Source: Hyphomicrobium zavarzinii ATCC 27496
GTDB taxonomy: Bacteria; Pseudomonadota; Alphaproteobacteria; Rhizobiales; Hyphomicrobiaceae
DNA: 64,000 bases
Assembly: GCF_000383415.1 (NCBI RefSeq)
Contig: NZ_KB911258.1
Coordinates: forward strand, 206,267 to 270,266
Direction: 5' to 3'
In this document: piece by piece, positions 1 to 64,000 of the stretch
Numbering within the stretch: position 1 is the stretch's first letter
Layout of the letters: every line of letters starts with the position of its first letter
Translations under genes and position numbers: made by a program
Notes under the pieces: generated by a model
Told to the model about the DNA's origin: nothing
The model's input: the letters and a program-made list of their open reading frames with translations, nothing else
The model's database searches: none

Positions 1-1
1 C

Positions 2-1519
2 GACCTCGACAACGACAACAAGATCCTCTGGAAGTACTCTCCGAAGCAGGATCCGTCGGTCATCCCCGTCATGTGCTGCGACACGGTTAACCGTGGCGTT
101 CAGGTGGCAGGCGACACGCTGATCCTCGGCCAGGCCGACACCACGCTCGTCGCGCTCGACACCGCGACCGGTAAGGAGAAGTGGAAGGCTGTCAACGGCG
201 ATCCCAAGAAGGGCGAGACCCACACGGGCTTCCTCCTGATCGTCAATGACAAGGTGATCATGGGCACTTCGGGCGCCGAGTTCGGCGTTCGCTGCCACGT
301 CACCGCCTACAACCTCAAGGACGGCAAGCGTGCATGGCGCGCTTATTCCATGGGTCCGGACGCCGACATCCTCGTCGACCCGGAGAAGACCATGTCGCTC
401 GGCAAGCCGGTCGGCAAGGACTCCTCTCTGAAGACCTGGACCGGCGACCAGTGGAAGATCGGTGGCGGCTCCACGTGGGGCTACGCGTCGTATGACACGG
501 AAGCCAACCTCTTCTACTACGGCACGGGCAACCCCTCGACCTGGAACCCGGCTCAGCGCGCTGGACCGGACGGCAAGCAGATCGACCAGAAGTGGTCGAT
601 GACCCTGTTCGCCCGTAACCCCGACACCGGCGTGGCCGCCTGGGCTTACCAGATGACCCCGTTCGATGAGTGGGACTACGACGGCGTCAACGAGTCGATC
701 CTCGCCGATCTGAAGGTCAAGGGTGCGGACCGCAAGGTTCTCGTCCACTTCGACCGTAACGGCTTCGGCTACACGGTTGACCGTCTGACGGGTGAGCCGC
801 TCGTTGCTGAGCCCTACAACACGGCCCTCAACTGGTCGACGGGCGTTGAGCTCGACAAGTCGAAGCCCAACTACGGTCGTCCGACCGTCGTCGCTTCGAA
901 GTCGACGTTCCTCAACGGTCCCGACGTGAACACCAAGAACGTCTGCCCTGCAGCGCTTGGCTTCAAGGACCAGCAGCCGGCCGCCTACTCGCCTCTGACG
1001 GGCCACTTCTACATCCCGACCAACAACGTCTGCATGGACTACGAGCCCTTCAAGGTTTCGTACACGCCTGGCCAGCCGTACGTTGGCGCGACGCTGTCGA
1101 TGTTCCCGCCTGAGGGTCAGACGAACACCGGCAAGTTCACCATCTGGGATGCATCCGAAGGCAAGATCGTGAAGGCTATCGACGAGCCCTTCTCGGTTTG
1201 GTCGGGCGTGCTCACGACCGCTGGCGGCATTGCCTGCCACGGTACCCTCGAGGGTTACGTGAAGTGCCGCGATCAGAAGGATGGCGCGGAGCTGTTCAAG
1301 CACCGTCTGCCCTCCGGCTCGATCGGTAACGTCTTCACCTACGCTCACAAGGGCAAGCAGTACATCGGCCTCTACTCGGGCGTTGGTGGCTGGGCCGGCA
1401 TCGGTCTCGCCGCTGGCCTCGACAAGCCGACGGACGGCCTCGGTGCAGTCGGTAACTACGCTGGCCTGAAGTCGTACACCGATCTCGGCGGTACGCTGAC
1501 GGTCTACTCGCTTCCCTAA
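2..1519 (+). CDS. xoxF: Lanthanide-dependent methanol dehydrogenase XoxF, C-terminal part (5' end outside window)
   Basis: PQQ-dependent methanol dehydrogenase large subunit of the periplasm; it oxidises methanol and passes electrons to cytochrome XoxG. The open frame enters from the left edge, so about 505 C-terminal residues of a roughly 600-residue protein are present; the signal peptide and first blades are missing. Visible family marks are the vicinal Cys-Cys pair (about 75-80) that sits under PQQ, repeated tryptophan-docking propeller blades, and the sequence WDYDGVNE at 671-694. The second Asp (680-682), two residues after the catalytic Asp (674-676), is the lanthanide ligand that separates XoxF from calcium-type MxaF, which has Ala there. 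xoxG and xoxJ follow. A strong hairpin terminator lies just after the stop. Confidence 0.97.
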
Positions 1520-1541
1520 TCAGGGTCGTTAGGAAAACCGG

Positions 1542-1567
1542 ACCGGCGCGGGGAAACCCGCGCCGGT
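1542..1567 (+). terminator. Rho-independent terminator after xoxF
   Basis: An 11-bp GC-rich stem (1542-1552 pairs with 1557-1567) has a GAAA tetraloop and is followed by TTTGTTG. It lies 22 nt after the xoxF stop and 170 nt before xoxG, so it should set xoxF expression above that of xoxG and xoxJ. Confidence 0.85.
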
Positions 1568-1740
1568 TTGTTGCTGGAAAGTAATCTTCGAAAAAGCTTG
1601 CGTGACTGGGGAACGTCACCAAATTTTGAAGATTGAGCTAGGATGAAGCACCATTTTGTGAGGTCCATATTCCCGGTTTGAGAGTTGTTTTTTCCCGGGT
1701 CGGAGGATATGGCAGAACTTCAACGAACAAGGGGACGCGC

Positions 1741-2328
1741 GTGGACAGGATTGGTTTTGGTTTGGTTGTTGCCGCAGGCTTGAGCCTTGCGGCTCTCTCG
1801 GTAAGCCCAGCGGTTGCAAACGACGATAAGGCTCCCGTCCCGGATCCGGCTTTCGAGAAACAGTTTCAGGAAGGCAAGAAGCTTGTAGACGGCAAGTGGG
1901 TTCTCCCCGACGGTACGCCGACCTATGACGTCAAGCGCGATCCTGCCAACACCGACCACGTGATCCAGGTCGACTGGTACACCTACTCCGGCTGGCGCCG
2001 CTATCACGCCGAGTGCCACGTCTGCCACGGCCCGAACGCAGAAGGCTCGACCTTCGCTCCGGCCTTGAAAGACTCGCTCAAGACCATGACCTACGAGAAG
2101 TTCCTGCAGGTCGTCTCGAGCGGCCAGGAGCGTGACGTCGCCGGCACCAAATACATCATGCCCGCGCTCGGCGATAACCCGAACGTCATGTGCTACATCG
2201 ACGATCTTTACACGTATCTCCGCGCTCGCTCGACCGATGCGCTGCAGGGCGGCCGCTTGAGCGCCGACCAGCGTGCTGAGAAGCCGAAAGAGGCTCAGGA
2301 GTACGAGAAGAGCTGCACCGGAGGCTGA
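1741..2328 (+). CDS. xoxG: Cytochrome c XoxG, electron acceptor of XoxF
   Basis: Periplasmic class I c-type cytochrome of the cytochrome cL kind that takes electrons from XoxF. I chose the GTG at 1741 because AAGGGGAC lies 6-13 nt upstream and it gives a clean signal peptide ending SPAVA-ND. An upstream TTG at 1678 would add 21 residues that do not look like a signal sequence. The mature protein has the haem motif CHVCH at residues 92-96 and a likely axial Met at about 140 (KYIMP). At 195 residues it fits the XoxG/MxaG size range. It lies between xoxF and xoxJ, the standard order. Confidence 0.93.
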   Translation: MDRIGFGLVVAAGLSLAALSVSPAVANDDKAPVPDPAFEKQFQEGKKLVDGKWVLPDGTPTYDVKRDPANTDHVIQVDWYTYSGWRRYHAECHVCHGPNAEGSTFAPALKDSLKTMTYEKFLQVVSSGQERDVAGTKYIMPALGDNPNVMCYIDDLYTYLRARSTDALQGGRLSADQRAEKPKEAQEYEKSCTGG

Positions 2329-2377
2329 TGACAGCCGGCAGTTCGGCGGCTGCTCTTGCTAAGAGAGAGAAAAAGAC

Positions 2378-3247
2378 ATGAGAACGCGCGCCGTACTTGC
2401 TCTTATCCTCGGAAGTCTCCTCGCCGCCCCTGGCGGCGCCGGGGCTGCCGAAGGCCATCTTGCGGACGCGGTGAACCGAAAGGTGCTCCGCGTCTGCGCC
2501 ACGCCCGCCAACCTTCCGTATTCCGACGAGAAGGGCGAGGGCTTTGAAAACAAGATTGCCCAGCTCGTCGCCGATGAGCTGAAGCGTCCCTCGGTCGAAT
2601 ACACGTGGTTCCCGCAAGGTCTGGGCTTCGTCCGCAAGACGCTGTCCGAGAAGCGTTGCGACCTCATCATGGGTACGGTGCAGGCCGACGAGTTCACGCT
2701 CAATACGAACCACTATTATCGCACCACATACGCGCTCATCACGAAGCCCGGGTCCGGACTCGAAGGCATCACGTCCATCCTCGACCCGAGGCTCAAGGGC
2801 AAGAAGGTCGGCATTCAGGCCGGCGCTCCCGCAGGCGATTACGTGGCCAAGGCTGGCTTGATGCCGAACGCCAAGTCGTATCTCTTCATCGTTGATACGC
2901 GCTACCAGAACCCCATGCAGGACATGGCCAACGACGTGCGGTCCGGCGAGATCGACGTCGGCGTCTTGTGGGGACCCCACGCGGGCTGGTACGCGGCCCA
3001 CGGCGGCGAGAAGCTGCACGTGTCTCCCATGCTCGAGGAAAAGCAGCCGGGCCTCCCCCGGCTCGAATACCGCATCACGATGGGTGTGCGCTCGGGCGAA
3101 ACGGCCTGGAAGCACGAGATCAACAACGTGATCGCCAAGCGCCAGGGCGACATCGACAAGATCCTCCTCGATTACGGCGTGCCGATCATCGACGAGGACA
3201 ACAAGCTCATCACCGAGCCGCGTAAGCCCGAGAAAGGCACCAACTGA
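2378..3247 (+). CDS. xoxJ: XoxJ, periplasmic binding-protein-like partner of XoxF
   Basis: A 289-residue periplasmic protein of the solute-binding fold, the group annotated as quinoprotein-dehydrogenase-associated binding protein. XoxJ is thought to help activate XoxF rather than to import a solute. The N-terminus (residues 1-23) is a signal peptide ending GGAGAAEG. The body has the VLRVCATPANLPYS segment and a KVGIQAGAPAGDYVA segment typical of the family. A purine-rich AGAGAGAAAAAG stretch precedes the ATG. The gene starts 50 nt after xoxG and is probably co-transcribed with it. Confidence 0.92.
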   Translation: MRTRAVLALILGSLLAAPGGAGAAEGHLADAVNRKVLRVCATPANLPYSDEKGEGFENKIAQLVADELKRPSVEYTWFPQGLGFVRKTLSEKRCDLIMGTVQADEFTLNTNHYYRTTYALITKPGSGLEGITSILDPRLKGKKVGIQAGAPAGDYVAKAGLMPNAKSYLFIVDTRYQNPMQDMANDVRSGEIDVGVLWGPHAGWYAAHGGEKLHVSPMLEEKQPGLPRLEYRITMGVRSGETAWKHEINNVIAKRQGDIDKILLDYGVPIIDEDNKLITEPRKPEKGTN

Positions 3248-3325
3248 CGCCGAAAATTCCGGAGCTTGATCCGCCTCGGTTTGCTAGGATCATGCTCCGG
3301 CGAGGGCAAGCAACGGAAGCACGGC

Positions 3326-3925
3326 GTGCGGCTATCGGATTTCACGACATCGAAGTTTTGGAGCGCGGTATGTTACGGGATGCTTCCCGGCGCCGCGCTT
3401 TCTCTTTGTCTGGTGCTCGGGACGGCAGCCTCCTACGGCGCGGAAGGCGAGGTTGCGGAGCCCGAAGCGTACCGCATCGACGAGTATCGCTCGCCGGTGC
3501 CGAAGACGTTGAAAGGCGCGCGGGTCATCGGCGCCGATGAGGCCGAGGTCCTGATCAAGGACGGCAAGACCGTCTTCGTCGATGTCTTTCCGCGTGCGCC
3601 GAAGCCGCCGAATTTGCCTGAGGGCACCGTCTGGCGCGATCCTACGCACATGACCATCGACGGCGCGCACTGGCTCCCCAACGTCGGCTACGGCGTTCTC
3701 TCGGCGGATTTCGAGGTCTATTTCAAGTCGCGCTTGGCAGAGCTGACGGGCAACGATCAGACGCGGCCCGTCGTGTTCTTCTGCCTCAAGGATTGCTGGA
3801 TGTCGTGGAACGCCGGCAAGCGCGCGCTGAGCCTCGGCTACACCAATGTCATCTGGTTTCCGGAAGGCACCGACGCCTGGCAGCAGGCAGGCTTCGACCT
3901 CGTGAAGGCAACGCCGGTTCCTTAG
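3326..3925 (+). CDS. PQQ-dependent-catabolism-associated CXXCW-type rhodanese-like protein
   Basis: An exported protein related to the rhodanese-like family repeatedly found beside PQQ alcohol dehydrogenases. The signature is FFCLKDCWMSWNAGKRA, with two cysteines three residues apart followed by Trp, near the C-terminus; the preceding part has the rhodanese-like VFVDVFPRAPKPP segment. The exact function is unknown; a redox or metal-handling role in dehydrogenase maturation is inference. The start is uncertain: GTG 3326 is chosen, ATG 3380 also gives a signal peptide (MLPGAALSLCLVLG), and TTG 3266 is the longest option. It follows xoxJ and converges on the minus-strand lut-like set. Confidence 0.82.
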   Translation: MRLSDFTTSKFWSAVCYGMLPGAALSLCLVLGTAASYGAEGEVAEPEAYRIDEYRSPVPKTLKGARVIGADEAEVLIKDGKTVFVDVFPRAPKPPNLPEGTVWRDPTHMTIDGAHWLPNVGYGVLSADFEVYFKSRLAELTGNDQTRPVVFFCLKDCWMSWNAGKRALSLGYTNVIWFPEGTDAWQQAGFDLVKATPVP

Positions 3926-3953
3926 GGAAAATCCCGCGAAACCGGCCCCGCCG

Positions 3954-4631
3954 TCAGCTCTTCATCAAGCCGCGGATCGAGCGGGTGAACGCGTACAGCC
4001 GCTCCTCCATCAGCACCGGAAGCTCGCAAGCGAGAGGGATGCTCGACTGGCGCTCCTGGAAAATGCGCTGCGCCCAATTGTAATGCTCGCGTGCCTGATC
4101 GAGCGCGACACTCTCGTTCGAGCCGGCCTCGCCTTCGAGGCGCGCGATCTCGGTGCTTTGCCGCTCGAGCTCCTTCGCGCGCTCCTTCTGCGATTTCTGA
4201 TACTTCTCGATGCCGGAGAGAACGCCGCGCCGCTGGCTGTTGATCTTGTCGAACAGACCGGCGAACAGCAGTGTGAGCTGCGCGTCGCGCTTGTCCTCGG
4301 GCTGCGCCTCGGCGAATTTCTGAATGGCAGCCTCGCCCTCCTCGACGGGAACGCGACGGCTCGACAAAAGCTCGATCAGGTCTGAGATGGCCTTGTCTTT
4401 GTACCACCCCTTCACGCCATCGACCGAAGGCCCGTCCCACATCTGTGATGCGGTGAGGCTCTCGATCTTGCGCTGAACGCAGGGCCAGTCGACGTTCATG
4501 TTGATGGGGGGAGGCGCCGCCTCCGCCTCACCCTGGATCGTCGTCTCGGGCGCGCCCGCGAAAGCGGAAGAGGTGAGCGCGAGCGCTCCGATCAGGAACG
4601 GCACGCGGATGCAGTAAGCGGGTCTGGTCAT
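3954..4631 (-). CDS. Exported hypothetical protein of the PQQ/lut-like cluster
   Basis: A 225-residue protein with a signal peptide (residues 1-25, ending SSAFAGA) that I do not recognise as a named family. The first half has the NVDWPCVQRKI segment; the second half is helical and charged (YQKSQKERAKELERQSTEIARLEGE), likely a coiled coil. It contains two Cys far apart (one in DWPCV, one in LACELP). It is the last gene of the minus-strand set, just after the ABC permease. By position it could correspond to the exported LutG-type component, but this is inference. Confidence 0.75.
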   Translation of the reverse strand: MTRPAYCIRVPFLIGALALTSSAFAGAPETTIQGEAEAAPPPINMNVDWPCVQRKIESLTASQMWDGPSVDGVKGWYKDKAISDLIELLSSRRVPVEEGEAAIQKFAEAQPEDKRDAQLTLLFAGLFDKINSQRRGVLSGIEKYQKSQKERAKELERQSTEIARLEGEAGSNESVALDQAREHYNWAQRIFQERQSSIPLACELPVLMEERLYAFTRSIRGLMKS

Positions 4632-4681
4632 TTTTTATTGTCTCTCGTGTGTCACCAGGTTCGCCGAAATCTCGTCGCGTC

Positions 4682-5596
4682 TCAGCCCCCGCCGCCGGGA
4701 CCGCCACGCCGGGCAATGAGCCCTTTCGATGGGTTATAGGCATAGACCGCCGCACCAAGGAAGAACACGGTGTAGCCGATCACGACATACAAATTCGTAA
4801 GGTCCAGCGAGCCGTCCTCCAGGCGCGGGCCGATCTGTCCGTAAAGCGCAAAGCGGATCAGCTCCACCGCGTAGGTGAACGGATTGACCCGGCAGATCTC
4901 GTAGAGCAGGGGGCTGCTCTCGCGAATGCGCCACAGCGGATAAAGCGCGGATGACGCAAAGAACATCGGAAAGATCACGAAGTTCATCACGCCCGCGAAA
5001 TTCTCGAGCTGCTTGATGACGGACGAGATGAAGAGCGACAGCGAGCCGAGCATCAGGCCCGCGAGGATGAGGGCCGGAGCCACCGTCAGATAGCCGATGA
5101 GGGGAGGCTCGATCTCCCAGTAGTAGGCGATCGCCAGGAACGCATAGGCCTGCAGCAGCGCCACCGCGACGCCGCCGATGAGTTTTGAGAGCAGCAGGAA
5201 CGAGCGCGGAAACGGGCTGACGAGAAGCGTGCGCATGGCGCCCGTCTCGCGATCGTACACCATCGAGAGCGACGACTGCATGGCGTTGAACAGAAGGATC
5301 ATGCCGACGAGCCCGGGCGTCACGAACGTCTCGTAGAGCACGTAGGACTCGTAAGGCGGAATGATCGAGACGCCGAGCACCTGCCGGAACCCGGCCGCGA
5401 AGATGAAGAGCCACACGAGCGGCCGCACAAGCGCGGAGAAGAAGCGCTCGCGCTGGTGCAGGAACCGCAGCACCTCGCGCCACACGATTCCGCGGAAGCA
5501 GGCGAGATAGGCGAGGGGGCCGAGGCGCGGCGCCTCGACATCAGGAACAGCCTGCGCCTGCGGCGGGGCGTCGGATCGCACGATGTTCACGTTCAT
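4682..5596 (-). CDS. lutF: ABC-2 type permease of the PQQ-dehydrogenase-associated/lut-like transporter
   Basis: A 304-residue inner-membrane permease of the ABC-2 family with six predicted hydrophobic segments. The N-terminal part runs through the GIVWREVLRFLHQRERFFSA amphipathic stretch, and the family motif VYDRETGAMRTLLVSP occurs near residue 120. It overlaps the upstream ATPase gene by 4 nt (ATGA), so the two are translationally coupled and form one transporter. ABC-2 permeases are usually exporters, which is odd for a proposed metal importer. The ABC subfamily is secure; the lut name rests on co-occurrence with xoxFGJ and the neighbouring periplasmic proteins. Confidence 0.85.
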   Translation of the reverse strand: MNVNIVRSDAPPQAQAVPDVEAPRLGPLAYLACFRGIVWREVLRFLHQRERFFSALVRPLVWLFIFAAGFRQVLGVSIIPPYESYVLYETFVTPGLVGMILLFNAMQSSLSMVYDRETGAMRTLLVSPFPRSFLLLSKLIGGVAVALLQAYAFLAIAYYWEIEPPLIGYLTVAPALILAGLMLGSLSLFISSVIKQLENFAGVMNFVIFPMFFASSALYPLWRIRESSPLLYEICRVNPFTYAVELIRFALYGQIGPRLEDGSLDLTNLYVVIGYTVFFLGAAVYAYNPSKGLIARRGGPGGGG

Positions 5597-6390
5597 GCGG
5601 CCTCCGCCGTCGATGAGGTGCCCGTGACAATGCGAAACGCATCACGGGCCGAATTGGCTCCCGTTGTGGCCAGAAATGCGGGCAGGCGCCCGGTGAACAG
5701 CACTTTGCCTTTGTGCAGCACGACAATGAGATCTGTATCGGAGATCTCGTCGATGAGGTGCGTGGCCCAGAGCACGCCAAGCCCCTGCTTCTGCACGAGG
5801 CCGCGCACGATGCCGATCACGCTCTCGCGCGAGCCGATATCGAGGCCGACGGTCGGCTCGTCGAGCAGCAGGCATCCCGGGCGGTGCATCAGCGAGCGGG
5901 CAATCTCTACGCGCCGCGCCTGGCCGCCGGAAAGATTGCGCACCTTCTCGTGAGCCCGGTCGGCAAGCCCGACCGTCTCCAGCGACTCGACGGCCCGGCG
6001 CTTGGCTTCCGATCGCCCGATGCCGTGGAGCGCGGCGTGATAGAGCAGGTTCTGCTGCAGCGAGAGATCGGCGTCGAGCGTCTTCGACTGGAACACGACG
6101 CCAAGCCGTTGCAGCGCGGCGCCCGGCTTCCTGCGAACGTCGTGGCCGAGAATGCGGATCTCGCCCGACACGTTGTCGTAGAGGCGCGTGATCAGCGAGA
6201 ACAGCGTCGACTTGCCTGCGCCGTTGAGGCCCAGGAGCACGGCGAACGTGCCACGCGGGACCGTGAGCGAGACGTTGTCGAGGACGACTTTGTCGCCGAA
6301 GGCATGGCTCACGCCGTTTACGACGAGCGCGTCCGGAGCGGACGCGCCGGACGCTGCCGGCATGTTCTGATCTGTCTGGCTGCTCGTCAC
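5593..6390 (-). CDS. lutE: ABC transporter ATP-binding protein of the PQQ-dehydrogenase-associated/lut-like transporter
   Basis: A 265-residue nucleotide-binding subunit. Walker A is GLNGAGKST (about residues 54-62), the signature is LSGGQARRVE, Walker B is CLLLDEPTVGLD, and the switch His lies in WATHLIDE. The start follows a proline/alanine-rich leader. It overlaps the permease gene by 4 nt downstream and the small exported-protein gene by 4 nt upstream, so four consecutive genes are tightly coupled. The family is the one annotated as the ATPase of the PQQ-dependent alcohol dehydrogenase system. Confidence 0.9.
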   Translation of the reverse strand: MTSSQTDQNMPAASGASAPDALVVNGVSHAFGDKVVLDNVSLTVPRGTFAVLLGLNGAGKSTLFSLITRLYDNVSGEIRILGHDVRRKPGAALQRLGVVFQSKTLDADLSLQQNLLYHAALHGIGRSEAKRRAVESLETVGLADRAHEKVRNLSGGQARRVEIARSLMHRPGCLLLDEPTVGLDIGSRESVIGIVRGLVQKQGLGVLWATHLIDEISDTDLIVVLHKGKVLFTGRLPAFLATTGANSARDAFRIVTGTSSTAEAA

Positions 6391-6821
6391 TTGATGCTGA
6401 ACTTCCCGGTCAGGTTCTTGGCTTCGAGGCCGCGGCAGGCCCAGGTATATTCACCGGGGCGGATGGCGACGAAGTATAGCTCGGCCTCGCCTTCTTCCTC
6501 CATCTCGATCTCGTGCAGTCCCGAGAGCTTGACCTCGACCTTGTTGATCTCGACCTTGCGGATGTAAATGTTTGCGAAAAACTGCGGGGCGACTATCGCG
6601 CACTCGTGCTTGCCAGTCGACTTGATCTTGAGCGAGTAACCTTTCCCCGTCACGATTGAATAGTCCCCGCCCTTTTTCTCGAGCCCCGAATCTCCGAGGC
6701 CGATTTCGAGATCGGGAAGGGCCTCCGCCTTGCCTGCAAGGTAGCCTTCGGCGGAGGCGGAGTGTGTCGCAAGCGGAATTGCGGCAAGAGCGGCAAACGT
6801 AAAAGCAAGTCTTCGCGCCAT
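6387..6821 (-). CDS. Small exported protein of the PQQ/lut-like cluster
   Basis: A 144-residue secreted protein; the second ATG (6821) is preferred over 6836 because GGAG lies 11 nt upstream and the signal peptide then starts MARRLAFTFAALAAI. The mature part ends with a beta-rich segment, PGEYTWACRGLEAKNLTGKF, and has a Glu cluster (EIEMEEEGEAEL) at about residues 100-111. There is one Cys in each half. No named domain is evident; a cupredoxin-like or metal-binding fold is possible. The stop overlaps the ATPase start, so it is made together with the transporter. Confidence 0.75.
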   Translation of the reverse strand: MARRLAFTFAALAAIPLATHSASAEGYLAGKAEALPDLEIGLGDSGLEKKGGDYSIVTGKGYSLKIKSTGKHECAIVAPQFFANIYIRKVEINKVEVKLSGLHEIEMEEEGEAELYFVAIRPGEYTWACRGLEAKNLTGKFSIK

Positions 6822-6960
6822 GTCGGATCGCTCCATCTGAGGTGCTTCCGGAGATGCGGGAAAGCACGATCACATCGTGTCGACGGGCACGAGTTGGCCC
6901 GCGACGGTTGGTGGAGGGACTAGGGAGCGCCGAACCCTGGTCCTTGCAAGAGCCGCGTCA

Positions 6961-7941
6961 TTACGGGGCGACGACGACACCCCACGGATAGCGGCCGACC
7001 TTGATTGACTTAGTCACCTTGAGGGATTCGACATCGATCACCGAGACGTCGTTCGAGGTGCCGTTGGTCGTGAACAGCAGCTTCTCGTCAGGCGTGAAGC
7101 CGAGGTTCCAGACGCGCTGTCCCACGAGCAGATACTTCTCGACTTTGAGGGTCGCCGTATCCACCACGGCCACGCGGTTGGCCGGCCCGAGCGCCACGAA
7201 GGCCTTCTTGCCGTCCTTGGTGATGCGCACGCCGACGGGCTGGATCGCATCCTTGGTGATGCCCTGGATCTCGAAATTCACCTTTCCGATGACCTTTCGC
7301 GTTTCCGCGTCGATCACGGTCACGGTGCCGCCGATTTCGGCGCTGACCCACACCTGCTTGCCGTCGGAGGAGAACTCGGCGACGCGCGGACGGTTGTCCA
7401 CCAGCACGTTGTCGATGTTCTTGTAGGTATGCGCATCGATGAAATGCGCCATGTTGGTGGTTTCCGAGGTGTTGACGAGCACCTTTCCGTCCGGGCTCAT
7501 GCCCATGCCTTCCGGCTCCACGCCCACCGGCACGTCGGTGATGATGGTGCCTTTGAACACGTCGACGACGGTGACGAGATTGTCGTCCTCGTTGGAGACG
7601 TAGAGCGGGTTTCCAGAGGTGTGAAGGATCGGCAGCTCGGGATCGGGTCCCGAAGGAAGATCCTTGACGTATTCGAAGGTCTTCGTGTCGAACACCTGCA
7701 TCTTATGATCGTCGCTCGCGCACACGATCACCCACTTGCCCTCGTTGGCGAGAATGATGCCGCGCGGCCGGTTGCCCGTCTTGATCGTGTGCACCACCTG
7801 CAGCGTCTCGCTGTCGATCACCGAGATGGTGTTTTCCTTCTCGTTCGAGACGAACACCTTGTAGGCCAGCGCATTCGAGGTCGTGAACGCCAGCGCCGAG
7901 GCGGCGAGCGCGAATACGAGGCCTTTCCGTTGTCTTGTCAC
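6961..7941 (-). CDS. PQQ-associated YVTN-type beta-propeller protein
   Basis: A periplasmic beta-propeller with repeats of the YVTN/YncE kind: recurrent VSNEKENTISVIDSETLQVV-like blades about 42-45 residues apart, ending SVIDVESLKVTKSIKVGRYP. The GTG at 7941 is chosen because AAGGAG lies 8 nt upstream and a signal peptide follows (VFALAASALAFTTSNALA). A longer frame to 8013 would overlap the upstream gene and lacks a signal at its start. The family is annotated as PQQ-dependent-catabolism-associated. In methylobacterial lut clusters a propeller of this kind (LutD) binds lanthanides; that role here is inference. Confidence 0.88.
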   Translation of the reverse strand: MTRQRKGLVFALAASALAFTTSNALAYKVFVSNEKENTISVIDSETLQVVHTIKTGNRPRGIILANEGKWVIVCASDDHKMQVFDTKTFEYVKDLPSGPDPELPILHTSGNPLYVSNEDDNLVTVVDVFKGTIITDVPVGVEPEGMGMSPDGKVLVNTSETTNMAHFIDAHTYKNIDNVLVDNRPRVAEFSSDGKQVWVSAEIGGTVTVIDAETRKVIGKVNFEIQGITKDAIQPVGVRITKDGKKAFVALGPANRVAVVDTATLKVEKYLLVGQRVWNLGFTPDEKLLFTTNGTSNDVSVIDVESLKVTKSIKVGRYPWGVVVAP

Positions 7942-7969
7942 GTCGAAGCTCCTTGGTGGTTCGCTCGCA

Positions 7970-9340
7970 TTATTTCTTGAAGGCCGTGCACTTGGTTTCC
8001 GGCTGATCGACACCCAGCGTGTCGAGCTCCGTGAATTGATGCAGGAAGCCCGGTTGTGGCGAGACTGTTACGTGGATCTTGGCCGTTGCGATCAGGATCG
8101 GCTGGCGAAGCTGCCCGTTCCAAGCCCGGTAGGTGAGCTTCTGGCCCTTGAAGGCCGCAAGCTCGAACTCGGGCGAGCGCATGTAGGCGATGAGGTCCTT
8201 GGGGTCTGCCGTCTTCCGTCGCGTCGCCGCTTCGCCCACCGACCGCACGGCCATCCAGACGTTGTAGTCGAGCGGCCGCATCTGCCGTCCGGCGAGCCGT
8301 TTGAAGCGGTTCTGGAACTGCGTTCCGCCCCAGAGCTCGACAGCCGGATGCCACGTGGTGGCGAACAGGCCGGCGGTTCCGATCACCGGACGCGCCTGCC
8401 ATGTGCGATAGGGGAAATAGTCGCCAAAGAGCTCGCCCTCGTCCGCCACGACGACAACGTCATGCTCGGGGGCGCCCTGCATAAAGCCAGGAATCTGCTG
8501 CTGAATTTGTTCGAACCCGCCGTCGGAGCGTCGGCTGCCGGGATCGTACTTGAACTCCCGCTCCTCGACGATCTTGTGCCCGAAGCGCTTGGCGGTCCGC
8601 CGGATTGCCTCCGCGTAGGCCTTGTCCTCGGGAGTAGGGCCGACGACCAGCAGCCATTTGCGCCACTGTTTCCACGCCATGTATTGGCCGAGCGCGTCCG
8701 CGAGCATCGAGCGCGATGGAGCCGTGTGCTTGATGTTGATGCGGCACTGCTCCTCGCGAAGCGGCTCGTCCGGCTCGGATGCGTTGAAAATGACGGCATC
8801 CTTGTCTTTGAGAGCGTCGGCGAGCGCGAGCAGCGTCTCCGCCGAAGCGTCTGCCACGACGTAGGCGATGCCCTCGTCGACGCGCTTCTTCACCTCGGCG
8901 ACCAACTCGTCCGGCGAGGCCGATTGCACGATATCGAGCGCGAACTCCTGCTTGAGGAAGCGGCCGGTCGTGTTGTTGTCGGCAATCGCGAGCTTCGCGC
9001 CGGCCACTCCGTCATCGGGGGGCGGGATGTCGAGCAGCGACAGCGGCGGAAGCCGGTCCTCCCGGATCTCGCGTGCCATCAGGATGCGGATCTTCAGCAC
9101 CGAGGGATCGGCGGCGGCATCCGCCTTGGGTACCTCGGCCGGCGCAGCCGCGGGCGATTGCGCGGGCGCCTCTGCAGGTGAGGCCGCAGGCGCGCCCTCT
9201 TGGGCATAGCCGGCGAGCGGCGAGATCAGCAAGGCGACCGCCGCAGCGGCAAGGAAGGGTAAACCCCTAAGGAAGGGGCGGTGCGGGCGGCAGAAAACAG
9301 ACCGGGCGGGCCGTGGCCGCGGCCCAGTTGAAACGTTCAT
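7970..9340 (-). CDS. lutA: Periplasmic binding protein of the PQQ-dehydrogenase-associated/lut-like ABC transporter
   Basis: A 456-residue binding protein of the branched-chain amino acid receptor type, as annotated for PQQ-dependent alcohol dehydrogenase ABC systems. ATG 9340 is chosen because GGGAGG lies 7-12 nt upstream; a longer frame to 9496 has no ribosome site. After a signal segment (PFLAAAAVALLISPLAGYAQ) comes a low-complexity Ala/Pro/Glu linker of about 35 residues, then IRILMAREIREDRLPPLSLLD and two alpha/beta lobes (WLLVVGPTPEDKAYAEAIRR, HDVVVVADEGELFGDY). It is the first gene of the minus-strand set, divergent from the DUF2380 gene. Confidence 0.87.
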   Translation of the reverse strand: MNVSTGPRPRPARSVFCRPHRPFLRGLPFLAAAAVALLISPLAGYAQEGAPAASPAEAPAQSPAAAPAEVPKADAAADPSVLKIRILMAREIREDRLPPLSLLDIPPPDDGVAGAKLAIADNNTTGRFLKQEFALDIVQSASPDELVAEVKKRVDEGIAYVVADASAETLLALADALKDKDAVIFNASEPDEPLREEQCRINIKHTAPSRSMLADALGQYMAWKQWRKWLLVVGPTPEDKAYAEAIRRTAKRFGHKIVEEREFKYDPGSRRSDGGFEQIQQQIPGFMQGAPEHDVVVVADEGELFGDYFPYRTWQARPVIGTAGLFATTWHPAVELWGGTQFQNRFKRLAGRQMRPLDYNVWMAVRSVGEAATRRKTADPKDLIAYMRSPEFELAAFKGQKLTYRAWNGQLRQPILIATAKIHVTVSPQPGFLHQFTELDTLGVDQPETKCTAFKK

Positions 9341-9573
9341 GCGTTGTCCTCCCGGCGGACCCTCCGGCAATGCGGAATTGCCGGGTATATTGTAACATGT
9401 TCCCTGGGAAGATCGCATCGTATTGCCAATTGTCAAGCTCACCGGCTTTGGCCCTCGCGCTTTTGTTACACGCCGTGAAGGCAGCCTCGGGGACATAGCA
9501 CTTGCAAATCCGTCGTCATCAAACGCACGTTATAGTGTAAGCACTCCGTGCTTGTTGAGAACGGTAAGGTGAG

Positions 9574-10107
9574 ATGACACGAAGTCGAGTGGCGGCTTGG
9601 CTGGCGGTGGCAATGGTGACGAGCGTGGCGCTTTCCGGCGCCGCGGCGGCCGGCCAGAAGTTGGCAATTTTCCCGATCGATATGTCGTTTCCGCGAAGCG
9701 AGGACGATTTTTTCCTGGGAACCCGCGGCCCCAGCCCTGACGAGCAGCGGCGCCTGGACCAAGCCCACGCGGAGCTTCAGAAATTGCTGGCTGCGAGCGG
9801 GCGCTATGAGATCGTAGACATCGCGCCGCTCTCGAGCGAGATCACCGCCGCGCAGCCGATCTACAACTGCAACGGATGCGAGGTCGACATCGCGGCGAAG
9901 TCCAAGGCGGACCTCGTCATGACCGGCGTCATCGACAAGATCTCGGAAACGCACTTGAGCCTTACTGTCGCGATCGTAGACATTGCCAAAAGCAAGCTGG
10001 TGAGCAATTCAAGTGTGCTCATTCAGGGCAATACGGACGAAGCGTGGATGCACGGTGTTCGGTGGCTGACGAAAAATCGACTGTTGGCAGAGGAAAAGCC
10101 CAGATGA
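9574..10107 (+). CDS. DUF2380-type exported protein
   Basis: A 177-residue protein with a signal peptide (MTRSRVAAWLAVAMVTSVALSGAAAAG), then a KLAIFPIDMSFPR strand and a LVMTGVIDKISETHLSL segment typical of DUF2380. This family recurs near methanol and formaldehyde oxidation genes; its function is not known. A CNGC motif (about residues 107-110) could carry a disulfide or metal. Its TGA overlaps the ATG of the binding-protein gene (ATGA at 10104-10107), so it belongs to the importer operon. Confidence 0.75.
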   Translation: MTRSRVAAWLAVAMVTSVALSGAAAAGQKLAIFPIDMSFPRSEDDFFLGTRGPSPDEQRRLDQAHAELQKLLAASGRYEIVDIAPLSSEITAAQPIYNCNGCEVDIAAKSKADLVMTGVIDKISETHLSLTVAIVDIAKSKLVSNSSVLIQGNTDEAWMHGVRWLTKNRLLAEEKPR

Positions 10108-11090
10108 TCGATCGCCGCCGGCTTCTGGCCAGCACGGGGGTTGCCCTTGTTGCCGCCGTGTCGCCGTGGCCGCTCTTCGCTGCGGGCAATCCCTTGCGCC
10201 TCGCCTCCGTCAAGTACGGATCGCTGTCCTGGGTCATCAAGACGATCCAGCTTCTGGAGTTGGACAAGAAGGCGGGGCTGTCGTTCGAGGTGGTGGACGT
10301 CGCGTCCAACCAGGCCGGCCCCATCGCGCTTCTAGGTGACGGCGCCGACGTGATCGTCTCCGACTGGACCTGGGCCATGCGCCAGCGCTCGCTCGGCGAG
10401 AAGCTCAAGTTCTCTCCCTATTCCTCGGCTCTCGGCTCTCTCGTCGTCCCTGAGAAGAGCGACATCTCCGGGATCTCGGGGCTCGAAGGCAAAGCGCTCG
10501 GCGTTGCAGGCTCCGCCATCGACAAGAGCTGGCTCCTTCTCAGGGCCTATTCGAAGAAGCGCCTCGGGCGCGACATGGCAGAATACGCGCACCCGTCGTT
10601 CGGCGCCGCGCCTCTTCTGGCCGAGGAGATCCGCTCCGGCCGCATCGACGCCGTGCTGAATTTCTGGACTTACGCGGCGCGTCTCACCGGAAGCGGCTTC
10701 AAGCAACTTCTCACGGTGAGCGACATCATGAAGGATCTCGGCATCGATCCCGTACCCTCGCTCGTTGGCTTTATCTGGAAGGAGGATTACGAGGCGACGC
10801 ACGGCGCCGAGATCACGAAGCTTCTTTCGGTGGTGCAGCAGGCCAACGACGTGCTCGCGACCGACGATGCGGCCTGGGAGCCGTTGCGTCCGCTGGTGAA
10901 GCCCGCATCCGAAGGCGAGTTCCGCTCCATCATCGCGTCCTATCGTGCGGGAATTCCGAAGCCCTGGGGCCTGGAGGAGCTGAAGGCGGCCGAGAGGCTC
11001 ATGCAGGTTCTGGTCGAGGCCGGCGATGCCGAGCTGATGGGCCGCGGTACTGAATTCGATCCCAAGCTTTTCCACCATGCAGCGACTTAA
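10104..11090 (+). CDS. ABC transporter substrate-binding protein (SsuA/NMT1-like)
   Basis: A 328-residue periplasmic binding protein that starts MIDRRRLLASTGVALVAAVSPWPLF, a signal peptide with a twin-arginine-like RRR. The start overlaps the DUF2380 stop by 4 nt, which excludes the longer upstream frame. The body has the features of aliphatic sulfonate/taurine/thiamine-precursor receptors: LRLASVKYGSLSWVIKTIQ, a VIVSDWTWAM hinge and a RIDAVLNFWTYAARL segment. The substrate is unknown. Since mfnB and other methylofuran genes directly follow the ATPase, a precursor or cofactor-related substrate is a reasonable inference. Confidence 0.88.
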   Translation: MIDRRRLLASTGVALVAAVSPWPLFAAGNPLRLASVKYGSLSWVIKTIQLLELDKKAGLSFEVVDVASNQAGPIALLGDGADVIVSDWTWAMRQRSLGEKLKFSPYSSALGSLVVPEKSDISGISGLEGKALGVAGSAIDKSWLLLRAYSKKRLGRDMAEYAHPSFGAAPLLAEEIRSGRIDAVLNFWTYAARLTGSGFKQLLTVSDIMKDLGIDPVPSLVGFIWKEDYEATHGAEITKLLSVVQQANDVLATDDAAWEPLRPLVKPASEGEFRSIIASYRAGIPKPWGLEELKAAERLMQVLVEAGDAELMGRGTEFDPKLFHHAAT

Positions 11091-11865
11091 CACAGCCTCC
11101 CGCGCACGATCCGATCAGTCTCTCCTCGTGCGGGTCGCATGGGGGCTCGGCTCCATTGCGGGCTTCCTCCTGTTCTGGGAGGTGATGGCGCTGATCATCC
11201 AGCATCGCCATTTGCCGACGCCCACGGTGGTGTTCTCCGCAATGATGCGCGAGCTTGCGAGCGGCGAGCTGCTCTATCATATCGGCGTCACGCTCTATCG
11301 TGTGGTCATCGCCTTCGCGGTGGCGATGTTGATCGGCTCCAGCATCGGTATTTTTCTCGGGCGCAACGCGCGGGCCGACCGCTTCTTCGATAGCTGGCTC
11401 ATTCTGTTTCTGAACCTGCCGGCGCTCGTCATCATCATTCTCTGTTACGTCTGGTTCGGCCGCACGGAAGTGGCCGCTATCACCGCAGTCGCCGTGAATA
11501 AGATTCCGAACGTCGCCGTCACGGTGCGAGAAGGCGCGCGCAGTCTGTCGCGCGATCTCGCAGAGATGGCGCACATGTATCGCTTCGGCCGCTGGAAGAC
11601 GCTGCGCCACGTCACGCTTCCGCAGCTGGCGCCGTTCTTCCTCGCCTCCGCCCGCACCGGTCTTTCTCTCGTCTGGAAGATCGTGCTCGTCGTCGAGCTG
11701 CTCGGGCGCTCCAACGGTGTGGGCTTTCAGCTCGGCACCTACTTTCAGATGTTCGACGTCTCGATGATCCTGGCCTACGCCTTGGCCTTCATCATTCTCG
11801 TCCAGCTCATCGAGTTCGGCATTCTTCAGCCGATCGCCGCACGGGTGAACAGATGGCGCCGCTGA
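11077..11865 (+). CDS. ABC transporter permease (SsuC/TauC-like)
   Basis: A 262-residue inner-membrane permease of the binding-protein-dependent family with six predicted membrane segments. The EAA loop, EMAHMYRFGRWKTLRHVTLPQLAPF (about residues 165-190), contacts the ATPase. The frame overlaps the binding-protein gene by 14 nt and the ATPase gene by 13 nt. The first 20 residues are basic and polar before the first membrane helix (GSIAGFLLFWEVMALII). Confidence 0.9.
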   Translation: MQRLNTASRARSDQSLLVRVAWGLGSIAGFLLFWEVMALIIQHRHLPTPTVVFSAMMRELASGELLYHIGVTLYRVVIAFAVAMLIGSSIGIFLGRNARADRFFDSWLILFLNLPALVIIILCYVWFGRTEVAAITAVAVNKIPNVAVTVREGARSLSRDLAEMAHMYRFGRWKTLRHVTLPQLAPFFLASARTGLSLVWKIVLVVELLGRSNGVGFQLGTYFQMFDVSMILAYALAFIILVQLIEFGILQPIAARVNRWRR

Positions 11866-12593
11866 ACGACACGCCGGCAGGCGCGCTGAAAATCCGCGTG
11901 AAACGCAAGATCTATCCCGCCTCCGGCGTGCGCGCAGAGCAGCCGGTGCTGAAGGACATCGCAATCGACATAGAGCCGCGCTCGTTCGTGGTGCTCACAG
12001 GACCTTCGGGCTGCGGAAAGTCGACCCTCCTCAACATCATTGCCGGGCTCGACAGCGAGTACGAGGGCGAGGTGGCGCTGGGCGGCCCCGACACCAGGCT
12101 CGGCTACATCTTCCAGTCGCCCCGGCTTCTGCCCTGGCGCACCGTTTACGAAAACATCGCGCTCGCGCTTCCGGATGGTGACGCCCGTCACGGCCGCATC
12201 GAGGACATGCTGCGCCAGGTCGGTCTCGAAGGCTTCTCCTCCCAGTATCCGGAACGCCTTTCGCTCGGTATGCAAAGGCGCGCCGCGCTCGCCAGAGGCT
12301 TTATTACCGAGCCGGACGTGCTGCTGATGGACGAGCCGTTCGTCTCCCTCGACGATCCCACGGCCCAGGGGCTGCGCGAGCTTCTGATCGGCCTCTGGAA
12401 CCGGCGCCCGACCACGGTGATCTTTGTCACCCACGACCGCGCCGAATCCGTGATGCTGGGCACCCGTATCTTGCGCATGTCCGGTACAAATGCGACTATT
12501 GTCCAAGACGAGACCGTGCGCCTCTCCCCGTCCGAGCGGACCGATCGGGACAAGGTGCTGGCCGAGCAAAGACGCATTTTTCGCGAGACGTGA
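11853..12593 (+). CDS. ABC transporter ATP-binding protein (SsuB/TauB-like)
   Basis: A 246-residue ATPase with Walker A GPSGCGKST (about residues 49-57), Walker B VLLMDEPFVSLD and switch region VTHDRAES. The signature reads LSLGMQRRAALAR in place of the usual LSGGMQQR; the Gly-to-Leu change is seen in some SsuB-like subunits but is worth noting. It completes the binding protein-permease-ATPase set, and mfnB starts 11 nt after its stop. Confidence 0.9.
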   Translation: MAPLNDTPAGALKIRVKRKIYPASGVRAEQPVLKDIAIDIEPRSFVVLTGPSGCGKSTLLNIIAGLDSEYEGEVALGGPDTRLGYIFQSPRLLPWRTVYENIALALPDGDARHGRIEDMLRQVGLEGFSSQYPERLSLGMQRRAALARGFITEPDVLLMDEPFVSLDDPTAQGLRELLIGLWNRRPTTVIFVTHDRAESVMLGTRILRMSGTNATIVQDETVRLSPSERTDRDKVLAEQRRIFRET

Positions 12594-12603
12594 GCCCATC
12601 CAA

Positions 12604-13353
12604 ATGACGACGACGAAGCATCGGCTCGTCCGCCTCCTTGCAAGCGTGACGTCCGAGGCAGAGGCGCGGGTCGCCGCCGCCCATGGCGCCGACATCGTCG
12701 ACTGCAAAGATCCGGCCGCTGGAGCGCTAGGCGCCCTTCCTCATGAGGTTGTGGCGGCGGTCCGCAAGGCGCTGCCCGCCCATGTGCCGGTCAGCGCAAC
12801 CATCGGCGATCTCGCGCCGGAGCCTTCGCCCGTGGTGGAGGCCGCGCGCGCCATGGCCGCGACGGGGTGCGACATCGTCAAGATCGGCATCTTCCCGGGC
12901 GGCGACGCGCGCGCGACCATCGACGCGCTTGGCCGCGATCTCGCGCCGTCGACACCGCTCGTGGCCGTTCTCCTTGCGGATGCACCGCTCGATCTGGGGC
13001 TCGTGTCGGCGTTGGGTGAGGCGGGCTTTGCGGGCGTTATGCTCGACACCGCGACGAAAGACGGCCGCACGCTGCTCGATCATCGCACGCCCGCCGAGCT
13101 GTCCGCCTTCATCGCGGAAGCCCGCGCCGCGGGGCTCATGGCTGGTCTCGCCGGATCGCTTCGCCTCGCGCAGGTTCCCGTCCTGTTGACGCTCGGCCCA
13201 GACGTGCTCGGGTTCCGGGGCGCGCTCTGCCGCGCGGCCGACCGTCGTGCCGCCCTCGATGCCACCGCGCTCGCCGCCGTGCGCCGCGCCATCCCGCAAC
13301 CAAAGAATCCAGCCGGCCCATCGGCTGGCCTAGAGTTGGAAACCACACCGTGA
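12604..13353 (+). CDS. mfnB: (5-formylfuran-3-yl)methyl phosphate synthase MfnB
   Basis: First enzyme of methylofuran synthesis; in archaea MfnB condenses two glyceraldehyde-3-phosphate into the furan phosphate. ATG 12604 gives a protein starting MTTTKHRLVRLLASV, the normal start of the family, whereas the longer frame runs into the ATPase gene. The predicted Schiff-base lysines are visible: Lys in DIVDCKDPAAG (about residue 36) and Lys in MLDTATKDG (about 155). The barrel strand HVPVSATIGDL is also conserved. At 249 residues it is close to the archaeal length. Its stop overlaps the next start (GTGA). Confidence 0.9.
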   Translation: MTTTKHRLVRLLASVTSEAEARVAAAHGADIVDCKDPAAGALGALPHEVVAAVRKALPAHVPVSATIGDLAPEPSPVVEAARAMAATGCDIVKIGIFPGGDARATIDALGRDLAPSTPLVAVLLADAPLDLGLVSALGEAGFAGVMLDTATKDGRTLLDHRTPAELSAFIAEARAAGLMAGLAGSLRLAQVPVLLTLGPDVLGFRGALCRAADRRAALDATALAAVRRAIPQPKNPAGPSAGLELETTP

Positions 13354-13760
13354 CTACGATCGAGACGGCACGCGCCGCAACGGCATCGCCCACGCAAAAA
13401 GCGTCCGAGGCGCTGGGGCGGGACTGCATCTTCCTCAAGGATTGGGTGATCGACTGCAACATCGGCGTCTATGCCGAGGAGAAGGGCGTCACGCAGAAGG
13501 TGCGCCTGACTGTCGATGCTTATCTTGCGCCCGCCGTCCGCGCGTCCGAGGACGACATGGACACGGTGCCGTCCTACACCGACATCATCGATGCGGTGAA
13601 CGACATCACGAGCGCCGGACACATCAATCTCCTCGAGACATTCGCCGAGCAGATCGCCGAGCGCGGCCTCCAGGATCGCCGCATCGAGGCCATGCGCGTC
13701 CGCATCGAGAAGCTGGAGCGCGGCCCTGTGCGCGGCGTCGAGATCTATCGAACGAGGTAG
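13350..13760 (+). CDS. Dihydroneopterin aldolase-like protein (FolB family)
   Basis: A 136-residue protein whose core, from about residue 26, matches FolB/FolX: IFLKDWVIDCNIGVYAEEKGVTQKVRLTVDA, then YTDIIDAVNDITSAGHINLLETFAEQIAERGL, where the LLETFAE segment holds the pterin-binding Glu. The N-terminal 25 residues are extra and low in complexity. The start is GTG at 13350, overlapping mfnB. Dihydroneopterin aldolases of this subgroup are found with H4MPT genes in methylotrophs, suggesting a role in making the pterin part of H4MPT rather than folate. Confidence 0.85.
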   Translation: MTTIETARAATASPTQKASEALGRDCIFLKDWVIDCNIGVYAEEKGVTQKVRLTVDAYLAPAVRASEDDMDTVPSYTDIIDAVNDITSAGHINLLETFAEQIAERGLQDRRIEAMRVRIEKLERGPVRGVEIYRTR

Positions 13761-13768
13761 ACCGGGCC

Positions 13769-14449
13769 GTGACCGCGCTCGTGCTCAAGATCGGAGGCAG
13801 CCTCGCGGAAAGCGGGCGGCTTCGTGCGCTCTTGGGCCTGGTGCGCCGTGCGCGCCGCTCTGTTGTCGTGGTGCCGGGCGGCGGCCCGTTCGCGGATGCC
13901 GTACGCGAGACGCAGGCCCTTCTCCGGTTCTCCGACGAAGCGGCTCACGACATGGCGCTTCTCGCCATGCACCAGATGGCGGAGGCGATGATCGCCATCG
14001 AGCCGCGCCTCGTCGCGGCCGACACGCTGATTGGCATGGAGCGCGCCTGGCGCTGCAGGCGCATCCCGGTCTGGCTGCCTGCGAAGCTCTGCGCGGGCGA
14101 CCGGCGCATTCCGCGCGACTGGAGCATTACCTCCGATGGTTTGGCCGCGCGCCTCGCCGAGCGCTTGGGGAACGTCGAGGTGGCCCTCGTCAAATCGCGG
14201 ACGGTGCGCCGCACGATGGCGGCGAAAACGCTCGCTCGCCAAGGCATCGTCGATCCCGTGTTTCCCGTCATCGTGGAACGGGCCGATCTGGCCTGGCGGG
14301 TGCTCGGCCCGGGAGAGGACGCCGCGCTCTCGGCCCTCCTCGACGTCGCTCCTCAGAGAGCGCCGCGCACGCCTTCTCCCAGCCGCCGCGCGCTGAGATC
14401 GACGGCGCGCGGCATCCGTGCTAGGGCCGCAGCGGGCAGGCCGAAGTAA
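13769..14449 (+). CDS. Amino-acid-kinase-family protein, MfnE-like (methylofuran synthesis)
   Basis: A 226-residue kinase of the aspartokinase/uridylate kinase fold. It begins with the typical VLKIGGSLAESGRL strand and has the VVVPGGGPFADAVRE loop and ITSDGLAARLAERLG. The GTG start at 13769 is 8 nt after the FolB-like stop, with GAGG upstream; an ATG-initiated longer frame is a shadow over the folB-like gene. In methylofuran synthesis MfnE makes the furan diphosphate, and the linkage to mfnB supports that role. The last 30 residues (after SALLDVAP) are Arg/Ser/Pro-rich and absent from the kinase core. Confidence 0.82.
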   Translation: MTALVLKIGGSLAESGRLRALLGLVRRARRSVVVVPGGGPFADAVRETQALLRFSDEAAHDMALLAMHQMAEAMIAIEPRLVAADTLIGMERAWRCRRIPVWLPAKLCAGDRRIPRDWSITSDGLAARLAERLGNVEVALVKSRTVRRTMAAKTLARQGIVDPVFPVIVERADLAWRVLGPGEDAALSALLDVAPQRAPRTPSPSRRALRSTARGIRARAAAGRPK

Positions 14450-14481
14450 TCCGCACGACACCAAGCCGAGGGGAGGCGCGA

Positions 14482-15066
14482 ATGCCACGCATCGTCGAGG
14501 CCATCGTCACGACGACAAATGCCGCGGGGGTGCCCCACATCGCCCCTCTGGGCCTCATCGAGGATGGCGCGGGCTGGATCATCGCGCCCTTCAAGCCGTC
14601 GCGCACGCTCGACAATCTCATGGCCAATCCGGCGGCGGTGGCGAGCCACACGGGCGATGTGCGGGTTTTCGCGGGCTGCATCACCGGCCGCAGGGATTGG
14701 CCCACCGTGCCGGCCGACGTGGTCAAAGGCGTACGTCTGAAGGATGCGGTCTCCCACTGGGAGCTGGCCGTCGAGCGCATCAGCGAGGATGATGTGCGGC
14801 CCCGGTTTCACTGCCGCATCGTGCACGCGGCAAGCCATTCCGTTTGGAGCGGCTACAACAGGGCCGAAGCCGCCGTTCTGGAGCTTGCGGTGCTGTCGAC
14901 CCGGCTGTCCATGCTGCCGCCGGAAAAGATCGATGCCGAACTGAAGTATCTCGAGATCGCGATCTCGAAGACCGCAGGCCCGCGCGAGATGGAGGCTTGG
15001 GAGTGGCTGATGGAGCGTATTCGCGCCTATCGCAGCGGCAATGCGGAAGCCGCGAGCAAAAAGTAA
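14482..15066 (+). CDS. DUF447 flavin-reductase-like protein of the H4MPT locus
   Basis: A 194-residue protein of the DUF447 family, a split-barrel fold related to FMN-binding proteins, found in methanogens and H4MPT-using methylotrophs. Typical parts are VEAIVTTTNAAGVPHIAPLGL at the start, NPAAVASHTGDVRVFAGCITG, and a WSGYNRAEAAVLELAVL segment in the helical C-terminal half. The biochemical role is not established; it is presumed to act in C1 cofactor synthesis. It follows the MfnE-like gene with 32 nt between. Confidence 0.85.
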   Translation: MPRIVEAIVTTTNAAGVPHIAPLGLIEDGAGWIIAPFKPSRTLDNLMANPAAVASHTGDVRVFAGCITGRRDWPTVPADVVKGVRLKDAVSHWELAVERISEDDVRPRFHCRIVHAASHSVWSGYNRAEAAVLELAVLSTRLSMLPPEKIDAELKYLEIAISKTAGPREMEAWEWLMERIRAYRSGNAEAASKK

Positions 15067-15082
15067 AGAAAACCTTCCGCGC

Positions 15083-15220
15083 TTAGACAGCCGAAGCCAG
15101 TTGCGCCGCTTTTGCGCGTGCGCGGTGACGTGCGACCAGGAACGTCGTGATGCCAACGGCCAGAACGATGAGGCCCCCCGGCATGACGATAGCTGCAAGA
15201 ATTGTGAGCGCCGTTTTCAT
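15083..15220 (-). CDS. 45-residue single-pass membrane mini-protein
   Basis: A small open frame between the convergent DUF447 and mfnF genes. The ATG at 15220 has GGGAGAGG 4-11 nt upstream, a strong ribosome site. The product has one hydrophobic helix with a central proline (LTILAAIVMPGGLIVLAVG), then TTFLVARHRARAKAAQLAS, so the basic tail should stay in the cytoplasm. I do not recognise a family. It ends 17 nt past the DUF447 stop on the opposite strand. The ribosome site and the membrane-helix layout argue that it is a real gene. Confidence 0.5.
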   Translation of the reverse strand: MKTALTILAAIVMPGGLIVLAVGITTFLVARHRARAKAAQLASAV

Positions 15221-15405
15221 GGCCTCTCCCCGATTGAGGCTTGTTGTTCATTATGGGTTGAGTCTAGCAGCAACGCATTAGAGGCCGCTTCAGATGGCCG
15301 CATGTATCAGAGGAAAACTTTTAAGACCTTTGTAAGGAGTTGCAGCGCAGCCGCAGTCACGCAGGCACGAAGCGCGCATGCACCGCAGTTATGTTCAACG
15401 ATGTC

Positions 15406-16437
15406 TTATTGCGTTGCGGCGCCGAGCAGCCGCGCCACGGCCACCGCAGGCGCGCATCCCGTCGCCCACGCCTCGCACGATTGATCGGCATTGGCGAGCG
15501 TGCCGAAGCGCACGACGGGCCGTCCCAACCGCCGGGCGATCTCCTCGATCTCTCCAGCGCCGATGCCTGCAGCTACGATCGGAGCCGTTGCAAGCAGAGG
15601 TGCCGCGGAAAGAACGCGTGCCGCGCCGTCATGAATCGAACGGAGCTGACACTCGCGCACGAACGCCGCCGTCTGGCGCCAGTCCTCGGCCTTGCCGTCT
15701 CGCGCATCCCGCCCCAGCATGCGCCCTAGCCGCGCAACGCTCTCCTCGAGCGATTTGCCCTTTCCGTCCGCCGTCGCGTGCTGGTCGATCTCCGTGAGGT
15801 CGTAACCGAGGATGCGGCGCACGTCGGCCATGGTCGCGAGATACTCGCGCGCAAATCCAACGCGCTCGCCGCGGAACGGTGCCTCGGTCGTAACCCCCAT
15901 TACAGCCGTCCGCGTGAAGCCCGTATAGACAAGCTCTCCGGAAATCTGCCGTTCGGCGTCGGTAAAGCCGCGCGGGGCCGGTGAGCCGGACGAGATCGGA
16001 ATGATGTCGGCCGTCGTCGATCCGAAATCGATCAGCAACGCGTCCGCCATGCTGCTGCCGATGAAGGCCGCCGTCGCAAGAAAATTGGTCGAGCCCACGT
16101 CGCCCGGATGATGGCATGCCTCTTCGGCACGGCCGAAGCCGCGCGGCCCCATCCAGAATCGCGCCTTGTCTCCGAACTCCCGCGACAGGCGCGCGACGAG
16201 GGTTGCGACGCCGGTCTCCCGGTCGGGAAAGAGATCGGACAGCTCACCCGTCATGGTGATCGCAACCGAGCGTGCGCTGGAAATCAGGGCATGGGCCTCC
16301 GCCAGCGCGGTGTCGAGCTTGTCGAGGCCTTGCCAGAGCGGGCAGGCGATCTGACGCACGGCAACGGTGCGCGCAGCCTCGACCAGCGCCACCTTGAGGT
16401 GCGCGCCGCCCACATCCAGACCCGCCGTCATGCCCAT
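15406..16437 (-). CDS. mfnF: H4MPT-linked C1-transfer protein, MfnF-like (hydantoinase/oxoprolinase fold)
   Basis: A 343-residue protein of the ASKHA/hydantoinaseA-like family annotated as H4MPT-linked C1 transfer pathway protein. In methanogens this family is MfnF, which joins the aminomethylfuran diphosphate to glutamyl-tyramine. It begins with the phosphate-binding GLDVGGAHLKVALVE and has ALLIDFGSTTADIIPI in the middle. ATG 16437 is chosen for GAGGAG about 9-14 nt upstream; the frame to 16536 has no ribosome site. It is transcribed away from the HisA-like gene, leaving a 187-nt divergent promoter region. Confidence 0.87.
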   Translation of the reverse strand: MGMTAGLDVGGAHLKVALVEAARTVAVRQIACPLWQGLDKLDTALAEAHALISSARSVAITMTGELSDLFPDRETGVATLVARLSREFGDKARFWMGPRGFGRAEEACHHPGDVGSTNFLATAAFIGSSMADALLIDFGSTTADIIPISSGSPAPRGFTDAERQISGELVYTGFTRTAVMGVTTEAPFRGERVGFAREYLATMADVRRILGYDLTEIDQHATADGKGKSLEESVARLGRMLGRDARDGKAEDWRQTAAFVRECQLRSIHDGAARVLSAAPLLATAPIVAAGIGAGEIEEIARRLGRPVVRFGTLANADQSCEAWATGCAPAVAVARLLGAATQ

Positions 16438-16624
16438 GCCAAACCTGCTCCTCGCTTCGGCGTACACTACGCGTTGCCCGCTCCTCCCTATCACGGCGAA
16501 GATGGGCTGCGCAGGGGCTCGCGTGGCGCGGCACACAGCCGCCGCCTGTGGTACATCACCCGCCGGGCCATGGAGAGTATGCCTCGCCCATCCTGTCTAG
16601 ACCCCAACTGCGAGCAGTGAGCTG

Positions 16625-17335
16625 ATGGAGATCATCCCGGTCATCGACGTGCGTGGCGGTCTCGCCGTTGCAGCCAGTCGCGGAGACCGCGCGAACTATC
16701 GCCCGCTCGTGACGCCGCTTGCCGGGAGCGCCGATCCGGTCGCGGTCGCGCTGGGGCTTTCGCGCCTGTTTCCGTTCCGGAAGCTCTATGTCGCCGATCT
16801 CGAAGGGATCGAAGCGCGCGGAGCTGATTACCGGATGCAGCAGCGGCTCGCCGCATCCTGGCCCGGCACCGAGCTCTGGATCGACGACGGGGGAGCAGGC
16901 ACGCAAGCCCCGCTCGGCGACAATGGCCCGCCAGCCGCCATCATCAAAAGTCACGTGCTCGGATCGGAGTCGCTCAGCTCGATCGATGACTACGAGCGCG
17001 CGCGAAAGGCAGCAGGTCCGGCGGCGCCGCTGTCGCTCGATTTCCGTGGCGATGACTTCATTGGCCCGCCCGGCCTGCTCGAAGATGCCGCGCTCTGGCC
17101 GGACCGCGTGATCGTCATGACGCTCGCCCGCGTGGGCAGCGGCGAGGGGCCGGATCTTCCGCGCCTCGATGCGGTCGTCTCGCGCGCGGCACATCGCGCG
17201 GTTTATGCGGCGGGCGGTGTGCGGAGCGTCGCTGATCTCGCGTCCCTGCGAGACATCGGCGTCGCGGGCGCGCTCGTAGCCACAGCGCTCCATGGCGGCG
17301 CGATCACGAGCCGCGACATCGAAGCGATCGCCTGA
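16625..17335 (+). CDS. HisA/HisF-like TIM-barrel protein of the H4MPT locus
   Basis: A 236-residue (beta/alpha)8-barrel protein. It begins MEIIPVIDVRGGLAVAASRG, close to HisA (IPAIDLIDGKVVRL type), and has LYVADLEGIEARG and a C-terminal YAAGGVRSVADLASLRDIGVAGALVATALHGG phosphate-binding strand-loop. It is clearly divergent from histidine biosynthetic HisA. Such proteins recur in H4MPT/methylofuran clusters of methylotrophs with no assigned reaction. The strong bidirectional terminator at 17353-17394 ends this transcript. Confidence 0.83.
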   Translation: MEIIPVIDVRGGLAVAASRGDRANYRPLVTPLAGSADPVAVALGLSRLFPFRKLYVADLEGIEARGADYRMQQRLAASWPGTELWIDDGGAGTQAPLGDNGPPAAIIKSHVLGSESLSSIDDYERARKAAGPAAPLSLDFRGDDFIGPPGLLEDAALWPDRVIVMTLARVGSGEGPDLPRLDAVVSRAAHRAVYAAGGVRSVADLASLRDIGVAGALVATALHGGAITSRDIEAIA

Positions 17336-17352
17336 ACCGCCGGTCAAAAAAA

Positions 17353-17394
17353 TTAGAGCCTGATTGCGAAGCTCAAATCGCAACCAGGCTCTAA
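17353..17394. terminator. Bidirectional Rho-independent terminator between the HisA-like gene and fae
   Basis: A 17-bp stem with a single A:C mismatch (17353-17369 pairs with 17378-17394) and an 8-nt loop. A run of seven A upstream (17346-17352) becomes a T run on the minus strand, so it is strongest for fae. It lies 18 nt after the HisA-like stop. Confidence 0.88.
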
Positions 17395-17484
17395 AGTTTC
17401 AGTCCACTTTGCGAGTGGATAGTGAAGGTCCACCCGTGTAGATCAGCCGTTCCAACGGCCAGAGAGTAGTCTTCCCAATCGCTG

Positions 17485-17523
17485 CAGCAGACCCCCCTTC
17501 AATGGAGGGGCATTATCCTGCTG
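17485..17523 (-). other. Possible RNA hairpin just downstream of fae
   Basis: On the minus strand, starting 16 nt after the fae stop, CAGCAG pairs with CTGCTG and an inner CCCCT/AGGGG stem forms, with bulges. There is no T run, so it is more likely an mRNA-stabilising 3' structure for this abundant transcript than a terminator. Confidence 0.35.
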
Positions 17524-17538
17524 TGGACGGTTTCCGCT

Positions 17539-18051
17539 TCAAGTCTTCGCACCGAACGGATGCGAGACCGAGTTGCGCTGAGCGGTAGCTTCAGCAGCGG
17601 TCGGCTTGCCAGCAACGGCGCGGGCGAGAGCCTCCTTGGTGGCGCGGTAGTTGTAGTCCTGGATCTTGGCGTCGTCGGCCGCTTCCCAGTGGATGAACAC
17701 GCCGACGAGGACATAGAGGTCGTCAGCTTCGTTGGCGGGGATCACGCCCTCGGCAACCGAGTCCTGAACGGCCTTGGCAACGCCGTACTGAGCCGGTCCG
17801 AACATCTGGACGGCCTGGCGGGCGTCCTTGATGGTGACCTTGTTGAACATGATCGTGTTCGGCTTGCAGGGCAGGTTCGGCGCGATCACGGCGAGGAGCG
17901 TGGTGAAGCCATCCTTGTTGTTGGAGAGCGCGTTCACGAACGCCGTCTCAGCAGCGCTGCCGCGCGGTCCGATGACGAGGTCGATGTGTGCGACTTCGTT
18001 GCCGTCGCCGACGAGCGACTCGCCGACCATAACGCGATTGATCTTGGCCAT
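17539..18051 (-). CDS. fae: Formaldehyde-activating enzyme Fae
   Basis: Condenses formaldehyde with H4MPT to methylene-H4MPT, the entry to the H4MPT oxidation route, in the cytoplasm. It is 170 residues, the standard length, starting [29 protein letters not shown]; the His in VAHIDL (about residue 22) is the proposed catalytic base. ATG 18051 has GAAGGAAGGG about 10-19 nt upstream; a frame extending to 18435 covers only leader sequence. The gene stands alone between two terminators and has its own promoter candidate with a leader of about 180 nt, in keeping with high independent expression. Confidence 0.97.
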
Positions 18052-18239
18052 TAGGGGGTTCCCTTCCTTCAATTGAACGAAAAACAACGCGCCCCGAGCG
18101 TCCATTCTGAGACGTTCGCTTGGAGCGTCCTGCCCAGGGTGCGAGGGCTGCAGTCCGAAGCTATCCCAGTTGCAGCGAACGGTGATGTGGGTCACCGGTC
18201 CGGTTGGCCAGATAGCGGCACGCTTCGCGAGCCGCCCCT

Positions 18240-18268
18240 TAATAGCCCTAGGATTGCGACTTCGACAA
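18240..18268 (-). promoter_or_regulatory. Candidate sigma-70-type promoter of fae
   Basis: On the minus strand, TTGTCG (18263-18268) and CTATTA (18240-18245) are separated by exactly 17 bp. It lies just downstream of the terminator of the upstream operon and about 190 nt before the fae start, predicting a long leader (about 18051-18232). That leader contains short inverted repeats (GCTGCA...TGCAGC at about 18147-18176). Confidence 0.45.
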
Positions 18269-18287
18269 GGGGCTAGAGTGCAATCGG

Positions 18288-18328
18288 AAAAAGCCCGCCT
18301 CGAAGGGGGACGAACAAGCCCCCGAGGC
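18288..18328 (-). terminator. Terminator of the mtdB-mch-citG-like operon
   Basis: On the minus strand GCCTCGGGGG pairs with CCCCC-TT-CGAGGC (18297-18328), followed after GGGC by five T (18288-18292 read in reverse). It lies about 70 nt after the CitG-like stop and separates that operon from fae. Confidence 0.75.
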
Positions 18329-18394
18329 GCTGACGCCCAGCAATACAAGGAAAGAAGAAAAGCGCCGCCGGCTTCTCCCGAAGGGAGACACAAC

Positions 18395-19264
18395 CTAAGG
18401 GGACATGGTTTCTCGGCCTGCGGCGATGAGCGCATCTGCGAAAAGCGTCGCGACGACGAAGTCCGCGGTCGTTCCGGGGTTTAGCCCGCGCGATTTGAGG
18501 CTGCTGTCGAGATCGAGCAGTGCCTGCCAGGTCTCCTGCCGCGGTGCGGGACGCCAGAGGGCTGCGCAGTCGGCCGCCTCCCTGCGCACGGCCTCTGCGG
18601 CATCGTCACCATATTTGCGCGCAATATGACTATCCGGGAACGACGCAAGCAGGCTCATGTGCAGTGCAGTAATGGCCATGCTTTCGCTTTCGGCACTGCG
18701 GCGGGCTGCATAAAGTTCGGGCAGCGCGTGGGAGAAGATGTCATCGAAGCGTGTGACGTAGGCCCGCGCGATCCGGTCCCGATCGGCGGCGAGGGCCATC
18801 GCGTCCTTGAGCGTCATGCTCGGAGGGCCGTTAACGTCGCCCGCATCCGCGCGGCCAAGTCCCGCAGGATTGGCGATGACGATCGCCTGAAACGCCTGAT
18901 CCGCGTCAGCCCGGTCGAGTCCATCGAGCACGCGGCCGAGACGGTCTCGAAGGTCGGAAGGCTCCTCTCGCCCGCCCGAAGCGACCGCGAGAGGCGCGCA
19001 GAGCAGCACGATCCCGAGATTGGTGTTGCACCCCGCCGCCGCGACGCTGGCGCCGACGGCACCTAGAATACGCGCGCCGACGCCGCGTGCGGGATCGCCG
19101 AGGAAGGGGGCCGCTGCCAGCGCGGCGCGCTCGAAATGCAGCGTCTCCATGCCATGCCCTGCCGCATGGATATGGACGTTGCCGGGCTTCAGCGCAGTGA
19201 GCTCGGCACGGCATGCCGAAAGAAAGGCGGCCTCGATCGTGTCGCGGGAGAGCGGGAACGCCAT
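18395..19264 (-). CDS. CitG-like (triphosphoribosyl-dephospho-CoA synthase family) protein of the H4MPT locus
   Basis: A 289-residue protein of the CitG/MdcB family. The family motif [15 protein letters not shown] lies at about residues 25-39 and is followed by [29 protein letters not shown] homologue is known as orf5 in methylotroph H4MPT clusters and is needed for the pathway, probably in adding a ribose-phosphate-type side chain; that role is inference. ATG 19264 overlaps the upstream ATP-grasp stop by one base, excluding the longer frame to 19480. Confidence 0.87.
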
Positions 19265-20205
19265 CACGCCTTGGCCTTCGTCACCGCCGATAGAAAATCC
19301 GCCGCGATGGTGTCGGCGATATCGACCGATGTCACGCTCTGGAGGCCTTTCCAGGCCGGGTTCGAATTGATTTCGAGCACCATGAGGCGCCCGCCCTGGT
19401 CGCGGATCAGATCCACGCCGGCGTAGTCGGCGCCGATGGTCGAGACGGCACCGAGTGCGAGCTGGCGCATCTCGTCGCAAGGCTCGTGCGCCACCGGCTC
19501 AGCGCCTTGATGCACGTTCGTGATCCAGCTTTTGCCGCGCCGGACCATGGCCGAGAGAATGCGCCCCTGCGAGACGAACACGCGCCAATCCTCGAACTGA
19601 GTGGCTTCGGGCCGTCTCAGATAGTGCTGCATGTAATAGACGTCGCCCACGTCCTCCGGCGGCGGCAGCTCCTCGGGACCTTGCGCGCGGCGCACGCCGT
19701 TACCCTGGCTTCCGAACAAGGGCTTCACCACCAGCGGACGCGGATCCCGCATCGCGTGCGCGAGCGCGCGCGCTCGGGTCTCCACCACGCGCGTCGGCGG
19801 TGTGGCGAGGCCTGCCTTCTGGAACAGGAACGTCGCGGTCGATTTGTCGACGCAGCGCTCGATCGCACGGGCGTCGTTCCAGACGCGGATGCCGCTTTCG
19901 CGCAGCGCATGAAGAATGCCGAGCCGGAAGGTGATCTGCTCGAGCGTGCCGGTTGAAACCGAGCGGACGAAAGCGCCGTCCGGCAGCAGCCCGTCGAAGC
20001 CCGGAATCTCGATGCCGCTCGGGCAAGACGTATCGAAGGCGCAGGCGCTCAGCGTGGTGGTCACTACCTGCGCGCCGCGCGCCTCCATCGCGCGCTTGAG
20101 GCGGCGCGCGTGCCAGTCACCGGAGCCGTCCTCGACGAACAGCACGATGCGCGGCCCGCGAGGGGCCGCGTCGTCGAGGTCGGAAGCTGTGACGAGCTTG
20201 TTCAT
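19264..20205 (-). CDS. RimK-like ATP-grasp ligase of the H4MPT locus
   Basis: A 313-residue ATP-grasp protein similar to RimK and to MptN, the ligase that adds glutamate to H4MPT in archaea; methylotroph clusters carry a related orf17. Visible parts are RVWNDARAIERCVDKSTATFLF, the ATP-binding RPLVVKPLFGSQGNGVRR glycine-rich loop, and the metal-binding GVDLIRDQGGRLMVLEINSNPAWKGLQ near residue 280. It is followed by the CitG-like gene with a 1-nt overlap and lies 39 nt after mch. Glutamylation of the cofactor side chain is the likely job. Confidence 0.87.
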   Translation of the reverse strand: MNKLVTASDLDDAAPRGPRIVLFVEDGSGDWHARRLKRAMEARGAQVVTTTLSACAFDTSCPSGIEIPGFDGLLPDGAFVRSVSTGTLEQITFRLGILHALRESGIRVWNDARAIERCVDKSTATFLFQKAGLATPPTRVVETRARALAHAMRDPRPLVVKPLFGSQGNGVRRAQGPEELPPPEDVGDVYYMQHYLRRPEATQFEDWRVFVSQGRILSAMVRRGKSWITNVHQGAEPVAHEPCDEMRQLALGAVSTIGADYAGVDLIRDQGGRLMVLEINSNPAWKGLQSVTSVDIADTIAADFLSAVTKAKA

Positions 20206-20244
20206 GAGCCTTTCCCGCTCCCTTGGCCGGGAGAGGGCCGAAGT

Positions 20245-21213
20245 TTAGCGGAAGCTCGCGTCGACGATGTCGGGCGCGAGCTTGCCGGCGTGGAAGGAGG
20301 AGCCCGTGTCGAGGTTCGACACGGTGACGACCGCGGGGCTGAACAGCGAGGCGTCGATCTTGTAGAAGTCGCCGTTGACGCTGGCGAAGATCTCCGCGAA
20401 CGGCTTGCCGTAGATGGAGCAGGTGTTGGAGGGCAGCGCATCTGCGAGCTTCTTGGCGGCTTCGTCGGTGCCGCGCACGAAGAGATGGATGCGCCCGCCG
20501 TAGATGATGGCGTCGTTGGTGCGGCCCATCGCCTTGACGAAATCCGGGATCGGCGGCGCGATCGGCGCCACGCCGTAGCCGTCGACGATGTTGCCGAGAT
20601 CGAAATGGAGCGCGTGCGCCTTGTGAAGCGCCACCTCGAGCACGCGCGCGGCGATCTGCACCGTGCCCGCGAGGCTGCCCGTCGGCGCGTAGAGAACCGT
20701 GAGATCGCTGGTCTTGATGCCGCAAGCCTCTGCAACCTTGGTGGCGACGCCCGGCGGCGGCGCCTTGTCGCCCTCGATCACGAGCGCGCCCTTGTTGTGA
20801 TGATCGATGTAGCCGAGCTCCTTGTAGAGCTCCTCGACGCGCGAGAGTGCGCGCGCCGGACCCGAGCCGAGCGCGAAGAAGCCGCTGTCGTCCGTGATGG
20901 TCCAGCCTGCGTACTGGCTGCCGAGGCACGCGACGACGGGGTTGGACGAGTGCACGACGACGCCGAGCGGCCAGCGCTCGAGACCCGAGGACGAGGTGAG
21001 CGTCACCGTTCCGAGGCCGCCCATGCAGATCTCTCCGAGCCGCCGGCCCGCTTCGAGGCCGCCCGGAACGTTTGAGCCCAGGTCGATGCACCGCTCACCC
21101 GCCGCGCCGGTGGTGACGGACACGCGCAAGGCCTGGGCGTTCGCGGCCAGATCGTCGACCAGAATGCCCGCCCGTGCGTTGACGCTCGGCGCGAAGCCCT
21201 GAGTGCTGCTCAT
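20245..21213 (-). CDS. mch: Methenyl-H4MPT cyclohydrolase Mch
   Basis: Converts methenyl-H4MPT to formyl-H4MPT in the cytoplasm. The 322-residue length is standard. Recognisable stretches are [38 protein letters not shown] and [28 protein letters not shown]. The ATG overlaps the stop of the upstream ATP-grasp gene (ATGA), so the two are coupled. Confidence 0.97.
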
Positions 21214-22361
21214 TGTTGAGCTCCCTTTTTGTTTGAATGGTCATACAGCAAAGTTTCGAGGGCGCCCAAGCGTTGAACGCACGCGGCCTGCACCTCGTCA
21301 ACCGAAAGTCCTTCGGCGATCACCGTCGCAAGCGGCTGGCCCGCGCCGATCACGCTGCCGGGGCGTGGCCGGTCAGAGGCCCAGTCCGGCCAGTCGATGG
21401 AGGAAACGGAGAGAGGGCCCTTGTCCGCATAGAGAAAGGCGGCGGCGCGCGCGACGGGCGGATGCCAGCCGGAGGCGAGAAGAGCCGCGGGATCGCCGCC
21501 GCCGCAGGCTTCCACATGAGCCTTGAAAAGCGTGCCCGCAGCGTCGTCGAACACGTCGAGTGTCGCGCCGGGGCGCGGATTGACCTCGAGCAGGAACGGC
21601 TCGCCGTCGCGTACGAGATAGTCGAACGAGACGATACCGCGAAGCGAGAGCGCTTCGGAGACCGCAAGAGACATTTCGATGAGGCGCGCTTCGAGATCTT
21701 CCTCGAGCGGGAGCGAGCCGGTGGCCCCGCCGTAGCGGAACGGACGGCGTGGAAGCGGGCTGGTCCACTGGCGGCTAGCCGCGAATGCGGCGCTTTTCTC
21801 GGAGACGAGCCCCATGAGCGAGATCTCCTCGCCTGCGATGCGGCGCTGGAAATAGCGGCGCGCGTCGCGACGGGGCTCGGAGGGACAGATGTGGATGTGA
21901 AGGCCGCCGCTGCCGCCAATCCGCTTCATCAGCCAGCCGTCGGTGTCGGACGGAGCATCGAGCCGCGTCTCGGGATGGGGAACGCCGAGCTCGTCGAGAA
22001 TTCTGAAGAAGTGCGCAGGATCTTTCGTGCGCTGGATGGTCTCGGCATCGTTGCCGATGAGAGGAAATCGTGCTGCGATTTTAGAGACGAGGCGCGGATT
22101 GCATTCGAAGCCCGAGCCGAGCACGAGCCCGATCGGCGGGGATGAGGCCTCCGCCACGAGGCTTTCGAGGGCTGCGATCAGGGGGCGCGCCGTGAAGCCG
22201 ACCTGGACGCGGGCAGGAAGGCAGCGCGAGGCGGCAGCGAGAGCCACCGTATCCTCGTCGCCGAAGCAGTCGACGACCAATGGCTCGTAGCCAGCCCTCC
22301 GCGCGGACGCCGCAAGCGCCCGCGCGGAAAAGGCGGCAATGAGGACGGTCTCGCCGGTCAA
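21210..22361 (-). CDS. ATP-grasp ligase, orf7/MfnD-like, of the H4MPT/methylofuran locus
   Basis: A 383-residue ATP-grasp protein. It begins [30 protein letters not shown], has [16 protein letters not shown] (ATP-binding loop) and [26 protein letters not shown] (metal-binding core). It lies between mtdB (4-nt overlap) and mch (4-nt overlap). By position it matches orf7 of methylotroph clusters. MfnD of methanogens, which ligates glutamate to tyramine in methanofuran, belongs to the same superfamily, so a methylofuran role is plausible; the substrate cannot be read from sequence. Confidence 0.82.
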
Positions 22362-23257
22362 GCCACGAGCTGGCGGGCCAGCGCGAAGGCGTGACGGAAG
22401 TCGAGAGAAAGGGCCTCCTGCGAGTTGATCATCTGCTTGAAGAGGCCGGACTCCGTCTTGTATTTGATGTCGCCGATCGCGAGCGGGCCGACGCCGAGGG
22501 CATTGCAGCCCGGAAGCGGGGCGCCGTCCATGAACAGCTCCATGCCTTCTACGCCTGCGGGCGGCACGGCGTTGACGTCGGCGACGACGAGCAGCTTGTC
22601 GGCGTAGGCCTTCTGCTCCTTCGAGATCACCTGCACGCCGGCGGCTGCGGCCGCGAAGATGACCTCGGCGTTGGAGATGATCTCGCGCTTCTGATCTTCC
22701 GTTTCACCGGACACCGCCTCGAGGTCGACGCCGAAGCGCTCCTTCGAGACTTGCGCCGACTTGATGACGCGATCGACGCCGCGGTGAGCGACGAGCTTAA
22801 CCTCTGCGCCTTCGAGCGCGACGATGATCGAGGAGGCGAAGCCGACGACGCCGGTAGCGCCGAACACGGCGACCTTGGTGCCCTTCCAGCCGCGGCCGAA
22901 CTTGAGCTTCAGCACGCGCTCGACGCAAGCCACCATCGCGGCCGCCGTCGTGAACGACCCGGCGGGATCGGCTAGCACGGAAAGCTGGAACGGGGGAACC
23001 AGCGCCTTGCGCGCGGCTTCGAGGAAGTCGAGAGCGAGGATCGCATCCTTGCCGCCGACGAAGAAGCCGGTGCGGACGCCGTAATCCGGCGGACGCGAGA
23101 AGATCGCGTCCTGAACGAGACCCGTGACCTCTTCCTGGGTCACGTTGATGTAGGGAACGATCACCTTGTAACCGGCGTCGGCCGCCATGTTCACGTCGAA
23201 CGGGCTCATGTGCTTCTGCGGCGAGAGCATGTGCAGAATCGGCGTGGCTTCACTCAT
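22358..23257 (-). CDS. mtdB: NAD(P)-dependent methylene-H4MPT dehydrogenase MtdB
   Basis: Oxidises methylene-H4MPT to methenyl-H4MPT. It is 299 residues with a dinucleotide loop, VAVFGATGVVGFASS (about residues 127-141), and the N-terminal HMLSPQKHMSPFDVNMAADAGY typical of the MtdA/MtdB family; the GYKVIVPYINVTQEEV stretch and lack of the MtdA pattern favour MtdB. GGGAGACG precedes the ATG. It heads the mch operon and lies 63 nt after the mptG gene. Confidence 0.94.
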   Translation of the reverse strand: MSEATPILHMLSPQKHMSPFDVNMAADAGYKVIVPYINVTQEEVTGLVQDAIFSRPPDYGVRTGFFVGGKDAILALDFLEAARKALVPPFQLSVLADPAGSFTTAAAMVACVERVLKLKFGRGWKGTKVAVFGATGVVGFASSIIVALEGAEVKLVAHRGVDRVIKSAQVSKERFGVDLEAVSGETEDQKREIISNAEVIFAAAAAGVQVISKEQKAYADKLLVVADVNAVPPAGVEGMELFMDGAPLPGCNALGVGPLAIGDIKYKTESGLFKQMINSQEALSLDFRHAFALARQLVA

Positions 23258-23320
23258 AAAATCGTCTCCCGTTCACAAAAGGCTTGGCCGCTCATTGTCT
23301 TGAGTGTCGGCGTGCTCGTC

Positions 23321-24289
23321 TCAATCGGCCGCGATCGTCGCTCCGGCATTGCGCCCTCGCACCACCGCGATTTCAAGGCCCATCGCTTTAGCGTCTTCGA
23401 CTAAAGAATGATAGAGGCGGTCTGCCACATCCGGAGAGGGTACGAACCCGAATCCGGTCGGCCCCCACGAGGTCTGGCCGATACCTGTTGCACCGAGCTC
23501 TGACGCCTTTTTGAGCAGCGCTCCGACAGGAGGCGAGGTCCAGGGGCTGCCCCCCTGTGCCGCCGCAAAATGGCCGCCCACGATCCGCTGAATCTCGGTT
23601 AACGCCGCGCCGAACGCGCCGATGTCGGCTTCCTTCAGGCCCGGGGCAAGCTGCATGAGAACGAGCCGGCAAAGCCGGTCCGCAAGCTCGGCAGGGAACG
23701 GAGGCAAGGCCGCGAAGGCTTTGGTCTCGCGGTCTCCATGTGCCCCTTGCGCCTTGGGGTCGAGCACCAGCAGCACCCGCCAGTCCTCGGGAAAAGGGCT
23801 CTGGATCAGCACCGGCGGCGGCTGGTCGATGGCGCCGCGTCCCCCATCCACGATGAAGCCGCCGGCCTCGAAGGCCGCCATGCCGATGGCCGAGCGCGCG
23901 CCGCGTCCGGCGAGGTCACCGATCTGCTGCGGCGAGAGCGAAAGCCCTTCGAGCCGCATGAGCGCAAGGCCGATGGCAAGCGCGAGTTGCGTGCCCGAGC
24001 CGAGCCCCGCATGGGCGGGAATCGCACGGGCGACTTCCACGCGGTAGGCCCCTTTGAGCTTCAAGGCCTCCGAACAGCGGGCGAGCACCGTGAGGACACG
24101 CTCGCGCTCCGGGCCCGAGGCCGACATGGTCTCGGCCCGCTCCACGCGGATGTCCGTGCTGGGTGCGTCGAGGGCAAGCCCGATCGAGCCGTAGCGGCGC
24201 CCCAGCCCCCCGTTCAGATCTAGAAACCCCAGATGAAGCCGAGCGGGTGCCGAGACGCTGCAGCCTCTGACCGGGTGTGTGTCGTGCAT
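23321..24289 (-). CDS. mptG: Beta-ribofuranosylaminobenzene 5'-phosphate synthase (RFAP synthase)
   Basis: Catalyses the first committed step of methanopterin synthesis, joining 4-hydroxybenzoate or aminobenzoate to phosphoribosyl diphosphate. It is a 322-residue GHMP-kinase-superfamily member. The start is VSAPARLHLGFLDLNGGLGRRYGSIGLALD, the GHMP loop is IPAHAGLGSGTQLALAIGLAL (about residues 96-115), and GIGQTSWGPTGFGFV forms the third motif. It corresponds to orf4 of methylotroph clusters. It is the first minus-strand gene of the run and is divergent from the carbinolamine dehydratase gene. Confidence 0.93.
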   Translation of the reverse strand: MHDTHPVRGCSVSAPARLHLGFLDLNGGLGRRYGSIGLALDAPSTDIRVERAETMSASGPERERVLTVLARCSEALKLKGAYRVEVARAIPAHAGLGSGTQLALAIGLALMRLEGLSLSPQQIGDLAGRGARSAIGMAAFEAGGFIVDGGRGAIDQPPPVLIQSPFPEDWRVLLVLDPKAQGAHGDRETKAFAALPPFPAELADRLCRLVLMQLAPGLKEADIGAFGAALTEIQRIVGGHFAAAQGGSPWTSPPVGALLKKASELGATGIGQTSWGPTGFGFVPSPDVADRLYHSLVEDAKAMGLEIAVVRGRNAGATIAAD

Positions 24290-24470
24290 CTGAGAGCGCT
24301 TCCTTGGTGGGGGACGTTCGCCGCCGGATCTCGCCTCTGCGAGGGTTGGAGCCTGGTCTCAGCGAGGCGCGCGGCATCGCGCATCGAGAGCATGAGTAAA
24401 TCTCAAAATTAAGAACGAGGGAGCCCGATTGCGCCCGAGGGCAGGATTCCCTTGAGGGCAGACGTGCTCT

Positions 24471-24516
24471 AGAGCATTTTGCCGCGAAGTGGAAACCGGT
24501 TCGTCGCGGAAAATGC
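24471..24516. repeat. Rhizobiales-type palindromic intergenic repeat
   Basis: In the 314-nt gap between mptG and the dehydratase gene lies AGAGCATTTT, then GAAGTGGAAACCGGTTCG, then TCGCGGAAAATGC. The outer arms (GCATTTTGCCGCGA and TCGCGGAAAATGC) are imperfect inverted copies. This arrangement of GCATTTT, GAAGTGG-ACCGGTTCG and AAAATGC is widespread in Rhizobiales genomes. The rest of the gap holds the divergent promoters; no ORF is seen. Confidence 0.7.
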
Positions 24517-24603
24517 GGCAAGCGGTATCCAAAGCCAAGGCGCCCGAGCAGGCCCGCGCGCAGGGCAGGCGCAATAGTCCACGAAAGGCGAGGAGAGAGC
24601 AAT

Positions 24604-24978
24604 ATGAGCAGCCCCCGGGACAAGGCACTTTCTGATGGCGAGGTCACGAAGTGGCTGGCCGAGAATCTACCGGAATGGCGCCTCGAGGACGGATGGATCC
24701 GCCGCACATACAAGACGTCGAGCTGGAAGGGCACGTTGATGGTCATCAACACCGTCGGCCACCTCGCCGAGGCGGCCTGGCACCATCCCGACATCACCGC
24801 TTCTTACGCCTGGGTCGAGGTCCGGCTGGTGACGCATTCCGCCAAGGGCATCACCGAGAAAGACCTGGCCCTCGCCAAGAAGATCGAGGAGGTCGTCCAT
24901 TGGCAGCCGGGCAAGGAGGGCGTTCTCGAAGGCACGCCGGCCGGCGACATGCGCTTCTCTTACATCAAGTATGACTGA
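24604..24978 (+). CDS. phhB: Pterin-4a-carbinolamine dehydratase (PCD/DCoH) family protein
   Basis: A 124-residue protein with the family core HLAEAAWHHPDITASYAWVEVRL and LVTHSAKGITEKDLALAKKIE, including the paired His of HHPD. Normal PCDs recycle the pterin cofactor of aromatic amino acid hydroxylases, but no hydroxylase gene is near. DCoH-like proteins recur beside H4MPT genes in methylotrophs, suggesting a step in pterin handling for H4MPT. GAGAGAGC precedes the ATG. The gene symbol reflects family, not proven role. Confidence 0.85.
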   Translation: MSSPRDKALSDGEVTKWLAENLPEWRLEDGWIRRTYKTSSWKGTLMVINTVGHLAEAAWHHPDITASYAWVEVRLVTHSAKGITEKDLALAKKIEEVVHWQPGKEGVLEGTPAGDMRFSYIKYD

Positions 24979-24994
24979 TCGCGTGATGCGGCTG

Positions 24995-25024
24995 GCGTAT
25001 CCCGGCATTGGCCGGGATGACGCC
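24995..25024. repeat. CCCGGC/GCCGGG palindromic repeat, copy 1
   Basis: ATCCCGGC-ATTG-GCCGGGATGACGCC is an imperfect palindrome just after the dehydratase stop. The same unit in the other orientation occurs at 34051-34083 (GTCATCCCGGCGGAGGCCGGGATCCAGG). It is a dispersed intergenic repeat of the REP/BIME kind. Confidence 0.6.
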
Positions 25025-25113
25025 TCTGGGATTCGGACCGGCAGCCCGGCCTCTTCGTCGCGCGGGCGACGGCCTGTGTCCAGACGCGCCGGCAAGCAGT
25101 GTCCTGCCCGCCC

Positions 25114-25629
25114 ATGACGCCGCCCGCCACAACGTCATCCTCTGACGCAACACCCGCGTTCGATGCCCTGATCGGGCTCGGATCCAACGTCGGCGACAAG
25201 GAAGCGAACATCCATCAGGCGATCGCCCTTCTGACCGCGAAGGGCGATATCGCACTCGTGCGGGCTTCGCGCCTCTACCGCACGGCTCCGTGGGGCGTGC
25301 TCGATCAGGATTGGTTCGTCAACGCCTGCATCGCGGTCAAGACGGACCTTTCTCCGCAGGATCTGCTGCGCCGCTGCCTCGGCATCGAGGAGGAGATGAA
25401 GCGTGTCCGCGAGCGGCGCTGGGGACCGCGCGTCATCGACGTCGACGTGCTGATCTACCGGGATGCGGTGCTTGCCGAGAGCGATCTCGTTTTGCCTCAT
25501 CCGCGCATCACGGAGCGCGCGTTCGTGCTGGTGCCCTTGGCCGAGATCGCGCCCGAAGCCGTTGTCGCCGGCCATCCGCTCGCCCATTGGCTCACGCACC
25601 TCGACGCGAGCGACGTCACCCCCCTCTGA
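25114..25629 (+). CDS. folK: 2-amino-4-hydroxy-6-hydroxymethyldihydropteridine pyrophosphokinase FolK
   Basis: Transfers diphosphate from ATP to hydroxymethyl-dihydropterin, a step for folate and, here, perhaps for H4MPT. The FolK hallmarks are GLGSNVGDKEANIHQA, RASRLYRTAPWG, WGPRVIDVDVLIY (metal-binding Asp pair) and LPHPRITERAFVLVPL. The ATG at 25114 is used; a GTG at 25099 would add five residues. No good ribosome site is visible for either. It converges on the cytochrome gene, with a shared terminator between. Confidence 0.92.
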   Translation: MTPPATTSSSDATPAFDALIGLGSNVGDKEANIHQAIALLTAKGDIALVRASRLYRTAPWGVLDQDWFVNACIAVKTDLSPQDLLRRCLGIEEEMKRVRERRWGPRVIDVDVLIYRDAVLAESDLVLPHPRITERAFVLVPLAEIAPEAVVAGHPLAHWLTHLDASDVTPL

Positions 25630-25637
25630 AAAGAAAA

Positions 25638-25664
25638 ACGCCGCGGATGCAAGATCCGCGGCGT
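25638..25664. terminator. Bidirectional terminator between folK and the cytochrome c gene
   Basis: An 11-bp perfect stem (25638-25648 with 25654-25664) and a 5-nt loop. CTTCTT follows on the plus strand and a T run (from AAAAA at 25634-25638) on the minus strand, so it serves both convergent genes. Confidence 0.85.
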
Positions 25665-25693
25665 CTTCTTAGATCAGCTCGCGCGCGTGCAGA

Positions 25694-26068
25694 TTACTCT
25701 TTGCACTGCGACTTGATGTAGGCGAGCAGGTTCTTGCGATCGTCCTCGTTCTTGATACCGGCCGGGAAGATCATCTTGTTGCCCTTGACGACGGCGTCGT
25801 CCTTCTCGAACCATGCAAGCAGGTTCTCGTCCGTCCAGGTGATGCCCGAGTTCTTCACCGCGTCGGAATAGTTGAAACCTTCATGATGGCCAGCAGCCTT
25901 ACCTGCAACGCAGGTGAGTGCCGGGCCAAGGCCATTCTTCGCATCAGGGCCGATCTGATGGCAGGCAGCGCACTTCTTGAATACAGCGGCACCCGCCTCT
26001 GCATCTTGCGCCGACGCAGCGACAGGTGCAGCCACGAGCGCGGCGGCCGCAATAACCCACTTGAGCAT
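25694..26068 (-). CDS. Class I cytochrome c (cytochrome c2/cH-like)
   Basis: A 124-residue periplasmic cytochrome. The signal peptide is MLKWVIAAAALVAAPVAASAQ; the haem motif CAACH lies at about residues 33-37; the axial Met is in GNKMIFPAG near residue 98. It has the mono-haem c2 layout. In methylotrophs such a cytochrome (cH-like) carries electrons from the methanol dehydrogenase cytochrome to the oxidase; location after pqqE fits but does not prove this. Confidence 0.88.
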   Translation of the reverse strand: MLKWVIAAAALVAAPVAASAQDAEAGAAVFKKCAACHQIGPDAKNGLGPALTCVAGKAAGHHEGFNYSDAVKNSGITWTDENLLAWFEKDDAVVKGNKMIFPAGIKNEDDRKNLLAYIKSQCKE

Positions 26069-26227
26069 CTTCCGAATCCTCCGAAACCTTCTTCTAACCG
26101 TCCTGCCGGGCGGCCTCCCGCACTACCTGGCAAGCGGCCCATACTCGCAAAGTTTGCCTGAACCTGGAGTGAACAAGTTGCCGCACCCAGGCTCATCCAC
26201 TAGCTGTACTTGACCCTAGTCAGCGGC

Positions 26228-27451
26228 TCAAGATGCGTTGTGCGTTTCCGGTTTCTTTGCTGCACCGCCCACGCGCCGGTAGATGAACTCCGGAGCGTTG
26301 GGGCTGTGGCTCTCCACCTCTGCAACGGCTTGCCACTGTGCGTGCAGTGGAGAAAGAGAGCAGGCCGGATCGGTATTGGCCGCATCGCCGGTGAGGGCGA
26401 ACGCTTGGCAACGGCACCCGCCGTAGTCGATCTCCTTGCGCGGGCAGCTCCGGCACGGCTCCTTCATCCAGGAGGTGCCCCTGTACTTCTGGAACGCCTC
26501 GCCATTGAGCCAGATGTCGGCAAGCGGCCGCGTCTTGATGTTGTCGAACTCGAGCCCCTTGATCGACTCGGCTGCGTGACACGGAAGGACTCGTCCCGAG
26601 GGAGTGATATTGACGATGCCGCGCGCCCAGCCGCCCATGCAGGGCTTCGGGAACTTGGCGTAGTAGTCCGGCACGATGGCATCGATGACGATGATGCCCT
26701 TGTACTTGGCGCGCGCCTCTTCCACCTGGCGGGCAGCCGTCATGAACGCTTCGCGCGTGGGCATCAGGGCGGCGCGGTTCACGAGCGCCCAGGCATAATA
26801 CTGCACGTGCGCGATCTCCACGCGCCCGGCGCCCATCTCGACGGCAAAATCGATCATGCGCGGAACGTTGTGGATGTTCTGGCGATGGATCGGGCAGTTG
26901 ATCGTCAGCGGCAGGCCGAGCTCGCGCACCCATCCCGCCACCTGGATCTTCTTCGCCATGCCGCCCTTGTAGGCGGCGATGCGGTCGGCGTTGTCCGGAT
27001 CGACGTCCTGCACGGAGAGCTGAACGTGATCGAGCCCCACCTCCGCGAGCTTCGCGAGGCGGTCGCGCGTCAGCGTCACGCCGGCGGTGATCAGGTTGGT
27101 ATAGAGACCCACCTCGGCCGCCACCTTCACGATGTCCTCGAGATCCTTCCGCGCCGTCGGCTCACCGCCGGAGAGATGGATCTGAAGCACGCCGAGCGAT
27201 GCGGCCTGGCGCATCACATCCTGCCATTCCTCCGTTGTCAGCTCTGCGTTCACGCGCTCGAGCTCGACCGGGTTCGAGCAGTAGGGGCACTGGAGCGGGC
27301 AGCGATGCGTCAGCTCGCACAGCATGCCGATCGGCGCGCGGGCGCAAAGCGCAGGGTCCGGACCTGGATCGGCAACCGGCGCCCCGTCGGCGTTGCGGGC
27401 GCAGACGGGCATCGCCGTCTCGGTCACGTGGGTCGGTGCGATCTCGTTCAT
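26228..27451 (-). CDS. pqqE: PqqE, radical SAM peptide cyclase of PQQ synthesis
   Basis: Cross-links the Glu and Tyr side chains of PqqA. It is 407 residues: the radical SAM cluster motif CPLQCPYC (about residues 51-58), IHLSGGEPTARKDL for SAM binding, then a SPASM-type C-terminus with further cysteines (KPCMGGW, LPCHAAES, EPCRSCPRKEIDYGGCRCQ). The N-terminal 35 residues are longer than usual. AGAGAGGA lies upstream of the ATG. It is the last pqq gene. Confidence 0.97.
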   Translation of the reverse strand: MNEIAPTHVTETAMPVCARNADGAPVADPGPDPALCARAPIGMLCELTHRCPLQCPYCSNPVELERVNAELTTEEWQDVMRQAASLGVLQIHLSGGEPTARKDLEDIVKVAAEVGLYTNLITAGVTLTRDRLAKLAEVGLDHVQLSVQDVDPDNADRIAAYKGGMAKKIQVAGWVRELGLPLTINCPIHRQNIHNVPRMIDFAVEMGAGRVEIAHVQYYAWALVNRAALMPTREAFMTAARQVEEARAKYKGIIVIDAIVPDYYAKFPKPCMGGWARGIVNITPSGRVLPCHAAESIKGLEFDNIKTRPLADIWLNGEAFQKYRGTSWMKEPCRSCPRKEIDYGGCRCQAFALTGDAANTDPACSLSPLHAQWQAVAEVESHSPNAPEFIYRRVGGAAKKPETHNAS

Positions 27452-27482
27452 GCGTCGCTATCCTCTCTCAGCCGGCCACGCA

Positions 27483-27800
27483 CTAGGCTTTGGCCAGCAC
27501 ACCCTTGTCGGTAAGGTCTTGGAGCATGGCCAGAATGTCTTCAGTCACCACCTCAAGTGGGGCCTGATACTCTTGAGACAAGGCTTCCGCGATCTCGCTC
27601 ACGGAACGTTGTCCGTCGAGGCGCTTGAGCACTTCGACGGCCGTATCGTCGGGGTTGAACACGCGCTCCGGCGCCAGGATGATCCATCGGCCGCGGCCGG
27701 GATCGTGCCGGAGCTTGATATGCCGTGGCAGCACGAGTTTCGTGTCGCCCGCCACGATCAGGCGGGTCGGCATGCTGCGGGGCTCGGACGTCTCAGACAT
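27483..27800 (-). CDS. pqqD: PqqD, PqqA chaperone
   Basis: A 105-residue peptide chaperone that presents PqqA to PqqE. Conserved elements are RLVVLPR-like HIKLRHDPGRGRWIILAPERVFNPDDTAVEVLKRLDG and the winged-helix-like C-terminus. The gene overlaps pqqC by 8 nt and is followed by pqqE after 31 nt. Confidence 0.94.
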   Translation of the reverse strand: MSETSEPRSMPTRLIVAGDTKLVLPRHIKLRHDPGRGRWIILAPERVFNPDDTAVEVLKRLDGQRSVSEIAEALSQEYQAPLEVVTEDILAMLQDLTDKGVLAKA

Positions 27801-28560
27801 TCAGCGTCTCCGGCCTGAAAGCGCCGGGCGGAATCCAGCCCGGGGTCACGTAAGCATGGTGCAGTGCATCGAGCTGCGCCCAAAGCACGTTGCATTTGAA
27901 GCGCACGGCATCTACGCAGGCTTCCTGCTCTTCGCGGGTCTTCGCGTGCGTCTTGATGTAATTGAGCGCGAAGTCCGCATCGAACGGCGCCTGCACGAGC
28001 CGCTTCTTGAAGTATGCCATCACCTTGTCGTCGATGAAGTCATAGTTTTCGAGCATGCCCGCGATGCGCTCCTTGTGGATCTTGGGCGCGAAAAGCTCGG
28101 TGAGCGAGGAGGCGACCGCAACCGTGAGCGGCTGCTCGTAGACGAAGCGCACATAGGCTTCGACGGCGAACCGGGTCGCGGGAAGCGCGCCGGCCATGCT
28201 CTGCACGTAGTCGCGGTCGAGGCCGAGCCCGTCCGTCAAAACCAGCCAGCGCTCTATGCCGCCGGGATCCTCGCCGTGACCGTCGTGCTCGAGCACGCGA
28301 TGGATCCAGTCGCGGCGGAGCTGCCGGTCGAGAACGCGGCTCACGAGGGCCGCATCCTTGCGCGGCACGGCCGACTGGTAGCAGTAGCGATTGAGCGCCC
28401 AGGCCGCCACCTGGCCCTTGTTGAGCTTGCCACCGTGCAGAAGCTTATGGAACGGATGCTTGTCGTGATAGCGCTCCGCGCCCACGGCTTGAATGGCCGC
28501 TTCGAATTCCTCGGGGCTCCACAGCGCTTGCGTATCAGGGCCCGCGCGACGCTCGCTCAT
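27793..28560 (-). CDS. pqqC: PqqC, pyrroloquinoline-quinone synthase
   Basis: Performs the last oxidation and ring closure of PQQ using oxygen. It is 255 residues of the haem-oxygenase-like fold with the conserved YHDKHPFHKLLHGGKL segment, NRYCYQSAVPRKDAALVSR, and DGHGEDPGGIERWLVLTDGLGL. Start and stop overlap pqqB and pqqD (4 and 8 nt), so translation is coupled. Confidence 0.96.
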   Translation of the reverse strand: MSERRAGPDTQALWSPEEFEAAIQAVGAERYHDKHPFHKLLHGGKLNKGQVAAWALNRYCYQSAVPRKDAALVSRVLDRQLRRDWIHRVLEHDGHGEDPGGIERWLVLTDGLGLDRDYVQSMAGALPATRFAVEAYVRFVYEQPLTVAVASSLTELFAPKIHKERIAGMLENYDFIDDKVMAYFKKRLVQAPFDADFALNYIKTHAKTREEQEACVDAVRFKCNVLWAQLDALHHAYVTPGWIPPGAFRPETLNV

Positions 28561-29489
28561 AGGTGGATCTCCATTCCGTCATAGCCGACCTCCCAGCCGG
28601 CCGCTTCCGTTGCGCGGCGCTCGGGCGAGTTGTCGTCGAGCACCGGGTTGGAATTGTTGATATGGACGTAAATCTTGCGCGCGACGTTCAACGGCTCGAA
28701 CGCGGCAATCGAGCCCTCGGAGCCCGAGATGCTCATGTGCCCCATCCGCGCGCCTGTCTTCTGCATCAGGCCCTGCCGGATCATCTCGTCGTCCGTGTAG
28801 AGCGTGCCGTCGAAGAACACGAGCGGCGCGCCTTTGAGCCGCCCGGCGAGCTCCTCGTCCACGATCGCGCATCCAGGCACGAAGAAGAAGTTCTTGCCCG
28901 TGCTCGCTTCCGTGATCTTGAGCCCGATCGCATCGCCTTCGCGGCTGCCGTAGTTGTTTGTTGAGCTTCCCGCCTCGAGATAGAGCGCGATCTTGCCGGG
29001 CACCGGAAAGGCTTCGACCACGATCCCCGTGTCGCGGCCCGCGCCCGTGATGGGCGTCGGCTCGCCGAAAGAGAGCACGTTGCGTTTGACCACCGACGCG
29101 TCGAGCACGTTGAAGATCGAGTTGGAGGCCAGCGTATCGAGAACGCGGGACGATCCGTAGATCGAAAACGGCTGCAGTTCCCGGAGATTCAGGAGGCCTG
29201 CAATGAAGTCCACATCGGCGCCGGTGAGAACCACGGCGGTGATGGGGCTGTTGCGCAAAGGTCCGTCCGCCCGGGCGCCGAGGGCTGGGGTCTCGTTGAT
29301 CTGCTGGCGGAGATCGGGCGAGGCGTTGAGCAACACCCAATCCGAGCCGTTCGCAGACAGCGCGAGCGAGCACTGGGTCCGCGGGCGGAAGCCCGGTTTG
29401 CCAGCGCGGACAGCAGCGCTGTTGCGACCGTTACAGTTCCACTGAGGAAAGCCGCCGCCAGCAGCCGCCCCCAGGATCCTGATGATCAT
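28557..29489 (-). CDS. pqqB: PqqB, PQQ biosynthesis hydroxylase/oxygenase
   Basis: A 310-residue metallo-beta-lactamase-fold protein reported to hydroxylate the tyrosine part of the precursor. It starts MIIRILGAAAGGGFPQWNCNGRN, the family start; I see the first Cys of this region but not the closely spaced further cysteines often present. The VVLTGADVDFIAGLLNLRELQPF segment and the C-terminal IYVHINNSNPVL are conserved. It lies 208 nt after pqqA, with a hairpin between. Confidence 0.95.
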   Translation of the reverse strand: MIIRILGAAAGGGFPQWNCNGRNSAAVRAGKPGFRPRTQCSLALSANGSDWVLLNASPDLRQQINETPALGARADGPLRNSPITAVVLTGADVDFIAGLLNLRELQPFSIYGSSRVLDTLASNSIFNVLDASVVKRNVLSFGEPTPITGAGRDTGIVVEAFPVPGKIALYLEAGSSTNNYGSREGDAIGLKITEASTGKNFFFVPGCAIVDEELAGRLKGAPLVFFDGTLYTDDEMIRQGLMQKTGARMGHMSISGSEGSIAAFEPLNVARKIYVHINNSNPVLDDNSPERRATEAAGWEVGYDGMEIHL

Positions 29490-29634
29490 GACTTATTCGC
29501 TTTTTGGGCGGCGTGCCTCGCCGAAAGCGGCGCCGCAAATGAAGAGCATCGGCCGGAGGACGCGAGTGAGAGTGGGGAGGACCAAAGTCCTTGAAAAGAC
29601 TAGATCCTCAACGGACTAAGCCCCCAAATGACTA

Positions 29635-29659
29635 CGGCGGCCGATGGGTTCGACCGCCG
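29635..29659 (-). terminator. Attenuator-like hairpin between pqqA and pqqB
   Basis: On the minus strand a 10-bp stem with one mismatch (29650-29659 with 29635-29644) and a 5-nt loop begins about 38 nt after the pqqA stop. No strong T run follows, so partial termination is expected, giving more pqqA than pqqB-E message, as is common in pqq operons. Confidence 0.55.
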
Positions 29660-29696
29660 CGCCAGAACTGCTCAAACGCGTTGCGAGCGGATCGAT

Positions 29697-29786
29697 TTAG
29701 ATGATGTCGATCTCAGCCGGCAGGTAGCTGGTGACTTCGAGGCCGACTTCCTGCTCACGAACTGCGGGCTTGGTCCAGGTCTTCAT
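29697..29786 (-). CDS. pqqA: PqqA, PQQ precursor peptide
   Basis: A 29-residue ribosomal peptide. It reads MKTWTKPAVREQEVGLEVTS then YLPAEIDII. Glu17 and Tyr21, three residues apart, are the two side chains fused to form PQQ. AAGGAGG lies about 8 nt before the ATG, a very strong site. It leads the pqqABCDE operon. Confidence 0.95.
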   Translation of the reverse strand: MKTWTKPAVREQEVGLEVTSYLPAEIDII

Positions 29787-30354
29787 GATGGTTCCTCCTT
29801 AAAATGCGACAAGCTGCTTTACAGAAAGAGCGCTCCGCCAAGAGCCCCCCACTGAGGTCGTCAGTCTTCGTTTTATGACCGCCTCAGTCTGCGGATCGAG
29901 CCTTGCTTGTCAAGCACGATCCCCTTGCCCGTAAGTAACCACAGGCCGCCTGCGGAGCAAAGTAACAGTGCGTCACGAGTTCGTGTGACGGGGCGAGGTC
30001 TTAACGGCGTGCAGGAGGCCCTGGGGCCTGGCCGTACCAAAGGATGAGGAGCGCGTCGGCGGGTCTCTTCGTGAGCCTGTGCCCCGAACCGCGGCCGGGG
30101 CATAAAAGCGATACGATTTCGGATATATGTCCGCAATGATTGTCTAAGACAGAAGCATCACGGGGAATGACATTGCGATTACGGCATCGCGACCTTAAAG
30201 CCATGGAAAAAATTTCTACGTTGGTGTATCTCCGGCAATCAAATGCCGGCGGCTCCGTAGATCGAATTTTACGAATGGCCGCTAGGATGATCAGACCGGC
30301 AGCGCGAGGCCAATTCGAAGCGCCGGTTTCCCAGGGGTGATGGAGGAGGAGCGG
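29787..30354. promoter_or_regulatory. Divergent promoter region between pqqA and cysJ
   Basis: A 568-nt stretch with no convincing gene. On the minus strand TTGACA lies at 29909-29914, about 125 nt before pqqA, with only a weak -10 17 nt on (CAGACT). On the plus side there is a CGTCAC...GTGACG inverted repeat at about 29970-29990 and a CGGA-TATATG-TCCG palindrome at about 30117-30130. A 66-codon frame at 30140-30340 runs up to cysJ but has no clear ribosome site or family. Confidence 0.4.
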
Positions 30355-32145
30355 GTGACCGCGGTTCCATTTTTGCCGAAGAACGCGCCGTTCGCGGCCG
30401 AGGATATCAACGTGCTGAACCAACTCGTGCAGCGCTCGACGCCGCTGCAGCGGAGCTGGCTTTCGGGGTTCCTCGCCGGCCTGGATGCCGCCCACGGACA
30501 GTCAGTCGGCGCTGTGGCCCCTGCTGCCCAGGCGCCCCGCCCGCGCCAGCCGCTCACCATTCTCTATGGCAGCGAGTCCGGCAACGCGGAAACCCTGGCG
30601 CTGAAGGCTAAGAAGCTGGCCGCAAAGCAGAATTTCGACGTGCGCGTAGTCGATATGGCCGACGCCGACCTCGCCACGCTCGCGAAGGCCAAGAATCTCA
30701 TCGTCTATATCTCGACCTGGGGCGAGGGCGACCCGCCGCAGCGCGCGGCCGATTTCTATAAAGCGATCCTGTCGGAGGACGCACCCCGCTTCGATGGGGT
30801 GCGCTTTGCCGTGCTCGCCCTTGGCGACACCGCCTACGTCAACTTCTGCCAGACCGGCCGCGAGGTCGACAAACGGCTCGAAGCGCTGGGCGGCATCCGC
30901 GCGGCCGACCGGGTGGACCTCGACCTCGACTTCCAGAAGGCCGCTGCTGCCTGGACCGACAAGGCGCTCGAGACTATCGCGCCTGCCGAGCCCGCCGGAT
31001 CGGCTACGGTCGTGCATGTTGACTTCAAGACGCCTGTTGCCGCCGACGAGGACGACGAGCCGCGCTTCACCGCGGAGAACCCCGCCGAGGCCGAGATCTC
31101 GGAGCTGATCAACCTGAACGGCACCGGCTCCACCCGTGAGACGTGGCACGCCGAGTTTGCGGTCGAGGACCCGGGCTTCATCTACAAGCCGGGCGATGCC
31201 ATCGGCCTCTTCCCGGAGAACGATCCGGAGCTGGCCGAAGACCTGCTCAAGGCCGTCGGCCTCGCAGGCGACGCGGCTCTCAAGAAGAAGCTGGTCGAGA
31301 GCTACGACATCACCACGCTCTCGCGTCCATTGGTGGACGCCTATGCCAAGCTCACCGGCAGCAAGGGCGTCGCCAAGCTGCTGGAAGAGGGAGAACTGGC
31401 GCGCTTCGCCGCCGATCGCCAGTTGATCGACCTGTTCGAGAGCTTCCCGGAGAAGCTCGCAGGCGATCAATTCCTGAAGCTGCTGCGTCCGCTCCCGGGC
31501 CGTCTCTATTCCGTGGCGTCGAGCCTCAAGGCTCATCCCGGCGAAGCGCATCTTCTGGTCGGCGCGGTGCGCTGGTCGTCTCACGGCAGGGCGCGCAAGG
31601 GCGTGACCTCCACCTATCTCGCCGACCGCTGCAAGGTCGGCGGCAAGGCCCGCATCTACGTCAAGCCGAACCGCCACTTCGGCCTGCCCGCCGACGGAGA
31701 CCGCCCGATCATCATGATCGGCGCCGGCACCGGCGTCGCGCCCTACCGCGGCTTCATCGAGGAGCGTGCCGAGACCGGCGCCAAGGGCAAGAGTTGGCTG
31801 TTCTTCGGTGAGCGCAACTTCTCGAACGATTTCCTCTACCAGCTCGAATGGCAGGACCACCTCGCCTCCGGTACGCTTTCGCGCATCGATGTGGCCTTCT
31901 CCCGTGATCAGCCGGAGAAGATCTACGTCCAGACGCGCCTGTGGGAGCGCCGCGCGGAGCTTCAGAAATGGCTCGACGAAGGCGCCCACATTTACGTGTG
32001 CGGCGACGAGAAGGGCATGGCCAAGGATGTCGACGTCACGCTTGCGCGCATTCTTGCCGAAACGGCCAATGGCGACGAGGAAGCAGGGCGCGCCAAGCTC
32101 AAGGATCTCGCCAAGGCCGGCCGCTATCAACGCGACGTATATTAA
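30355..32145 (+). CDS. cysJ: Sulfite reductase flavoprotein (CysJ)
   Basis: Carries electrons from NADPH through FAD and FMN to the sulfite reductase haemoprotein. The order is an N-terminal helical segment, an FMN domain (ILYGSESGNAETLA, about residues 65-78; ISTWGEGDPPQ), an FAD domain (RLYSVASSLK), and NADPH site (IMIGAGTGVAPYRGFIEER), ending GRYQRDVY. GTG 30355 is chosen because GGAGGAGG lies 5-12 nt upstream; in-frame starts at 30337 and 30340 are alternatives. About 90 nt separate it from cysI. Confidence 0.93.
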   Translation: MTAVPFLPKNAPFAAEDINVLNQLVQRSTPLQRSWLSGFLAGLDAAHGQSVGAVAPAAQAPRPRQPLTILYGSESGNAETLALKAKKLAAKQNFDVRVVDMADADLATLAKAKNLIVYISTWGEGDPPQRAADFYKAILSEDAPRFDGVRFAVLALGDTAYVNFCQTGREVDKRLEALGGIRAADRVDLDLDFQKAAAAWTDKALETIAPAEPAGSATVVHVDFKTPVAADEDDEPRFTAENPAEAEISELINLNGTGSTRETWHAEFAVEDPGFIYKPGDAIGLFPENDPELAEDLLKAVGLAGDAALKKKLVESYDITTLSRPLVDAYAKLTGSKGVAKLLEEGELARFAADRQLIDLFESFPEKLAGDQFLKLLRPLPGRLYSVASSLKAHPGEAHLLVGAVRWSSHGRARKGVTSTYLADRCKVGGKARIYVKPNRHFGLPADGDRPIIMIGAGTGVAPYRGFIEERAETGAKGKSWLFFGERNFSNDFLYQLEWQDHLASGTLSRIDVAFSRDQPEKIYVQTRLWERRAELQKWLDEGAHIYVCGDEKGMAKDVDVTLARILAETANGDEEAGRAKLKDLAKAGRYQRDVY

Positions 32146-32235
32146 GGCAGCGCGCAGCAGGCGGATGGAACTAGCGGTTTCGTTTTTTCCTTCCCTGCTG
32201 CCGCATCGCTTGCCGTCTCACTGCCCAGGACCCCC

Positions 32236-33951
32236 ATGACCGACAAACGCTCGAAGAACGAGTTCCTCAAGGAAGAGAGCCACTATCTCCGCGGAACCAT
32301 CGCCGATGGTCTTTCGCACGTGGAGACTGGCGCTATCGCCGAGGACGACACGCAGCTCATCAAGTTCCACGGATCCTACATGCAGGACCACCGGGACGTG
32401 CGCGGCGAGCGGGCGAAGAAGAAGCTCGAAAAGGCGTACAGCTTCATGATCCGCCTGCGTCTGCCGGGCGGCCTCGTCTCGCCCGAGCAGTGGCTGAAGC
32501 TCGACGATATCGCCGGGAACTACGCCAACGGCACGCTGCGCCTCACCACGCGCGCGACCTTCCAGTATCACGGCGTGATCAAGTCGAACCTGCGCCGCAC
32601 CATGCAGGCCATCAACGACGCCTGCCTCGACACCATCGCGGCGTGCGGAGACGTGAACCGCAACGTCATGTGCGTCGCCAATCCATTCATGTCGCCCGTG
32701 CACGCAGCGGCTGGCGATTTCGCGCGCAAGGTGAGCGATCACCTGCTCCCGAAGACCAGCGCGTATCACGAGATCTGGCTCGAAGGTGAGAAGGTCTCGG
32801 ACATGTCGCGCCCCGCCGTGCCCGACACCGAGCCGCTTTATGGCGTCCACTACCTGCCGCGCAAGTTCAAGATCGTCATCGCCGTGCCTCCGCACAATGA
32901 TGGGGACGTGTTCGCGCACGATCTGGGCTTCATCGCCATCACCGATGCCAAGGGCGCGCTCGCGGGCTGGAACGTCTCCATAGGCGGCGGCATGGGCATG
33001 ACGCATGGCGATACCGCAACCTTCCCCCGCACGGGCGACGTCATAGGTTTCTGCACGCCGGATCAGGCAATCGACGTGGCCGAGAAGGTGATGCTCGTGC
33101 AGCGCGATTGGGGCAACCGCGAGAACCGCGCGAACGCCCGCTTGAAGTACACGGTCGAACGCTTCGGAGCCGATGCCTACCGCGCCGAGGTCGAGAAGCG
33201 CCTCGGCTACAAGCTCGGTGACGCGCGGCCATTCAAGTTCACATCCATGGGCGATCCCATCGGCTGGCACCAGGGTCCCGACAAGAAGTGGCACCTGGGT
33301 CTCTTCATCGAGAATGGCCGCATCAAGGATACGCCAGACCGGCACCTGCGCACGGCACTCCGCGAAATCGCCCAGGCAGGCGGGATCACCTTCTCGCTGA
33401 CCGGAAACCAGAACATCATTATCTGCAACGTCGGTGCGAAGCAGAAGGCGAAGATCGAGGCTACGCTCAAGGCGCACGGCATCGACATCAAGACGTCATC
33501 GGGCCTGCGCCGCAATTCGATCTCGTGCGTGGCGCTTCCGACGTGCGCGCTTGCGCTTGCCGAGAGCGAGCGCTTTCTGCCGGAGCTGATCACGACGCTC
33601 GAGGACAGCCTCGACAAGGCGGGCCTGCGCGAGGACGATATCGTCATCCGCATGACCGGTTGCCCGAACGGCTGCGGCCGGCCCTACATGGCGGAGATCG
33701 GCTTTGTCGGCCGCGCGCCCGGTCTTTACAACCTTTACCTCGGCGCGGCGCACGAAGGCACACGCCTCAACAAGCTCTATGCGCAGGATGTCGGCAAGGC
33801 CCGCATCGTGGAGCTCCTGGAGCCGTTGTTTCTGCGCTACGCAAAGGAGCGCCAGGAAGGCGAACGCTTCGGCGACTTCGTGATCCGCGCCGGTGTCGTG
33901 AAGGCCACTCTCGGCGGCAACACCTTCCACAGCGATGTGACGCTCGTCTGA
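32236..33951 (+). CDS. cysI: Sulfite reductase haemoprotein (CysI)
   Basis: Reduces sulfite to sulfide with siroheme and a 4Fe-4S cluster. It is 571 residues; the paired motifs CVALPTCALALAESERFLP and MTGCPNGCGRPYMAEIGFVG (about residues 430-490) hold the four cluster cysteines. RLTTRATFQYHGV and NRNVMCVANPF are siroheme/substrate-site segments. It forms a unit with cysJ. Confidence 0.96.
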   Translation: MTDKRSKNEFLKEESHYLRGTIADGLSHVETGAIAEDDTQLIKFHGSYMQDHRDVRGERAKKKLEKAYSFMIRLRLPGGLVSPEQWLKLDDIAGNYANGTLRLTTRATFQYHGVIKSNLRRTMQAINDACLDTIAACGDVNRNVMCVANPFMSPVHAAAGDFARKVSDHLLPKTSAYHEIWLEGEKVSDMSRPAVPDTEPLYGVHYLPRKFKIVIAVPPHNDGDVFAHDLGFIAITDAKGALAGWNVSIGGGMGMTHGDTATFPRTGDVIGFCTPDQAIDVAEKVMLVQRDWGNRENRANARLKYTVERFGADAYRAEVEKRLGYKLGDARPFKFTSMGDPIGWHQGPDKKWHLGLFIENGRIKDTPDRHLRTALREIAQAGGITFSLTGNQNIIICNVGAKQKAKIEATLKAHGIDIKTSSGLRRNSISCVALPTCALALAESERFLPELITTLEDSLDKAGLREDDIVIRMTGCPNGCGRPYMAEIGFVGRAPGLYNLYLGAAHEGTRLNKLYAQDVGKARIVELLEPLFLRYAKERQEGERFGDFVIRAGVVKATLGGNTFHSDVTLV

Positions 33952-34050
33952 GCGGCACTATTCACTAGCGGCCAGCAACGAAGCGTCCTCTCCCGTGCGG
34001 GAGAGGCGCCCGTCTGCCGTTGGAGCGGGCCGTGCACGCGTTTCCACACC

Positions 34051-34083
34051 TGGACGTCATCCCGGCGGAGGCCGGGATCCAGG
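34051..34083. repeat. CCCGGC/GCCGGG palindromic repeat, copy 2
   Basis: GACGTCATCCCGGCGGAGGC followed by CGGGATCCAGGC, between the convergent cysI and TauE-like genes. It is an inverted-orientation relative of the copy at 24995-25024. Confidence 0.6.
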
Positions 34084-34115
34084 CACAAGGCAATGTGGGG
34101 TCGGCTGAGCAGCGC

Positions 34116-34916
34116 TCAGAGCTTCGCGTAGAGTTGGGACGCCGCGAACACGAGGATCGCTGCGAGGGACGCGCGCAGGAACCACTCCGGCAGCTTGCCG
34201 GTGAGGCGCGATCCGATCGCGATGCCGGGCAGTGAGCCGAGCAGCAGCAGGCCGAGCAGGGTGAAATTTGTGTTCCCCATGCCGAGGTGGCCGAGCCCGG
34301 AGACGAGCGTGAGCGGAACCGCGTGCACGATATCGGTTCCGATCAGGTGCCGGGTCTTGAGCGCGGGATAGAGCAGCGTCAGCACCACGACGCCGATGGC
34401 GCCCGCGCCGACCGAGGTCAGCGTCACGATCGAGCCGAGCAGCAGGCCCAGCAGCAACGTCGGAAGCGGACGGATCGGATGGTTGAGCTCCGCGCCTTCC
34501 TTCCACTTGCCGCGGGTGATGAACGGATAGATCAGGATGGCGATGGAACTGATGAGGAGTGCCGTAACCAGCGCGCTCTTGATGACGTGCGCCATCACCT
34601 CGAGGTTGGGCTCGAGCCATTCGATCAGCGCGAGCATCGCAAGCGCGCCGGGAACGCTGCCCGCGGCGAGCCAGCGGACGATGCGCCAGTTCACGTTTCC
34701 GAAATTGTGGTGAGGTGCGGCGGCCGACGCCTTGGTGATCGATGCGAACAGAAGATCGGTGCCGACTGCGAGCGCGGGCTGCACGCCGACGTGCGTGATG
34801 AGAAACGGCGTCATGAGCGAGCCCGCGCCGACCCCCGTCATGCCGACGAGGAAGCCCACGCCGAAACCGCCCGCGATGATATGCGGCCATTGAGCGAGGA
34901 TGGAGGGATCGAACAT
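34116..34916 (-). CDS. TauE/SafE family membrane permease (second of pair)
   Basis: A 266-residue protein with about eight membrane segments and the family signature GFGVGFLVGMTGVGAGSLMTPFLI near the N-terminus, repeated in weaker form (LTSVGAGAIGVVVLTLLYP). The family exports or imports sulfur oxyanions and organosulfonates. The ATG at 34916 is 20 nt after the stop of the first TauE-like gene; a longer frame to 35231 only shadows that gene. Position after cysHDN suggests sulfate or sulfite transport. Confidence 0.85.
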   Translation of the reverse strand: MFDPSILAQWPHIIAGGFGVGFLVGMTGVGAGSLMTPFLITHVGVQPALAVGTDLLFASITKASAAAPHHNFGNVNWRIVRWLAAGSVPGALAMLALIEWLEPNLEVMAHVIKSALVTALLISSIAILIYPFITRGKWKEGAELNHPIRPLPTLLLGLLLGSIVTLTSVGAGAIGVVVLTLLYPALKTRHLIGTDIVHAVPLTLVSGLGHLGMGNTNFTLLGLLLLGSLPGIAIGSRLTGKLPEWFLRASLAAILVFAASQLYAKL

Positions 34917-34936
34917 CGGGTCACGTCGCTCGTAAG

Positions 34937-35677
34937 CTACTGGAGGGTGAGGTAGATCGTTCGGACGGAGAGCAGCACGACCACGCAGCCGACCACCAGC
35001 ATCAGCACTTTGGCGGGCACGTGCTTGGCCGCGAGCGCGGCGAACGGAGCCGCGATCACGCCGCCGACGATCAGCCCCGCAATGATAGGCCAGAGGCTGA
35101 GCCCCACCGTGAGGAAGAAAGTCGTCGAGATCGTCAGGGTGACGAAGAACTCCGCGAGATTGACGGAGCCGATCGCGTAGCGCGGCGTCGCGCCCTGTCC
35201 GAGCAGGCTCGACGTTACGATCGGTCCCCATCCGCCGCCGCCGATCGCATCAAGAAGGCCGCCGAAGAAGCCGAGCGGCGCGACGGAGCGCGGAGCGGGT
35301 GCGGCGAGAGGTTTCCTCGCGAGAGCTTTCCAGATGATGACGAGACCGAGCAGCAGGAGGTAGGCACTGATGAAGGGCTTCAACGTGTCGCCCGGAAACT
35401 CGGAGAGCGCGTAGGCACCGATCGCGCCGCCGATCATTCCGGGCACCGCGAGGCGCCACAGCAGCCGCCGGTCGACGTTTCCGAGCTTCCAGTGCGCAAG
35501 GCCCGAGGCGCCCGTGGTGAACGTCTCGGCGGCATGCACGCACGCGCTCGCAGTGGCTGGCGGAACGCCCATGCCGAGCAGAACAGAGCTCGTCGTTACG
35601 CCGTAAGCCATGCCGATTGCGCCGTCGATCATCTGGGCGACAAAGCCGATGGCGACGTAAAGAAGGATGTCATCCAT
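34937..35677 (-). CDS. TauE/SafE family membrane permease (first of pair)
   Basis: A 246-residue permease with about seven to eight hydrophobic helices. It starts MDDILLYVAIGFVAQMIDGAIGMAYGV; the second half has LGFFGGLLDAIGGGGWGPIVTSSLL, the duplicated family motif. It follows cysN by about 50 nt on the same strand and is probably co-transcribed. The N-terminus could begin at a TTG 11 codons upstream, but no ribosome site decides this. It is not a close copy of the next gene, so the two may form a heteromer or handle different ions. Confidence 0.83.
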   Translation of the reverse strand: MDDILLYVAIGFVAQMIDGAIGMAYGVTTSSVLLGMGVPPATASACVHAAETFTTGASGLAHWKLGNVDRRLLWRLAVPGMIGGAIGAYALSEFPGDTLKPFISAYLLLLGLVIIWKALARKPLAAPAPRSVAPLGFFGGLLDAIGGGGWGPIVTSSLLGQGATPRYAIGSVNLAEFFVTLTISTTFFLTVGLSLWPIIAGLIVGGVIAAPFAALAAKHVPAKVLMLVVGCVVVLLSVRTIYLTLQ

Positions 35678-35727
35678 GATGATGGGCGGCGTCTCCGTTA
35701 TTGCCGCCAACTGATAGCAAATTTAGA

Positions 35728-37284
35728 TCAGATCGAATAGTCGGGAGCACTCTCGATCTCGACATTTATGCCGGCCGCTCTGAGGATTAGTGCGACCTCG
35801 TTTGCGCGTCTGCGGAACTCGGCTTCCGTCTCCGGACGATCGCCGAGATCGGCGTTGAGGCCGCGCTCCAGCATGGCGCGCGTGAGCACGAAGGTGTTCT
35901 CGTCCGCTTCGGCCGCCTGCGCTTTCGCTTCGGTGACGACGCCCCCTGCGATGGAAGCGCCAGTGATGGCATCGACCAGCATGAAGCTGCCGGTTTCCGG
36001 CGCTTCGCCGAATGTGTCGATGGCCGCCGGCCGCCCGAGCGCGATGTCGGCGATCGCGATGTCGTTTGCACCGCACTCCGCCGAAGGCGTGGTTGCGAGT
36101 GTCTCGAGATCGAGAAGCGCGCGGATCTTGAGGTTGGAGACCGGCGTAAGATCTGTTGCGGTGCGCAAGAGATAGGAGCCGCGCGGATCATACGGCGTTT
36201 CGCTGAGCCACACCATGCGCGTTTCGAGGCTGCGCGCCACGACGGGCCGCGCATCGGCTTTGGAGAGGACGGCGCCGCGCGCCACGTCGATATCGGTGTC
36301 GAGCTGGATCGCGACAGCTTGGCCTTGCGAGGCCTGCTCGAAATCGCCGTCCATGGTGGCGATGCGCAGGATCTTGGCGCTGCGCTTCGAAAGCGCGTCG
36401 ACCACCGTCTCGCCCACGCGCACGCTGCCCGCGCTCACGGTGCCGGCAAGACCACGGAAATCGTTGCGGCTGTCGCGCAGCACGGTCTGCACGGGAAAGC
36501 GGAAGGGGCCCTTGGGCTCGGTGCCGCGGCTCGGCAGCTCCTCGAGATGCTGCAGAAGGGTCGGCCCCTTGTACCAGGGCATGTTCTCGGAAGCCCGCGC
36601 GACGTTGTCGCCGGAAACGGCGGCCGCCGGAATGGCGATCGCCTCCCAGAAGCCGAAGCGCCAGGAGAGCGTCTGGAAGTCGGCCTCGATCTTGCGGAAG
36701 GAGTCCTCGGACCAGCCGACGAGATCCATCTTGTTGACGGCGAGGATCACGCGCTTCACGCCGACGAGATCGAGGATAGCCGCGTGACGGCGCGTCTGCT
36801 TCTTGATGCCGTGGCGCGCGTCGATCAGCAGAATGGCGACATCGGCGTGCGAGGCACCCGACGCCATGTTGCGCGTGTACTGCTCGTGGCCCGGGCTGTC
36901 GATCACGACGAACCGGCGATGCGCGGTGTCGAAATAGCGCCAGGCGATATCGATGGTGATGCCCTGCTCGCGCTCGGCCACGAGGCCGTCCATGAGCAGG
37001 CTGAAATCGGGATTGCCGCCATCCACCTTCTTGCCGCGCGCGAGCGTCTCGCGCTGGTCGTCGTAAAGGTCGGTGGCGTCCCACAGGAGGCGGCCGATCA
37101 GCGTCGACTTGCCGTCATCGACGGAGCCGCACGTCAGGATGCGCAGCATGCCCGAAAGCTCGGGCGCGATGCGCGACAGGTCGGCAGGGGGAGACGAGGG
37201 AGCGGCTTGGTCGGAAACGACCTTGAGCGTCTTCGATTTCTTGACCTTCGCGTCCTGAAGGGCGTTGGGATGTGCCGACATCAA
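35728..37284 (-). CDS. cysN: Sulfate adenylyltransferase large subunit CysN (GTPase)
   Basis: GTP-hydrolysing subunit of ATP sulfurylase, working with CysD. It is 518 residues with EF-Tu-type motifs: GSVDDGKST (about residues 54-62), [12 protein letters not shown] and NKMDLV. A Lys/Ser/Pro-rich N-terminal 35 residues precede the G domain. It ends without a CysC (APS kinase) domain, so it is not the fused NodQ form. It overlaps cysD by 4 nt. Confidence 0.95.
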
Positions 37285-38186
37285 AAGTACCCTTCCTGCT
37301 TCTTCTTCTCCATGGCGCCGGCCTGATCGTGGTCGATGAGGCGGCCCTGCCGTTCGGACGTGCGCGCGCCGAGCGTTTCGGCGACGACGCTTTCGATGGT
37401 GTCGGCATCGGATTCGACGGCTGCCGTGAGCGGATAGCAGCCGAGCGTGCGGAAGCGAACGCGCCGGTTTACGATGGCCTCACCGGGCTTCACCGCGAGA
37501 CGATCGTCGTCGCGCATCAGGAGCTGGCCGTTACGGATGATGGTCGGGCGCTCCTTGGCGAAATAGAGCGGCACCACGTCGAGCTTCTCGCGCAGGATGT
37601 AGCGCCACACGTCGCGCTCGGTCCAATTGGAGAGCGGAAACACGCGCACCGTCTCGCCTGCGCCGAGGCGGCCGTTGAGCAGCCGCCACATCTCCGGCCG
37701 CTGGCGGCGCGGATCCCAGCGATGACCTTCCGCGCGGAACGAGAACACGCGCTCCTTGGCGCGGCTCGCCTCCTCGTCGCGGCGCGCCCCGCCGAAAGCG
37801 GCGTCGAAGCCGTACTTGTCGAGCGCCTGCTTGAGCGGCACCGTCTTCATCACGTCCGTGTAGACGGACGGCGCGTAGTCGATCGGATTGATGCCCTTGG
37901 CCGCTCCGTCCTCGTTGGTGTGCACGATGAGATCGAGGTCGAAGTCACGAGCTGTCTTGTCGCGGAACGCGATCATGTCCCGGAACTTCCAGCCGGTATC
38001 GATGTGCAGCGTCGGGAAGGGCAGCTTGCCCGGCCAGAAAGCCTTCCGGGCGAGATGCAGGAGAACCGTCGAGTCCTTGCCGATGGAATAGAGAAGCACC
38101 GGCTTGCGGAACTGCGCCGCTGCTTCGCGGAAAATATGGATGCTCTCGGCCTCGAGCAGGTCGAGATGGGAAATGGGCTGCGTCAT
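37281..38186 (-). CDS. cysD: Sulfate adenylyltransferase small subunit CysD
   Basis: Makes adenosine phosphosulfate from sulfate and ATP. It is 301 residues of the PP-loop pyrophosphatase family: [16 protein letters not shown] (about residues 28-43), [16 protein letters not shown] and [18 protein letters not shown]. The ATG at 38186 overlaps the cysH stop (ATGA); the longer frame is a shadow of cysH. Confidence 0.96.
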
Positions 38187-38989
38187 GCCTGCGTCTCTTT
38201 CGATTTCGGGCGATTGTGCAGCCCGCATTCCTTGCCGTCCTCGTTCTCCCACCACCAGCGGCCGGCGCGGATGTCCTCGCCGGGGCGGATGGCGCGCGTG
38301 CACGGCTGACAGCCGATGGACGGAAATCCGCGCGCATGCAGCGGGTTCACCGGAACCCCGTTCTCGGCGATGTAGGCTTCGAGCGTCTCGAGGCTCCAGT
38401 CGGCGATCGGGTTGAGCTTCACGAGGCTGTGCTCGGCGTCCCAGACCGCGAACGGCACAAGCGCGCGGCCCGCCGACTGATCGCGCCTGAGGCCGGTCAG
38501 CCAGCCGTCCGCGCCAGCCAGCGCCTTGTTGAGCGGTCTCACCTTGCGCACGTCGCAGCAGGCCTTGCGAGCTTCGATGGACTGGCGGAACCCCATGATG
38601 CCGTCGCGGGCCACCAGCATCTCCACATCGCTCGCTTCCGGAAACACGACGCGGATCTTGAGGCCATAGCGCAGCTCGCTCGCGTCGAGCGTTTCGAGCG
38701 TTTCGGGGAAATGGCGGCCGGTATCGAGCGTGAAAACGTCGAAGGGGCGTCCCGTGGCGGCGATTGCGTGCAGTACCGCCTGGTCCTCGAGGCCGAGGCT
38801 GGTCGAGAAGGTGACCCGTCCGGGGATAGCGTCCGCGATGGCATGAAGACGGCCTTCGAGGCTGTCGATCGCCGCAAGCGTCTCGTTGAGGGCTGCCGCC
38901 CGCCCTTCGCCCTCGTCTTTGAAGGCAGAAAGATCTTTCGTCGCCCCGGCGATGCCACCGGCGCGCGCCCGAACTTGTGACTGAGACAT
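38183..38989 (-). CDS. cysH: Adenylyl-sulfate (APS) reductase, CysH family
   Basis: Reduces APS to sulfite with thioredoxin. It is 268 residues. The assimilatory APS-reductase cluster signature is present: a Cys-Cys pair in [12 protein letters not shown] (about residues 141-142) and a second pair in SIGCQPCTR, binding a 4Fe-4S cluster; the catalytic Cys lies in GKECGLH near the C-terminus. GGAGGAC precedes ATG 38989. It heads the cysHDN-TauE operon. With no APS kinase in the operon, the direct APS route is expected. Confidence 0.94.
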
Positions 38990-39186
38990 GGAAGTCCTCC
39001 GATGGCCGGAAGCTAATAAAATGAGTTTCTTAAATAAAGGGGTATGGAGAAATAAAAATAGGATATCATTCCAGTATGCATGAGATGCAGAAAAATTGTT
39101 CTCCAGGGCGCCATCGTGGGAACGGTTTCTTGCGGAGCAGCATGGGAGCGAACCGCGATACGCTTTTCGCCCTCCCAAGATGGGAG

Positions 39187-39627
39187 TTACCAGGTGCCGG
39201 AGTTGGCCATGGAGGCCCAGGGCTCGGCGGACGGAAGCGCCGCGCCCTTCTGCAGAAGCTCGATGGAAACGAGGTCGGGCGAGCGCACGAACGCCATGCG
39301 ACCGTCGCGCGGTGGGCGGTTGATGGTGACGCCGCCGGCTGCGAGCTTGGCGCAGGCGGCATAGATGTCGTCCACCTCGAAGGCGAGATGCCCGAAGTTC
39401 CGAGCCGAGCCGTAATCCTCGGGGTCCCAGTTATATGTGAGCTCGATGAGAGGCGCCCGCTCGGCACCCGCCTTCGGCTGGTCGGCGGGCGCGGCGAGAA
39501 ACACCAGTGTGAAGCGTCCGGCCCGGTTCTCGATGCGGCGGACTTCAACCAGACCGAGCAATCCGCAATAGAACGCCAGGCTCTCGTCCAGGTTGCGGAC
39601 GCGGATCATCGTATGAAGATAGCGCAT
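39187..39627 (-). CDS. gloA: Glyoxalase I (lactoylglutathione lyase) family protein
   Basis: A 146-residue VOC-fold enzyme, starting [25 protein letters not shown]. The metal ligands expected for GloA are visible: His5, Glu in [10 protein letters not shown], His in [12 protein letters not shown] and Glu in [10 protein letters not shown]. It isomerises the glutathione hemithioacetal of methylglyoxal. ATG 39627 has AGGGAGA upstream; a longer frame to 39690 lacks one. The ending ([11 protein letters not shown]) is typical. Confidence 0.92.
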
Positions 39628-40175
39628 GACGATCTCCCTGTGTTGCGTAACGGCCACGGGAACACCCGGTGAACGTTCGGAGCTGAGCACGGCAAGTCAT
39701 AAGGATCATTCGAATTTCGAGACTGACCTGGTTTCGGGCAATTTATCCCCAGGCCGCGGCGACCATCCAGCCCATCATCAAATCATCCCAGGGGGCGGGT
39801 TCAATGCCCCATCGGCGGGCCTCCTGACGCGAATCACTCACGCCGGTCGGCGCCGCTTTGGAGTGATTATTCCACGTCCGCAGTGCTGCGGGATAGCAGC
39901 CGTCAAAGCCCGGAAAGATTTTTTCTGCAGCATTGGAATACTAAAAAAGGGTTAATCAACTCAGTTGTTTACAGATAGGATCTCATGTGGACACCCCGTG
40001 AGTGGCTCTCCTCCAGATGTGTCGCAATGGGACGGGGGGCTAGCCTCGAACAGCCCAGGTGATATTCTTCGCTCGTTCCAGTCGCGTGAGCAGTCGATGT
40101 TGAGGGCAAAGACTGTATTCCCGCGGCCGGGATGCATAAATGTTCAACGTAGGCCAAGTTAGGCGGGGTAAAATT
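39628..40175. other. Intergenic region between gloA and the cold-shock gene
   Basis: A 548-nt gap between divergent genes. It is less GC-rich near the cold-shock gene (for example 39930-39990 with A- and T-runs), as expected for promoters and a cold-shock leader. I see no supported ORF, RNA gene or strong hairpin. Confidence 0.4.
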
Positions 40176-40778
40176 ATGGGGGATTCCAAGCTACCTCCGG
40201 AGTTTCCGGGCGGCGGAGTATTGGCTGAGGGCGATCTTGAGCGCCTGGAAGAGGGTGGTCTTGAAGTATTCGAGATCGCTGGAACCATTAAGTGGTTCGA
40301 CGTAGCGAAGGGATATGGCTTCATCGTTCCCGACAACGGGCTGACGGACGTGCTTTTGCATGTCACATGCCTCCGGGCTGGCGGGTACCAGACCGCCTAC
40401 GAAGGTGCGCGGATCCATTGCCAGGTTCTGCGCCGCCCGAAGGGCATGCAGGCTTTCCGCATTCTTTCGATGGACGAGTCGACGGCCATTCATCCGTCGT
40501 TGCTTCCGCAGCGGACTCACGTTCACGTACAACCAGAGAGCGACTGGGAGCGCGTGATCGTAAAGTGGTTCAACCGGGTCCGGGGCTTCGGCTTCCTGAC
40601 CAAGGGCGAGGGCACGCCGGACATTTTCGTCCATATGGAGACGCTGCGCCGCTTCGGCTTCACCGAGCTGCGTCCTGGCCAGACCGTCCAGGTCCGCTGG
40701 GGCATGGGTTCCAAGGGTTGCATGGCAGCCGAACTGAAGCCCGACGGCTCCACCACGGGCATCACGTCGTCCCACTGA
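40176..40778 (+). CDS. Twin cold-shock-domain protein
   Basis: A 200-residue cytoplasmic protein with two cold-shock domains. The first (about residues 33-100) has GTIKWFDVAKGYGFIVPDNG and DVLLHVTCL in RNP1/RNP2 positions; the second (about 125-190) has VKWFNRVRGFGFLTKGEGTPDIFVHME. Double-domain proteins of this type are common in alphaproteobacteria and bind single-stranded nucleic acid. The ATG at 40176, preceded by GGCGGGGT, is preferred to one 12 codons upstream. Confidence 0.9.
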   Translation: MGDSKLPPEFPGGGVLAEGDLERLEEGGLEVFEIAGTIKWFDVAKGYGFIVPDNGLTDVLLHVTCLRAGGYQTAYEGARIHCQVLRRPKGMQAFRILSMDESTAIHPSLLPQRTHVHVQPESDWERVIVKWFNRVRGFGFLTKGEGTPDIFVHMETLRRFGFTELRPGQTVQVRWGMGSKGCMAAELKPDGSTTGITSSH

Positions 40779-40917
40779 CCGGCATTCGGTCCGGGAGCAG
40801 CGCTTCGGCGCTGCCCTTCCGGATCGCCGGATGCTAGTCTACCGCGCGCGGGCGGAGTTTGAGGTCAGCCTTTTGGCGGACTGCAGGTTCGTCAGCTCCT
40901 CGGGGACGGATGCATCG

Positions 40918-41442
40918 ATGATTGAGATACGGTATGGAAGAGGGGCTGCCTTCGGGGCGGCCCTTCTCGTTCTTGTTGGCACGAGCATGGGGGCTGCCCT
41001 CCGGGCCGATCCAGGGGGCTCGAAAGAAGCCCCTGGCCAGTCCGCTGCTGCCAAAGAGGAACGCTTGGAGCTCGTTACCCAGAGCGGGGTTCACGCGCTC
41101 GACGTCGAGATCGCCGCGACGCCAGAGAAGCAGGCGCTCGGCCTCATGTACCGCACCAGCCTGCCCGACACGAAAGGCATGCTGTTCCAGCACAGCTCTC
41201 CGCGCGAGCTGACGATGTGGATGCGCAACACTTACATTCCCCTCGATATGGTTTTCATCCGCGCCGATGGCACCGTGCATCGCATCGAGGCGCGCACGGA
41301 GCCGCTGTCGGAGCGGATCATATCGTCGGAAGGCCCGGTGACGGCAGTGCTCGAGATCGCTGGCGGCGCCGCCGAGCGCATGGGGTTGAAGCCCGGCGAC
41401 AAGGTCCGCCATCCTTATTTCGGATCGGCGGCGGCGCGCTGA
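40918..41442 (+). CDS. DUF192 family exported protein
   Basis: A 174-residue protein with a signal or membrane anchor (GAALLVLVGTSMGAALRA) and a DUF192 domain: EKQALGLMYRTSLPDTKGMLFQ, MWMRNTYIPLDMVFIRADG and VLEIAGGAAERMGLKPGDKV. The family is conserved in proteobacteria and often lies next to cold-shock genes, as here; its function is unknown. The ATG at 40918 follows GGGACGGA; a longer frame to 40831 has no signal sequence. Confidence 0.87.
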   Translation: MIEIRYGRGAAFGAALLVLVGTSMGAALRADPGGSKEAPGQSAAAKEERLELVTQSGVHALDVEIAATPEKQALGLMYRTSLPDTKGMLFQHSSPRELTMWMRNTYIPLDMVFIRADGTVHRIEARTEPLSERIISSEGPVTAVLEIAGGAAERMGLKPGDKVRHPYFGSAAAR

Positions 41443-41546
41443 AGCCGCTGGCTGCGAGCGCCGGGGCCCCTTGCGAATGTCGCACCGCTTGAGCGGGCGT
41501 TGACCGCAACGCGCAAATGCCCGTAGAAACGGGCAACAAAATTCGT

Positions 41547-41623
41547 CGGGGCATAGCTCAGCCTGGTAGAGCGCTTGCTTTGGGAGCAAGAAGTCGCGAG
41601 TTCGAATCCCGCTGCCCCGACCA
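41547..41623 (+). tRNA. tRNA-Pro (anticodon TGG)
   Basis: A 77-nt cloverleaf with encoded CCA: acceptor CGGGGCA/TGCCCCG, D arm GCTC/GAGC, anticodon arm CTTGC-TTTGGGA-GCAAG giving TGG, and T loop TTCGAAT. The T stem GCGAG/CCCGC has one A:C mismatch (position 52-62), which is unusual. Confidence 0.95.
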
Positions 41624-41804
41624 CTTGTATCGATGTATTTAGCCGCCTTTCGTGGCGCCGTTCTGAATTTCGGCTTCGCCGCCGTTCTGAATTCTCGCCC
41701 GGCTTTGTTCCAATACCCACGCCCTCGCTTGCGTGAGACCGCGAGCCGCCGGGCCTCGGTGTCGCGCTCGCAGGGCGGGCCGTGCGCAGCTGTGATGGAT
41801 TGCG

Positions 41805-42722
41805 ATGTACAAATTCTGGATCCAACGTCTGCACAGGTGGGCGGCGCTGGTTTTTGCGCTTCCGCTCCTCGCCCTTTTTGCGACCGGGCTTATTCTCGCG
41901 TTCGAGCCGTTCCTGCAGGCAGCACCCCGGGAGCGCACGCCTTTAGAGCTGTCGAAGCTCGAGGCAATTTTGTCCAGGCAAGACCCCGACGGCAAACTCG
42001 AGCGGCTGTTCCTGCATTCCCACATCGATACGGTCGTGCTCGGTAAACGCGGCGGAACCGAGATCGATCTCGCTACGGGCGAGCCGCGCCCTTCGGCAAG
42101 CGTCCTCCTCGCGCTCTTCGCGGAGACGCGGCGGATTCACGAGACGCTGCTCGTAGACGAGGGGCAGGTCTTCGTCACGGCGTCCACCGGTGTACTCTTG
42201 CTGCTCGTCGCACTCGGCCTGGCGATGGGGCCGAGGCCGTTCCGCAACTCCTTGAGCGGGTGGCACACGGGCGCTGCGTGGATGGCCTTGCCGCTGATCA
42301 TCATGCCGCCGGTCACCGGGCTGCTCATGCTCTATAAAGTGACGTTCGTTTCGGTTGAGCCCACGCGCACGCCCGAGGCGCCAGTGCAATCGCTCGCCGA
42401 GGCGCTACGCATCGTTGCGCGCGAGAAAGACGTGGGGAGCCTTCTGTCTCTCCGGCAGCGCAAGGGGAGAGCGGAGGCACGGCTCCTCGTGGACGGCGAG
42501 CATCGCTCCTATGAGGTGACGGCTGCCGGTCTCGTCGAGAAGCCGCGCAACTGGCCGAAGCTGCTTCATGAAGGCAATTGGGCGGGCGTCTGGTCTGCTG
42601 TCGGCAACGCAGCGATCGTATGTGTGCAGATGCTGCTGCTCGGAACCGGAATCGCGATTTGGAGCGGCAGAAGGTTGCGAAGGCGAAAGCATGCCGCGCA
42701 ACAGTTTTCAGTCAACAGATAA
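41805..42722 (+). CDS. PepSY-associated transmembrane protein
   Basis: A 305-residue inner-membrane protein with four hydrophobic segments: WAALVFALPLLALFATGLILAF near residue 12, a second and third at about 130-190 (GVLLLLVALGLAMG, GAAWMALPLIIMPPVTGLLML), and the last at about 270. The first helix has the RLHRWAAL pattern and the middle SGWHTGAAW, both PepSY_TM features. This family (PiuB-like) often accompanies TonB-dependent siderophore receptors, as it does here, and may reduce or release iron. Confidence 0.82.
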   Translation: MYKFWIQRLHRWAALVFALPLLALFATGLILAFEPFLQAAPRERTPLELSKLEAILSRQDPDGKLERLFLHSHIDTVVLGKRGGTEIDLATGEPRPSASVLLALFAETRRIHETLLVDEGQVFVTASTGVLLLLVALGLAMGPRPFRNSLSGWHTGAAWMALPLIIMPPVTGLLMLYKVTFVSVEPTRTPEAPVQSLAEALRIVAREKDVGSLLSLRQRKGRAEARLLVDGEHRSYEVTAAGLVEKPRNWPKLLHEGNWAGVWSAVGNAAIVCVQMLLLGTGIAIWSGRRLRRRKHAAQQFSVNR

Positions 42723-42888
42723 TAGTTGAGGTGCGGTGTCCGTGCGCAGCGATACTTTGCGGCGCGCAGGCTGCCGTGTGGCAATTGTGCCGCTTCAACG
42801 CGCATAATGCTTCAAAAAAAAGTATACAATCTTGCGAGTGTAACATCCCTCGATAGAGTACCCTCCGTAGTCTTGAAAGGGGATATGG

Positions 42889-45222
42889 ATGGCGGTTAAG
42901 ACAAGCGCACGCACGGCATGCTCAGTTCTCGTATTGGTTGGGCTTGGATCGCTCGCGAAAGCTCAAGAACAGCAAGCCGCCACGCCGCTGCCTCCCGTAA
43001 ACGTCACGACAACTCCGAAGGCCAAGCCCGCCAAGAAGGCGGCCGTCAAGAAGCAGTCTCCCGAGCTGGTGCCGGCCGCTGCGCCTCCTGCGCCGAGTTT
43101 CGAACCCGAGGCACCGCCTCAGGGCACGGCGTCGAAAGATGGCGGAAATGCCATCGGCGCATCGGGAGTGAGCGCGCTGCAGGTTCGCTCGAACGCGCCC
43201 AACGCAACGGTCGTCATGGAGGGTGCGCAGCTCCAGCAGTACAACAATTTGAGCATCGGCGATGTGGTCCGCCGGTTGCCGGGCGTGACGTTCCCCGGTG
43301 TGAACCGCTCGCGTGACATCAAGCTCCGCGGTATTGGCAAGGAGTATACTCAGGTTCTGCTGGACGGCCGCCCTCTCCTTGATGGCGACACGAGCCGCAA
43401 CATGGAGGTGGATCGCATTCCCGCCTCGCTCGTCGAGCGCATCGAGATCACGCGCACGCCGCTCGCAAGCATGGAGTCGCAGGGCGCGGCCGGAACGGTC
43501 AACATCATCACGCGCCGCGCATTCGGACCCTCCGGAGGTCAGGTCACGGTCGGTGGCGGACACCTCGAAGGAAACGGCACCCCGGGCGAGCTGTCCGGGT
43601 GGCAAGGCGGAGAGGCGGGGCCGCTGCGGTATTTCCTGGGCGGCGGGTACCAGCGGCGCCTCGTGCAGGAAAGCAAGACCGAGTACGTCTTCGATGGAGC
43701 GGGCGGACCAGACGGCGGCCAGCGTGTTCCGCAGCAACGGGAATTCGACGAGTACACGTTCCTGTCGCGTTTCGAGCTCGCCATCGATCCGGCGAACACG
43801 ATCGTGTTCTCGCCGAGCTACCTCAAGACGACAGAGGATCGCGATCAGCACTCGCTGCGCCTCAACGGTGCTCAGACTTACGTGAACCGGGACACGCATG
43901 AAGTTCGCGAGCGCATCCGCGAGACGTACGGCGCGAATGTCGAATGGCAGCATGACTTCGGCAACCAGATCGCCTCCCGCGTCTTCTTCGACTACCAGCA
44001 GGGCAGGGAGGACACGACGCGCGCCACGACCCGCACGAGCTACAATTCGTCCGGCGTCATCACGAGCGGCCCGACAGTTCAGGAGCCCCGCTATGTCCCG
44101 ATCGATCTGGACCGGATCGCCACCGGCGCCGACCTCAAGGCCCGCCTCGGCCGCCACACCCTTGAAACCGGCTTCGGCTGGGCACAGAGGGGCCATGAGG
44201 AGAACGCCATCATCGGCTTCACGCCACGGCCCGTGCCCGAGCGGACGTACGAGGTGACCGAGGACATCTACCACGCCTACATCAGCGATAGCGTATCGCT
44301 CATCGGCAACGATCTCCTGACGATCGGCCTGCGCCTCGAGCACAGCATGACCGAGACTGTCGACGTGACCAAAACAGGCACGGAGCAGGACAGCACGGAC
44401 CTCAATCCCACCATCAACTACCGGCTCTCCGCGACGTCCGACCTCGATTTCCGCTTCGGCGTGGCGCGGACGCTGCGACGCCCTGATCTCGGCGACCTGA
44501 CGCCGACGCTGGTCGAGGAGGACGGCACGCTCTCTGCGCCCCATACGCGTGGCAACCCCAACCTCACGCCCGAGAAGATTTGGGGGCTCGACGTCGGTGG
44601 CGACTACTTCCTGTTCAATCGCACTGGCCTTCTGTCGGCGAATTTTTTCGCACGCTCGTTCCAGGATAAAATCGAGGGTTCCTTGTCGCTGGAAGGCGGC
44701 GATTGGGTCGACACCTTGCGCAACGCAGGTGACGGCGAGCTTTACGGCGTGGAACTCGAAGCGCGCGTTCCCTTCGTTTTCATCGGGCTTCCCGATCTCA
44801 CGCTGTGGGGCAATGCCACGGCGATGAAATCCGAGCTGACCGATCGGCTGACCGGCCAGACGAGGCCGTTCGACGAGCAGCCGGAATTCGTCACCAACAT
44901 CGGGTTCGACTACTACGTCCCGGCCTTGGCCACGACGTTCGGGCTTGGTTACAACCGCACCTACGCCTACGACCAGGACATCCTGATGGTGGACGGAACA
45001 AGACAGCAGACCAGCTTCTCGGACCTCGATCGCCTCGACGCCTCGGTGAGAATCTCGCTCGACAAAGAGGTCGTGCTGACGCTCACCGCGAGCAACCTGT
45101 TGCGTCCCGACGACGTGCGCACCCTCGTCATCCGCGATGCGAGCGGGGCCGTCGACAGCACGACGGTGAGCACGGAGCCGAGCCCGTCCCTCTATTACGG
45201 AAAGCTCTCGTTCGGCTGGTAA
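42889..45222 (+). CDS. TonB-dependent outer-membrane receptor
   Basis: A 777-residue receptor. After a signal peptide comes an Ala/Pro/Lys-rich linker (about residues 35-80), then a plug domain (NLSIGDVVRRLPGVTFPGV, IKLRGIGKEYTQVLLDGRPL, ASMESQGAAGTVNIITRRA) and a 22-strand-type barrel ending YYGKLSFGW with a terminal Trp. GAAAGGGGAT precedes the ATG. The ligand cannot be read from the sequence; the neighbouring PepSY protein favours an iron chelate. Another metal complex, including lanthanide, is a weaker option given xoxF in the same region. Confidence 0.92.
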   Translation: MAVKTSARTACSVLVLVGLGSLAKAQEQQAATPLPPVNVTTTPKAKPAKKAAVKKQSPELVPAAAPPAPSFEPEAPPQGTASKDGGNAIGASGVSALQVRSNAPNATVVMEGAQLQQYNNLSIGDVVRRLPGVTFPGVNRSRDIKLRGIGKEYTQVLLDGRPLLDGDTSRNMEVDRIPASLVERIEITRTPLASMESQGAAGTVNIITRRAFGPSGGQVTVGGGHLEGNGTPGELSGWQGGEAGPLRYFLGGGYQRRLVQESKTEYVFDGAGGPDGGQRVPQQREFDEYTFLSRFELAIDPANTIVFSPSYLKTTEDRDQHSLRLNGAQTYVNRDTHEVRERIRETYGANVEWQHDFGNQIASRVFFDYQQGREDTTRATTRTSYNSSGVITSGPTVQEPRYVPIDLDRIATGADLKARLGRHTLETGFGWAQRGHEENAIIGFTPRPVPERTYEVTEDIYHAYISDSVSLIGNDLLTIGLRLEHSMTETVDVTKTGTEQDSTDLNPTINYRLSATSDLDFRFGVARTLRRPDLGDLTPTLVEEDGTLSAPHTRGNPNLTPEKIWGLDVGGDYFLFNRTGLLSANFFARSFQDKIEGSLSLEGGDWVDTLRNAGDGELYGVELEARVPFVFIGLPDLTLWGNATAMKSELTDRLTGQTRPFDEQPEFVTNIGFDYYVPALATTFGLGYNRTYAYDQDILMVDGTRQQTSFSDLDRLDASVRISLDKEVVLTLTASNLLRPDDVRTLVIRDASGAVDSTTVSTEPSPSLYYGKLSFGW

Positions 45223-45241
45223 GGCGACGGTATCGCGTTCG

Positions 45242-45273
45242 ACGGGCAGCGTGGCACAGGCCGCGCTGCCCGT
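45242..45273 (+). terminator. Hairpin downstream of the TonB receptor gene
   Basis: A 13-bp stem with one G:T pair (45242-45254 with 45261-45273) and a 6-nt loop lies 20 nt after the receptor stop. No T run follows, so it may act with Rho or as a 3' stabiliser. Confidence 0.55.
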
Positions 45274-45495
45274 GCTGCATCTCGCGTGAATCTCGCCGCC
45301 CATCCAGACCAACTCAAAGGCAAGCGCCGGGTTCGTTCCCGGCCCACGCCCGCTGCCGCCATCGTTTGGATGGCCGGCCAAAACCCGCGGCGACAATCCC
45401 CGCCCCCTCGCCCTCGCTCGAAATGGCCTCGCATTGCCCCGCGACCGCGGTCCCGCATGGCTTCGCTCGCGGGCACCTTTACGCCATTTGGAATC

Positions 45496-45521
45496 TGGTA
45501 TATACCATTTGGTATATACCA
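45496..45521 (+). promoter_or_regulatory. Tandem operators for the GntR regulator, upstream of DMGDH-like gene 1
   Basis: Two perfect 12-bp palindromes TGGTATATACCA (45496-45507 and 45510-45521) separated by 2 bp, 31 nt before the start at 45553. They match the TGGTNTATACCA pair at 52300-52328 and resemble operators of the HutC/NagR-type GntR subfamily. The only GntR gene in the window is at 48017. The rest of the 330-nt gap before the gene shows no ORF. Confidence 0.75.
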
Positions 45522-45552
45522 ATAAAGCTATCAGAATCCGGGGGCTTCAGTT

Positions 45553-47997
45553 ATGGGTGCGGTTCCGCAAACAGCGCGTGTCGTGATTATCGGGGGAGGG
45601 ATCGCGGGCTGTTCCACGGCCTATCACCTCGCCCAATTAGGGTGGACCGATGTGGTGGTTCTGGAGCGGGGAAAGCTGACGTCGGGTTCCACCTGGCACG
45701 CGGCGGGAATGGTGGGGCAGCTTCGATCTAGCTCGAATATCACCGAGCTCTTGCGCTACTCGGTCAAGCTCTATGGCAGCCTCGAGCAGGAGACGGGACT
45801 GGCCACGGGATGGAAGGCCAACGGCTCGCTAAGGCTCTGCTGCACGAAGGAGCGGCGCATCGAGTTCCTGCGCCAGCTCACCACGGCGCGCTCCTTCGGC
45901 CTGGAGATGGACCTGCTGACACCGCGCGAGATCGAGGCGCTCTGTCCGGGCATCGTGACATCGGATGTGGATAGCGGTCTCTTCGTGGCCTCGGACGGCG
46001 TCGCCAACCCCTCTGATCTCGTTCAGTCCCTCGCCAAGGGGGCCAGGATGAAGGGTGTGCGGATCTTCGAGGACACGCCCGTCACCGGCATCGAGGTTCG
46101 CGACGGCGAGGTCGACGCCGTCATCACCGCGGCCGGGCGGATCGCGTGCGAGGCGGTCGCGGTCTGCGGCGGCATCTGGTCGAGAGAGCTGGCGCGCAGC
46201 GTCGGCGTGCGCCTGCCGATCCAGCCGGCGCATCATCAGTACTTCGTCACCGAGACCATGGACGGCCTGCGGCGCGACATGCCGTCCATCAGAGACCCCG
46301 ACAACAAGACCTATTTCAAGGAGGAGGTCGGCGGTCTCATCGCCGGCGGATATGAAGCCAATCCCATCGGCTATGCGCCGAGGCCTGGGCTCGACGATGA
46401 GCAGTTCAAGCTCTTCCCCGAGTTCATGGATCACTTCGAGCAGTTCCTGCCCGCCATGATGAAGCGCTTTCCAGCGCTCTCGGGCGTCGGCATCAAGAAG
46501 TGGTACAACGGCCTCGAGTCCTTCACCGAGGATACGAACTTCGTCATCGGCGAGGCGCCTGAGCTGAAAGGCTTCTTCGTCGCCTGCGGCTTCAACGCCA
46601 TGGGGATCGCGGCCGGCGGCGGGGCGGGCATGGCGCTTGCGCACTGGGTCGTCCACGGCGAGCCGCCGTTCGATCTCTGGCCCGTCGACATCCGCCGCTT
46701 CTCGGCTTTCCACGCTTCCGACCGCGGCGTGCTTGTGCGCTCGCTCGAAGGGCAGGGCCATCACTATGCGATGCATTGGCCCCACTACGAGTTCGAGGCG
46801 GGCCGTCCGCTGAGGCGCAGCGCACTCTACGATCGCCTCGGTCAGCAACGGGCGTGCTTCGGTAGCAAGGCCGGATGGGAGCGGCCGAACTGGTTCGCGC
46901 CTCCAGGTGTCGAAGCCAAGGATGTCTACACCTTCGGCCGGCCGAACTGGTTCGAGCACGTGGGCGCGGAGCATCGCGCCTGCCGCGAGCAGGCGGTCGT
47001 ATTCGACCAGTCCTCGTTCTCGAAGTTCATGCTGATCGGCCAGGATGCCGAGCGCGTTTTGCAGCGCATCGCGGCGGCCGATATGAGCCAGGAGCCGGGC
47101 CGGATCATCTATGCACAGATGCTGAACGATCGCGGCGGCATCGAATGCGATCTCACCGTGACCCGTTTGTCTCGGGACAGCTACTACGTCGTCACCGGAA
47201 CAGCGGTGGGTGAGCACGACCGAAGCTACATCGAGAGGCACATCGGACAGGGCGAGAACGCCTATTGCGTGGACGTCACGTCTGCCTTCGGCGTGCTGGG
47301 GCTGATGGGGCCGAATTCACGCGCGATCCTGGCGGAGATCGCAGAAGCCGACCTCTCCTCCGAGGCATTCCCGTTCGGGCACTGTCGCGACATCATCGTC
47401 GCGGGCGCACCCGTGCGGGCCCTGCGCATGACGTTCGTAGGTGAGTTGGGCTGGGAGCTGCACATTCCGACCGAGTACATGCTCACGGTTTACGACGCGC
47501 TCAAGAAGGCCGGTGAGAAATTCGGCCTCCGCGACGCGGGCTATCGCGCGATCGACTCCTTGCGCCTGGAAAAAGGACTGTGTGTCTGGGGTGCCGAGGT
47601 CGGCCCCGACAACACGCCGCTCGAAGCGGGGCTCGGTTTCGCCGTGGCCTTCGACAAGCCCATGCCCTTCAGGGGACGCGACGCGCTCATTGCTCAACGC
47701 GGCACTGCTCCGACGAAACGCCTCGCGACTTTGATCGCCGAGGCACCGGGCGCAATTCTGCTTGGCCGCGAAACGATCTACCGGGACGGCCGGCCGGTGG
47801 GCTGGCTCACGAGCGGAGGTTACGGCCATGCCATCGGCAAGCCGCTCGGCCTCGGCTACGTTCGCAATGCTGCGGGTGTCACCGACGACGATCTGCGGAG
47901 CGGCAAGTACGAGCTCGAGGTGGCGGGCGAGCGCATTCCCGCGACGCTCGTGATCGGCGCCGCCTACGATCCGGAAAACGAAAAATTCCGAGGCTAG
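45553..47997 (+). CDS. Dimethylglycine/sarcosine dehydrogenase-like flavoprotein 1 (DAO + GcvT)
   Basis: An 814-residue enzyme expected to oxidise an N-methyl group and hand the C1 unit to a folate or H4MPT-type carrier. An N-terminal FAD domain begins VVIIGGGIAGCSTAYHL; His49 in STWHAAGMVGQ is the site of covalent FAD attachment in this family. A linker with GWERPNWF (about residues 443-450) precedes the GcvT domain (about 480-800; DRGGIECDLTVTRL, GELGWELHIPTEY). Two operators precede it, and it converges on the GntR gene 19 nt after its stop. The substrate (dimethylglycine, sarcosine or another methylamine) is not decided by sequence. Confidence 0.88.
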   Translation: MGAVPQTARVVIIGGGIAGCSTAYHLAQLGWTDVVVLERGKLTSGSTWHAAGMVGQLRSSSNITELLRYSVKLYGSLEQETGLATGWKANGSLRLCCTKERRIEFLRQLTTARSFGLEMDLLTPREIEALCPGIVTSDVDSGLFVASDGVANPSDLVQSLAKGARMKGVRIFEDTPVTGIEVRDGEVDAVITAAGRIACEAVAVCGGIWSRELARSVGVRLPIQPAHHQYFVTETMDGLRRDMPSIRDPDNKTYFKEEVGGLIAGGYEANPIGYAPRPGLDDEQFKLFPEFMDHFEQFLPAMMKRFPALSGVGIKKWYNGLESFTEDTNFVIGEAPELKGFFVACGFNAMGIAAGGGAGMALAHWVVHGEPPFDLWPVDIRRFSAFHASDRGVLVRSLEGQGHHYAMHWPHYEFEAGRPLRRSALYDRLGQQRACFGSKAGWERPNWFAPPGVEAKDVYTFGRPNWFEHVGAEHRACREQAVVFDQSSFSKFMLIGQDAERVLQRIAAADMSQEPGRIIYAQMLNDRGGIECDLTVTRLSRDSYYVVTGTAVGEHDRSYIERHIGQGENAYCVDVTSAFGVLGLMGPNSRAILAEIAEADLSSEAFPFGHCRDIIVAGAPVRALRMTFVGELGWELHIPTEYMLTVYDALKKAGEKFGLRDAGYRAIDSLRLEKGLCVWGAEVGPDNTPLEAGLGFAVAFDKPMPFRGRDALIAQRGTAPTKRLATLIAEAPGAILLGRETIYRDGRPVGWLTSGGYGHAIGKPLGLGYVRNAAGVTDDDLRSGKYELEVAGERIPATLVIGAAYDPENEKFRG

Positions 47998-48016
47998 CGC
48001 GCGAAGGCAGGCTGGC

Positions 48017-48742
48017 TCACGCGAAGTCGGCCGAGATGAGAAACTCGGCCAGCTCGAAGCGCCAGTCCTGCCTGTCGTAGGCGAAGGGCTCGCCGTCCGC
48101 GTCGAACATCGTCTGCGTGAGCGCGATGTTCGGCGAGCCCTTGGCGACACCGAGCACGCTCGCATCCTCATCGGAGAGAAACGCGCCCCGCAGCGTGGCA
48201 TCGGCGTGGCCTACGGAGATGCCGTACGTATCCTCCCACAGCGAGAGGATCGATCCGGTGAGCGTGTGAGAGAAGAAATCGGGAAAGCGCGCGCATCCGA
48301 GATACATCGTTTCGATGGCCGCAGGCTTGCCGCCAAGCTGCAGCAGGCGGCGCACGAAATAGGCGTCCTCGTTTCTCCTGAGCTTCAAGGGCTCGCGGGC
48401 GAACTCCGGCGGAATGACCTTCTCGGCGTGCAGCAGCACAGAGCCGGCCTCTTTGCCGCGCACGGCCGCGCTGTTGATGAAGCTCACCGATTTCATGAGC
48501 GCGAATTGCAGGCGCGCTTCCGAGACGAACCAGCCGCGCCGGTGCGAGCGCGAGACGAGCCCTTCGCTTTCGAGCCGCTCGTAGATGCGCCGCGCGGTCA
48601 TGCGGCTGATGTTGCGCACATCGCCGAGTTCGCGCTCCGAAGGCAACCGCGTGCCGGGCGCAAGCGCACCGGATCTGATCTGGCCTGCGATGTCGTCGCA
48701 GATCACCTTGATGATCGGAACGGATTGTACCTCACTGGTCAA
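48017..48742 (-). CDS. GntR-family regulator (HutC/UTRA type)
   Basis: A 241-residue repressor: an N-terminal winged helix (IIKVICDDIAGQIRSGALAP, RLPSERELGDVRNISRMTARRIYERLESEGLV, about residues 9-65) and a UTRA ligand-binding domain (from about 80, ending WRFELAEFLIS). Such proteins are released from DNA by small metabolites. It is the third gene behind DMGDH-like 2 and the kinase on the minus strand, with a 173-nt gap that may hold its own promoter (AGTAGTATATCT at about 48777-48788 resembles a half operator). The paired TGGTNTATACCA sites are its probable targets. Confidence 0.88.
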   Translation of the reverse strand: MTSEVQSVPIIKVICDDIAGQIRSGALAPGTRLPSERELGDVRNISRMTARRIYERLESEGLVSRSHRRGWFVSEARLQFALMKSVSFINSAAVRGKEAGSVLLHAEKVIPPEFAREPLKLRRNEDAYFVRRLLQLGGKPAAIETMYLGCARFPDFFSHTLTGSILSLWEDTYGISVGHADATLRGAFLSDEDASVLGVAKGSPNIALTQTMFDADGEPFAYDRQDWRFELAEFLISADFA

Positions 48743-48915
48743 ACTCGAGCTCCCGTGTGTGTCGCTTCTCGACGGGAGATATACTACTCGGGGCGCGCTG
48801 CCCAGGTCATCGTCGCGCTGAGCTGACGATCTGTTGTGGCCGCGAGCGGAAAGAGGCAGTCGGCCGGGACGATCGCAGATATGTCCCGGCCGACCGGCGG
48901 AGCGCCCCCGAGCGC

Positions 48916-49869
48916 CTACCCGCGAACGCGGTCGATGTGCTTGCCGAAATCAGGACTTTCCATGATTTCTTTGCACCGGTTGAAGCGGTCCATCGTGTAC
49001 TGCCAGAAGTCGTCGAAGGGATAGTGGATGTCGGAGGGCTTGAGCGGGTTCTTGTTGGCCACCTGCAGCGCGCCCCAAAGGGTCCACAGCAGAAACACCA
49101 TGGCCTTCTGCAGGATCATGCGGCTGTAGAGCTTGTCGGAGAATTCGCCCTTGTTGTAGGCGGTGAGCATGGCGCGATCCTGCGCCTCGTCGAAGTAGGC
49201 TTCGACGGAGAGGTCCCCGAGATCCCACATGGGATCGTTGCTGCCCGCGAACTCCCAATCCAGCAGATAGAGCTTGCTCGGCGTGTTGATGAAGTTCTCC
49301 GGAACCGGATCGTTGTGGCTCGGAACCAGCGGCAGCGCACCCTTCTTGAGCGCATCGCGAACCACGAGCGCTTCCTTCTGCATGACGTCGTAGCCGTCTG
49401 GAAAGCGGCCGCCCATCTGCTTCAGAACGTCGAGATACTCCTTGGCTTTCTCGACGTCGTTGAACTCCTGGTGGAAGGTGGCCCCGGAGCGATGAAGCGT
49501 GCCGAACACCGCGCCCGCTCGCGCGCAGATCGTCAGGTCCTTGAACAAGGCGGGCGTCATCATGGTGGCGCCTTCGATGTAGCGGGTGAGCTGGACGCCT
49601 GTGCCAGCCTCGTAGAATACGAGCTCCGCATTGACGCCAAGCTCGGAGGTCAGCCGGCCGGCCTGCTCGTCCGCGCGCCGGTCGACGTACTGCTCCGTGC
49701 CTTCGCCCGGAACGCGCAGCACATAGGAATTGCCTCCCGCAGTCACTTTGTAGTTGCGATTAGTGAGGCCGCCGACCTTCAGGATCTGGATGTCCTCGGG
49801 CCGAAACGTGCGCAGTTGCGGCACGCGCGCCAACGTCGCTTGCAGACGTGTGGTCTCTGAAGTCTCCAT
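48916..49869 (-). CDS. Choline/aminoglycoside-kinase-like phosphotransferase 1
   Basis: A 317-residue kinase of the APH/choline-kinase fold. The nucleotide loop GGLTNRNYKVTAGGNSYVLRVPG lies at about residues 33-55, the Brenner-type catalytic motif is SHNDPVPENF (about 206-215), and the metal motif is YLLDWEFAGSNDPMWDL. GGGGAAA precedes the start. It is 17 nt after DMGDH-like 2. Phosphorylation of choline, ethanolamine or a related alcohol is expected from the family; the true substrate is unknown. It is paralogous to the kinase at 57286. Confidence 0.88.
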   Translation of the reverse strand: METSETTRLQATLARVPQLRTFRPEDIQILKVGGLTNRNYKVTAGGNSYVLRVPGEGTEQYVDRRADEQAGRLTSELGVNAELVFYEAGTGVQLTRYIEGATMMTPALFKDLTICARAGAVFGTLHRSGATFHQEFNDVEKAKEYLDVLKQMGGRFPDGYDVMQKEALVVRDALKKGALPLVPSHNDPVPENFINTPSKLYLLDWEFAGSNDPMWDLGDLSVEAYFDEAQDRAMLTAYNKGEFSDKLYSRMILQKAMVFLLWTLWGALQVANKNPLKPSDIHYPFDDFWQYTMDRFNRCKEIMESPDFGKHIDRVRG

Positions 49870-49886
49870 GTCATTTCCCCGTTTCT

Positions 49887-52280
49887 CTAGATTTCTTTTA
49901 GAAGGTCGCGTTTCGTGGTGCGTAGCAGCGGGCTCAGCTCGCCGAAGCTCTCGATTTCGAAAGTGCCTGACGAAACCAGCGCGGCGGGCACGTAGGCGTT
50001 CACCGCCGTCTTGCCGATGGAATGGGCAAAAGCCGCGCTCGTCGTGGCCCCGATGATCTCGCCGTTGGCGTAGACGGCCTCGCCGCCGAACGCGTTGCCG
50101 AGGCTCCCTGCGATGAACGTTGAGAGCCGCCGCGACGGTCCTTCGGCTTTTATCTTGCGGAGCGCGGCCTGCGAGAGGAAGGGATCCCGATCGAGATCGA
50201 CACAGAAGCCGAGACCGGCTTCGTAAGGGTTGCAGTCGGGCGTGATGTCACTGCCCCAATACCGGTAGCCCTTCTCGATCCTGAGGGAGTCGAGCGCGCG
50301 ATAGCCCACGTTGCGCAGGCCAAACGGCTTCCCGGCTTCCATCAGGCGCTCGTAAACATCGCAGGCAAACTCGGCCGGGATGTGCAACTCCCATCCCGCC
50401 TCGCCAGCGAAGCTGATGGGCAGCGCGCGAACGGAGGCCGCGCCGATCACGATATGGCTGAGATCACGCCCGTTGAGCGCGCTTTCGTAGGTGTCGATGG
50501 CGACAGTGACGATGTCGGGCGCCTTGGGGCCTGTCACCAGCAGCACGGACCAGGCGGACGTCACATCCTCGATCGTGAAGCGCGCGTTGGCCGGGGCGTT
50601 GGCGCGGATCCATTCGATGTCGCGCGTGCCGTTGCCGGTGCCGGTCACGTAGTAGAAGCGATCGTCCGAAAGCCGCGTGATCGAGACGTCGGCCTCGATG
50701 CCGCCCCGCTTGCTGCAAAGCTGCGTGTAGCTCACGGTCCCGGCGGGCTTGTCGAGGTTGCGAACCGAGAGGTATTGCAGCGCGCCGAGAGCGCCGGGCC
50801 CGTGGATCTCGTATTTCGCGAACGAGGTGAGATCCAGGATGCCCGCGTTGTTGCGGACGGCGTGGTGCTCCTCCGCGACCGTCGAAAACCAGTTTGGACG
50901 GTCGAAGCTCGGCCGGTCCTCGGTCTCGCCGCGGGTCGCAAACCAGTTCGGCCGTTCCCAGCCGAACTTCGCGCCATAGATGGCTCCGCGTTGCTTGAGC
51001 AGCGGATAGAGCGGGCTTTTGCGCAGCCCGCGGGCGGATGTGTGCTCGTAGCCCGGAGGCTGCAGGCGATAATGCGCCCCGTACACTTCGATGGCACGGG
51101 GGTAGATATAGGACTTGGTGCCGTGATGGGCGCCGAACCGCCGCGCATCTACCGGCCAGAGATCCAGCGAAGGTTGTCCCTCCAGAATCCATTCGGCCAT
51201 CACCTTGCCGATGCCGCCTCCCGCGGCGATGCCGACGACACAACCCGAGGCGACGAACGCGTTGTCGAGCCCCGGGATCGGTCCCATCACGAAGTCGCCA
51301 TCGGCCGAGAACGGGATCGGCCCGGTGACGAAGTCGCGGATGCCGATCTTGCCGAGAACGGGCGTTCGCTTCATCGCAGCTTCGATGAACGGCTCGAAGC
51401 GATCCATGGCGGGCGGCAGCAGCTCCTGCCCGAAAGCGCTGGGAATGGGCTCAGCGTCGAAGGTGGCTGTGTTGGGCTCCCAGCAGCCGAACACCAAGCC
51501 GTTGGTTTCCGGCTTGTAGTAGATCGAGAGGTCCGGATCGCGTACTGAAGGCATGCTGGAGTTGATGCCCTCGATCGGCTCCGTGATAAGATACTGGTGA
51601 ACCAGCCCGCAGCAGGCGAGGTTCACCTGCATCAGCTTGCCGATCTCGCGCGCCCACACACCCGCCGCGTTCACGACGATGCGGCACGTGAGATCGCCCT
51701 GTGTCGTGCGCACCTGCGTGAGGCGCCGGTCTTTCCGTTCGAACCCGGTCACGGCGGCGTGCTGGATGATCCTGGCGCCGTGCTTGCGGGCGCCGGCCGC
51801 GAAGGACAGCGTGAGGCTCGTGGGATCCGCGACGCCGTCTCCAGGAACATAGAGCGCGCCGAGAATATCCCTCGTTTCCGCGATGGGAAACAAGTTGCGG
51901 ACTTCCTCGGGGCTGATGATATCGGCTTCGAGGCCGACGCTCTTGGCGATGGTGTTGGAACGCTTCGCCTCGAGCAGGCGCTCGGCGTTCGAGACCAGCC
52001 TCAAGCTGCCGGTTCGCCGCCAGCCCGACGCGAGCCCGGTCTCAGCTTCGAGTGTCTCGTAGATCTCCACACTCGATTGCAGCATGCGGCTCAGATTGCG
52101 GGAGGCGCGCAATTGCCCGACCATGCCCGCAGCATGCCAGGTCGAGCCGTGTGTCAGCTCGTTCTTTTCGAGCAGGACGACGTCCTTCGCGCCTGCCTTC
52201 GCCAGATGATAGGCGATCGATGTGCCGAGAACGCCGCCGCCGATCACGACGATGTCCGCTTGGGAAGGAAACGCTGTCAT
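49887..52280 (-). CDS. Dimethylglycine/sarcosine dehydrogenase-like flavoprotein 2 (DAO + GcvT)
   Basis: A 797-residue paralogue of the enzyme at 45553. The FAD loop is IVVIGGGVLGTSIAYHL and the covalent-flavin His49 lies in HGSTWHAAGMVGQ. GWERPNWF and a second RPNWF occur at about residues 440-465, followed by a GcvT domain (KRGGIEADVSITRL, GEAGWELHIPAEF). GGAG lies upstream of the ATG, and the tandem operators at 52300-52328 sit just before it. It forms an operon with kinase 1 and the GntR gene. Confidence 0.88.
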   Translation of the reverse strand: MTAFPSQADIVVIGGGVLGTSIAYHLAKAGAKDVVLLEKNELTHGSTWHAAGMVGQLRASRNLSRMLQSSVEIYETLEAETGLASGWRRTGSLRLVSNAERLLEAKRSNTIAKSVGLEADIISPEEVRNLFPIAETRDILGALYVPGDGVADPTSLTLSFAAGARKHGARIIQHAAVTGFERKDRRLTQVRTTQGDLTCRIVVNAAGVWAREIGKLMQVNLACCGLVHQYLITEPIEGINSSMPSVRDPDLSIYYKPETNGLVFGCWEPNTATFDAEPIPSAFGQELLPPAMDRFEPFIEAAMKRTPVLGKIGIRDFVTGPIPFSADGDFVMGPIPGLDNAFVASGCVVGIAAGGGIGKVMAEWILEGQPSLDLWPVDARRFGAHHGTKSYIYPRAIEVYGAHYRLQPPGYEHTSARGLRKSPLYPLLKQRGAIYGAKFGWERPNWFATRGETEDRPSFDRPNWFSTVAEEHHAVRNNAGILDLTSFAKYEIHGPGALGALQYLSVRNLDKPAGTVSYTQLCSKRGGIEADVSITRLSDDRFYYVTGTGNGTRDIEWIRANAPANARFTIEDVTSAWSVLLVTGPKAPDIVTVAIDTYESALNGRDLSHIVIGAASVRALPISFAGEAGWELHIPAEFACDVYERLMEAGKPFGLRNVGYRALDSLRIEKGYRYWGSDITPDCNPYEAGLGFCVDLDRDPFLSQAALRKIKAEGPSRRLSTFIAGSLGNAFGGEAVYANGEIIGATTSAAFAHSIGKTAVNAYVPAALVSSGTFEIESFGELSPLLRTTKRDLLKEI

Positions 52281-52299
52281 TGCTTGGCTCCGGAATGCC

Positions 52300-52328
52300 T
52301 GGTGTATACCAGATTCTGGTCTATACCA
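52300..52328 (-). promoter_or_regulatory. Tandem operators for the GntR regulator, upstream of DMGDH-like gene 2
   Basis: TGGTGTATACCA (52300-52311) and TGGTCTATACCA (52317-52328), 5 bp apart, 19 nt before the start at 52280. Together with 45496-45521 they define the consensus TGGTNTATACCA. Confidence 0.72.
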
Positions 52329-52398
52329 TCACAATCAAAACGCCATTGCAAGACGGCATCGATCGTATTTGTTCTGAAATTCGATGGCTCAAAGAAAT

Positions 52399-52450
52399 TT
52401 TCGCATTTAGCAAATGCGAAATGCTTCATTTATGCGCTGAAGCATAAATG
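52399..52450. promoter_or_regulatory. Cluster of AT-rich palindromes upstream of DMGDH-like operon 2
   Basis: TTTCGCATTT-AGC-AAATGCGAAA is a perfect 10-bp inverted repeat (52399-52421). It is followed by CATTTATGC-6 nt-GCATAAATG (52427-52450), and a nested TGCTTC/GAAGCA pair overlaps it. They lie 119-170 nt upstream of the start at 52280 and are much lower in GC than the surroundings. A second regulator, perhaps the GlxA-like protein at 54462, could bind here; this is inference. The rest of the 416-nt gap holds two hairpins and no gene. Confidence 0.5.
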
Positions 52451-52577
52451 ATCTGCATAATAGTGAAGCATGGAATCGCGCTGCGGTGCGGGATTTGTCG
52501 AGCACACCCGAAAAGTGAGCGTGCATAAGGTGCGAGCCTCGGCTCGCTCAAAGATAAAAAAGTATAAGTCGGGTTTT

Positions 52578-52610
52578 GAGCGGGGGGCATGGGAACATTG
52601 CCCCCCGCTC
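52578..52610 (-). terminator. GC-rich hairpin downstream of the outer-membrane barrel gene (distal)
   Basis: A perfect 12-bp stem (52578-52589 with 52599-52610) with a 9-nt loop. Neither strand has a clear T run after it, so termination strength is uncertain. Confidence 0.5.
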
Positions 52611-52638
52611 GTTCGTCTGGGGATGGACCCCGCGCGTT

Positions 52639-52664
52639 GAGCGGCCGTGGGAGATCGGCCGCTC
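52639..52664 (-). terminator. GC-rich hairpin downstream of the outer-membrane barrel gene (proximal)
   Basis: A 9-bp stem GAGCGGCCG/CGGCCGCTC with an 8-nt loop, 32 nt after the barrel stop on the minus strand. With the next hairpin it probably ends that transcript. Confidence 0.5.
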
Positions 52665-52696
52665 AAAGGTGAGAAGAATGCGGTGTTGCCCGCGGA

Positions 52697-54154
52697 TCAG
52701 TAGGTCAAGATGCCGATAATCTGGAAGTTGTGCACGGTGTCGTCCGTGCCGTAGGCAGCCTCGTAGCCCTTTTCGGGGAGCAGCACGCTGTAGAGTGGCG
52801 CGAGGTAGAGTTTCTCGAAAATCTGGAACTCCGCATATGCGGCAAGCTCGGTACCCCAATTGCTGTCGGTGCCGGGCGCTGTCTCACGGACTGAGTAGTG
52901 GTTGATATAGCCGCTGAGCCCCGTCCATTTTCCGATGCCGATGTCGATGTTGGGAACCGTCGAAAGGCCGATCGAGTGAACGTCCGCGTTCTGGCTGAAA
53001 GGGCCGGAATAGTTGGCTGCGATCTCGCCGATGAACCAGCCGTTGTAGCCAGTCGCGCCGTAGAAGAGCGTATCGTAGCCTTCATTCTTCGCGGTTGTCG
53101 GATCGTCGCCGGAGTAGCTGGCGAACCGGTAGTAGACGCTCGGCGTCCAGGTCGCATCGGAGAACGTATAGCTCGGCTTGATGTACCAGGCCCAAGCGTC
53201 AAGCCCCTGGCATTGAACCGGAGTGGCGCAGACATCGACCGCGCCGCTCTTCTCGCTCACGTAATTGAAGGACAGGTTGAAGTCCTTCACGCCTAGGCTC
53301 GAGTTGCCGTGAATGCTGTAGAGGTTCATGCCGTCCGAAGCCGGCGTGAACGGCAGCACGGTATTCTGGGGATCCTGCACGTCGAGGCCGCGAATGTAAG
53401 TAAAACCCAGTGTTCCGTAAGTTTTGTCGACGTAATCGACATTGCCGCCTGCGATCGCGCGCTTGCCGTTCCAGCCCTTCTCGGATTCGATGTAGAACGC
53501 ATCGAAGCGCAAAGGCGTGCCGGTCTCTATGTTGGCGATCGCGGTTTGGCCGAACACGCGGCGCGGGTTGAGGTAGTAGGCGCCGCCCTCGTTGTACTGT
53601 GCGCCGTAGCCGATGCCCGAGCTCGGCTGATCGCCCGCGATCAGGAAGCCGTCTCCCAGCACCCACTTCTGCCGGCCGCCCGAAAGAGTGATACTCGCGC
53701 CGCCCTCGCGGCCATCCGTCCATTTCACGCCGCCCGAAGCGTCCTGGAGTTGCGCGCCGTCCTCCTCGCCGATCGTGGACGCAATCGCGTCGCCGTCGCC
53801 GCGCACACCGTTGACCACGCCTGTCAGCGTGCCGAAGACCGACCAGTTCGCGTTCAAGGCACGCTCGAACTTGAAGCCCATGATGGCGTAGCCCTCGGCC
53901 CACGCCACATCGTCGAGAGGTTTGCGATTTGCGAGGCCGAACAGGTTGTAGTCCTGTGAGACGTTGAAGCCGCCAAAGCCGATCTCAGCCGTGAATTCGA
54001 CGATCGTGCCGTGCGCCTTGTAGATTTCGACCGCCGAAGCGATCGGCGCCGCATAGAGTCCACCCGCCGTGACGAGCAAAGCCGCGCCGCTCGCTTTCAA
54101 AGCGCGCCGCAAGGCTTTCATGGACGAAGAATGGCGAAGATCGGAAGCCTTCAT
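52697..54154 (-). CDS. Outer-membrane beta-barrel protein (porin-like, alginate-export type layout)
   Basis: A 485-residue protein with a long signal region (MKASDLRHSSSMKALRRALK, then ASGAALLVTAGGLYAAPIASA) and a mature part of alternating aromatic strands, ending HNFQIIGILTY with a terminal aromatic residue as for outer-membrane barrels. I cannot name a precise family; it resembles the alginate-export/porin group. GGGGGGAC precedes ATG 54154; ATG 54121 is an alternative. Its place between two methylamine operons suggests a diffusion channel for their substrates. Confidence 0.75.
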   Translation of the reverse strand: MKASDLRHSSSMKALRRALKASGAALLVTAGGLYAAPIASAVEIYKAHGTIVEFTAEIGFGGFNVSQDYNLFGLANRKPLDDVAWAEGYAIMGFKFERALNANWSVFGTLTGVVNGVRGDGDAIASTIGEEDGAQLQDASGGVKWTDGREGGASITLSGGRQKWVLGDGFLIAGDQPSSGIGYGAQYNEGGAYYLNPRRVFGQTAIANIETGTPLRFDAFYIESEKGWNGKRAIAGGNVDYVDKTYGTLGFTYIRGLDVQDPQNTVLPFTPASDGMNLYSIHGNSSLGVKDFNLSFNYVSEKSGAVDVCATPVQCQGLDAWAWYIKPSYTFSDATWTPSVYYRFASYSGDDPTTAKNEGYDTLFYGATGYNGWFIGEIAANYSGPFSQNADVHSIGLSTVPNIDIGIGKWTGLSGYINHYSVRETAPGTDSNWGTELAAYAEFQIFEKLYLAPLYSVLLPEKGYEAAYGTDDTVHNFQIIGILTY

Positions 54155-54461
54155 TGTAGTCCCCCCAGTTCTGGTCTGGCGTGCGGCCGGTGAAGCGCAC
54201 GGAAGATGAGCCATCAAAAACGAGGAGGGCATTCGCGCTTCTCGTTTCTGGGAGAAACATGCCTCAACACGGCGCGAGCTGATAATCTCAGAGCGACGTA
54301 TTGTTGGCTTTGAGCGACATGGAATGAAAAATAGAGGACTGTTGCATTTGTGAAACATTTTGTATTTGAGGCGGAATGAAGTCGTGAAAATGCAAGGCGC
54401 GAGCGAGGGAATGTCGCGGCCGTTCTGGTTTGGCGAATTTTGGCGTCGAATTCGGGGGTAT
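54155..54461. other. Promoter region of the outer-membrane barrel gene
   Basis: A 307-nt gap behind the barrel gene start. Around 54340-54395 it is AT-rich and has a widely spaced inverted pair, TTGCATTT (54342-54349) and AAATGCAA (about 54387-54394), sharing GCATTT with the palindromes at 52399-52450. No ORF is supported. Confidence 0.4.
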
Positions 54462-55517
54462 CTAAGGTGCGTATCGCCGGTTTTGCGCGACCCGATAGGG
54501 TTCAACGGCCGTCGTCGACGAAGATCCTTTTGCGCCCCGCTCCCCGTCTAGCTTCTGCTTTCTTTCGCCGCTCGGCGTGACGCCATAGAACGCCTTGTAC
54601 GATCTGCTGAAGTGCCCTGGAGATTCGAAGCCGCAGGCCACGGAGATTTGCGTGATGGAGAGGGGAGTCTGGAAGATCAATTCCCGCGCGCGCTTGAGAC
54701 GCAAGCTGAGATAGTGCTTCGTCGGGGTCGTTCCGAGCGAGTCCTGGAAGATCCGCTGCGCCTGGCGAAGCGAAATGCCGGCCAGCCGCGCGAGCTCCGT
54801 GAGCGGCAGGACTTCCTCGAGGTTCGTTTCCATGAGCGACACGATCTCAATCAGCGCCATGTGCTCCAGCCCGAACCGCCGCGCCGTCGCGATCTTGTCG
54901 TGGGGATCCCGATCCCGCGCCTTCTCGGCGGCGAGGCGATCGGAGATTTCGACAGCGCGCTCGTAGCCGAAGCCGCTGGCGACGAGGGACAGCATCAGGT
55001 GGATGGGCGCGATGCCGCCCGTGCACGTGATGCGGTTGCGATCGATCACAAAGGGAGAGTCCTGGATCGTGATATGCGGATAGGTCTGACGCACGAGTTC
55101 CGCGTCGTCCCGATCGATTGCGCACTTGTAGCCGTCGAGCAGACCGGCCTCCGCAAGAGCATAGGTGCCCCCGCTCAACCCGCCGAGCACCACGCCGTCG
55201 CGCTCGATCTGGCGCAGGAGCGCGAGCACGGCGTCGTCGAAATGAGCCGGGCGCTTGGCGCCGCCGCAGACCAGAACGACATCGAGCTTCCCGGCGTCCG
55301 GATAGCTCACGGCGCGCGCTTGGGTCAGTCCGTCACCCGCGTAGGCGGTGCGCCCCGAAGGCGTGATGACGGACCACGCGTAGTCCTCCTTCTGCGAGAT
55401 CTGGTTCGCCATCCGCAGCACCTCGATCGCGCACGAGAGGGCGACCATGGTGAAATCGTTCAGGGCGAGAAAGCCGATCCGGCGGATGGCGCGGAGCGTG
55501 GTTCGAGTTCGTTCCAT
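54462..55517 (-). CDS. GlxA-family AraC-type regulator (GbdR-like)
   Basis: A 351-residue activator. The N-terminal part is a DJ-1/PfpI-like amidotransferase-fold sensor (RIGFLALNDFTMVALSCAIEVLRMAN, VVLVCGGAKRPAHFDD) and the C-terminal part has two AraC helix-turn-helix motifs (LPLTELARLAGISLRQAQRIF and SITQISVACGFESPGHFSRSYKAFYGVTP, about residues 240-315). GbdR, which senses glycine betaine and dimethylglycine, has this architecture. It is the last gene of the importer-DMGDH-ETF operon and so is likely its regulator; the name is not certain. Confidence 0.85.
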   Translation of the reverse strand: MERTRTTLRAIRRIGFLALNDFTMVALSCAIEVLRMANQISQKEDYAWSVITPSGRTAYAGDGLTQARAVSYPDAGKLDVVLVCGGAKRPAHFDDAVLALLRQIERDGVVLGGLSGGTYALAEAGLLDGYKCAIDRDDAELVRQTYPHITIQDSPFVIDRNRITCTGGIAPIHLMLSLVASGFGYERAVEISDRLAAEKARDRDPHDKIATARRFGLEHMALIEIVSLMETNLEEVLPLTELARLAGISLRQAQRIFQDSLGTTPTKHYLSLRLKRARELIFQTPLSITQISVACGFESPGHFSRSYKAFYGVTPSGERKQKLDGERGAKGSSSTTAVEPYRVAQNRRYAP

Positions 55518-55533
55518 CGGGAATCTCGCTCGG

Positions 55534-56463
55534 TCACAGCGCCTCTTTGAACTGCGGCAGAACCTCGAACAAATCTGCCACGAGGCCGTAGTCTGCCACC
55601 TGGAAGATCGGCGCCTCCGCGTCCTTGTTGATTGCGACGATGATCTTCGAATCCTTCATGCCCGCGAGATGCTGGATCGCGCCCGAGATGCCGCACGCGA
55701 TGTAGAGGTGGGGCGCCACCACTTTGCCGGTCTGGCCCACCTGCCAGTCATTCGGCGCATATCCGGCATCGACGGCCGCGCGCGAGGCGCCGACCGCGGC
55801 GCCGAGCTTGTCGGCCACGGGCAGGATGACTTCCTTGAACTTTTCGGCCGAGCCGAGCGCACGGCCTCCCGAGATGACGATTTTGGCCGAGGTCAGCTCC
55901 GGCCGGTCGGACGTCGCAATCGCATCGCGGACGAACTTCGAGAGACCCGGATCTGGCGCGGCTGTGATGGTTTCGACGGGAGCGGACCCGCCCTCCGGCG
56001 CGGACGCGAACGCAGCGGACCGCACCGTGATCACCTTCTTCGCATCCGTCGTCTGCACGGTCTGGATGGCGTTGCCCGCATAGACGGGCCGCTTGAAGGT
56101 ATCCGCCGACTGGACCTCGATGATCTCGGAGACCTGGGCCACGTCGAGTAGCGCCGCCACGCGCGGCATCACGTTCTTGCCGACGGACGTCGCGGCCGAG
56201 ATCAGCGTGTCGTATCCGCCCGAAAGCGAAACGATGAGAGCGGCGAGGGGCTCTGCAAGGTTGTTTGCGAGCGTGTCGCTCTCGGCCAAGAGAACTTTTG
56301 TGACGCCGGAAAGCTTCGCGGCAGCTTCGGCCGCCGCCTTGGCGTTCTTGCCCGCGACCAGCACGTGCACGTCGCGCCCGATCTGGAGGGCGGCGGTCAG
56401 CGCCTTGGCGGTCTGCTCCGAAAGAGCGGTATTGTCGTGATCAGCCAGCAGGAGGATGGCCAT
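55534..56463 (-). CDS. etfA: Electron transfer flavoprotein alpha subunit
   Basis: A 309-residue ETF alpha subunit starting [22 protein letters not shown], with the C-terminal FAD domain ([84 protein letters not shown]). It takes electrons from the flavin dehydrogenase encoded upstream and passes them to the quinone pool through ETF-QO, which is not in the window. Sixteen nt separate it from the regulator gene. Confidence 0.96.
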
Positions 56464-56486
56464 GGCTTCGCATTCCCTTTCTTGAG

Positions 56487-57236
56487 CTAGAGGACGCCGG
56501 GCTCGGCACGGAGCTTGTCGATCAGCTCGGCCACGGACTTCACCTTGATGCCGACCTTGCGCGTGCTCGGCTCTTCCGTACGCAGCACCTTGAGGCGGGC
56601 CGCCGTCGAGACGCCGTAGTCAGCTGGGGTCTTCTTCTCGAGCGGCTTCTTCTTCGCCTTCATGATGCTCGGAAGCGAGGCATAGCGCGGCTCGTTGAGG
56701 CGCAGATCGACGGTGACGACCGCGGGCAACTCGATCTCGATCGTCTGCAACCCGCCGTCGACCTCGCGCGTGACCGCAGCCTTCCCGCCCTCGAGCTCCA
56801 CTTTCGAGGCGAATGTCGCTTGCGCCCGCCCCATCAGCGCAGCCAGCATCTGGCCCGTCTGGTTCGAGTCGTCGTCGATGGCCTGCTTCCCGACGATGAC
56901 GAGGCCGGGGCCTTCGGCGTCCACGACACCCTTAAGGATCTTCGCCACCGCCAGCGGCTCGACGCTATCGTCCGTCTCGACCAGGATCGCGCGGTCGGCA
57001 CCCATCGCGAGGGCGGAGCGGAGCGTCTCCTCGGCCTTGGCAGGTCCGATGGAGACCGCGATCACCTCCGCGGCCTTCCCGGCCTCCTTCAGCTTCAGCG
57101 CCTCCTCCATGGAGATCTCGTCGAACGGGTTCATCGACATCTTGACGTTGGAGAGATCCACGCCCGAACCGTCCGGATTCACGCGGATCCTCACGTTGAA
57201 GTCGACCACCCGCTTCACGGGCACCAGAATTTTCAT
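56487..57236 (-). CDS. etfB: Electron transfer flavoprotein beta subunit
   Basis: A 249-residue ETF beta subunit: [20 protein letters not shown] at the start, the [38 protein letters not shown] segment, and the AMP-binding [28 protein letters not shown] lies upstream of the start. It sits between kinase 2 and etfA in the same operon, which supports a dedicated ETF for the demethylase. Confidence 0.96.
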
Positions 57237-57285
57237 AGTCGAAGGTCCTCAAGTGTAGAGCTGCTCGTAGGCGCGCAGGGGAGCG

Positions 57286-58242
57286 TCAGCTCCCCTTGCG
57301 CACGGCCTCCAGAAGCTTGCCGAAATTGTCTGCGTTCATGATTTCCTGGCAGCGCACGAAGCGATCCATCGCGTAGTCCCAGTAGCTCTTGAAGTGATAG
57401 GCGGGACGCGGGTTCTTGTTCGCCTCTTGCAGAACGCCCCACAGCGTCCACAGCAGGAACACCATGGATTTGTGCAGCACGATGCGCCCGTATTCGGAAA
57501 GCGTGGGCTCCCGGCCGAGGTAGGCCGTCAGCAGAATGCGGTCCTGCTCCTCGGAGAAATTCGTCTCGACGGCGAGATCGGCGAGATCCCAGAACGCGTC
57601 GTTGTTACCGGCGAACTCCCAGTCGAGAATGTGCACGCGCTTTCCCGTGTCGATCAGGTTCTCGGGCGCGGGATCATTGTGGCAGGCCACGTGCTCGGTG
57701 CAGGCCTTGGCAAGCGCTTCGCGGATCGTGTCGGCTTCCCGCTGCACGCGGTCATAGCCTTCGGGAAGTGGCGAATTCTTCCCGCGCAAAAGATCGAGAT
57801 AGCTCTGGGCGATGACCTTCTCGTCGAACCTGTTGCGGAATTTCGCGCCGCTCGTGTGAAGCTTGTGGAACGCGAGGGCGGCGCGGCGAACCGCATCGGG
57901 ATCTTTGAACACCGTGGCATTCATCGTCACGCCGTTCTCGATGAGCTTGGTGATCATCACGCCGGTTGCCGAGTCGTAGTAGACGAGCGGGGCGTTCACA
58001 CCGAGATCCGACGTGATGCGGCTCGCCTGCTCGTCCGCCTTCCGGTCCACGTATTCTTCAGTGCCCTCGCCCGGAATGCGCACCACGTAGTTCACATCCG
58101 AGACCGTCACCCGGTAGTTCCGGTTCGTCATGCCGCCGAGCAGCTCGATGGCGACATCCCCGGGGCGCACGCTGCCGCCCGAGATCACCGAGGCCGCGAT
58201 CTCGCGCGCACGTTTCTGTCTGTCGATTTCCTGCGTATCCAT
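57286..58242 (-). CDS. Choline/aminoglycoside-kinase-like phosphotransferase 2
   Basis: A 318-residue paralogue of the kinase at 48916, alike over the full length: GGMTNRNYRVTVSDVNYVVRIPGEGTEEYVDRKADEQ, the catalytic ACHNDPAPENLID and VHILDWEFAGNNDAFWDL. It has the same short C-terminal helix (MDRFVRCQEIMNADNFGKLL). It lies 17 nt after DMGDH-like 3, the same spacing as in the other pair, and 49 nt before etfB. The substrate is not known. Confidence 0.88.
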   Translation of the reverse strand: MDTQEIDRQKRAREIAASVISGGSVRPGDVAIELLGGMTNRNYRVTVSDVNYVVRIPGEGTEEYVDRKADEQASRITSDLGVNAPLVYYDSATGVMITKLIENGVTMNATVFKDPDAVRRAALAFHKLHTSGAKFRNRFDEKVIAQSYLDLLRGKNSPLPEGYDRVQREADTIREALAKACTEHVACHNDPAPENLIDTGKRVHILDWEFAGNNDAFWDLADLAVETNFSEEQDRILLTAYLGREPTLSEYGRIVLHKSMVFLLWTLWGVLQEANKNPRPAYHFKSYWDYAMDRFVRCQEIMNADNFGKLLEAVRKGS

Positions 58243-58259
58243 CCCTGTTTCCTCACGTC

Positions 58260-60671
58260 TCAGGCGTTGATCTTAAGTCCTTCGGGATCGTAGAGCGGCT
58301 TTGCCGCGCGCTTGGCGCCATAGACTTCGCCGTACACCTCGACCTCGTAGGTGTCGTGCTCGGCCTCCTCGGCTGCCACGTAACCGTAGACGATAGGCGC
58401 GCCGACCGTATGTCCGTAGTCCGCGCTCGTGGTGACGCCGAGCACCTTGCCGTTGCGCAGGATCGCCTCGCCGCCGTTGACAGGAGCCTTGCCGTCGAGC
58501 GCCAGGATGCAGAGTTTGCGATCGGGTCCGGACGCGGCAATCTTCTTCAGGGCTGCGTTCCCCTTGAAGTCGCCCTTGGTCTTGGGAATGAGCCAGTCCA
58601 TTCCGCAGTGATAGGGCGAGTAGTCGGGAGAGATATCGCTCGCCCAGAGCAGATAGCCTTTTTCCATGCGCAGGCTGTTGAGCGCGCGGTAGCCGAAGTT
58701 GGAGAGGCCGAACTCCGCGCCCGCTTCCCGCAGAACGTGATAGACGTGCAGCGCATACTCGGTCGGAATGTGCAGCTCGTATCCGAGCTCACCCGTGAAC
58801 GAGACGCGCATAGCCCGCACGGGGGCCGCGCCCACGGTGAGCGCCTTCATCTGCCCATAGGGGAAGGCCGCGGCGCCTACATCCTCTTCCGCCACCTTCG
58901 CCAGAACGGCGCGCGATTTCGGGCCGCAAAGGTTGATCACCGCATAGCCGGAGGTGACGTCGACGGTGCGCACCGAGCCGTCGTCCGGCAGATGACGGTG
59001 GATCCAGCCGAAATCGTGCTCGCCATAGGCGGTGCCGGTCACGGCGTAGAAGCGGTCCTCCTCCAGGCGGCAGAAGGTCATGTCCGCCTCGATGCCGCCC
59101 CGCTCGTTGAGGAGCTGGGTATGAATGAGGCTGCCCACCGGCTGGTCCATGTCCGCAACCGCGAGCTGCTGCAGCGAAGAGAGCGTGTTCCGGCCGAAAA
59201 GCTCCATCTTGGCGAACGAGGAGAGGTCGATCATCGCCACGCCCTCGCGCACCTGCTTGTGCTCGTTGGCCACGTGCTCGAACCAGTTGGGCCAGTCGAA
59301 CGAGGGCTTGTCGACAGGCTCGACGCCAGCTGGCGCAAACCAGTTCGCGCGCTCCCATCCGGCGCGCGATCCGAAAACCGCGCGCTGCTCCTTCAGCGGG
59401 TAGTAGAGCGGCGAGCAGCGGATGTTGCGGACGGACTCGTGTTCCTCGACCGGCCACTTCATCGCGTAGTGCTTGGCGTAGATCTCGATGGCACGGTCGT
59501 ACATGAAGTACTTGGTGTTGTGGTGGAAGTTGAAGCGCCGCACATCGAGAGGCCACAGGTTGTTGGCCGGCCGCCCTTCCATAATCCACTCCGCCATCAC
59601 CGAGCCCGCGCCGCCGGCTGCGGCGATGCCGTAGATGAACCCGCACGACACGAACACGTTATCGAATTCGGAGACGCCGCCCATGACGAAGTCGCCGTCT
59701 GCCGAAATGGGGATGGCGCCGTTGATCATCGCGCGCACGCCGACGGTTCCGACGACGGGAGTCCGCTTCGCCGCATTGAGCGCCAGTTGCTCGAAGCGCT
59801 CGTAATTCTCCTGGAGGAGCTGCTGGTCCCAGCCCCTGGGAATGCCGTCGCGGGCGAAGGCCGGGGTGTTGGGCTCGTAGCCGCCCACCACGATGCCGCG
59901 CACCTCTGGCTTCCAGTAGAGCAGAAGATCCGGATCGCGCACCGTTGGCATGCCCTTCGGCAGATCGGGGATGGGGTCCGTGATCAGATACTGATGCTCG
60001 ACCGCGAAGGCCGGCACGCGGCATCCCATCAGCTTGCCGAGCTCGTGCCCCCACATGCCGGCAGTGTTCACCACCGTTTCAGCCCGAATGGGACCCTTGC
60101 TGGTCTGCACCTCGACGATGCGGCGTCCCTCCGCCTTGAACCCCGTCACCTCGCAGTTCTGGATGAACTTGACGCCACGCTGGCGTGCGCCCGCGGCCAG
60201 CGCCTGGCAGAGGCTTGCCGGATCGACGTAGCCGTCCGAGTCGATGAACGTCGCGCCTTCCACGCCGTCCAGCGTCATGATCGGAAACAGGTCCTGCGCC
60301 TCCTTCGGCGTCAGGAGCTGCATATCGAGGCCGAACGACTTGGCGGTCGTGGCGGAGCGGCGGAACTCCTTCATGCGGTCCTTGGAGGACGCGATGCGCA
60401 GGCTGCCGACTTTCTTCCAGTCGATGGGCTGGCCGGTTTCCTTCTCGAGCACATCATAGAGCGCGATGCTCTTCTGCAGCATGCGCGTGACGTTGCGCGA
60501 AGGGCGGAGCTGTCCCACCACGCCGGCTGCGTGCCATGTCGCGCCGTGCGTCAACTGAAACTGTTCCAGCACGACGATGTCGGTCTTGCCTGCCTTCGCG
60601 AGGTGGTAGGCAATGCTGCAGCCGATCACCCCGCCTCCGATGATCACGATTTCTGCGGCATCAACTGTCAT
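58260..60671 (-). CDS. Dimethylglycine/sarcosine dehydrogenase-like flavoprotein 3 (DAO + GcvT)
   Basis: An 803-residue paralogue of the enzymes at 45553 and 49887. The FAD loop is IVIIGGGVIGCSIAYHL, the covalent-flavin His47 lies in HGATWHAAGVVGQ, GWERANWF is at about residue 440, and the GcvT domain contains ERGGIEADMTFCRL and GELGYELHIPTEY. ATG 60671 has GAGGA upstream; an ATG 3 codons earlier is less likely. It lies in one operon with ETF and the betaine-type importer, making a betaine/dimethylglycine substrate most plausible for this copy. Confidence 0.9.
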   Translation of the reverse strand: MTVDAAEIVIIGGGVIGCSIAYHLAKAGKTDIVVLEQFQLTHGATWHAAGVVGQLRPSRNVTRMLQKSIALYDVLEKETGQPIDWKKVGSLRIASSKDRMKEFRRSATTAKSFGLDMQLLTPKEAQDLFPIMTLDGVEGATFIDSDGYVDPASLCQALAAGARQRGVKFIQNCEVTGFKAEGRRIVEVQTSKGPIRAETVVNTAGMWGHELGKLMGCRVPAFAVEHQYLITDPIPDLPKGMPTVRDPDLLLYWKPEVRGIVVGGYEPNTPAFARDGIPRGWDQQLLQENYERFEQLALNAAKRTPVVGTVGVRAMINGAIPISADGDFVMGGVSEFDNVFVSCGFIYGIAAAGGAGSVMAEWIMEGRPANNLWPLDVRRFNFHHNTKYFMYDRAIEIYAKHYAMKWPVEEHESVRNIRCSPLYYPLKEQRAVFGSRAGWERANWFAPAGVEPVDKPSFDWPNWFEHVANEHKQVREGVAMIDLSSFAKMELFGRNTLSSLQQLAVADMDQPVGSLIHTQLLNERGGIEADMTFCRLEEDRFYAVTGTAYGEHDFGWIHRHLPDDGSVRTVDVTSGYAVINLCGPKSRAVLAKVAEEDVGAAAFPYGQMKALTVGAAPVRAMRVSFTGELGYELHIPTEYALHVYHVLREAGAEFGLSNFGYRALNSLRMEKGYLLWASDISPDYSPYHCGMDWLIPKTKGDFKGNAALKKIAASGPDRKLCILALDGKAPVNGGEAILRNGKVLGVTTSADYGHTVGAPIVYGYVAAEEAEHDTYEVEVYGEVYGAKRAAKPLYDPEGLKINA

Positions 60672-60725
60672 TCTGAGCAATCCTCTTTGCGTGCTTCGTT
60701 AGATGATGTGGACGATCCGGACCGC

Positions 60726-62681
60726 CTACGCGGCTCCCGCCGTCGTGGTGTGTTGCAGGCGGCTCGCGCCGGCGCGGAACATGCGATCGATCAAGATTCC
60801 TAGGAAGGCGAGGCACAGTCCGGCCACGAGCCCCCGTCCCGGATTTGCGGTGGTGAGCGCGATGTAGACCTCCTGGCCGAGATCGCGCGTGCCGACGAGC
60901 GCTGTGATCACCACCATCGCCAGTGCGAACAGGATCGCCTGGTTGATGCCGAGAAGAATGGTCGGAAGCGCAACCGGAAGCCGGATGAGCCGGTCGAGTT
61001 GGAATCTGGAGCATCCCATGGACTGTCCGGCTTCGACGAGATCGGAAGGTACAGTCCTGAGCGCGGTCATCGTGAACTTCACGATGGGCGTGATGGCGAA
61101 CGCGACGATGGCGAGAAGCGCTGCGAAATCGCCGACGCGGAACAGCATCACAACGGGAATGAGGTAGACGAAGCTCGGCAACGTTTGCAGAAGCTCGACC
61201 GCCACGTTGGCCGCGCGGTAGAGCGCATCGTAGCGCGCGGCCGCAACCGCCAGCGGAATGCCGATCAGCGCCGAAACCACCGTCGCCGACAGGCAGAGAT
61301 AGAGCGTGATCATCACCTTGTCCCAGAGGCCGGTGACGAGGCAGAAGCCGAGCACCAGCACGCTGAGAAGCGCCAAGCGGAGCCCTGCGATGAAATAGGC
61401 TGCGAGCGTGACGAGACCGGCGAGCACCAGCCACGGCATGTCCGCCAGAAAAAACTTGATCGGGTTCATGAGGTTCTTCAGCGTGAAGATGCGGAGAGCC
61501 TCCATCGCGTCGAAGAAATTGACGTTGATCCAGCTCACGGTCGCATTCAGCACGCCGCCCGTGGAAAGACGCAGCGCATCGGGGAATTTGGCGAGCCATT
61601 CGATCCACACGCCGGCCAGGGTCGCAGCCAAAAGCCAGCCGAGGGGGAGAATCAACGATTGCCCCCAGCCCGGCGCCTGCTCCACATCGGGGCGCGCACG
61701 ATTGGCGACCGCCGCGCCGAGGCGGTCGAGCATGATGGCGATCACGACGATGGCCGTTCCCGAGACGAAGCCGCGATCGATGTCGAGCTGGCGCAGGGCG
61801 CGCAGCACGTCGAAGCCGAGCCCGCCCGCGCCGATCATCGAGGCGATGATCACCATGTTGAGCGTCATCATCACGGTCTGGTTCAGGCCGACCAGCAGCA
61901 TCGGTCGCGCCGACGGCAGGAGAATGCGCCAGATCGCCTGACGCTTGGAGCAGCCGATCATCGTGGCAAGCTCGCGGATCTCCTGCGGAGCCTGATCGAG
62001 CACCAGCGCGGTGACGCGTGCCATTGGCGGCATCGCGAAAATGACGGTCGCGATCATCGCGGCAACGGGGCCGAAGCCAAACAGAAGGAGCGTCGGAATG
62101 AGGTAGGCGAAGGCGGGCACCGTCTGCATGATGTCGAGGCCCGGCGTCAGCAGCCACGTGTTTACGCTCGGCCGCGCATGCGCGAGCACGCCCACGAGGA
62201 GACCGGTGATGACGGCGATGGGTACGCAAACCAGAACCGATGCCAGCGTCAGCATCGCGCCGTCCCATTGCCCGAACAGAAGCAGGTAGGCGCATCCGGC
62301 CGCTTGCAGCGCTGCGAGGCGAAAGCCGCTGGCCCAGTATCCGGCCCACACCAGGAGTCCCGAGAGACCGAGCCAGGACAGCGCGGGCAGCTCGATGTGG
62401 GTCTCTCCGATGTTGAACGCGAAGCCCTTGACGAGGAGCGCAGTCACGAGGTCGAGCGGCAGCTGCACCACCGAGGCCAGCGCGCGCGTCACCGGCGAGA
62501 TGTGGGACACGATGTATTTGAGCCACGTGGTGATCACGTCGTCGATCGGCAGCTTCCACGCGGCGGGATAGCTCGCCGTCCACGGGACCAGCGACGAGAC
62601 GGCGCTCAGTGCGGCAAGCATCGCCGCAGCCGCCCAGAGCCGTTTGTCGCGCAGAACTGTCAGGGTCGCGGCTCCCCTCAT
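60726..62681 (-). CDS. proW: Double-domain ABC permease of the glycine betaine/proline type (ProW-ProW fusion)
   Basis: A 651-residue inner-membrane protein made of two permease halves. Each half has an EAA-type loop: EIRELATMIGCSKRQAIWRILLPSARPMLLVGLN (about residues 225-258) and DLVEAGQSMGCSRFQLDRLIRLPVALPTILLGIN (about 545-580), and each has a PAFAYLIPTLLLFGFG or PSFVYLIPVVMLFRVG helix. Most ProW proteins have one such domain. It overlaps the ATPase gene by 4 nt. It would serve import of glycine betaine or a related quaternary amine. Confidence 0.9.
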   Translation of the reverse strand: MRGAATLTVLRDKRLWAAAAMLAALSAVSSLVPWTASYPAAWKLPIDDVITTWLKYIVSHISPVTRALASVVQLPLDLVTALLVKGFAFNIGETHIELPALSWLGLSGLLVWAGYWASGFRLAALQAAGCAYLLLFGQWDGAMLTLASVLVCVPIAVITGLLVGVLAHARPSVNTWLLTPGLDIMQTVPAFAYLIPTLLLFGFGPVAAMIATVIFAMPPMARVTALVLDQAPQEIRELATMIGCSKRQAIWRILLPSARPMLLVGLNQTVMMTLNMVIIASMIGAGGLGFDVLRALRQLDIDRGFVSGTAIVVIAIMLDRLGAAVANRARPDVEQAPGWGQSLILPLGWLLAATLAGVWIEWLAKFPDALRLSTGGVLNATVSWINVNFFDAMEALRIFTLKNLMNPIKFFLADMPWLVLAGLVTLAAYFIAGLRLALLSVLVLGFCLVTGLWDKVMITLYLCLSATVVSALIGIPLAVAAARYDALYRAANVAVELLQTLPSFVYLIPVVMLFRVGDFAALLAIVAFAITPIVKFTMTALRTVPSDLVEAGQSMGCSRFQLDRLIRLPVALPTILLGINQAILFALAMVVITALVGTRDLGQEVYIALTTANPGRGLVAGLCLAFLGILIDRMFRAGASRLQHTTTAGAA

Positions 62682-63730
62682 GACGCCGACCTTTCCGCAG
62701 CGGTGACGGACATCATGCGCAGGATGGTGGCGGCGTCGATCTCGCCCGTCACCTGTCCGCTCGCGTCCTTGACGCCGACAGGCCCGTGGGCACCGGCGAC
62801 GAGCGATGCGATCTCGATGATCTTCTTTCTGCCGTCCACGGTGACGTCATAAGGGAAGGGCCGCGCGGGTGCCGCAATGCGCCCGCAACTGATCACGCGG
62901 GTCTGATCGACGCCGGCGACGAAAGAAGCGACGTAGCTGTCGGTCGGCTCGGCAACGATCTCCTCCGGCGTTCCCGTCTGCACGGCTTTGCCATCCTTCA
63001 TGATGGCGATCCTGTCTCCGAGACGAACGGCTTCGTTGAAGTCGTGTGTGACGAAAACCATTGTCTTGTGAAGCCGCGCCTGGAGCCGCATCAGCTCATC
63101 CTGAAGCTCGCGGCGGATGAGCGGATCGAGCGCGGAGAACGGCTCGTCGAGAAACAGCAGCTCGGGATTTCCCGCCAGTGCGCGCGCAAGGCCCACACGC
63201 TGCTGCTGGCCGCCCGATAGCTGATGCGGCAGGCGTTCCGACATTCCGGCGAGGCCCACCAGGGCCGTCAGCTCGGATACGACTTTCGTGATCTGGGACG
63301 TCTCGTCGCCGCGAATGCGCAGCGGGAGTGCGATATTGTCGGCGACTGAGAGATGAGGAAGCAGAGCGAAGTGCTGGAACACCATCGCCATCTTGTGCCG
63401 GCGCACCTCCATGAGATCCTTGGGGGAGAGCGTCATCAGGTCGACGCCGTCCAGCATGATCTTGCCGAAGCTCGGCTCCACGAGGCGGGTGAGGCAGCGC
63501 AGAAGCGTAGACTTGCCGGATCCCGACAGTCCCATGATCACGAAGATCTCTCCGTGCCGGATATCGAGATGGACATCGCGCAGGGCGGCAAGCGTGCCGG
63601 CCTTCTCGGAGCTCGCCTTGAGCTCGGCTGCGTCAGTGAAGGTGTCCGTGTGGGCGCCGTAGACCTTCCAAAGGTCGCGGCAGCTCAGTTTGACAGCCCG
63701 TTCGGCTAGGATATGCGGGGCATATTTCAT
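62678..63730 (-). CDS. proV: ABC ATPase of the glycine betaine/proline type
   Basis: A 350-residue ATPase with an N-terminal extension (SCRDLWKVYGAHTDTF). Walker A is GLSGSGKST (about residue 69), the signature is LSGGQQQRVGLARAL, Walker B is ELLFLDEPFSALD, and VTHDFNEAV contains the switch His. The C-terminus has only a shortened CBS-like part (DASGQVTGEIDAATILRMMS). Overlap with the permease gene shows coupling. Confidence 0.93.
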   Translation of the reverse strand: MKYAPHILAERAVKLSCRDLWKVYGAHTDTFTDAAELKASSEKAGTLAALRDVHLDIRHGEIFVIMGLSGSGKSTLLRCLTRLVEPSFGKIMLDGVDLMTLSPKDLMEVRRHKMAMVFQHFALLPHLSVADNIALPLRIRGDETSQITKVVSELTALVGLAGMSERLPHQLSGGQQQRVGLARALAGNPELLFLDEPFSALDPLIRRELQDELMRLQARLHKTMVFVTHDFNEAVRLGDRIAIMKDGKAVQTGTPEEIVAEPTDSYVASFVAGVDQTRVISCGRIAAPARPFPYDVTVDGRKKIIEIASLVAGAHGPVGVKDASGQVTGEIDAATILRMMSVTAAERSAS

Positions 63731-63783
63731 TGACGCATCGTTCCGGAGAGAGGCGAGAATCCAAGGAGCGGCAGAAACGAGAC

Positions 63784-63820
63784 CGGTCTTGGGCGAACGG
63801 CATCCGTCCGCCCAAGACGG
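63784..63820 (-). terminator. Hairpin between the betaine-binding protein gene and proV
   Basis: On the minus strand CCGTCTTGGGCG (63809-63820) pairs with CGCCCAAGACCGG (63783-63795), followed by TCTCGTTT. It likely causes partial termination so that the binding protein is made in excess over the transporter. Confidence 0.6.
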
Positions 63821-63826
63821 AGATGC

Positions 63827-64000
63827 CTACTCCAGCCAAGCGCGCCAGCGCGCCTCGTTGGCGTTGAGCCAGCCATCGGCCACATCCTCGACCGAGCTCT
63901 TGTCCCGGTCGACCTTGAGGATGAGCGCGTTCATTTCGTCGGTATCGACTTTGAACTTCGAGATGGCGGCATGGGCCTTCGGCCACTTCTTCTTCAGGCC
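63827..64000 (-). CDS. proX: Glycine betaine-type substrate-binding protein, C-terminal end (5' end outside window)
   Basis: The last 57 residues of a protein reading in from the right edge: GLKKKWPKAHAAISKFKVDT followed by DEMNALILKVDRDKSSVEDV and ADGWLNANEARWRAWLE. This is the usual end of OpuAC/ProX-type binding proteins. It leads the operon and is followed by a hairpin and proV. The frame was read by eye; the alternative frame on this strand (63633-63986) is not homologous to anything. Confidence 0.8.
   Translation of the reverse strand, partial: GLKKKWPKAHAAISKFKVDTDEMNALILKVDRDKSSVEDVADGWLNANEARWRAWLE

Follow-up and report, generated by a model that had tools for sequence, protein, structure and literature searches.

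The window, the whole 64,000-nucleotide stretch of Hyphomicrobium zavarzinii ATCC 27496 DNA that was analyzed, carries two gene pairs, each encoding a choline/ethanolamine-kinase-like phosphotransferase and a demethylase resembling dimethylglycine dehydrogenase (DMGDH). The four genes (K1, D1, K2, and D2) are all on the minus strand. Measurement of both pairs bore out the preliminary description in that each kinase lies 3′ of an intact FAD/GcvT demethylase in the same order and spacing, with 17 nt between the demethylase stop codon and the kinase ATG. The genes considered here are as follows.

45553..47997, plus strand: D6, a further DMGDH-like gene without a kinase, adjoining the GntR gene (Pfam DAO, FAO_M, GCV_T, and GCV_T_C)
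48017..48742, minus strand: GntR/UTRA regulator, 3′ of K1 (Pfam GntR and UTRA; best NCBIfam model PhnR, 143.7 bits, missing the cut-off of 296.75)
48916..49869, minus strand: K1, choline/ethanolamine-kinase-like phosphotransferase, subfamily KA (Pfam PF01636, 65.2 bits; PF01633, 60.6 bits)
49887..52280, minus strand: D1, DMGDH-like FAD/GcvT demethylase, 17 nt 5′ of K1 (Pfam DAO, FAO_M, GCV_T, and GCV_T_C)
54462..55517, minus strand: GbdR-like AraC/DJ-1 regulator (NCBIfam GbdR, 310.5 bits, missing the cut-off of 480)
55534..56463, minus strand: EtfA (Pfam ETF and ETF_alpha)
56487..57236, minus strand: EtfB, electron acceptor subunit, 49 nt 3′ of K2 (Pfam ETF, 142 bits)
57286..58242, minus strand: K2, choline/ethanolamine-kinase-like phosphotransferase, subfamily KA (Pfam Choline_kinase, 63.5 bits)
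58260..60671, minus strand: D2, DMGDH-like FAD/GcvT demethylase, 17 nt 5′ of K2 (same four Pfam domains as D1)
60726..62681, minus strand: ABC permease of the choline/betaine type with two permease domains, 54 nt 5′ of D2 (TIGR03416 choXWV permease, 394.3 bits, cut-off 363)
62678..63730, minus strand: ABC ATPase of the ProV type (TIGR01186 proV, 329 bits, cut-off 326.6)

The D2 start given is the ATG at 60671; the list of open reading frames gives an upstream TTG at 60680. Past the window end (locus L035), the ABC ATPase gene is followed by genes for a binding protein, a further pair (D3/K3), DeoR, and a HAD hydrolase. The nearest solved structure to the binding protein of this importer is 4xz6 (2.5e-71), which we take to be TmoX.

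The pair had been thought to occur in two copies. The source genome holds five, with kinases of two subfamilies, KA and KB: besides the two in the window, one is located shortly beyond its end and two are on contig C10. K1 and K2 are 50% identical and D1 and D2 48% identical, so that the window pairs are old paralogues, and the five kinase-linked demethylase paralogues share 43 to 58% mutual identity.

Kinases, demethylases, and their pairing across genomes

K1 and K2 are intact, and both the Pfam APH and Choline_kinase (PF01633) models score over their cut-offs. K2 matches LicA at 1.1e-35 and 3dxq at 5.5e-69. In a Foldseek comparison of the K2 AF2 model (pLDDT 94.5) with the PDB, ranks 1 to 48 are titled choline or ethanolamine kinases and rank 49 is a macrolide phosphotransferase, with TM scores of 0.86/0.92 for 3dxq_A and 0.76/0.84 for LicA (4r7b_B). 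The choline-binding residues of LicA were taken from PMC4364537, the relevant passages of which give 3dxq, from Mesorhizobium loti, as biochemically uncharacterized at that time. Among 87 KA sequences, the equivalents of LicA Asp176, Glu213, and Trp251 and an aromatic residue at Tyr197 are present in 87/87, Trp254 in 86/87, and Thr29 in 85/87; the Val178 position is mostly Leu, and Tyr268 was unmapped. Together with Asn181 and Asp194, the equivalents of Asp176, Glu213, Trp251, and Trp254 are kept in 86 to 87 of the 87. By fold, profile, and catalytic and cage residues, KA is classed as a LicA-like choline/ethanolamine kinase, its activity being predicted from sequence and model. The cage of KB is altered, with Asn at Glu213 in 31/32 sequences and Glu at Trp251 in 32/32.

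D1 and D2 are full-length, with the domain order DAO-FAO_M-GCV_T-GCV_T_C that puts the FAD and folate parts in one chain. The solved proteins nearest to D2 are DMGDH of human and rat (about 1e-153) and DMG oxidase (DMGO) of Arthrobacter. A covalent-FAD-type His and a His/Tyr dyad (H50, H229, and Y255 in the numbering of P0005) are invariant in 10 aligned demethylases and line up with their counterparts in DMGDH and DMGO.

The kinase family comprises at least 560 confirmed loci, of which 80 were mapped and 78, found by KA similarity alone, were assessable. To judge by the organism names of the records, the carriers are mostly Proteobacteria. A genome search of the kind proposed in the preliminary description found the pair conserved beyond this strain: a demethylase lies within the stretch in 66 of the 78 assessable KA loci, directly 5′ of KA in 49, and is missing from the stretch in 12, some on short contigs. 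The pairing is specific to type, KA occurring with D1/2/5-type demethylases at 52:2 and KB at 2:29 (p 4.5e-18), and gene order is equally regular, demethylase-KA in 53/54 pairs and KB-demethylase in 31/31. Distances among the kinases correlate with those among the demethylases (r 0.55 over 49 pairs; the highest value in 2000 permutations was 0.27). A functional link between kinase and demethylase is strongly supported by these comparisons. The earlier suggestion that both window pairs act on one substrate proved too simple, since the five pairs are of two kinds, and KA and KB differ in cage and in demethylase partner. K1/D1 are 83/81% identical to their closest relative, a pair beside a microcompartment locus in Mesorhizobium tianshanense (L048). 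K2/D2 are closest to the pair in L042 (74/84% identity) and share 61 to 63/75 to 76% with those in L043 to L045.

Genes around the pair in relatives

In L048, L043, and L044, the pair is followed by genes for a class-III PLP enzyme, an acylating aldehyde dehydrogenase, and microcompartment (BMC) shell proteins, the shell genes lying beside the pair in genomes G289, G290, and G291. This context is limited to 3/80 loci, and the genome of L042, which is closest to K2/D2, gave no BMC match. By similarity, the class-III PLP enzyme comes nearest to putrescine aminotransferase, and it shares just 23% identity with the RHA1 BMC aminotransferase. The two M. tianshanense stretches examined yielded no RMM-type kinase, which leaves KA and KB as the candidate suppliers there. 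L048 also has a D6-type gene beside GntR.

Electron transfer and folate genes recur. EtfB comes directly after KA in L042 and L048, L048 has EtfBA and FolD, and in Salipiger the pair is accompanied by EtfB, FolD, and PurU. FolD and PurU sit in demethylase operons, and nothing in these contexts ties folate to the kinase in particular; the alternative in the preliminary description, a kinase acting on the C1 carrier, gained no support from them. Phosphatase genes occur in 12/80 loci (union of three queries), two of which lack a demethylase (L064 and L069), and in 2/8 annotated plasmid KB/demethylase loci; the HisN-like phosphatase linked to the pair in Salipiger reaches 233.6 bits with TIGR02067, missing the cut-off of 275.15. 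EutH, over its cut-off, lies beside KB/demethylase in Nitratireductor, and a EutH-like open reading frame (64%) lies beside DeoR-demethylase-KA in Leisingera (L101). SAM methyltransferases adjoin KA or are one gene away (c6-type, 9/80 loci; c8-type, 9/80) and are also near KA in L065, L069, and L097; this fits choline synthesis rather than breakdown at those loci.

The plasmid counts cover eight annotated stretches, one further stretch without gene annotation being excluded. Naming in the annotated records goes no further than phosphotransferase or choline/ethanolamine kinase family protein for the kinase and FAD-dependent oxidoreductase for the demethylase. The L041 gene table includes one GMC-family oxidoreductase, among sugar genes.

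Candidate pathway and alternatives

On balance, we favor the reading that the pair is a step-unit in the catabolism of N-methylated amino alcohols, in which phosphorylation is followed by oxidative demethylation and then by a phosphatase or phospho-lyase. N,N-Dimethylethanolamine and N-methylethanolamine are the most likely substrates. The amine would be imported by the choline/betaine-type ABC importer, and the kinase would transfer phosphate from ATP to the hydroxyl of the amino alcohol. This phosphate would give the DMGDH-like enzyme an acidic group in place of the dimethylglycine carboxylate that the family normally meets. FAD would oxidize the N-methyl group by two electrons, the GcvT part would pass the methylene to tetrahydrofolate, and the electrons would exit via EtfAB. 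With a demethylase type of its own, each of KA and KB may handle a separate methylation state or a separate substrate. The preliminary description had proposed phosphorylation and demethylation of an N-methylethanolamine compound, and the pairing, the cage, and the BMC, phosphatase, and EutH contexts make this the best reading; that phosphorylation comes first is what we infer.

The demethylated phospho-product would be converted to ethanolamine by a HisN-like or HAD phosphatase or, in relatives, split to acetaldehyde by the class-III PLP enzyme inside the microcompartment. The source genome has both HAD and HisN-like genes, the HisN-like protein scoring 270.4 bits with TIGR02067, just below the cut-off; BMC shell proteins (PF00936) gave no match there. 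A phospho-lyase candidate was rejected for this genome and the phosphatase route is preferred, because class-III PLP enzyme matches reach only 24 to 33%. EutBC was likewise rejected as the general outlet, since EutB does not co-occur with KA (1/12 strong-KA genomes versus 23/277 others, with no linkage); with both EutBC genes present, it is a possibility in the source genome alone.

More tentatively, with chances we would put a little short of even, the two units may form a widespread undescribed pathway in which oxidative N-demethylation is gated by phosphorylation and phospho-dimethylethanolamine is taken stepwise to phosphoethanolamine, some members feeding a microcompartment via the phospho-lyase, a new methylated-ethanolamine metabolosome. 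Methylated ethanolamines arise from choline and phospholipid head groups. Dimethylethanolamine is also the leftover of anaerobic choline demethylation (PMC12155760). Among the matches listed from open-licence PubMed Central, read as titles and abstract starts, neither an oxidative bacterial route for methylated ethanolamines nor a paper on the kinase/demethylase pair was found, and we call the pathway undescribed provisionally. If it is true, two enzyme groups and one microcompartment type would gain a function.

The order could be reversed, with demethylases using free methylated ethanolamines and kinases phosphorylating the (partly) demethylated product for cleavage or as a regulatory signal. 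The kinase does follow the demethylase in 53/54 KA pairs, the phospho-lyase and phosphatase contexts require only a phosphorylated end product, and one kinase should suffice for two demethylations if phosphorylation comes first, a point against that order. However, KB precedes its demethylase in 31/31 pairs, KA retains a cage known from choline binding, DMGDH relatives use acidic N-methyl compounds, unlike the free alcohol (PMC5082570), and the published Eubacterium limosum analogue phosphorylates first (PMC12155760), and we consider the reversed order unlikely. It is likewise distinctly unlikely that the substrate is to be sought among other small hydroxylated N-methyl amines, such as N-methylated 1-amino-2-propanol. 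Beside the pair, Tabrizicola carries an RMM-like BMC with an SDR and an APH-type kinase of its own, and RMM loci have been proposed for amino-alcohol use (PMC4207490), but EutH lies beside both KB/demethylase and KA/demethylase, cage and transporter are of the choline type, and the RMM-type kinase is absent from the two M. tianshanense stretches.

We give a small chance to a plain betaine route, in which dimethylglycine and sarcosine are the demethylase substrates while a bystander kinase makes phosphocholine for lipids or signaling. The GbdR-like regulator points to betaine/dimethylglycine and counts against a phospho-ethanolamine route, the permease is of the choline type, DMGDHs are the nearest solved enzymes, and methyltransferases lie beside some KA genes. 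Against this stand the strict type pairing and co-variation, the phosphatase and BMC contexts, and the eight annotated plasmid stretches, whose incomplete gene tables name no choline or betaine-aldehyde dehydrogenase. A kinase that phosphorylates an amine N-oxide, for instance TMAO, on its oxygen is very improbable and was rejected: the best NCBIfam model for K1 and K2 is of that kind (NF041256, GntI; 122.8 and 149.3 bits, far below the cut-off of 357), the binding protein is nearest to 4xz6, and the source genome encodes a TMAO demethylase that scores over cut-off, but the latter is on another contig than the window pairs, both cage and fold are of the choline-kinase kind, and the contexts are of amino-alcohol type.

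Comparison with known systems

To our knowledge, DMGDH has no kinase partner. The linked demethylases share with it (PMC5082570) the domain order, the covalent-FAD-type His, and the His/Tyr dyad, and ETF genes adjoin some kinase/demethylase pairs; a difference from DMGDH in dimethylglycine oxidation is expected. If our reading is true, phosphorylation would turn a choline-like alcohol into a compound that demethylases suited to acidic N-methyl substrates can accept. With LicA-type choline kinases and 3dxq, KA shares the fold and most mapped choline-binding residues, whereas KB carries Asn and Glu at LicA Glu213 and Trp251; LicA serves cell-wall phosphorylcholine, and the window kinases lie in a likely catabolic operon. 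The importer, predicted to carry the amine, resembles the TmoXWV type in the match of its binding protein to 4xz6. RMM-type microcompartments, as outlined in PMC4207490, share with the relatives of this module an amino-alcohol-type kinase, a class-III PLP enzyme, an aldehyde dehydrogenase, and shell proteins; by contrast, the source genome gave no BMC shell match, KA and KB form another kinase group, and a demethylase is added.

An oxidative demethylase of the FAD/GcvT/ETF kind requires, by its chemistry, a tertiary or secondary amine. A scan of ten window proteins gave no match to an MttB-type family; the linked demethylase is of the DAO-GcvT type. The closest parallel in logic is the MthK/MthB/MthC/MthA system of E. 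limosum, published in 2025 (PMC12155760), in which MthK and MthB demethylate phosphocholine by corrinoid chemistry; phosphorylation-linked demethylation, which the preliminary description had regarded as new, therefore has a precedent. According to the passages of that paper used here, the product of a choline kinase carrying LicA-like motifs, a phosphorylated N-methyl amino alcohol, is used by a demethylase encoded by an adjacent gene, and the methyl group goes to tetrahydrofolate, as it would here. That system belongs to anaerobes and draws its methyl group from a quaternary amine by corrinoid chemistry, whereas the window pairs encode an FAD/GcvT/ETF oxidative demethylase; if our reading is true, phosphorylation would have been recruited to both corrinoid and flavin chemistry.

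Two kinase and demethylase pairs and their relatives in the genome

The preliminary description had proposed two kinase and demethylase gene pairs, and all four genes proved to be real and intact on the minus strand, in the same order and with 17 nt between the demethylase stop and the kinase start in both pairs. The kinases, K1 and K2, match the Pfam families APH and Choline_kinase over cut-off, and their partners D1 and D2, which resemble dimethylglycine dehydrogenase (DMGDH), match DAO, FAO_M, GCV_T, and GCV_T_C. The two kinases are 50% identical and the two demethylases 48%. A GntR/UTRA regulator lies downstream of K1/D1; downstream of K2/D2 come EtfB after 49 nt, EtfA after a further 23 nt, and a GbdR-like regulator after another 16 nt, and upstream of the pair are genes for a permease of the choline type and an ATPase of the ProV type.

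41805-45222, plus strand: PepSY-TM protein and TonB-dependent receptor, upstream of D6
45553-47997, plus strand: D6, a sixth DMGDH-like gene, without a kinase, adjoining a GntR regulator
48916-49869 and 49887-52280, minus strand: K1 and D1
52697-54505, minus strand: open reading frame (ORF) between both operons, start uncertain, no Pfam match at 1e-5
57286-58242 and 58260-60671, minus strand: K2 and D2

By eye, the ORF resembles an outer-membrane protein. No link of the PepSY-TM and receptor genes to the kinase/demethylase module is evident. A D6-type gene also adjoins GntR in Mesorhizobium tianshanense (L048), with FolD upstream.

The count of two pairs had to be enlarged, as K2 used as a query in its own genome returned five kinases, three of them outside the window. 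Directly beyond the window, genes for a ProX-like binding protein, D3, and K3 continue on the minus strand; DeoR regulator and HAD hydrolase genes are divergent from these. Contig C10 holds the other two pairs, D5-K5 and D4-K4, the latter accompanied by a complete ABC importer; a HisN-like phosphatase and a DeoR regulator are also encoded there. The kinases fall into two subfamilies, KA (K1, K2, and K5; mutual identity 39 to 50%) and KB (K3 and K4; 36% identical to each other and 25 to 29% to KA). The genome also encodes a trimethylamine N-oxide (TMAO) demethylase over the curated cut-off (1207 versus 1100 bits; G000:C7:131913-134204, L122), and H. zavarzinii probably also uses methylated amines by that known route.

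Predicted ligand and flavin sites

The LicA-choline structure shows which residues hold the ligand: Tyr197, Trp251, Trp254, Tyr268, Val178, and Glu213 at the amine, Thr29 and Asp176 at the hydroxyl (PMC4364537). We compared 87 KA sequences, K1, K2, and K5 included, at these positions, mapped via a phmmer alignment with a 20-residue numbering shift inferred from motifs; Tyr268 was left out because the alignment ends before it. At the amine site, Glu213 and Trp251 are kept in 87/87, Trp254 in 86/87, and an aromatic residue at Tyr197 in 87/87, and at the hydroxyl site Asp176 in 87/87 and Thr29 in 85/87; the Val178 position is Leu in 69/87. KB differs consistently, with Asn at Glu213 in 31/32 and Glu at Trp251 in 32/32. 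An AF2 model of K2 (pLDDT 94.5; 35 sequences) matches 3dxq best and LicA after it, and the first 48 matches are choline/ethanolamine kinases by title. Together, the LicA-like cage and the modeled fold argue that the KA ligand is most likely a small ammonium alcohol, methylated or free; that of KB would most likely be a related one.

Over its full length, D2 aligns with human DMGDH, rat DMGDH, and Arthrobacter dimethylglycine oxidase. Ten aligned proteins all share the His of the TWHAAG segment and the His/Tyr pair that corresponds to His225 and Tyr259 of the oxidase; a His/Tyr dyad and a histidyl-FAD link matter in the DMGDH family (PMC5082570). In the window, L042, and L048, KA is followed by EtfB and EtfA.

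Conservation and gene neighborhoods

The KA alignment, scanned against a genome collection, matched at least 590 stretches, at least 560 of which encode a relative. The best 80 of these relatives were kept on kinase similarity rather than neighbors, and two with less than 800 nt upstream were set aside. The pair is conserved beyond this strain: among these best relatives, a demethylase ends at most 150 nt upstream of the KA match in 49 of the 78 assessable loci, lies within 2 kb upstream in 8/78, and is elsewhere in the stretch in 9/78. No demethylase was found in the stretch at 12/78, several stretches being short. Of 289 genomes drawn from the same class, 44 had some match to K2 and 12 had one over 200 bits, so the strict KA family is widespread but sparse.

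Neighborhood maps of 87 stretches (the 80 loci, three from this genome, and four from plasmids) show a recurring order of importer binding protein (SBP), ATPase, permease, KB, demethylase, demethylase, and KA, with DeoR alongside; the gene clusters for SBP, permease, and DeoR are represented in 40, 42, and 31 of the 87 stretches. The demethylase type of D1, D2, and D5 adjoins KA in 52/54 pairs and the other type adjoins KB in 29/31 (Fisher p 4.5e-18, with types assigned by best BLAST seed and loci that are not independent). Kinase and demethylase distance matrices of 49 KA pairs correlate with r 0.55 (at most 0.27 in 2000 permutations), part of which can be explained by shared ancestry alone.

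K1/D1 are 83/81% identical to the M. tianshanense pair, and K2/D2 are 74/84% identical to the pair in the metagenome-assembled genome L042 and 61-63/75-76% to those of Tabrizicola, Defluviimonas, and Pseudogemmobacter (L043-L045). The M. tianshanense order is FolD, D6-type demethylase, GntR, KB, SBP, D1-type demethylase, KA, EtfB, EtfA, ATPase, permease, DeoR, class-III PLP enzyme, acylating aldehyde dehydrogenase, and bacterial microcompartment (BMC) shell. In Tabrizicola and Defluviimonas, too, shell genes and genes for this type of PLP enzyme and aldehyde dehydrogenase come after the KA operon; in Tabrizicola a DeoR-type ORF, recognized by eye, lies between. These genes are absent from the stretch of L042, the closest relative of K2/D2, whose genome had no BMC match, and were not seen in the L045 stretch. 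BMC genes occur in 4/9 genomes, chosen rather than random, beside the module in three and on another contig in one. Ethanolamine-phosphate phospho-lyase belongs among the class-III PLP enzymes, and such a role may be inferred for the linked enzyme, which is nearest to putrescine aminotransferase; two plasmids carry homologues 80 to 82% identical to it, together with genes for a peptide ABC importer and an alkaline-phosphatase-family protein. For the linked aldehyde dehydrogenase, the nearest models are those of AdhE-type and acetylating acetaldehyde dehydrogenases, with scores under the cut-offs. Microcompartments of the RMM type are described as probably taking part in the breakdown of amino alcohols, and their locus includes a phosphotransferase (PMC4207490). 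An RMM-type kinase and an SDR are also present in Tabrizicola and in the gammaproteobacterium with BMC genes on another contig. The two M. tianshanense stretches gave no RMM-type kinase, which leaves KA and KB as the only candidate amino-alcohol-phosphate suppliers seen there. A Na/Pi-cotransporter with PhoU domains near these microcompartment genes (L127:10933-12582, minus strand) could handle phosphate freed by a phospho-lyase.

We also compared eight annotated plasmid stretches that carry KB and a demethylase. An inositol-monophosphatase-family gene lies in or beside the operon in 2/8 (Ruegeria, Salipiger), EutH is over the curated cut-off in 1/8 (Nitratireductor), the Salipiger stretch (1/8) carries FolD, PurU, EtfB, and, where EtfA would stand, a FAD-binding protein, and a metal/formaldehyde-sensitive repressor is directly downstream in 3/8 (two Shinella, Roseateles). 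In Leisingera (L101), alone among the 87 stretches, a EutH-like ORF (64% to the Nitratireductor EutH) adjoins DeoR-demethylase-KA. These contexts would fit a product akin to ethanolamine and methyl groups released as formaldehyde or methylene-folate. Glutamine-synthetase-family and N-formylglutamate amidohydrolase genes lie near the module in Salipiger and Shinella (L145:15196-16870, L041:1-2924), the Shinella synthetase having gamma-glutamylputrescine synthetase as best model, below cut-off; a gamma-glutamyl route for the amine product is possible there. In Ruegeria sp. AD91A (L039:15605-23774), genes for a cyclase-domain protein and a family-1 encapsulin lie just downstream of demethylase-KA.

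Proposed phosphorylation, its possible reversal, and precedent

Not every KA locus reads as catabolic. EutB and EutC are present in the window genome (contig C2), but EutB is not linked to KA, occurring in 1/12 of the class genomes whose K2 match exceeds 200 bits versus 23/277 others. S-adenosylmethionine (SAM) methyltransferase genes lie beside or one gene from KA in many loci, one type in 9/80, a second type in 9/80, and further in L065, L069, and L097; two Spirochaetes loci have the order methyltransferase-KA-HAD with the demethylase absent, as would be expected for choline synthesis through phosphoethanolamine. KA is thus not always catabolic, and its place beside methyltransferases would also speak for ethanolamine-type substrates. 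In L077, L078, L088, L090, L099, L108, L117-L119, and L041, several of them in Rhizobiaceae, the neighbor of KA is a small SAM methyltransferase gene on the opposite strand, whose product could oppose or accompany demethylation.

If the phosphate stays on, two kinases are not needed for two demethylations. Since one unit occurs alone in some stretches (DeoR-demethylase-KA in L039, L098, and L100; KB-demethylase in L142, L143, and L145), we propose that the KA and KB units would take different entry compounds and that the product of each could be dephosphorylated. With three queries, phosphatase genes were found in 12/80 KA loci (HisN-like in seven, HAD types in four and two, one locus shared), two of which, L064 and L069, lack a demethylase. 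On plasmid pRi1724 (L040:9760-14501), two tandem kinases, nearest to KA among the seeds but only about 32% identical to K2, have no demethylase beside them in the stretch; genes for HisN, DeoR, a Zn-dependent hydrolase, and an ABC importer of the peptide type accompany them, with EutB at the stretch edge.

Phosphorylation-linked demethylation, the main line of interpretation, is supported, not proven. According to the preliminary description, such a route would be new to its author; the flavin/folate pair was not named in the titles and abstract openings returned by searches of open-licence PubMed Central, and the nearest published system is a corrinoid one, in which MthK phosphorylates choline and MthB accepts phosphocholine, not choline (PMC12155760). 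Its authors suggest that the alcohol, once phosphorylated, is an acidic quaternary amine and so resembles the carboxylated compounds on which MthB relatives act (PMC12155760). By analogy, the argument would fit DMGDH relatives, which use dimethylglycine and sarcosine. The module's enzymes are directly testable. MthK and MthB represent a recently published corrinoid principle (PMC12155760), and the module described here would be its flavin/folate counterpart, present in many genomes.
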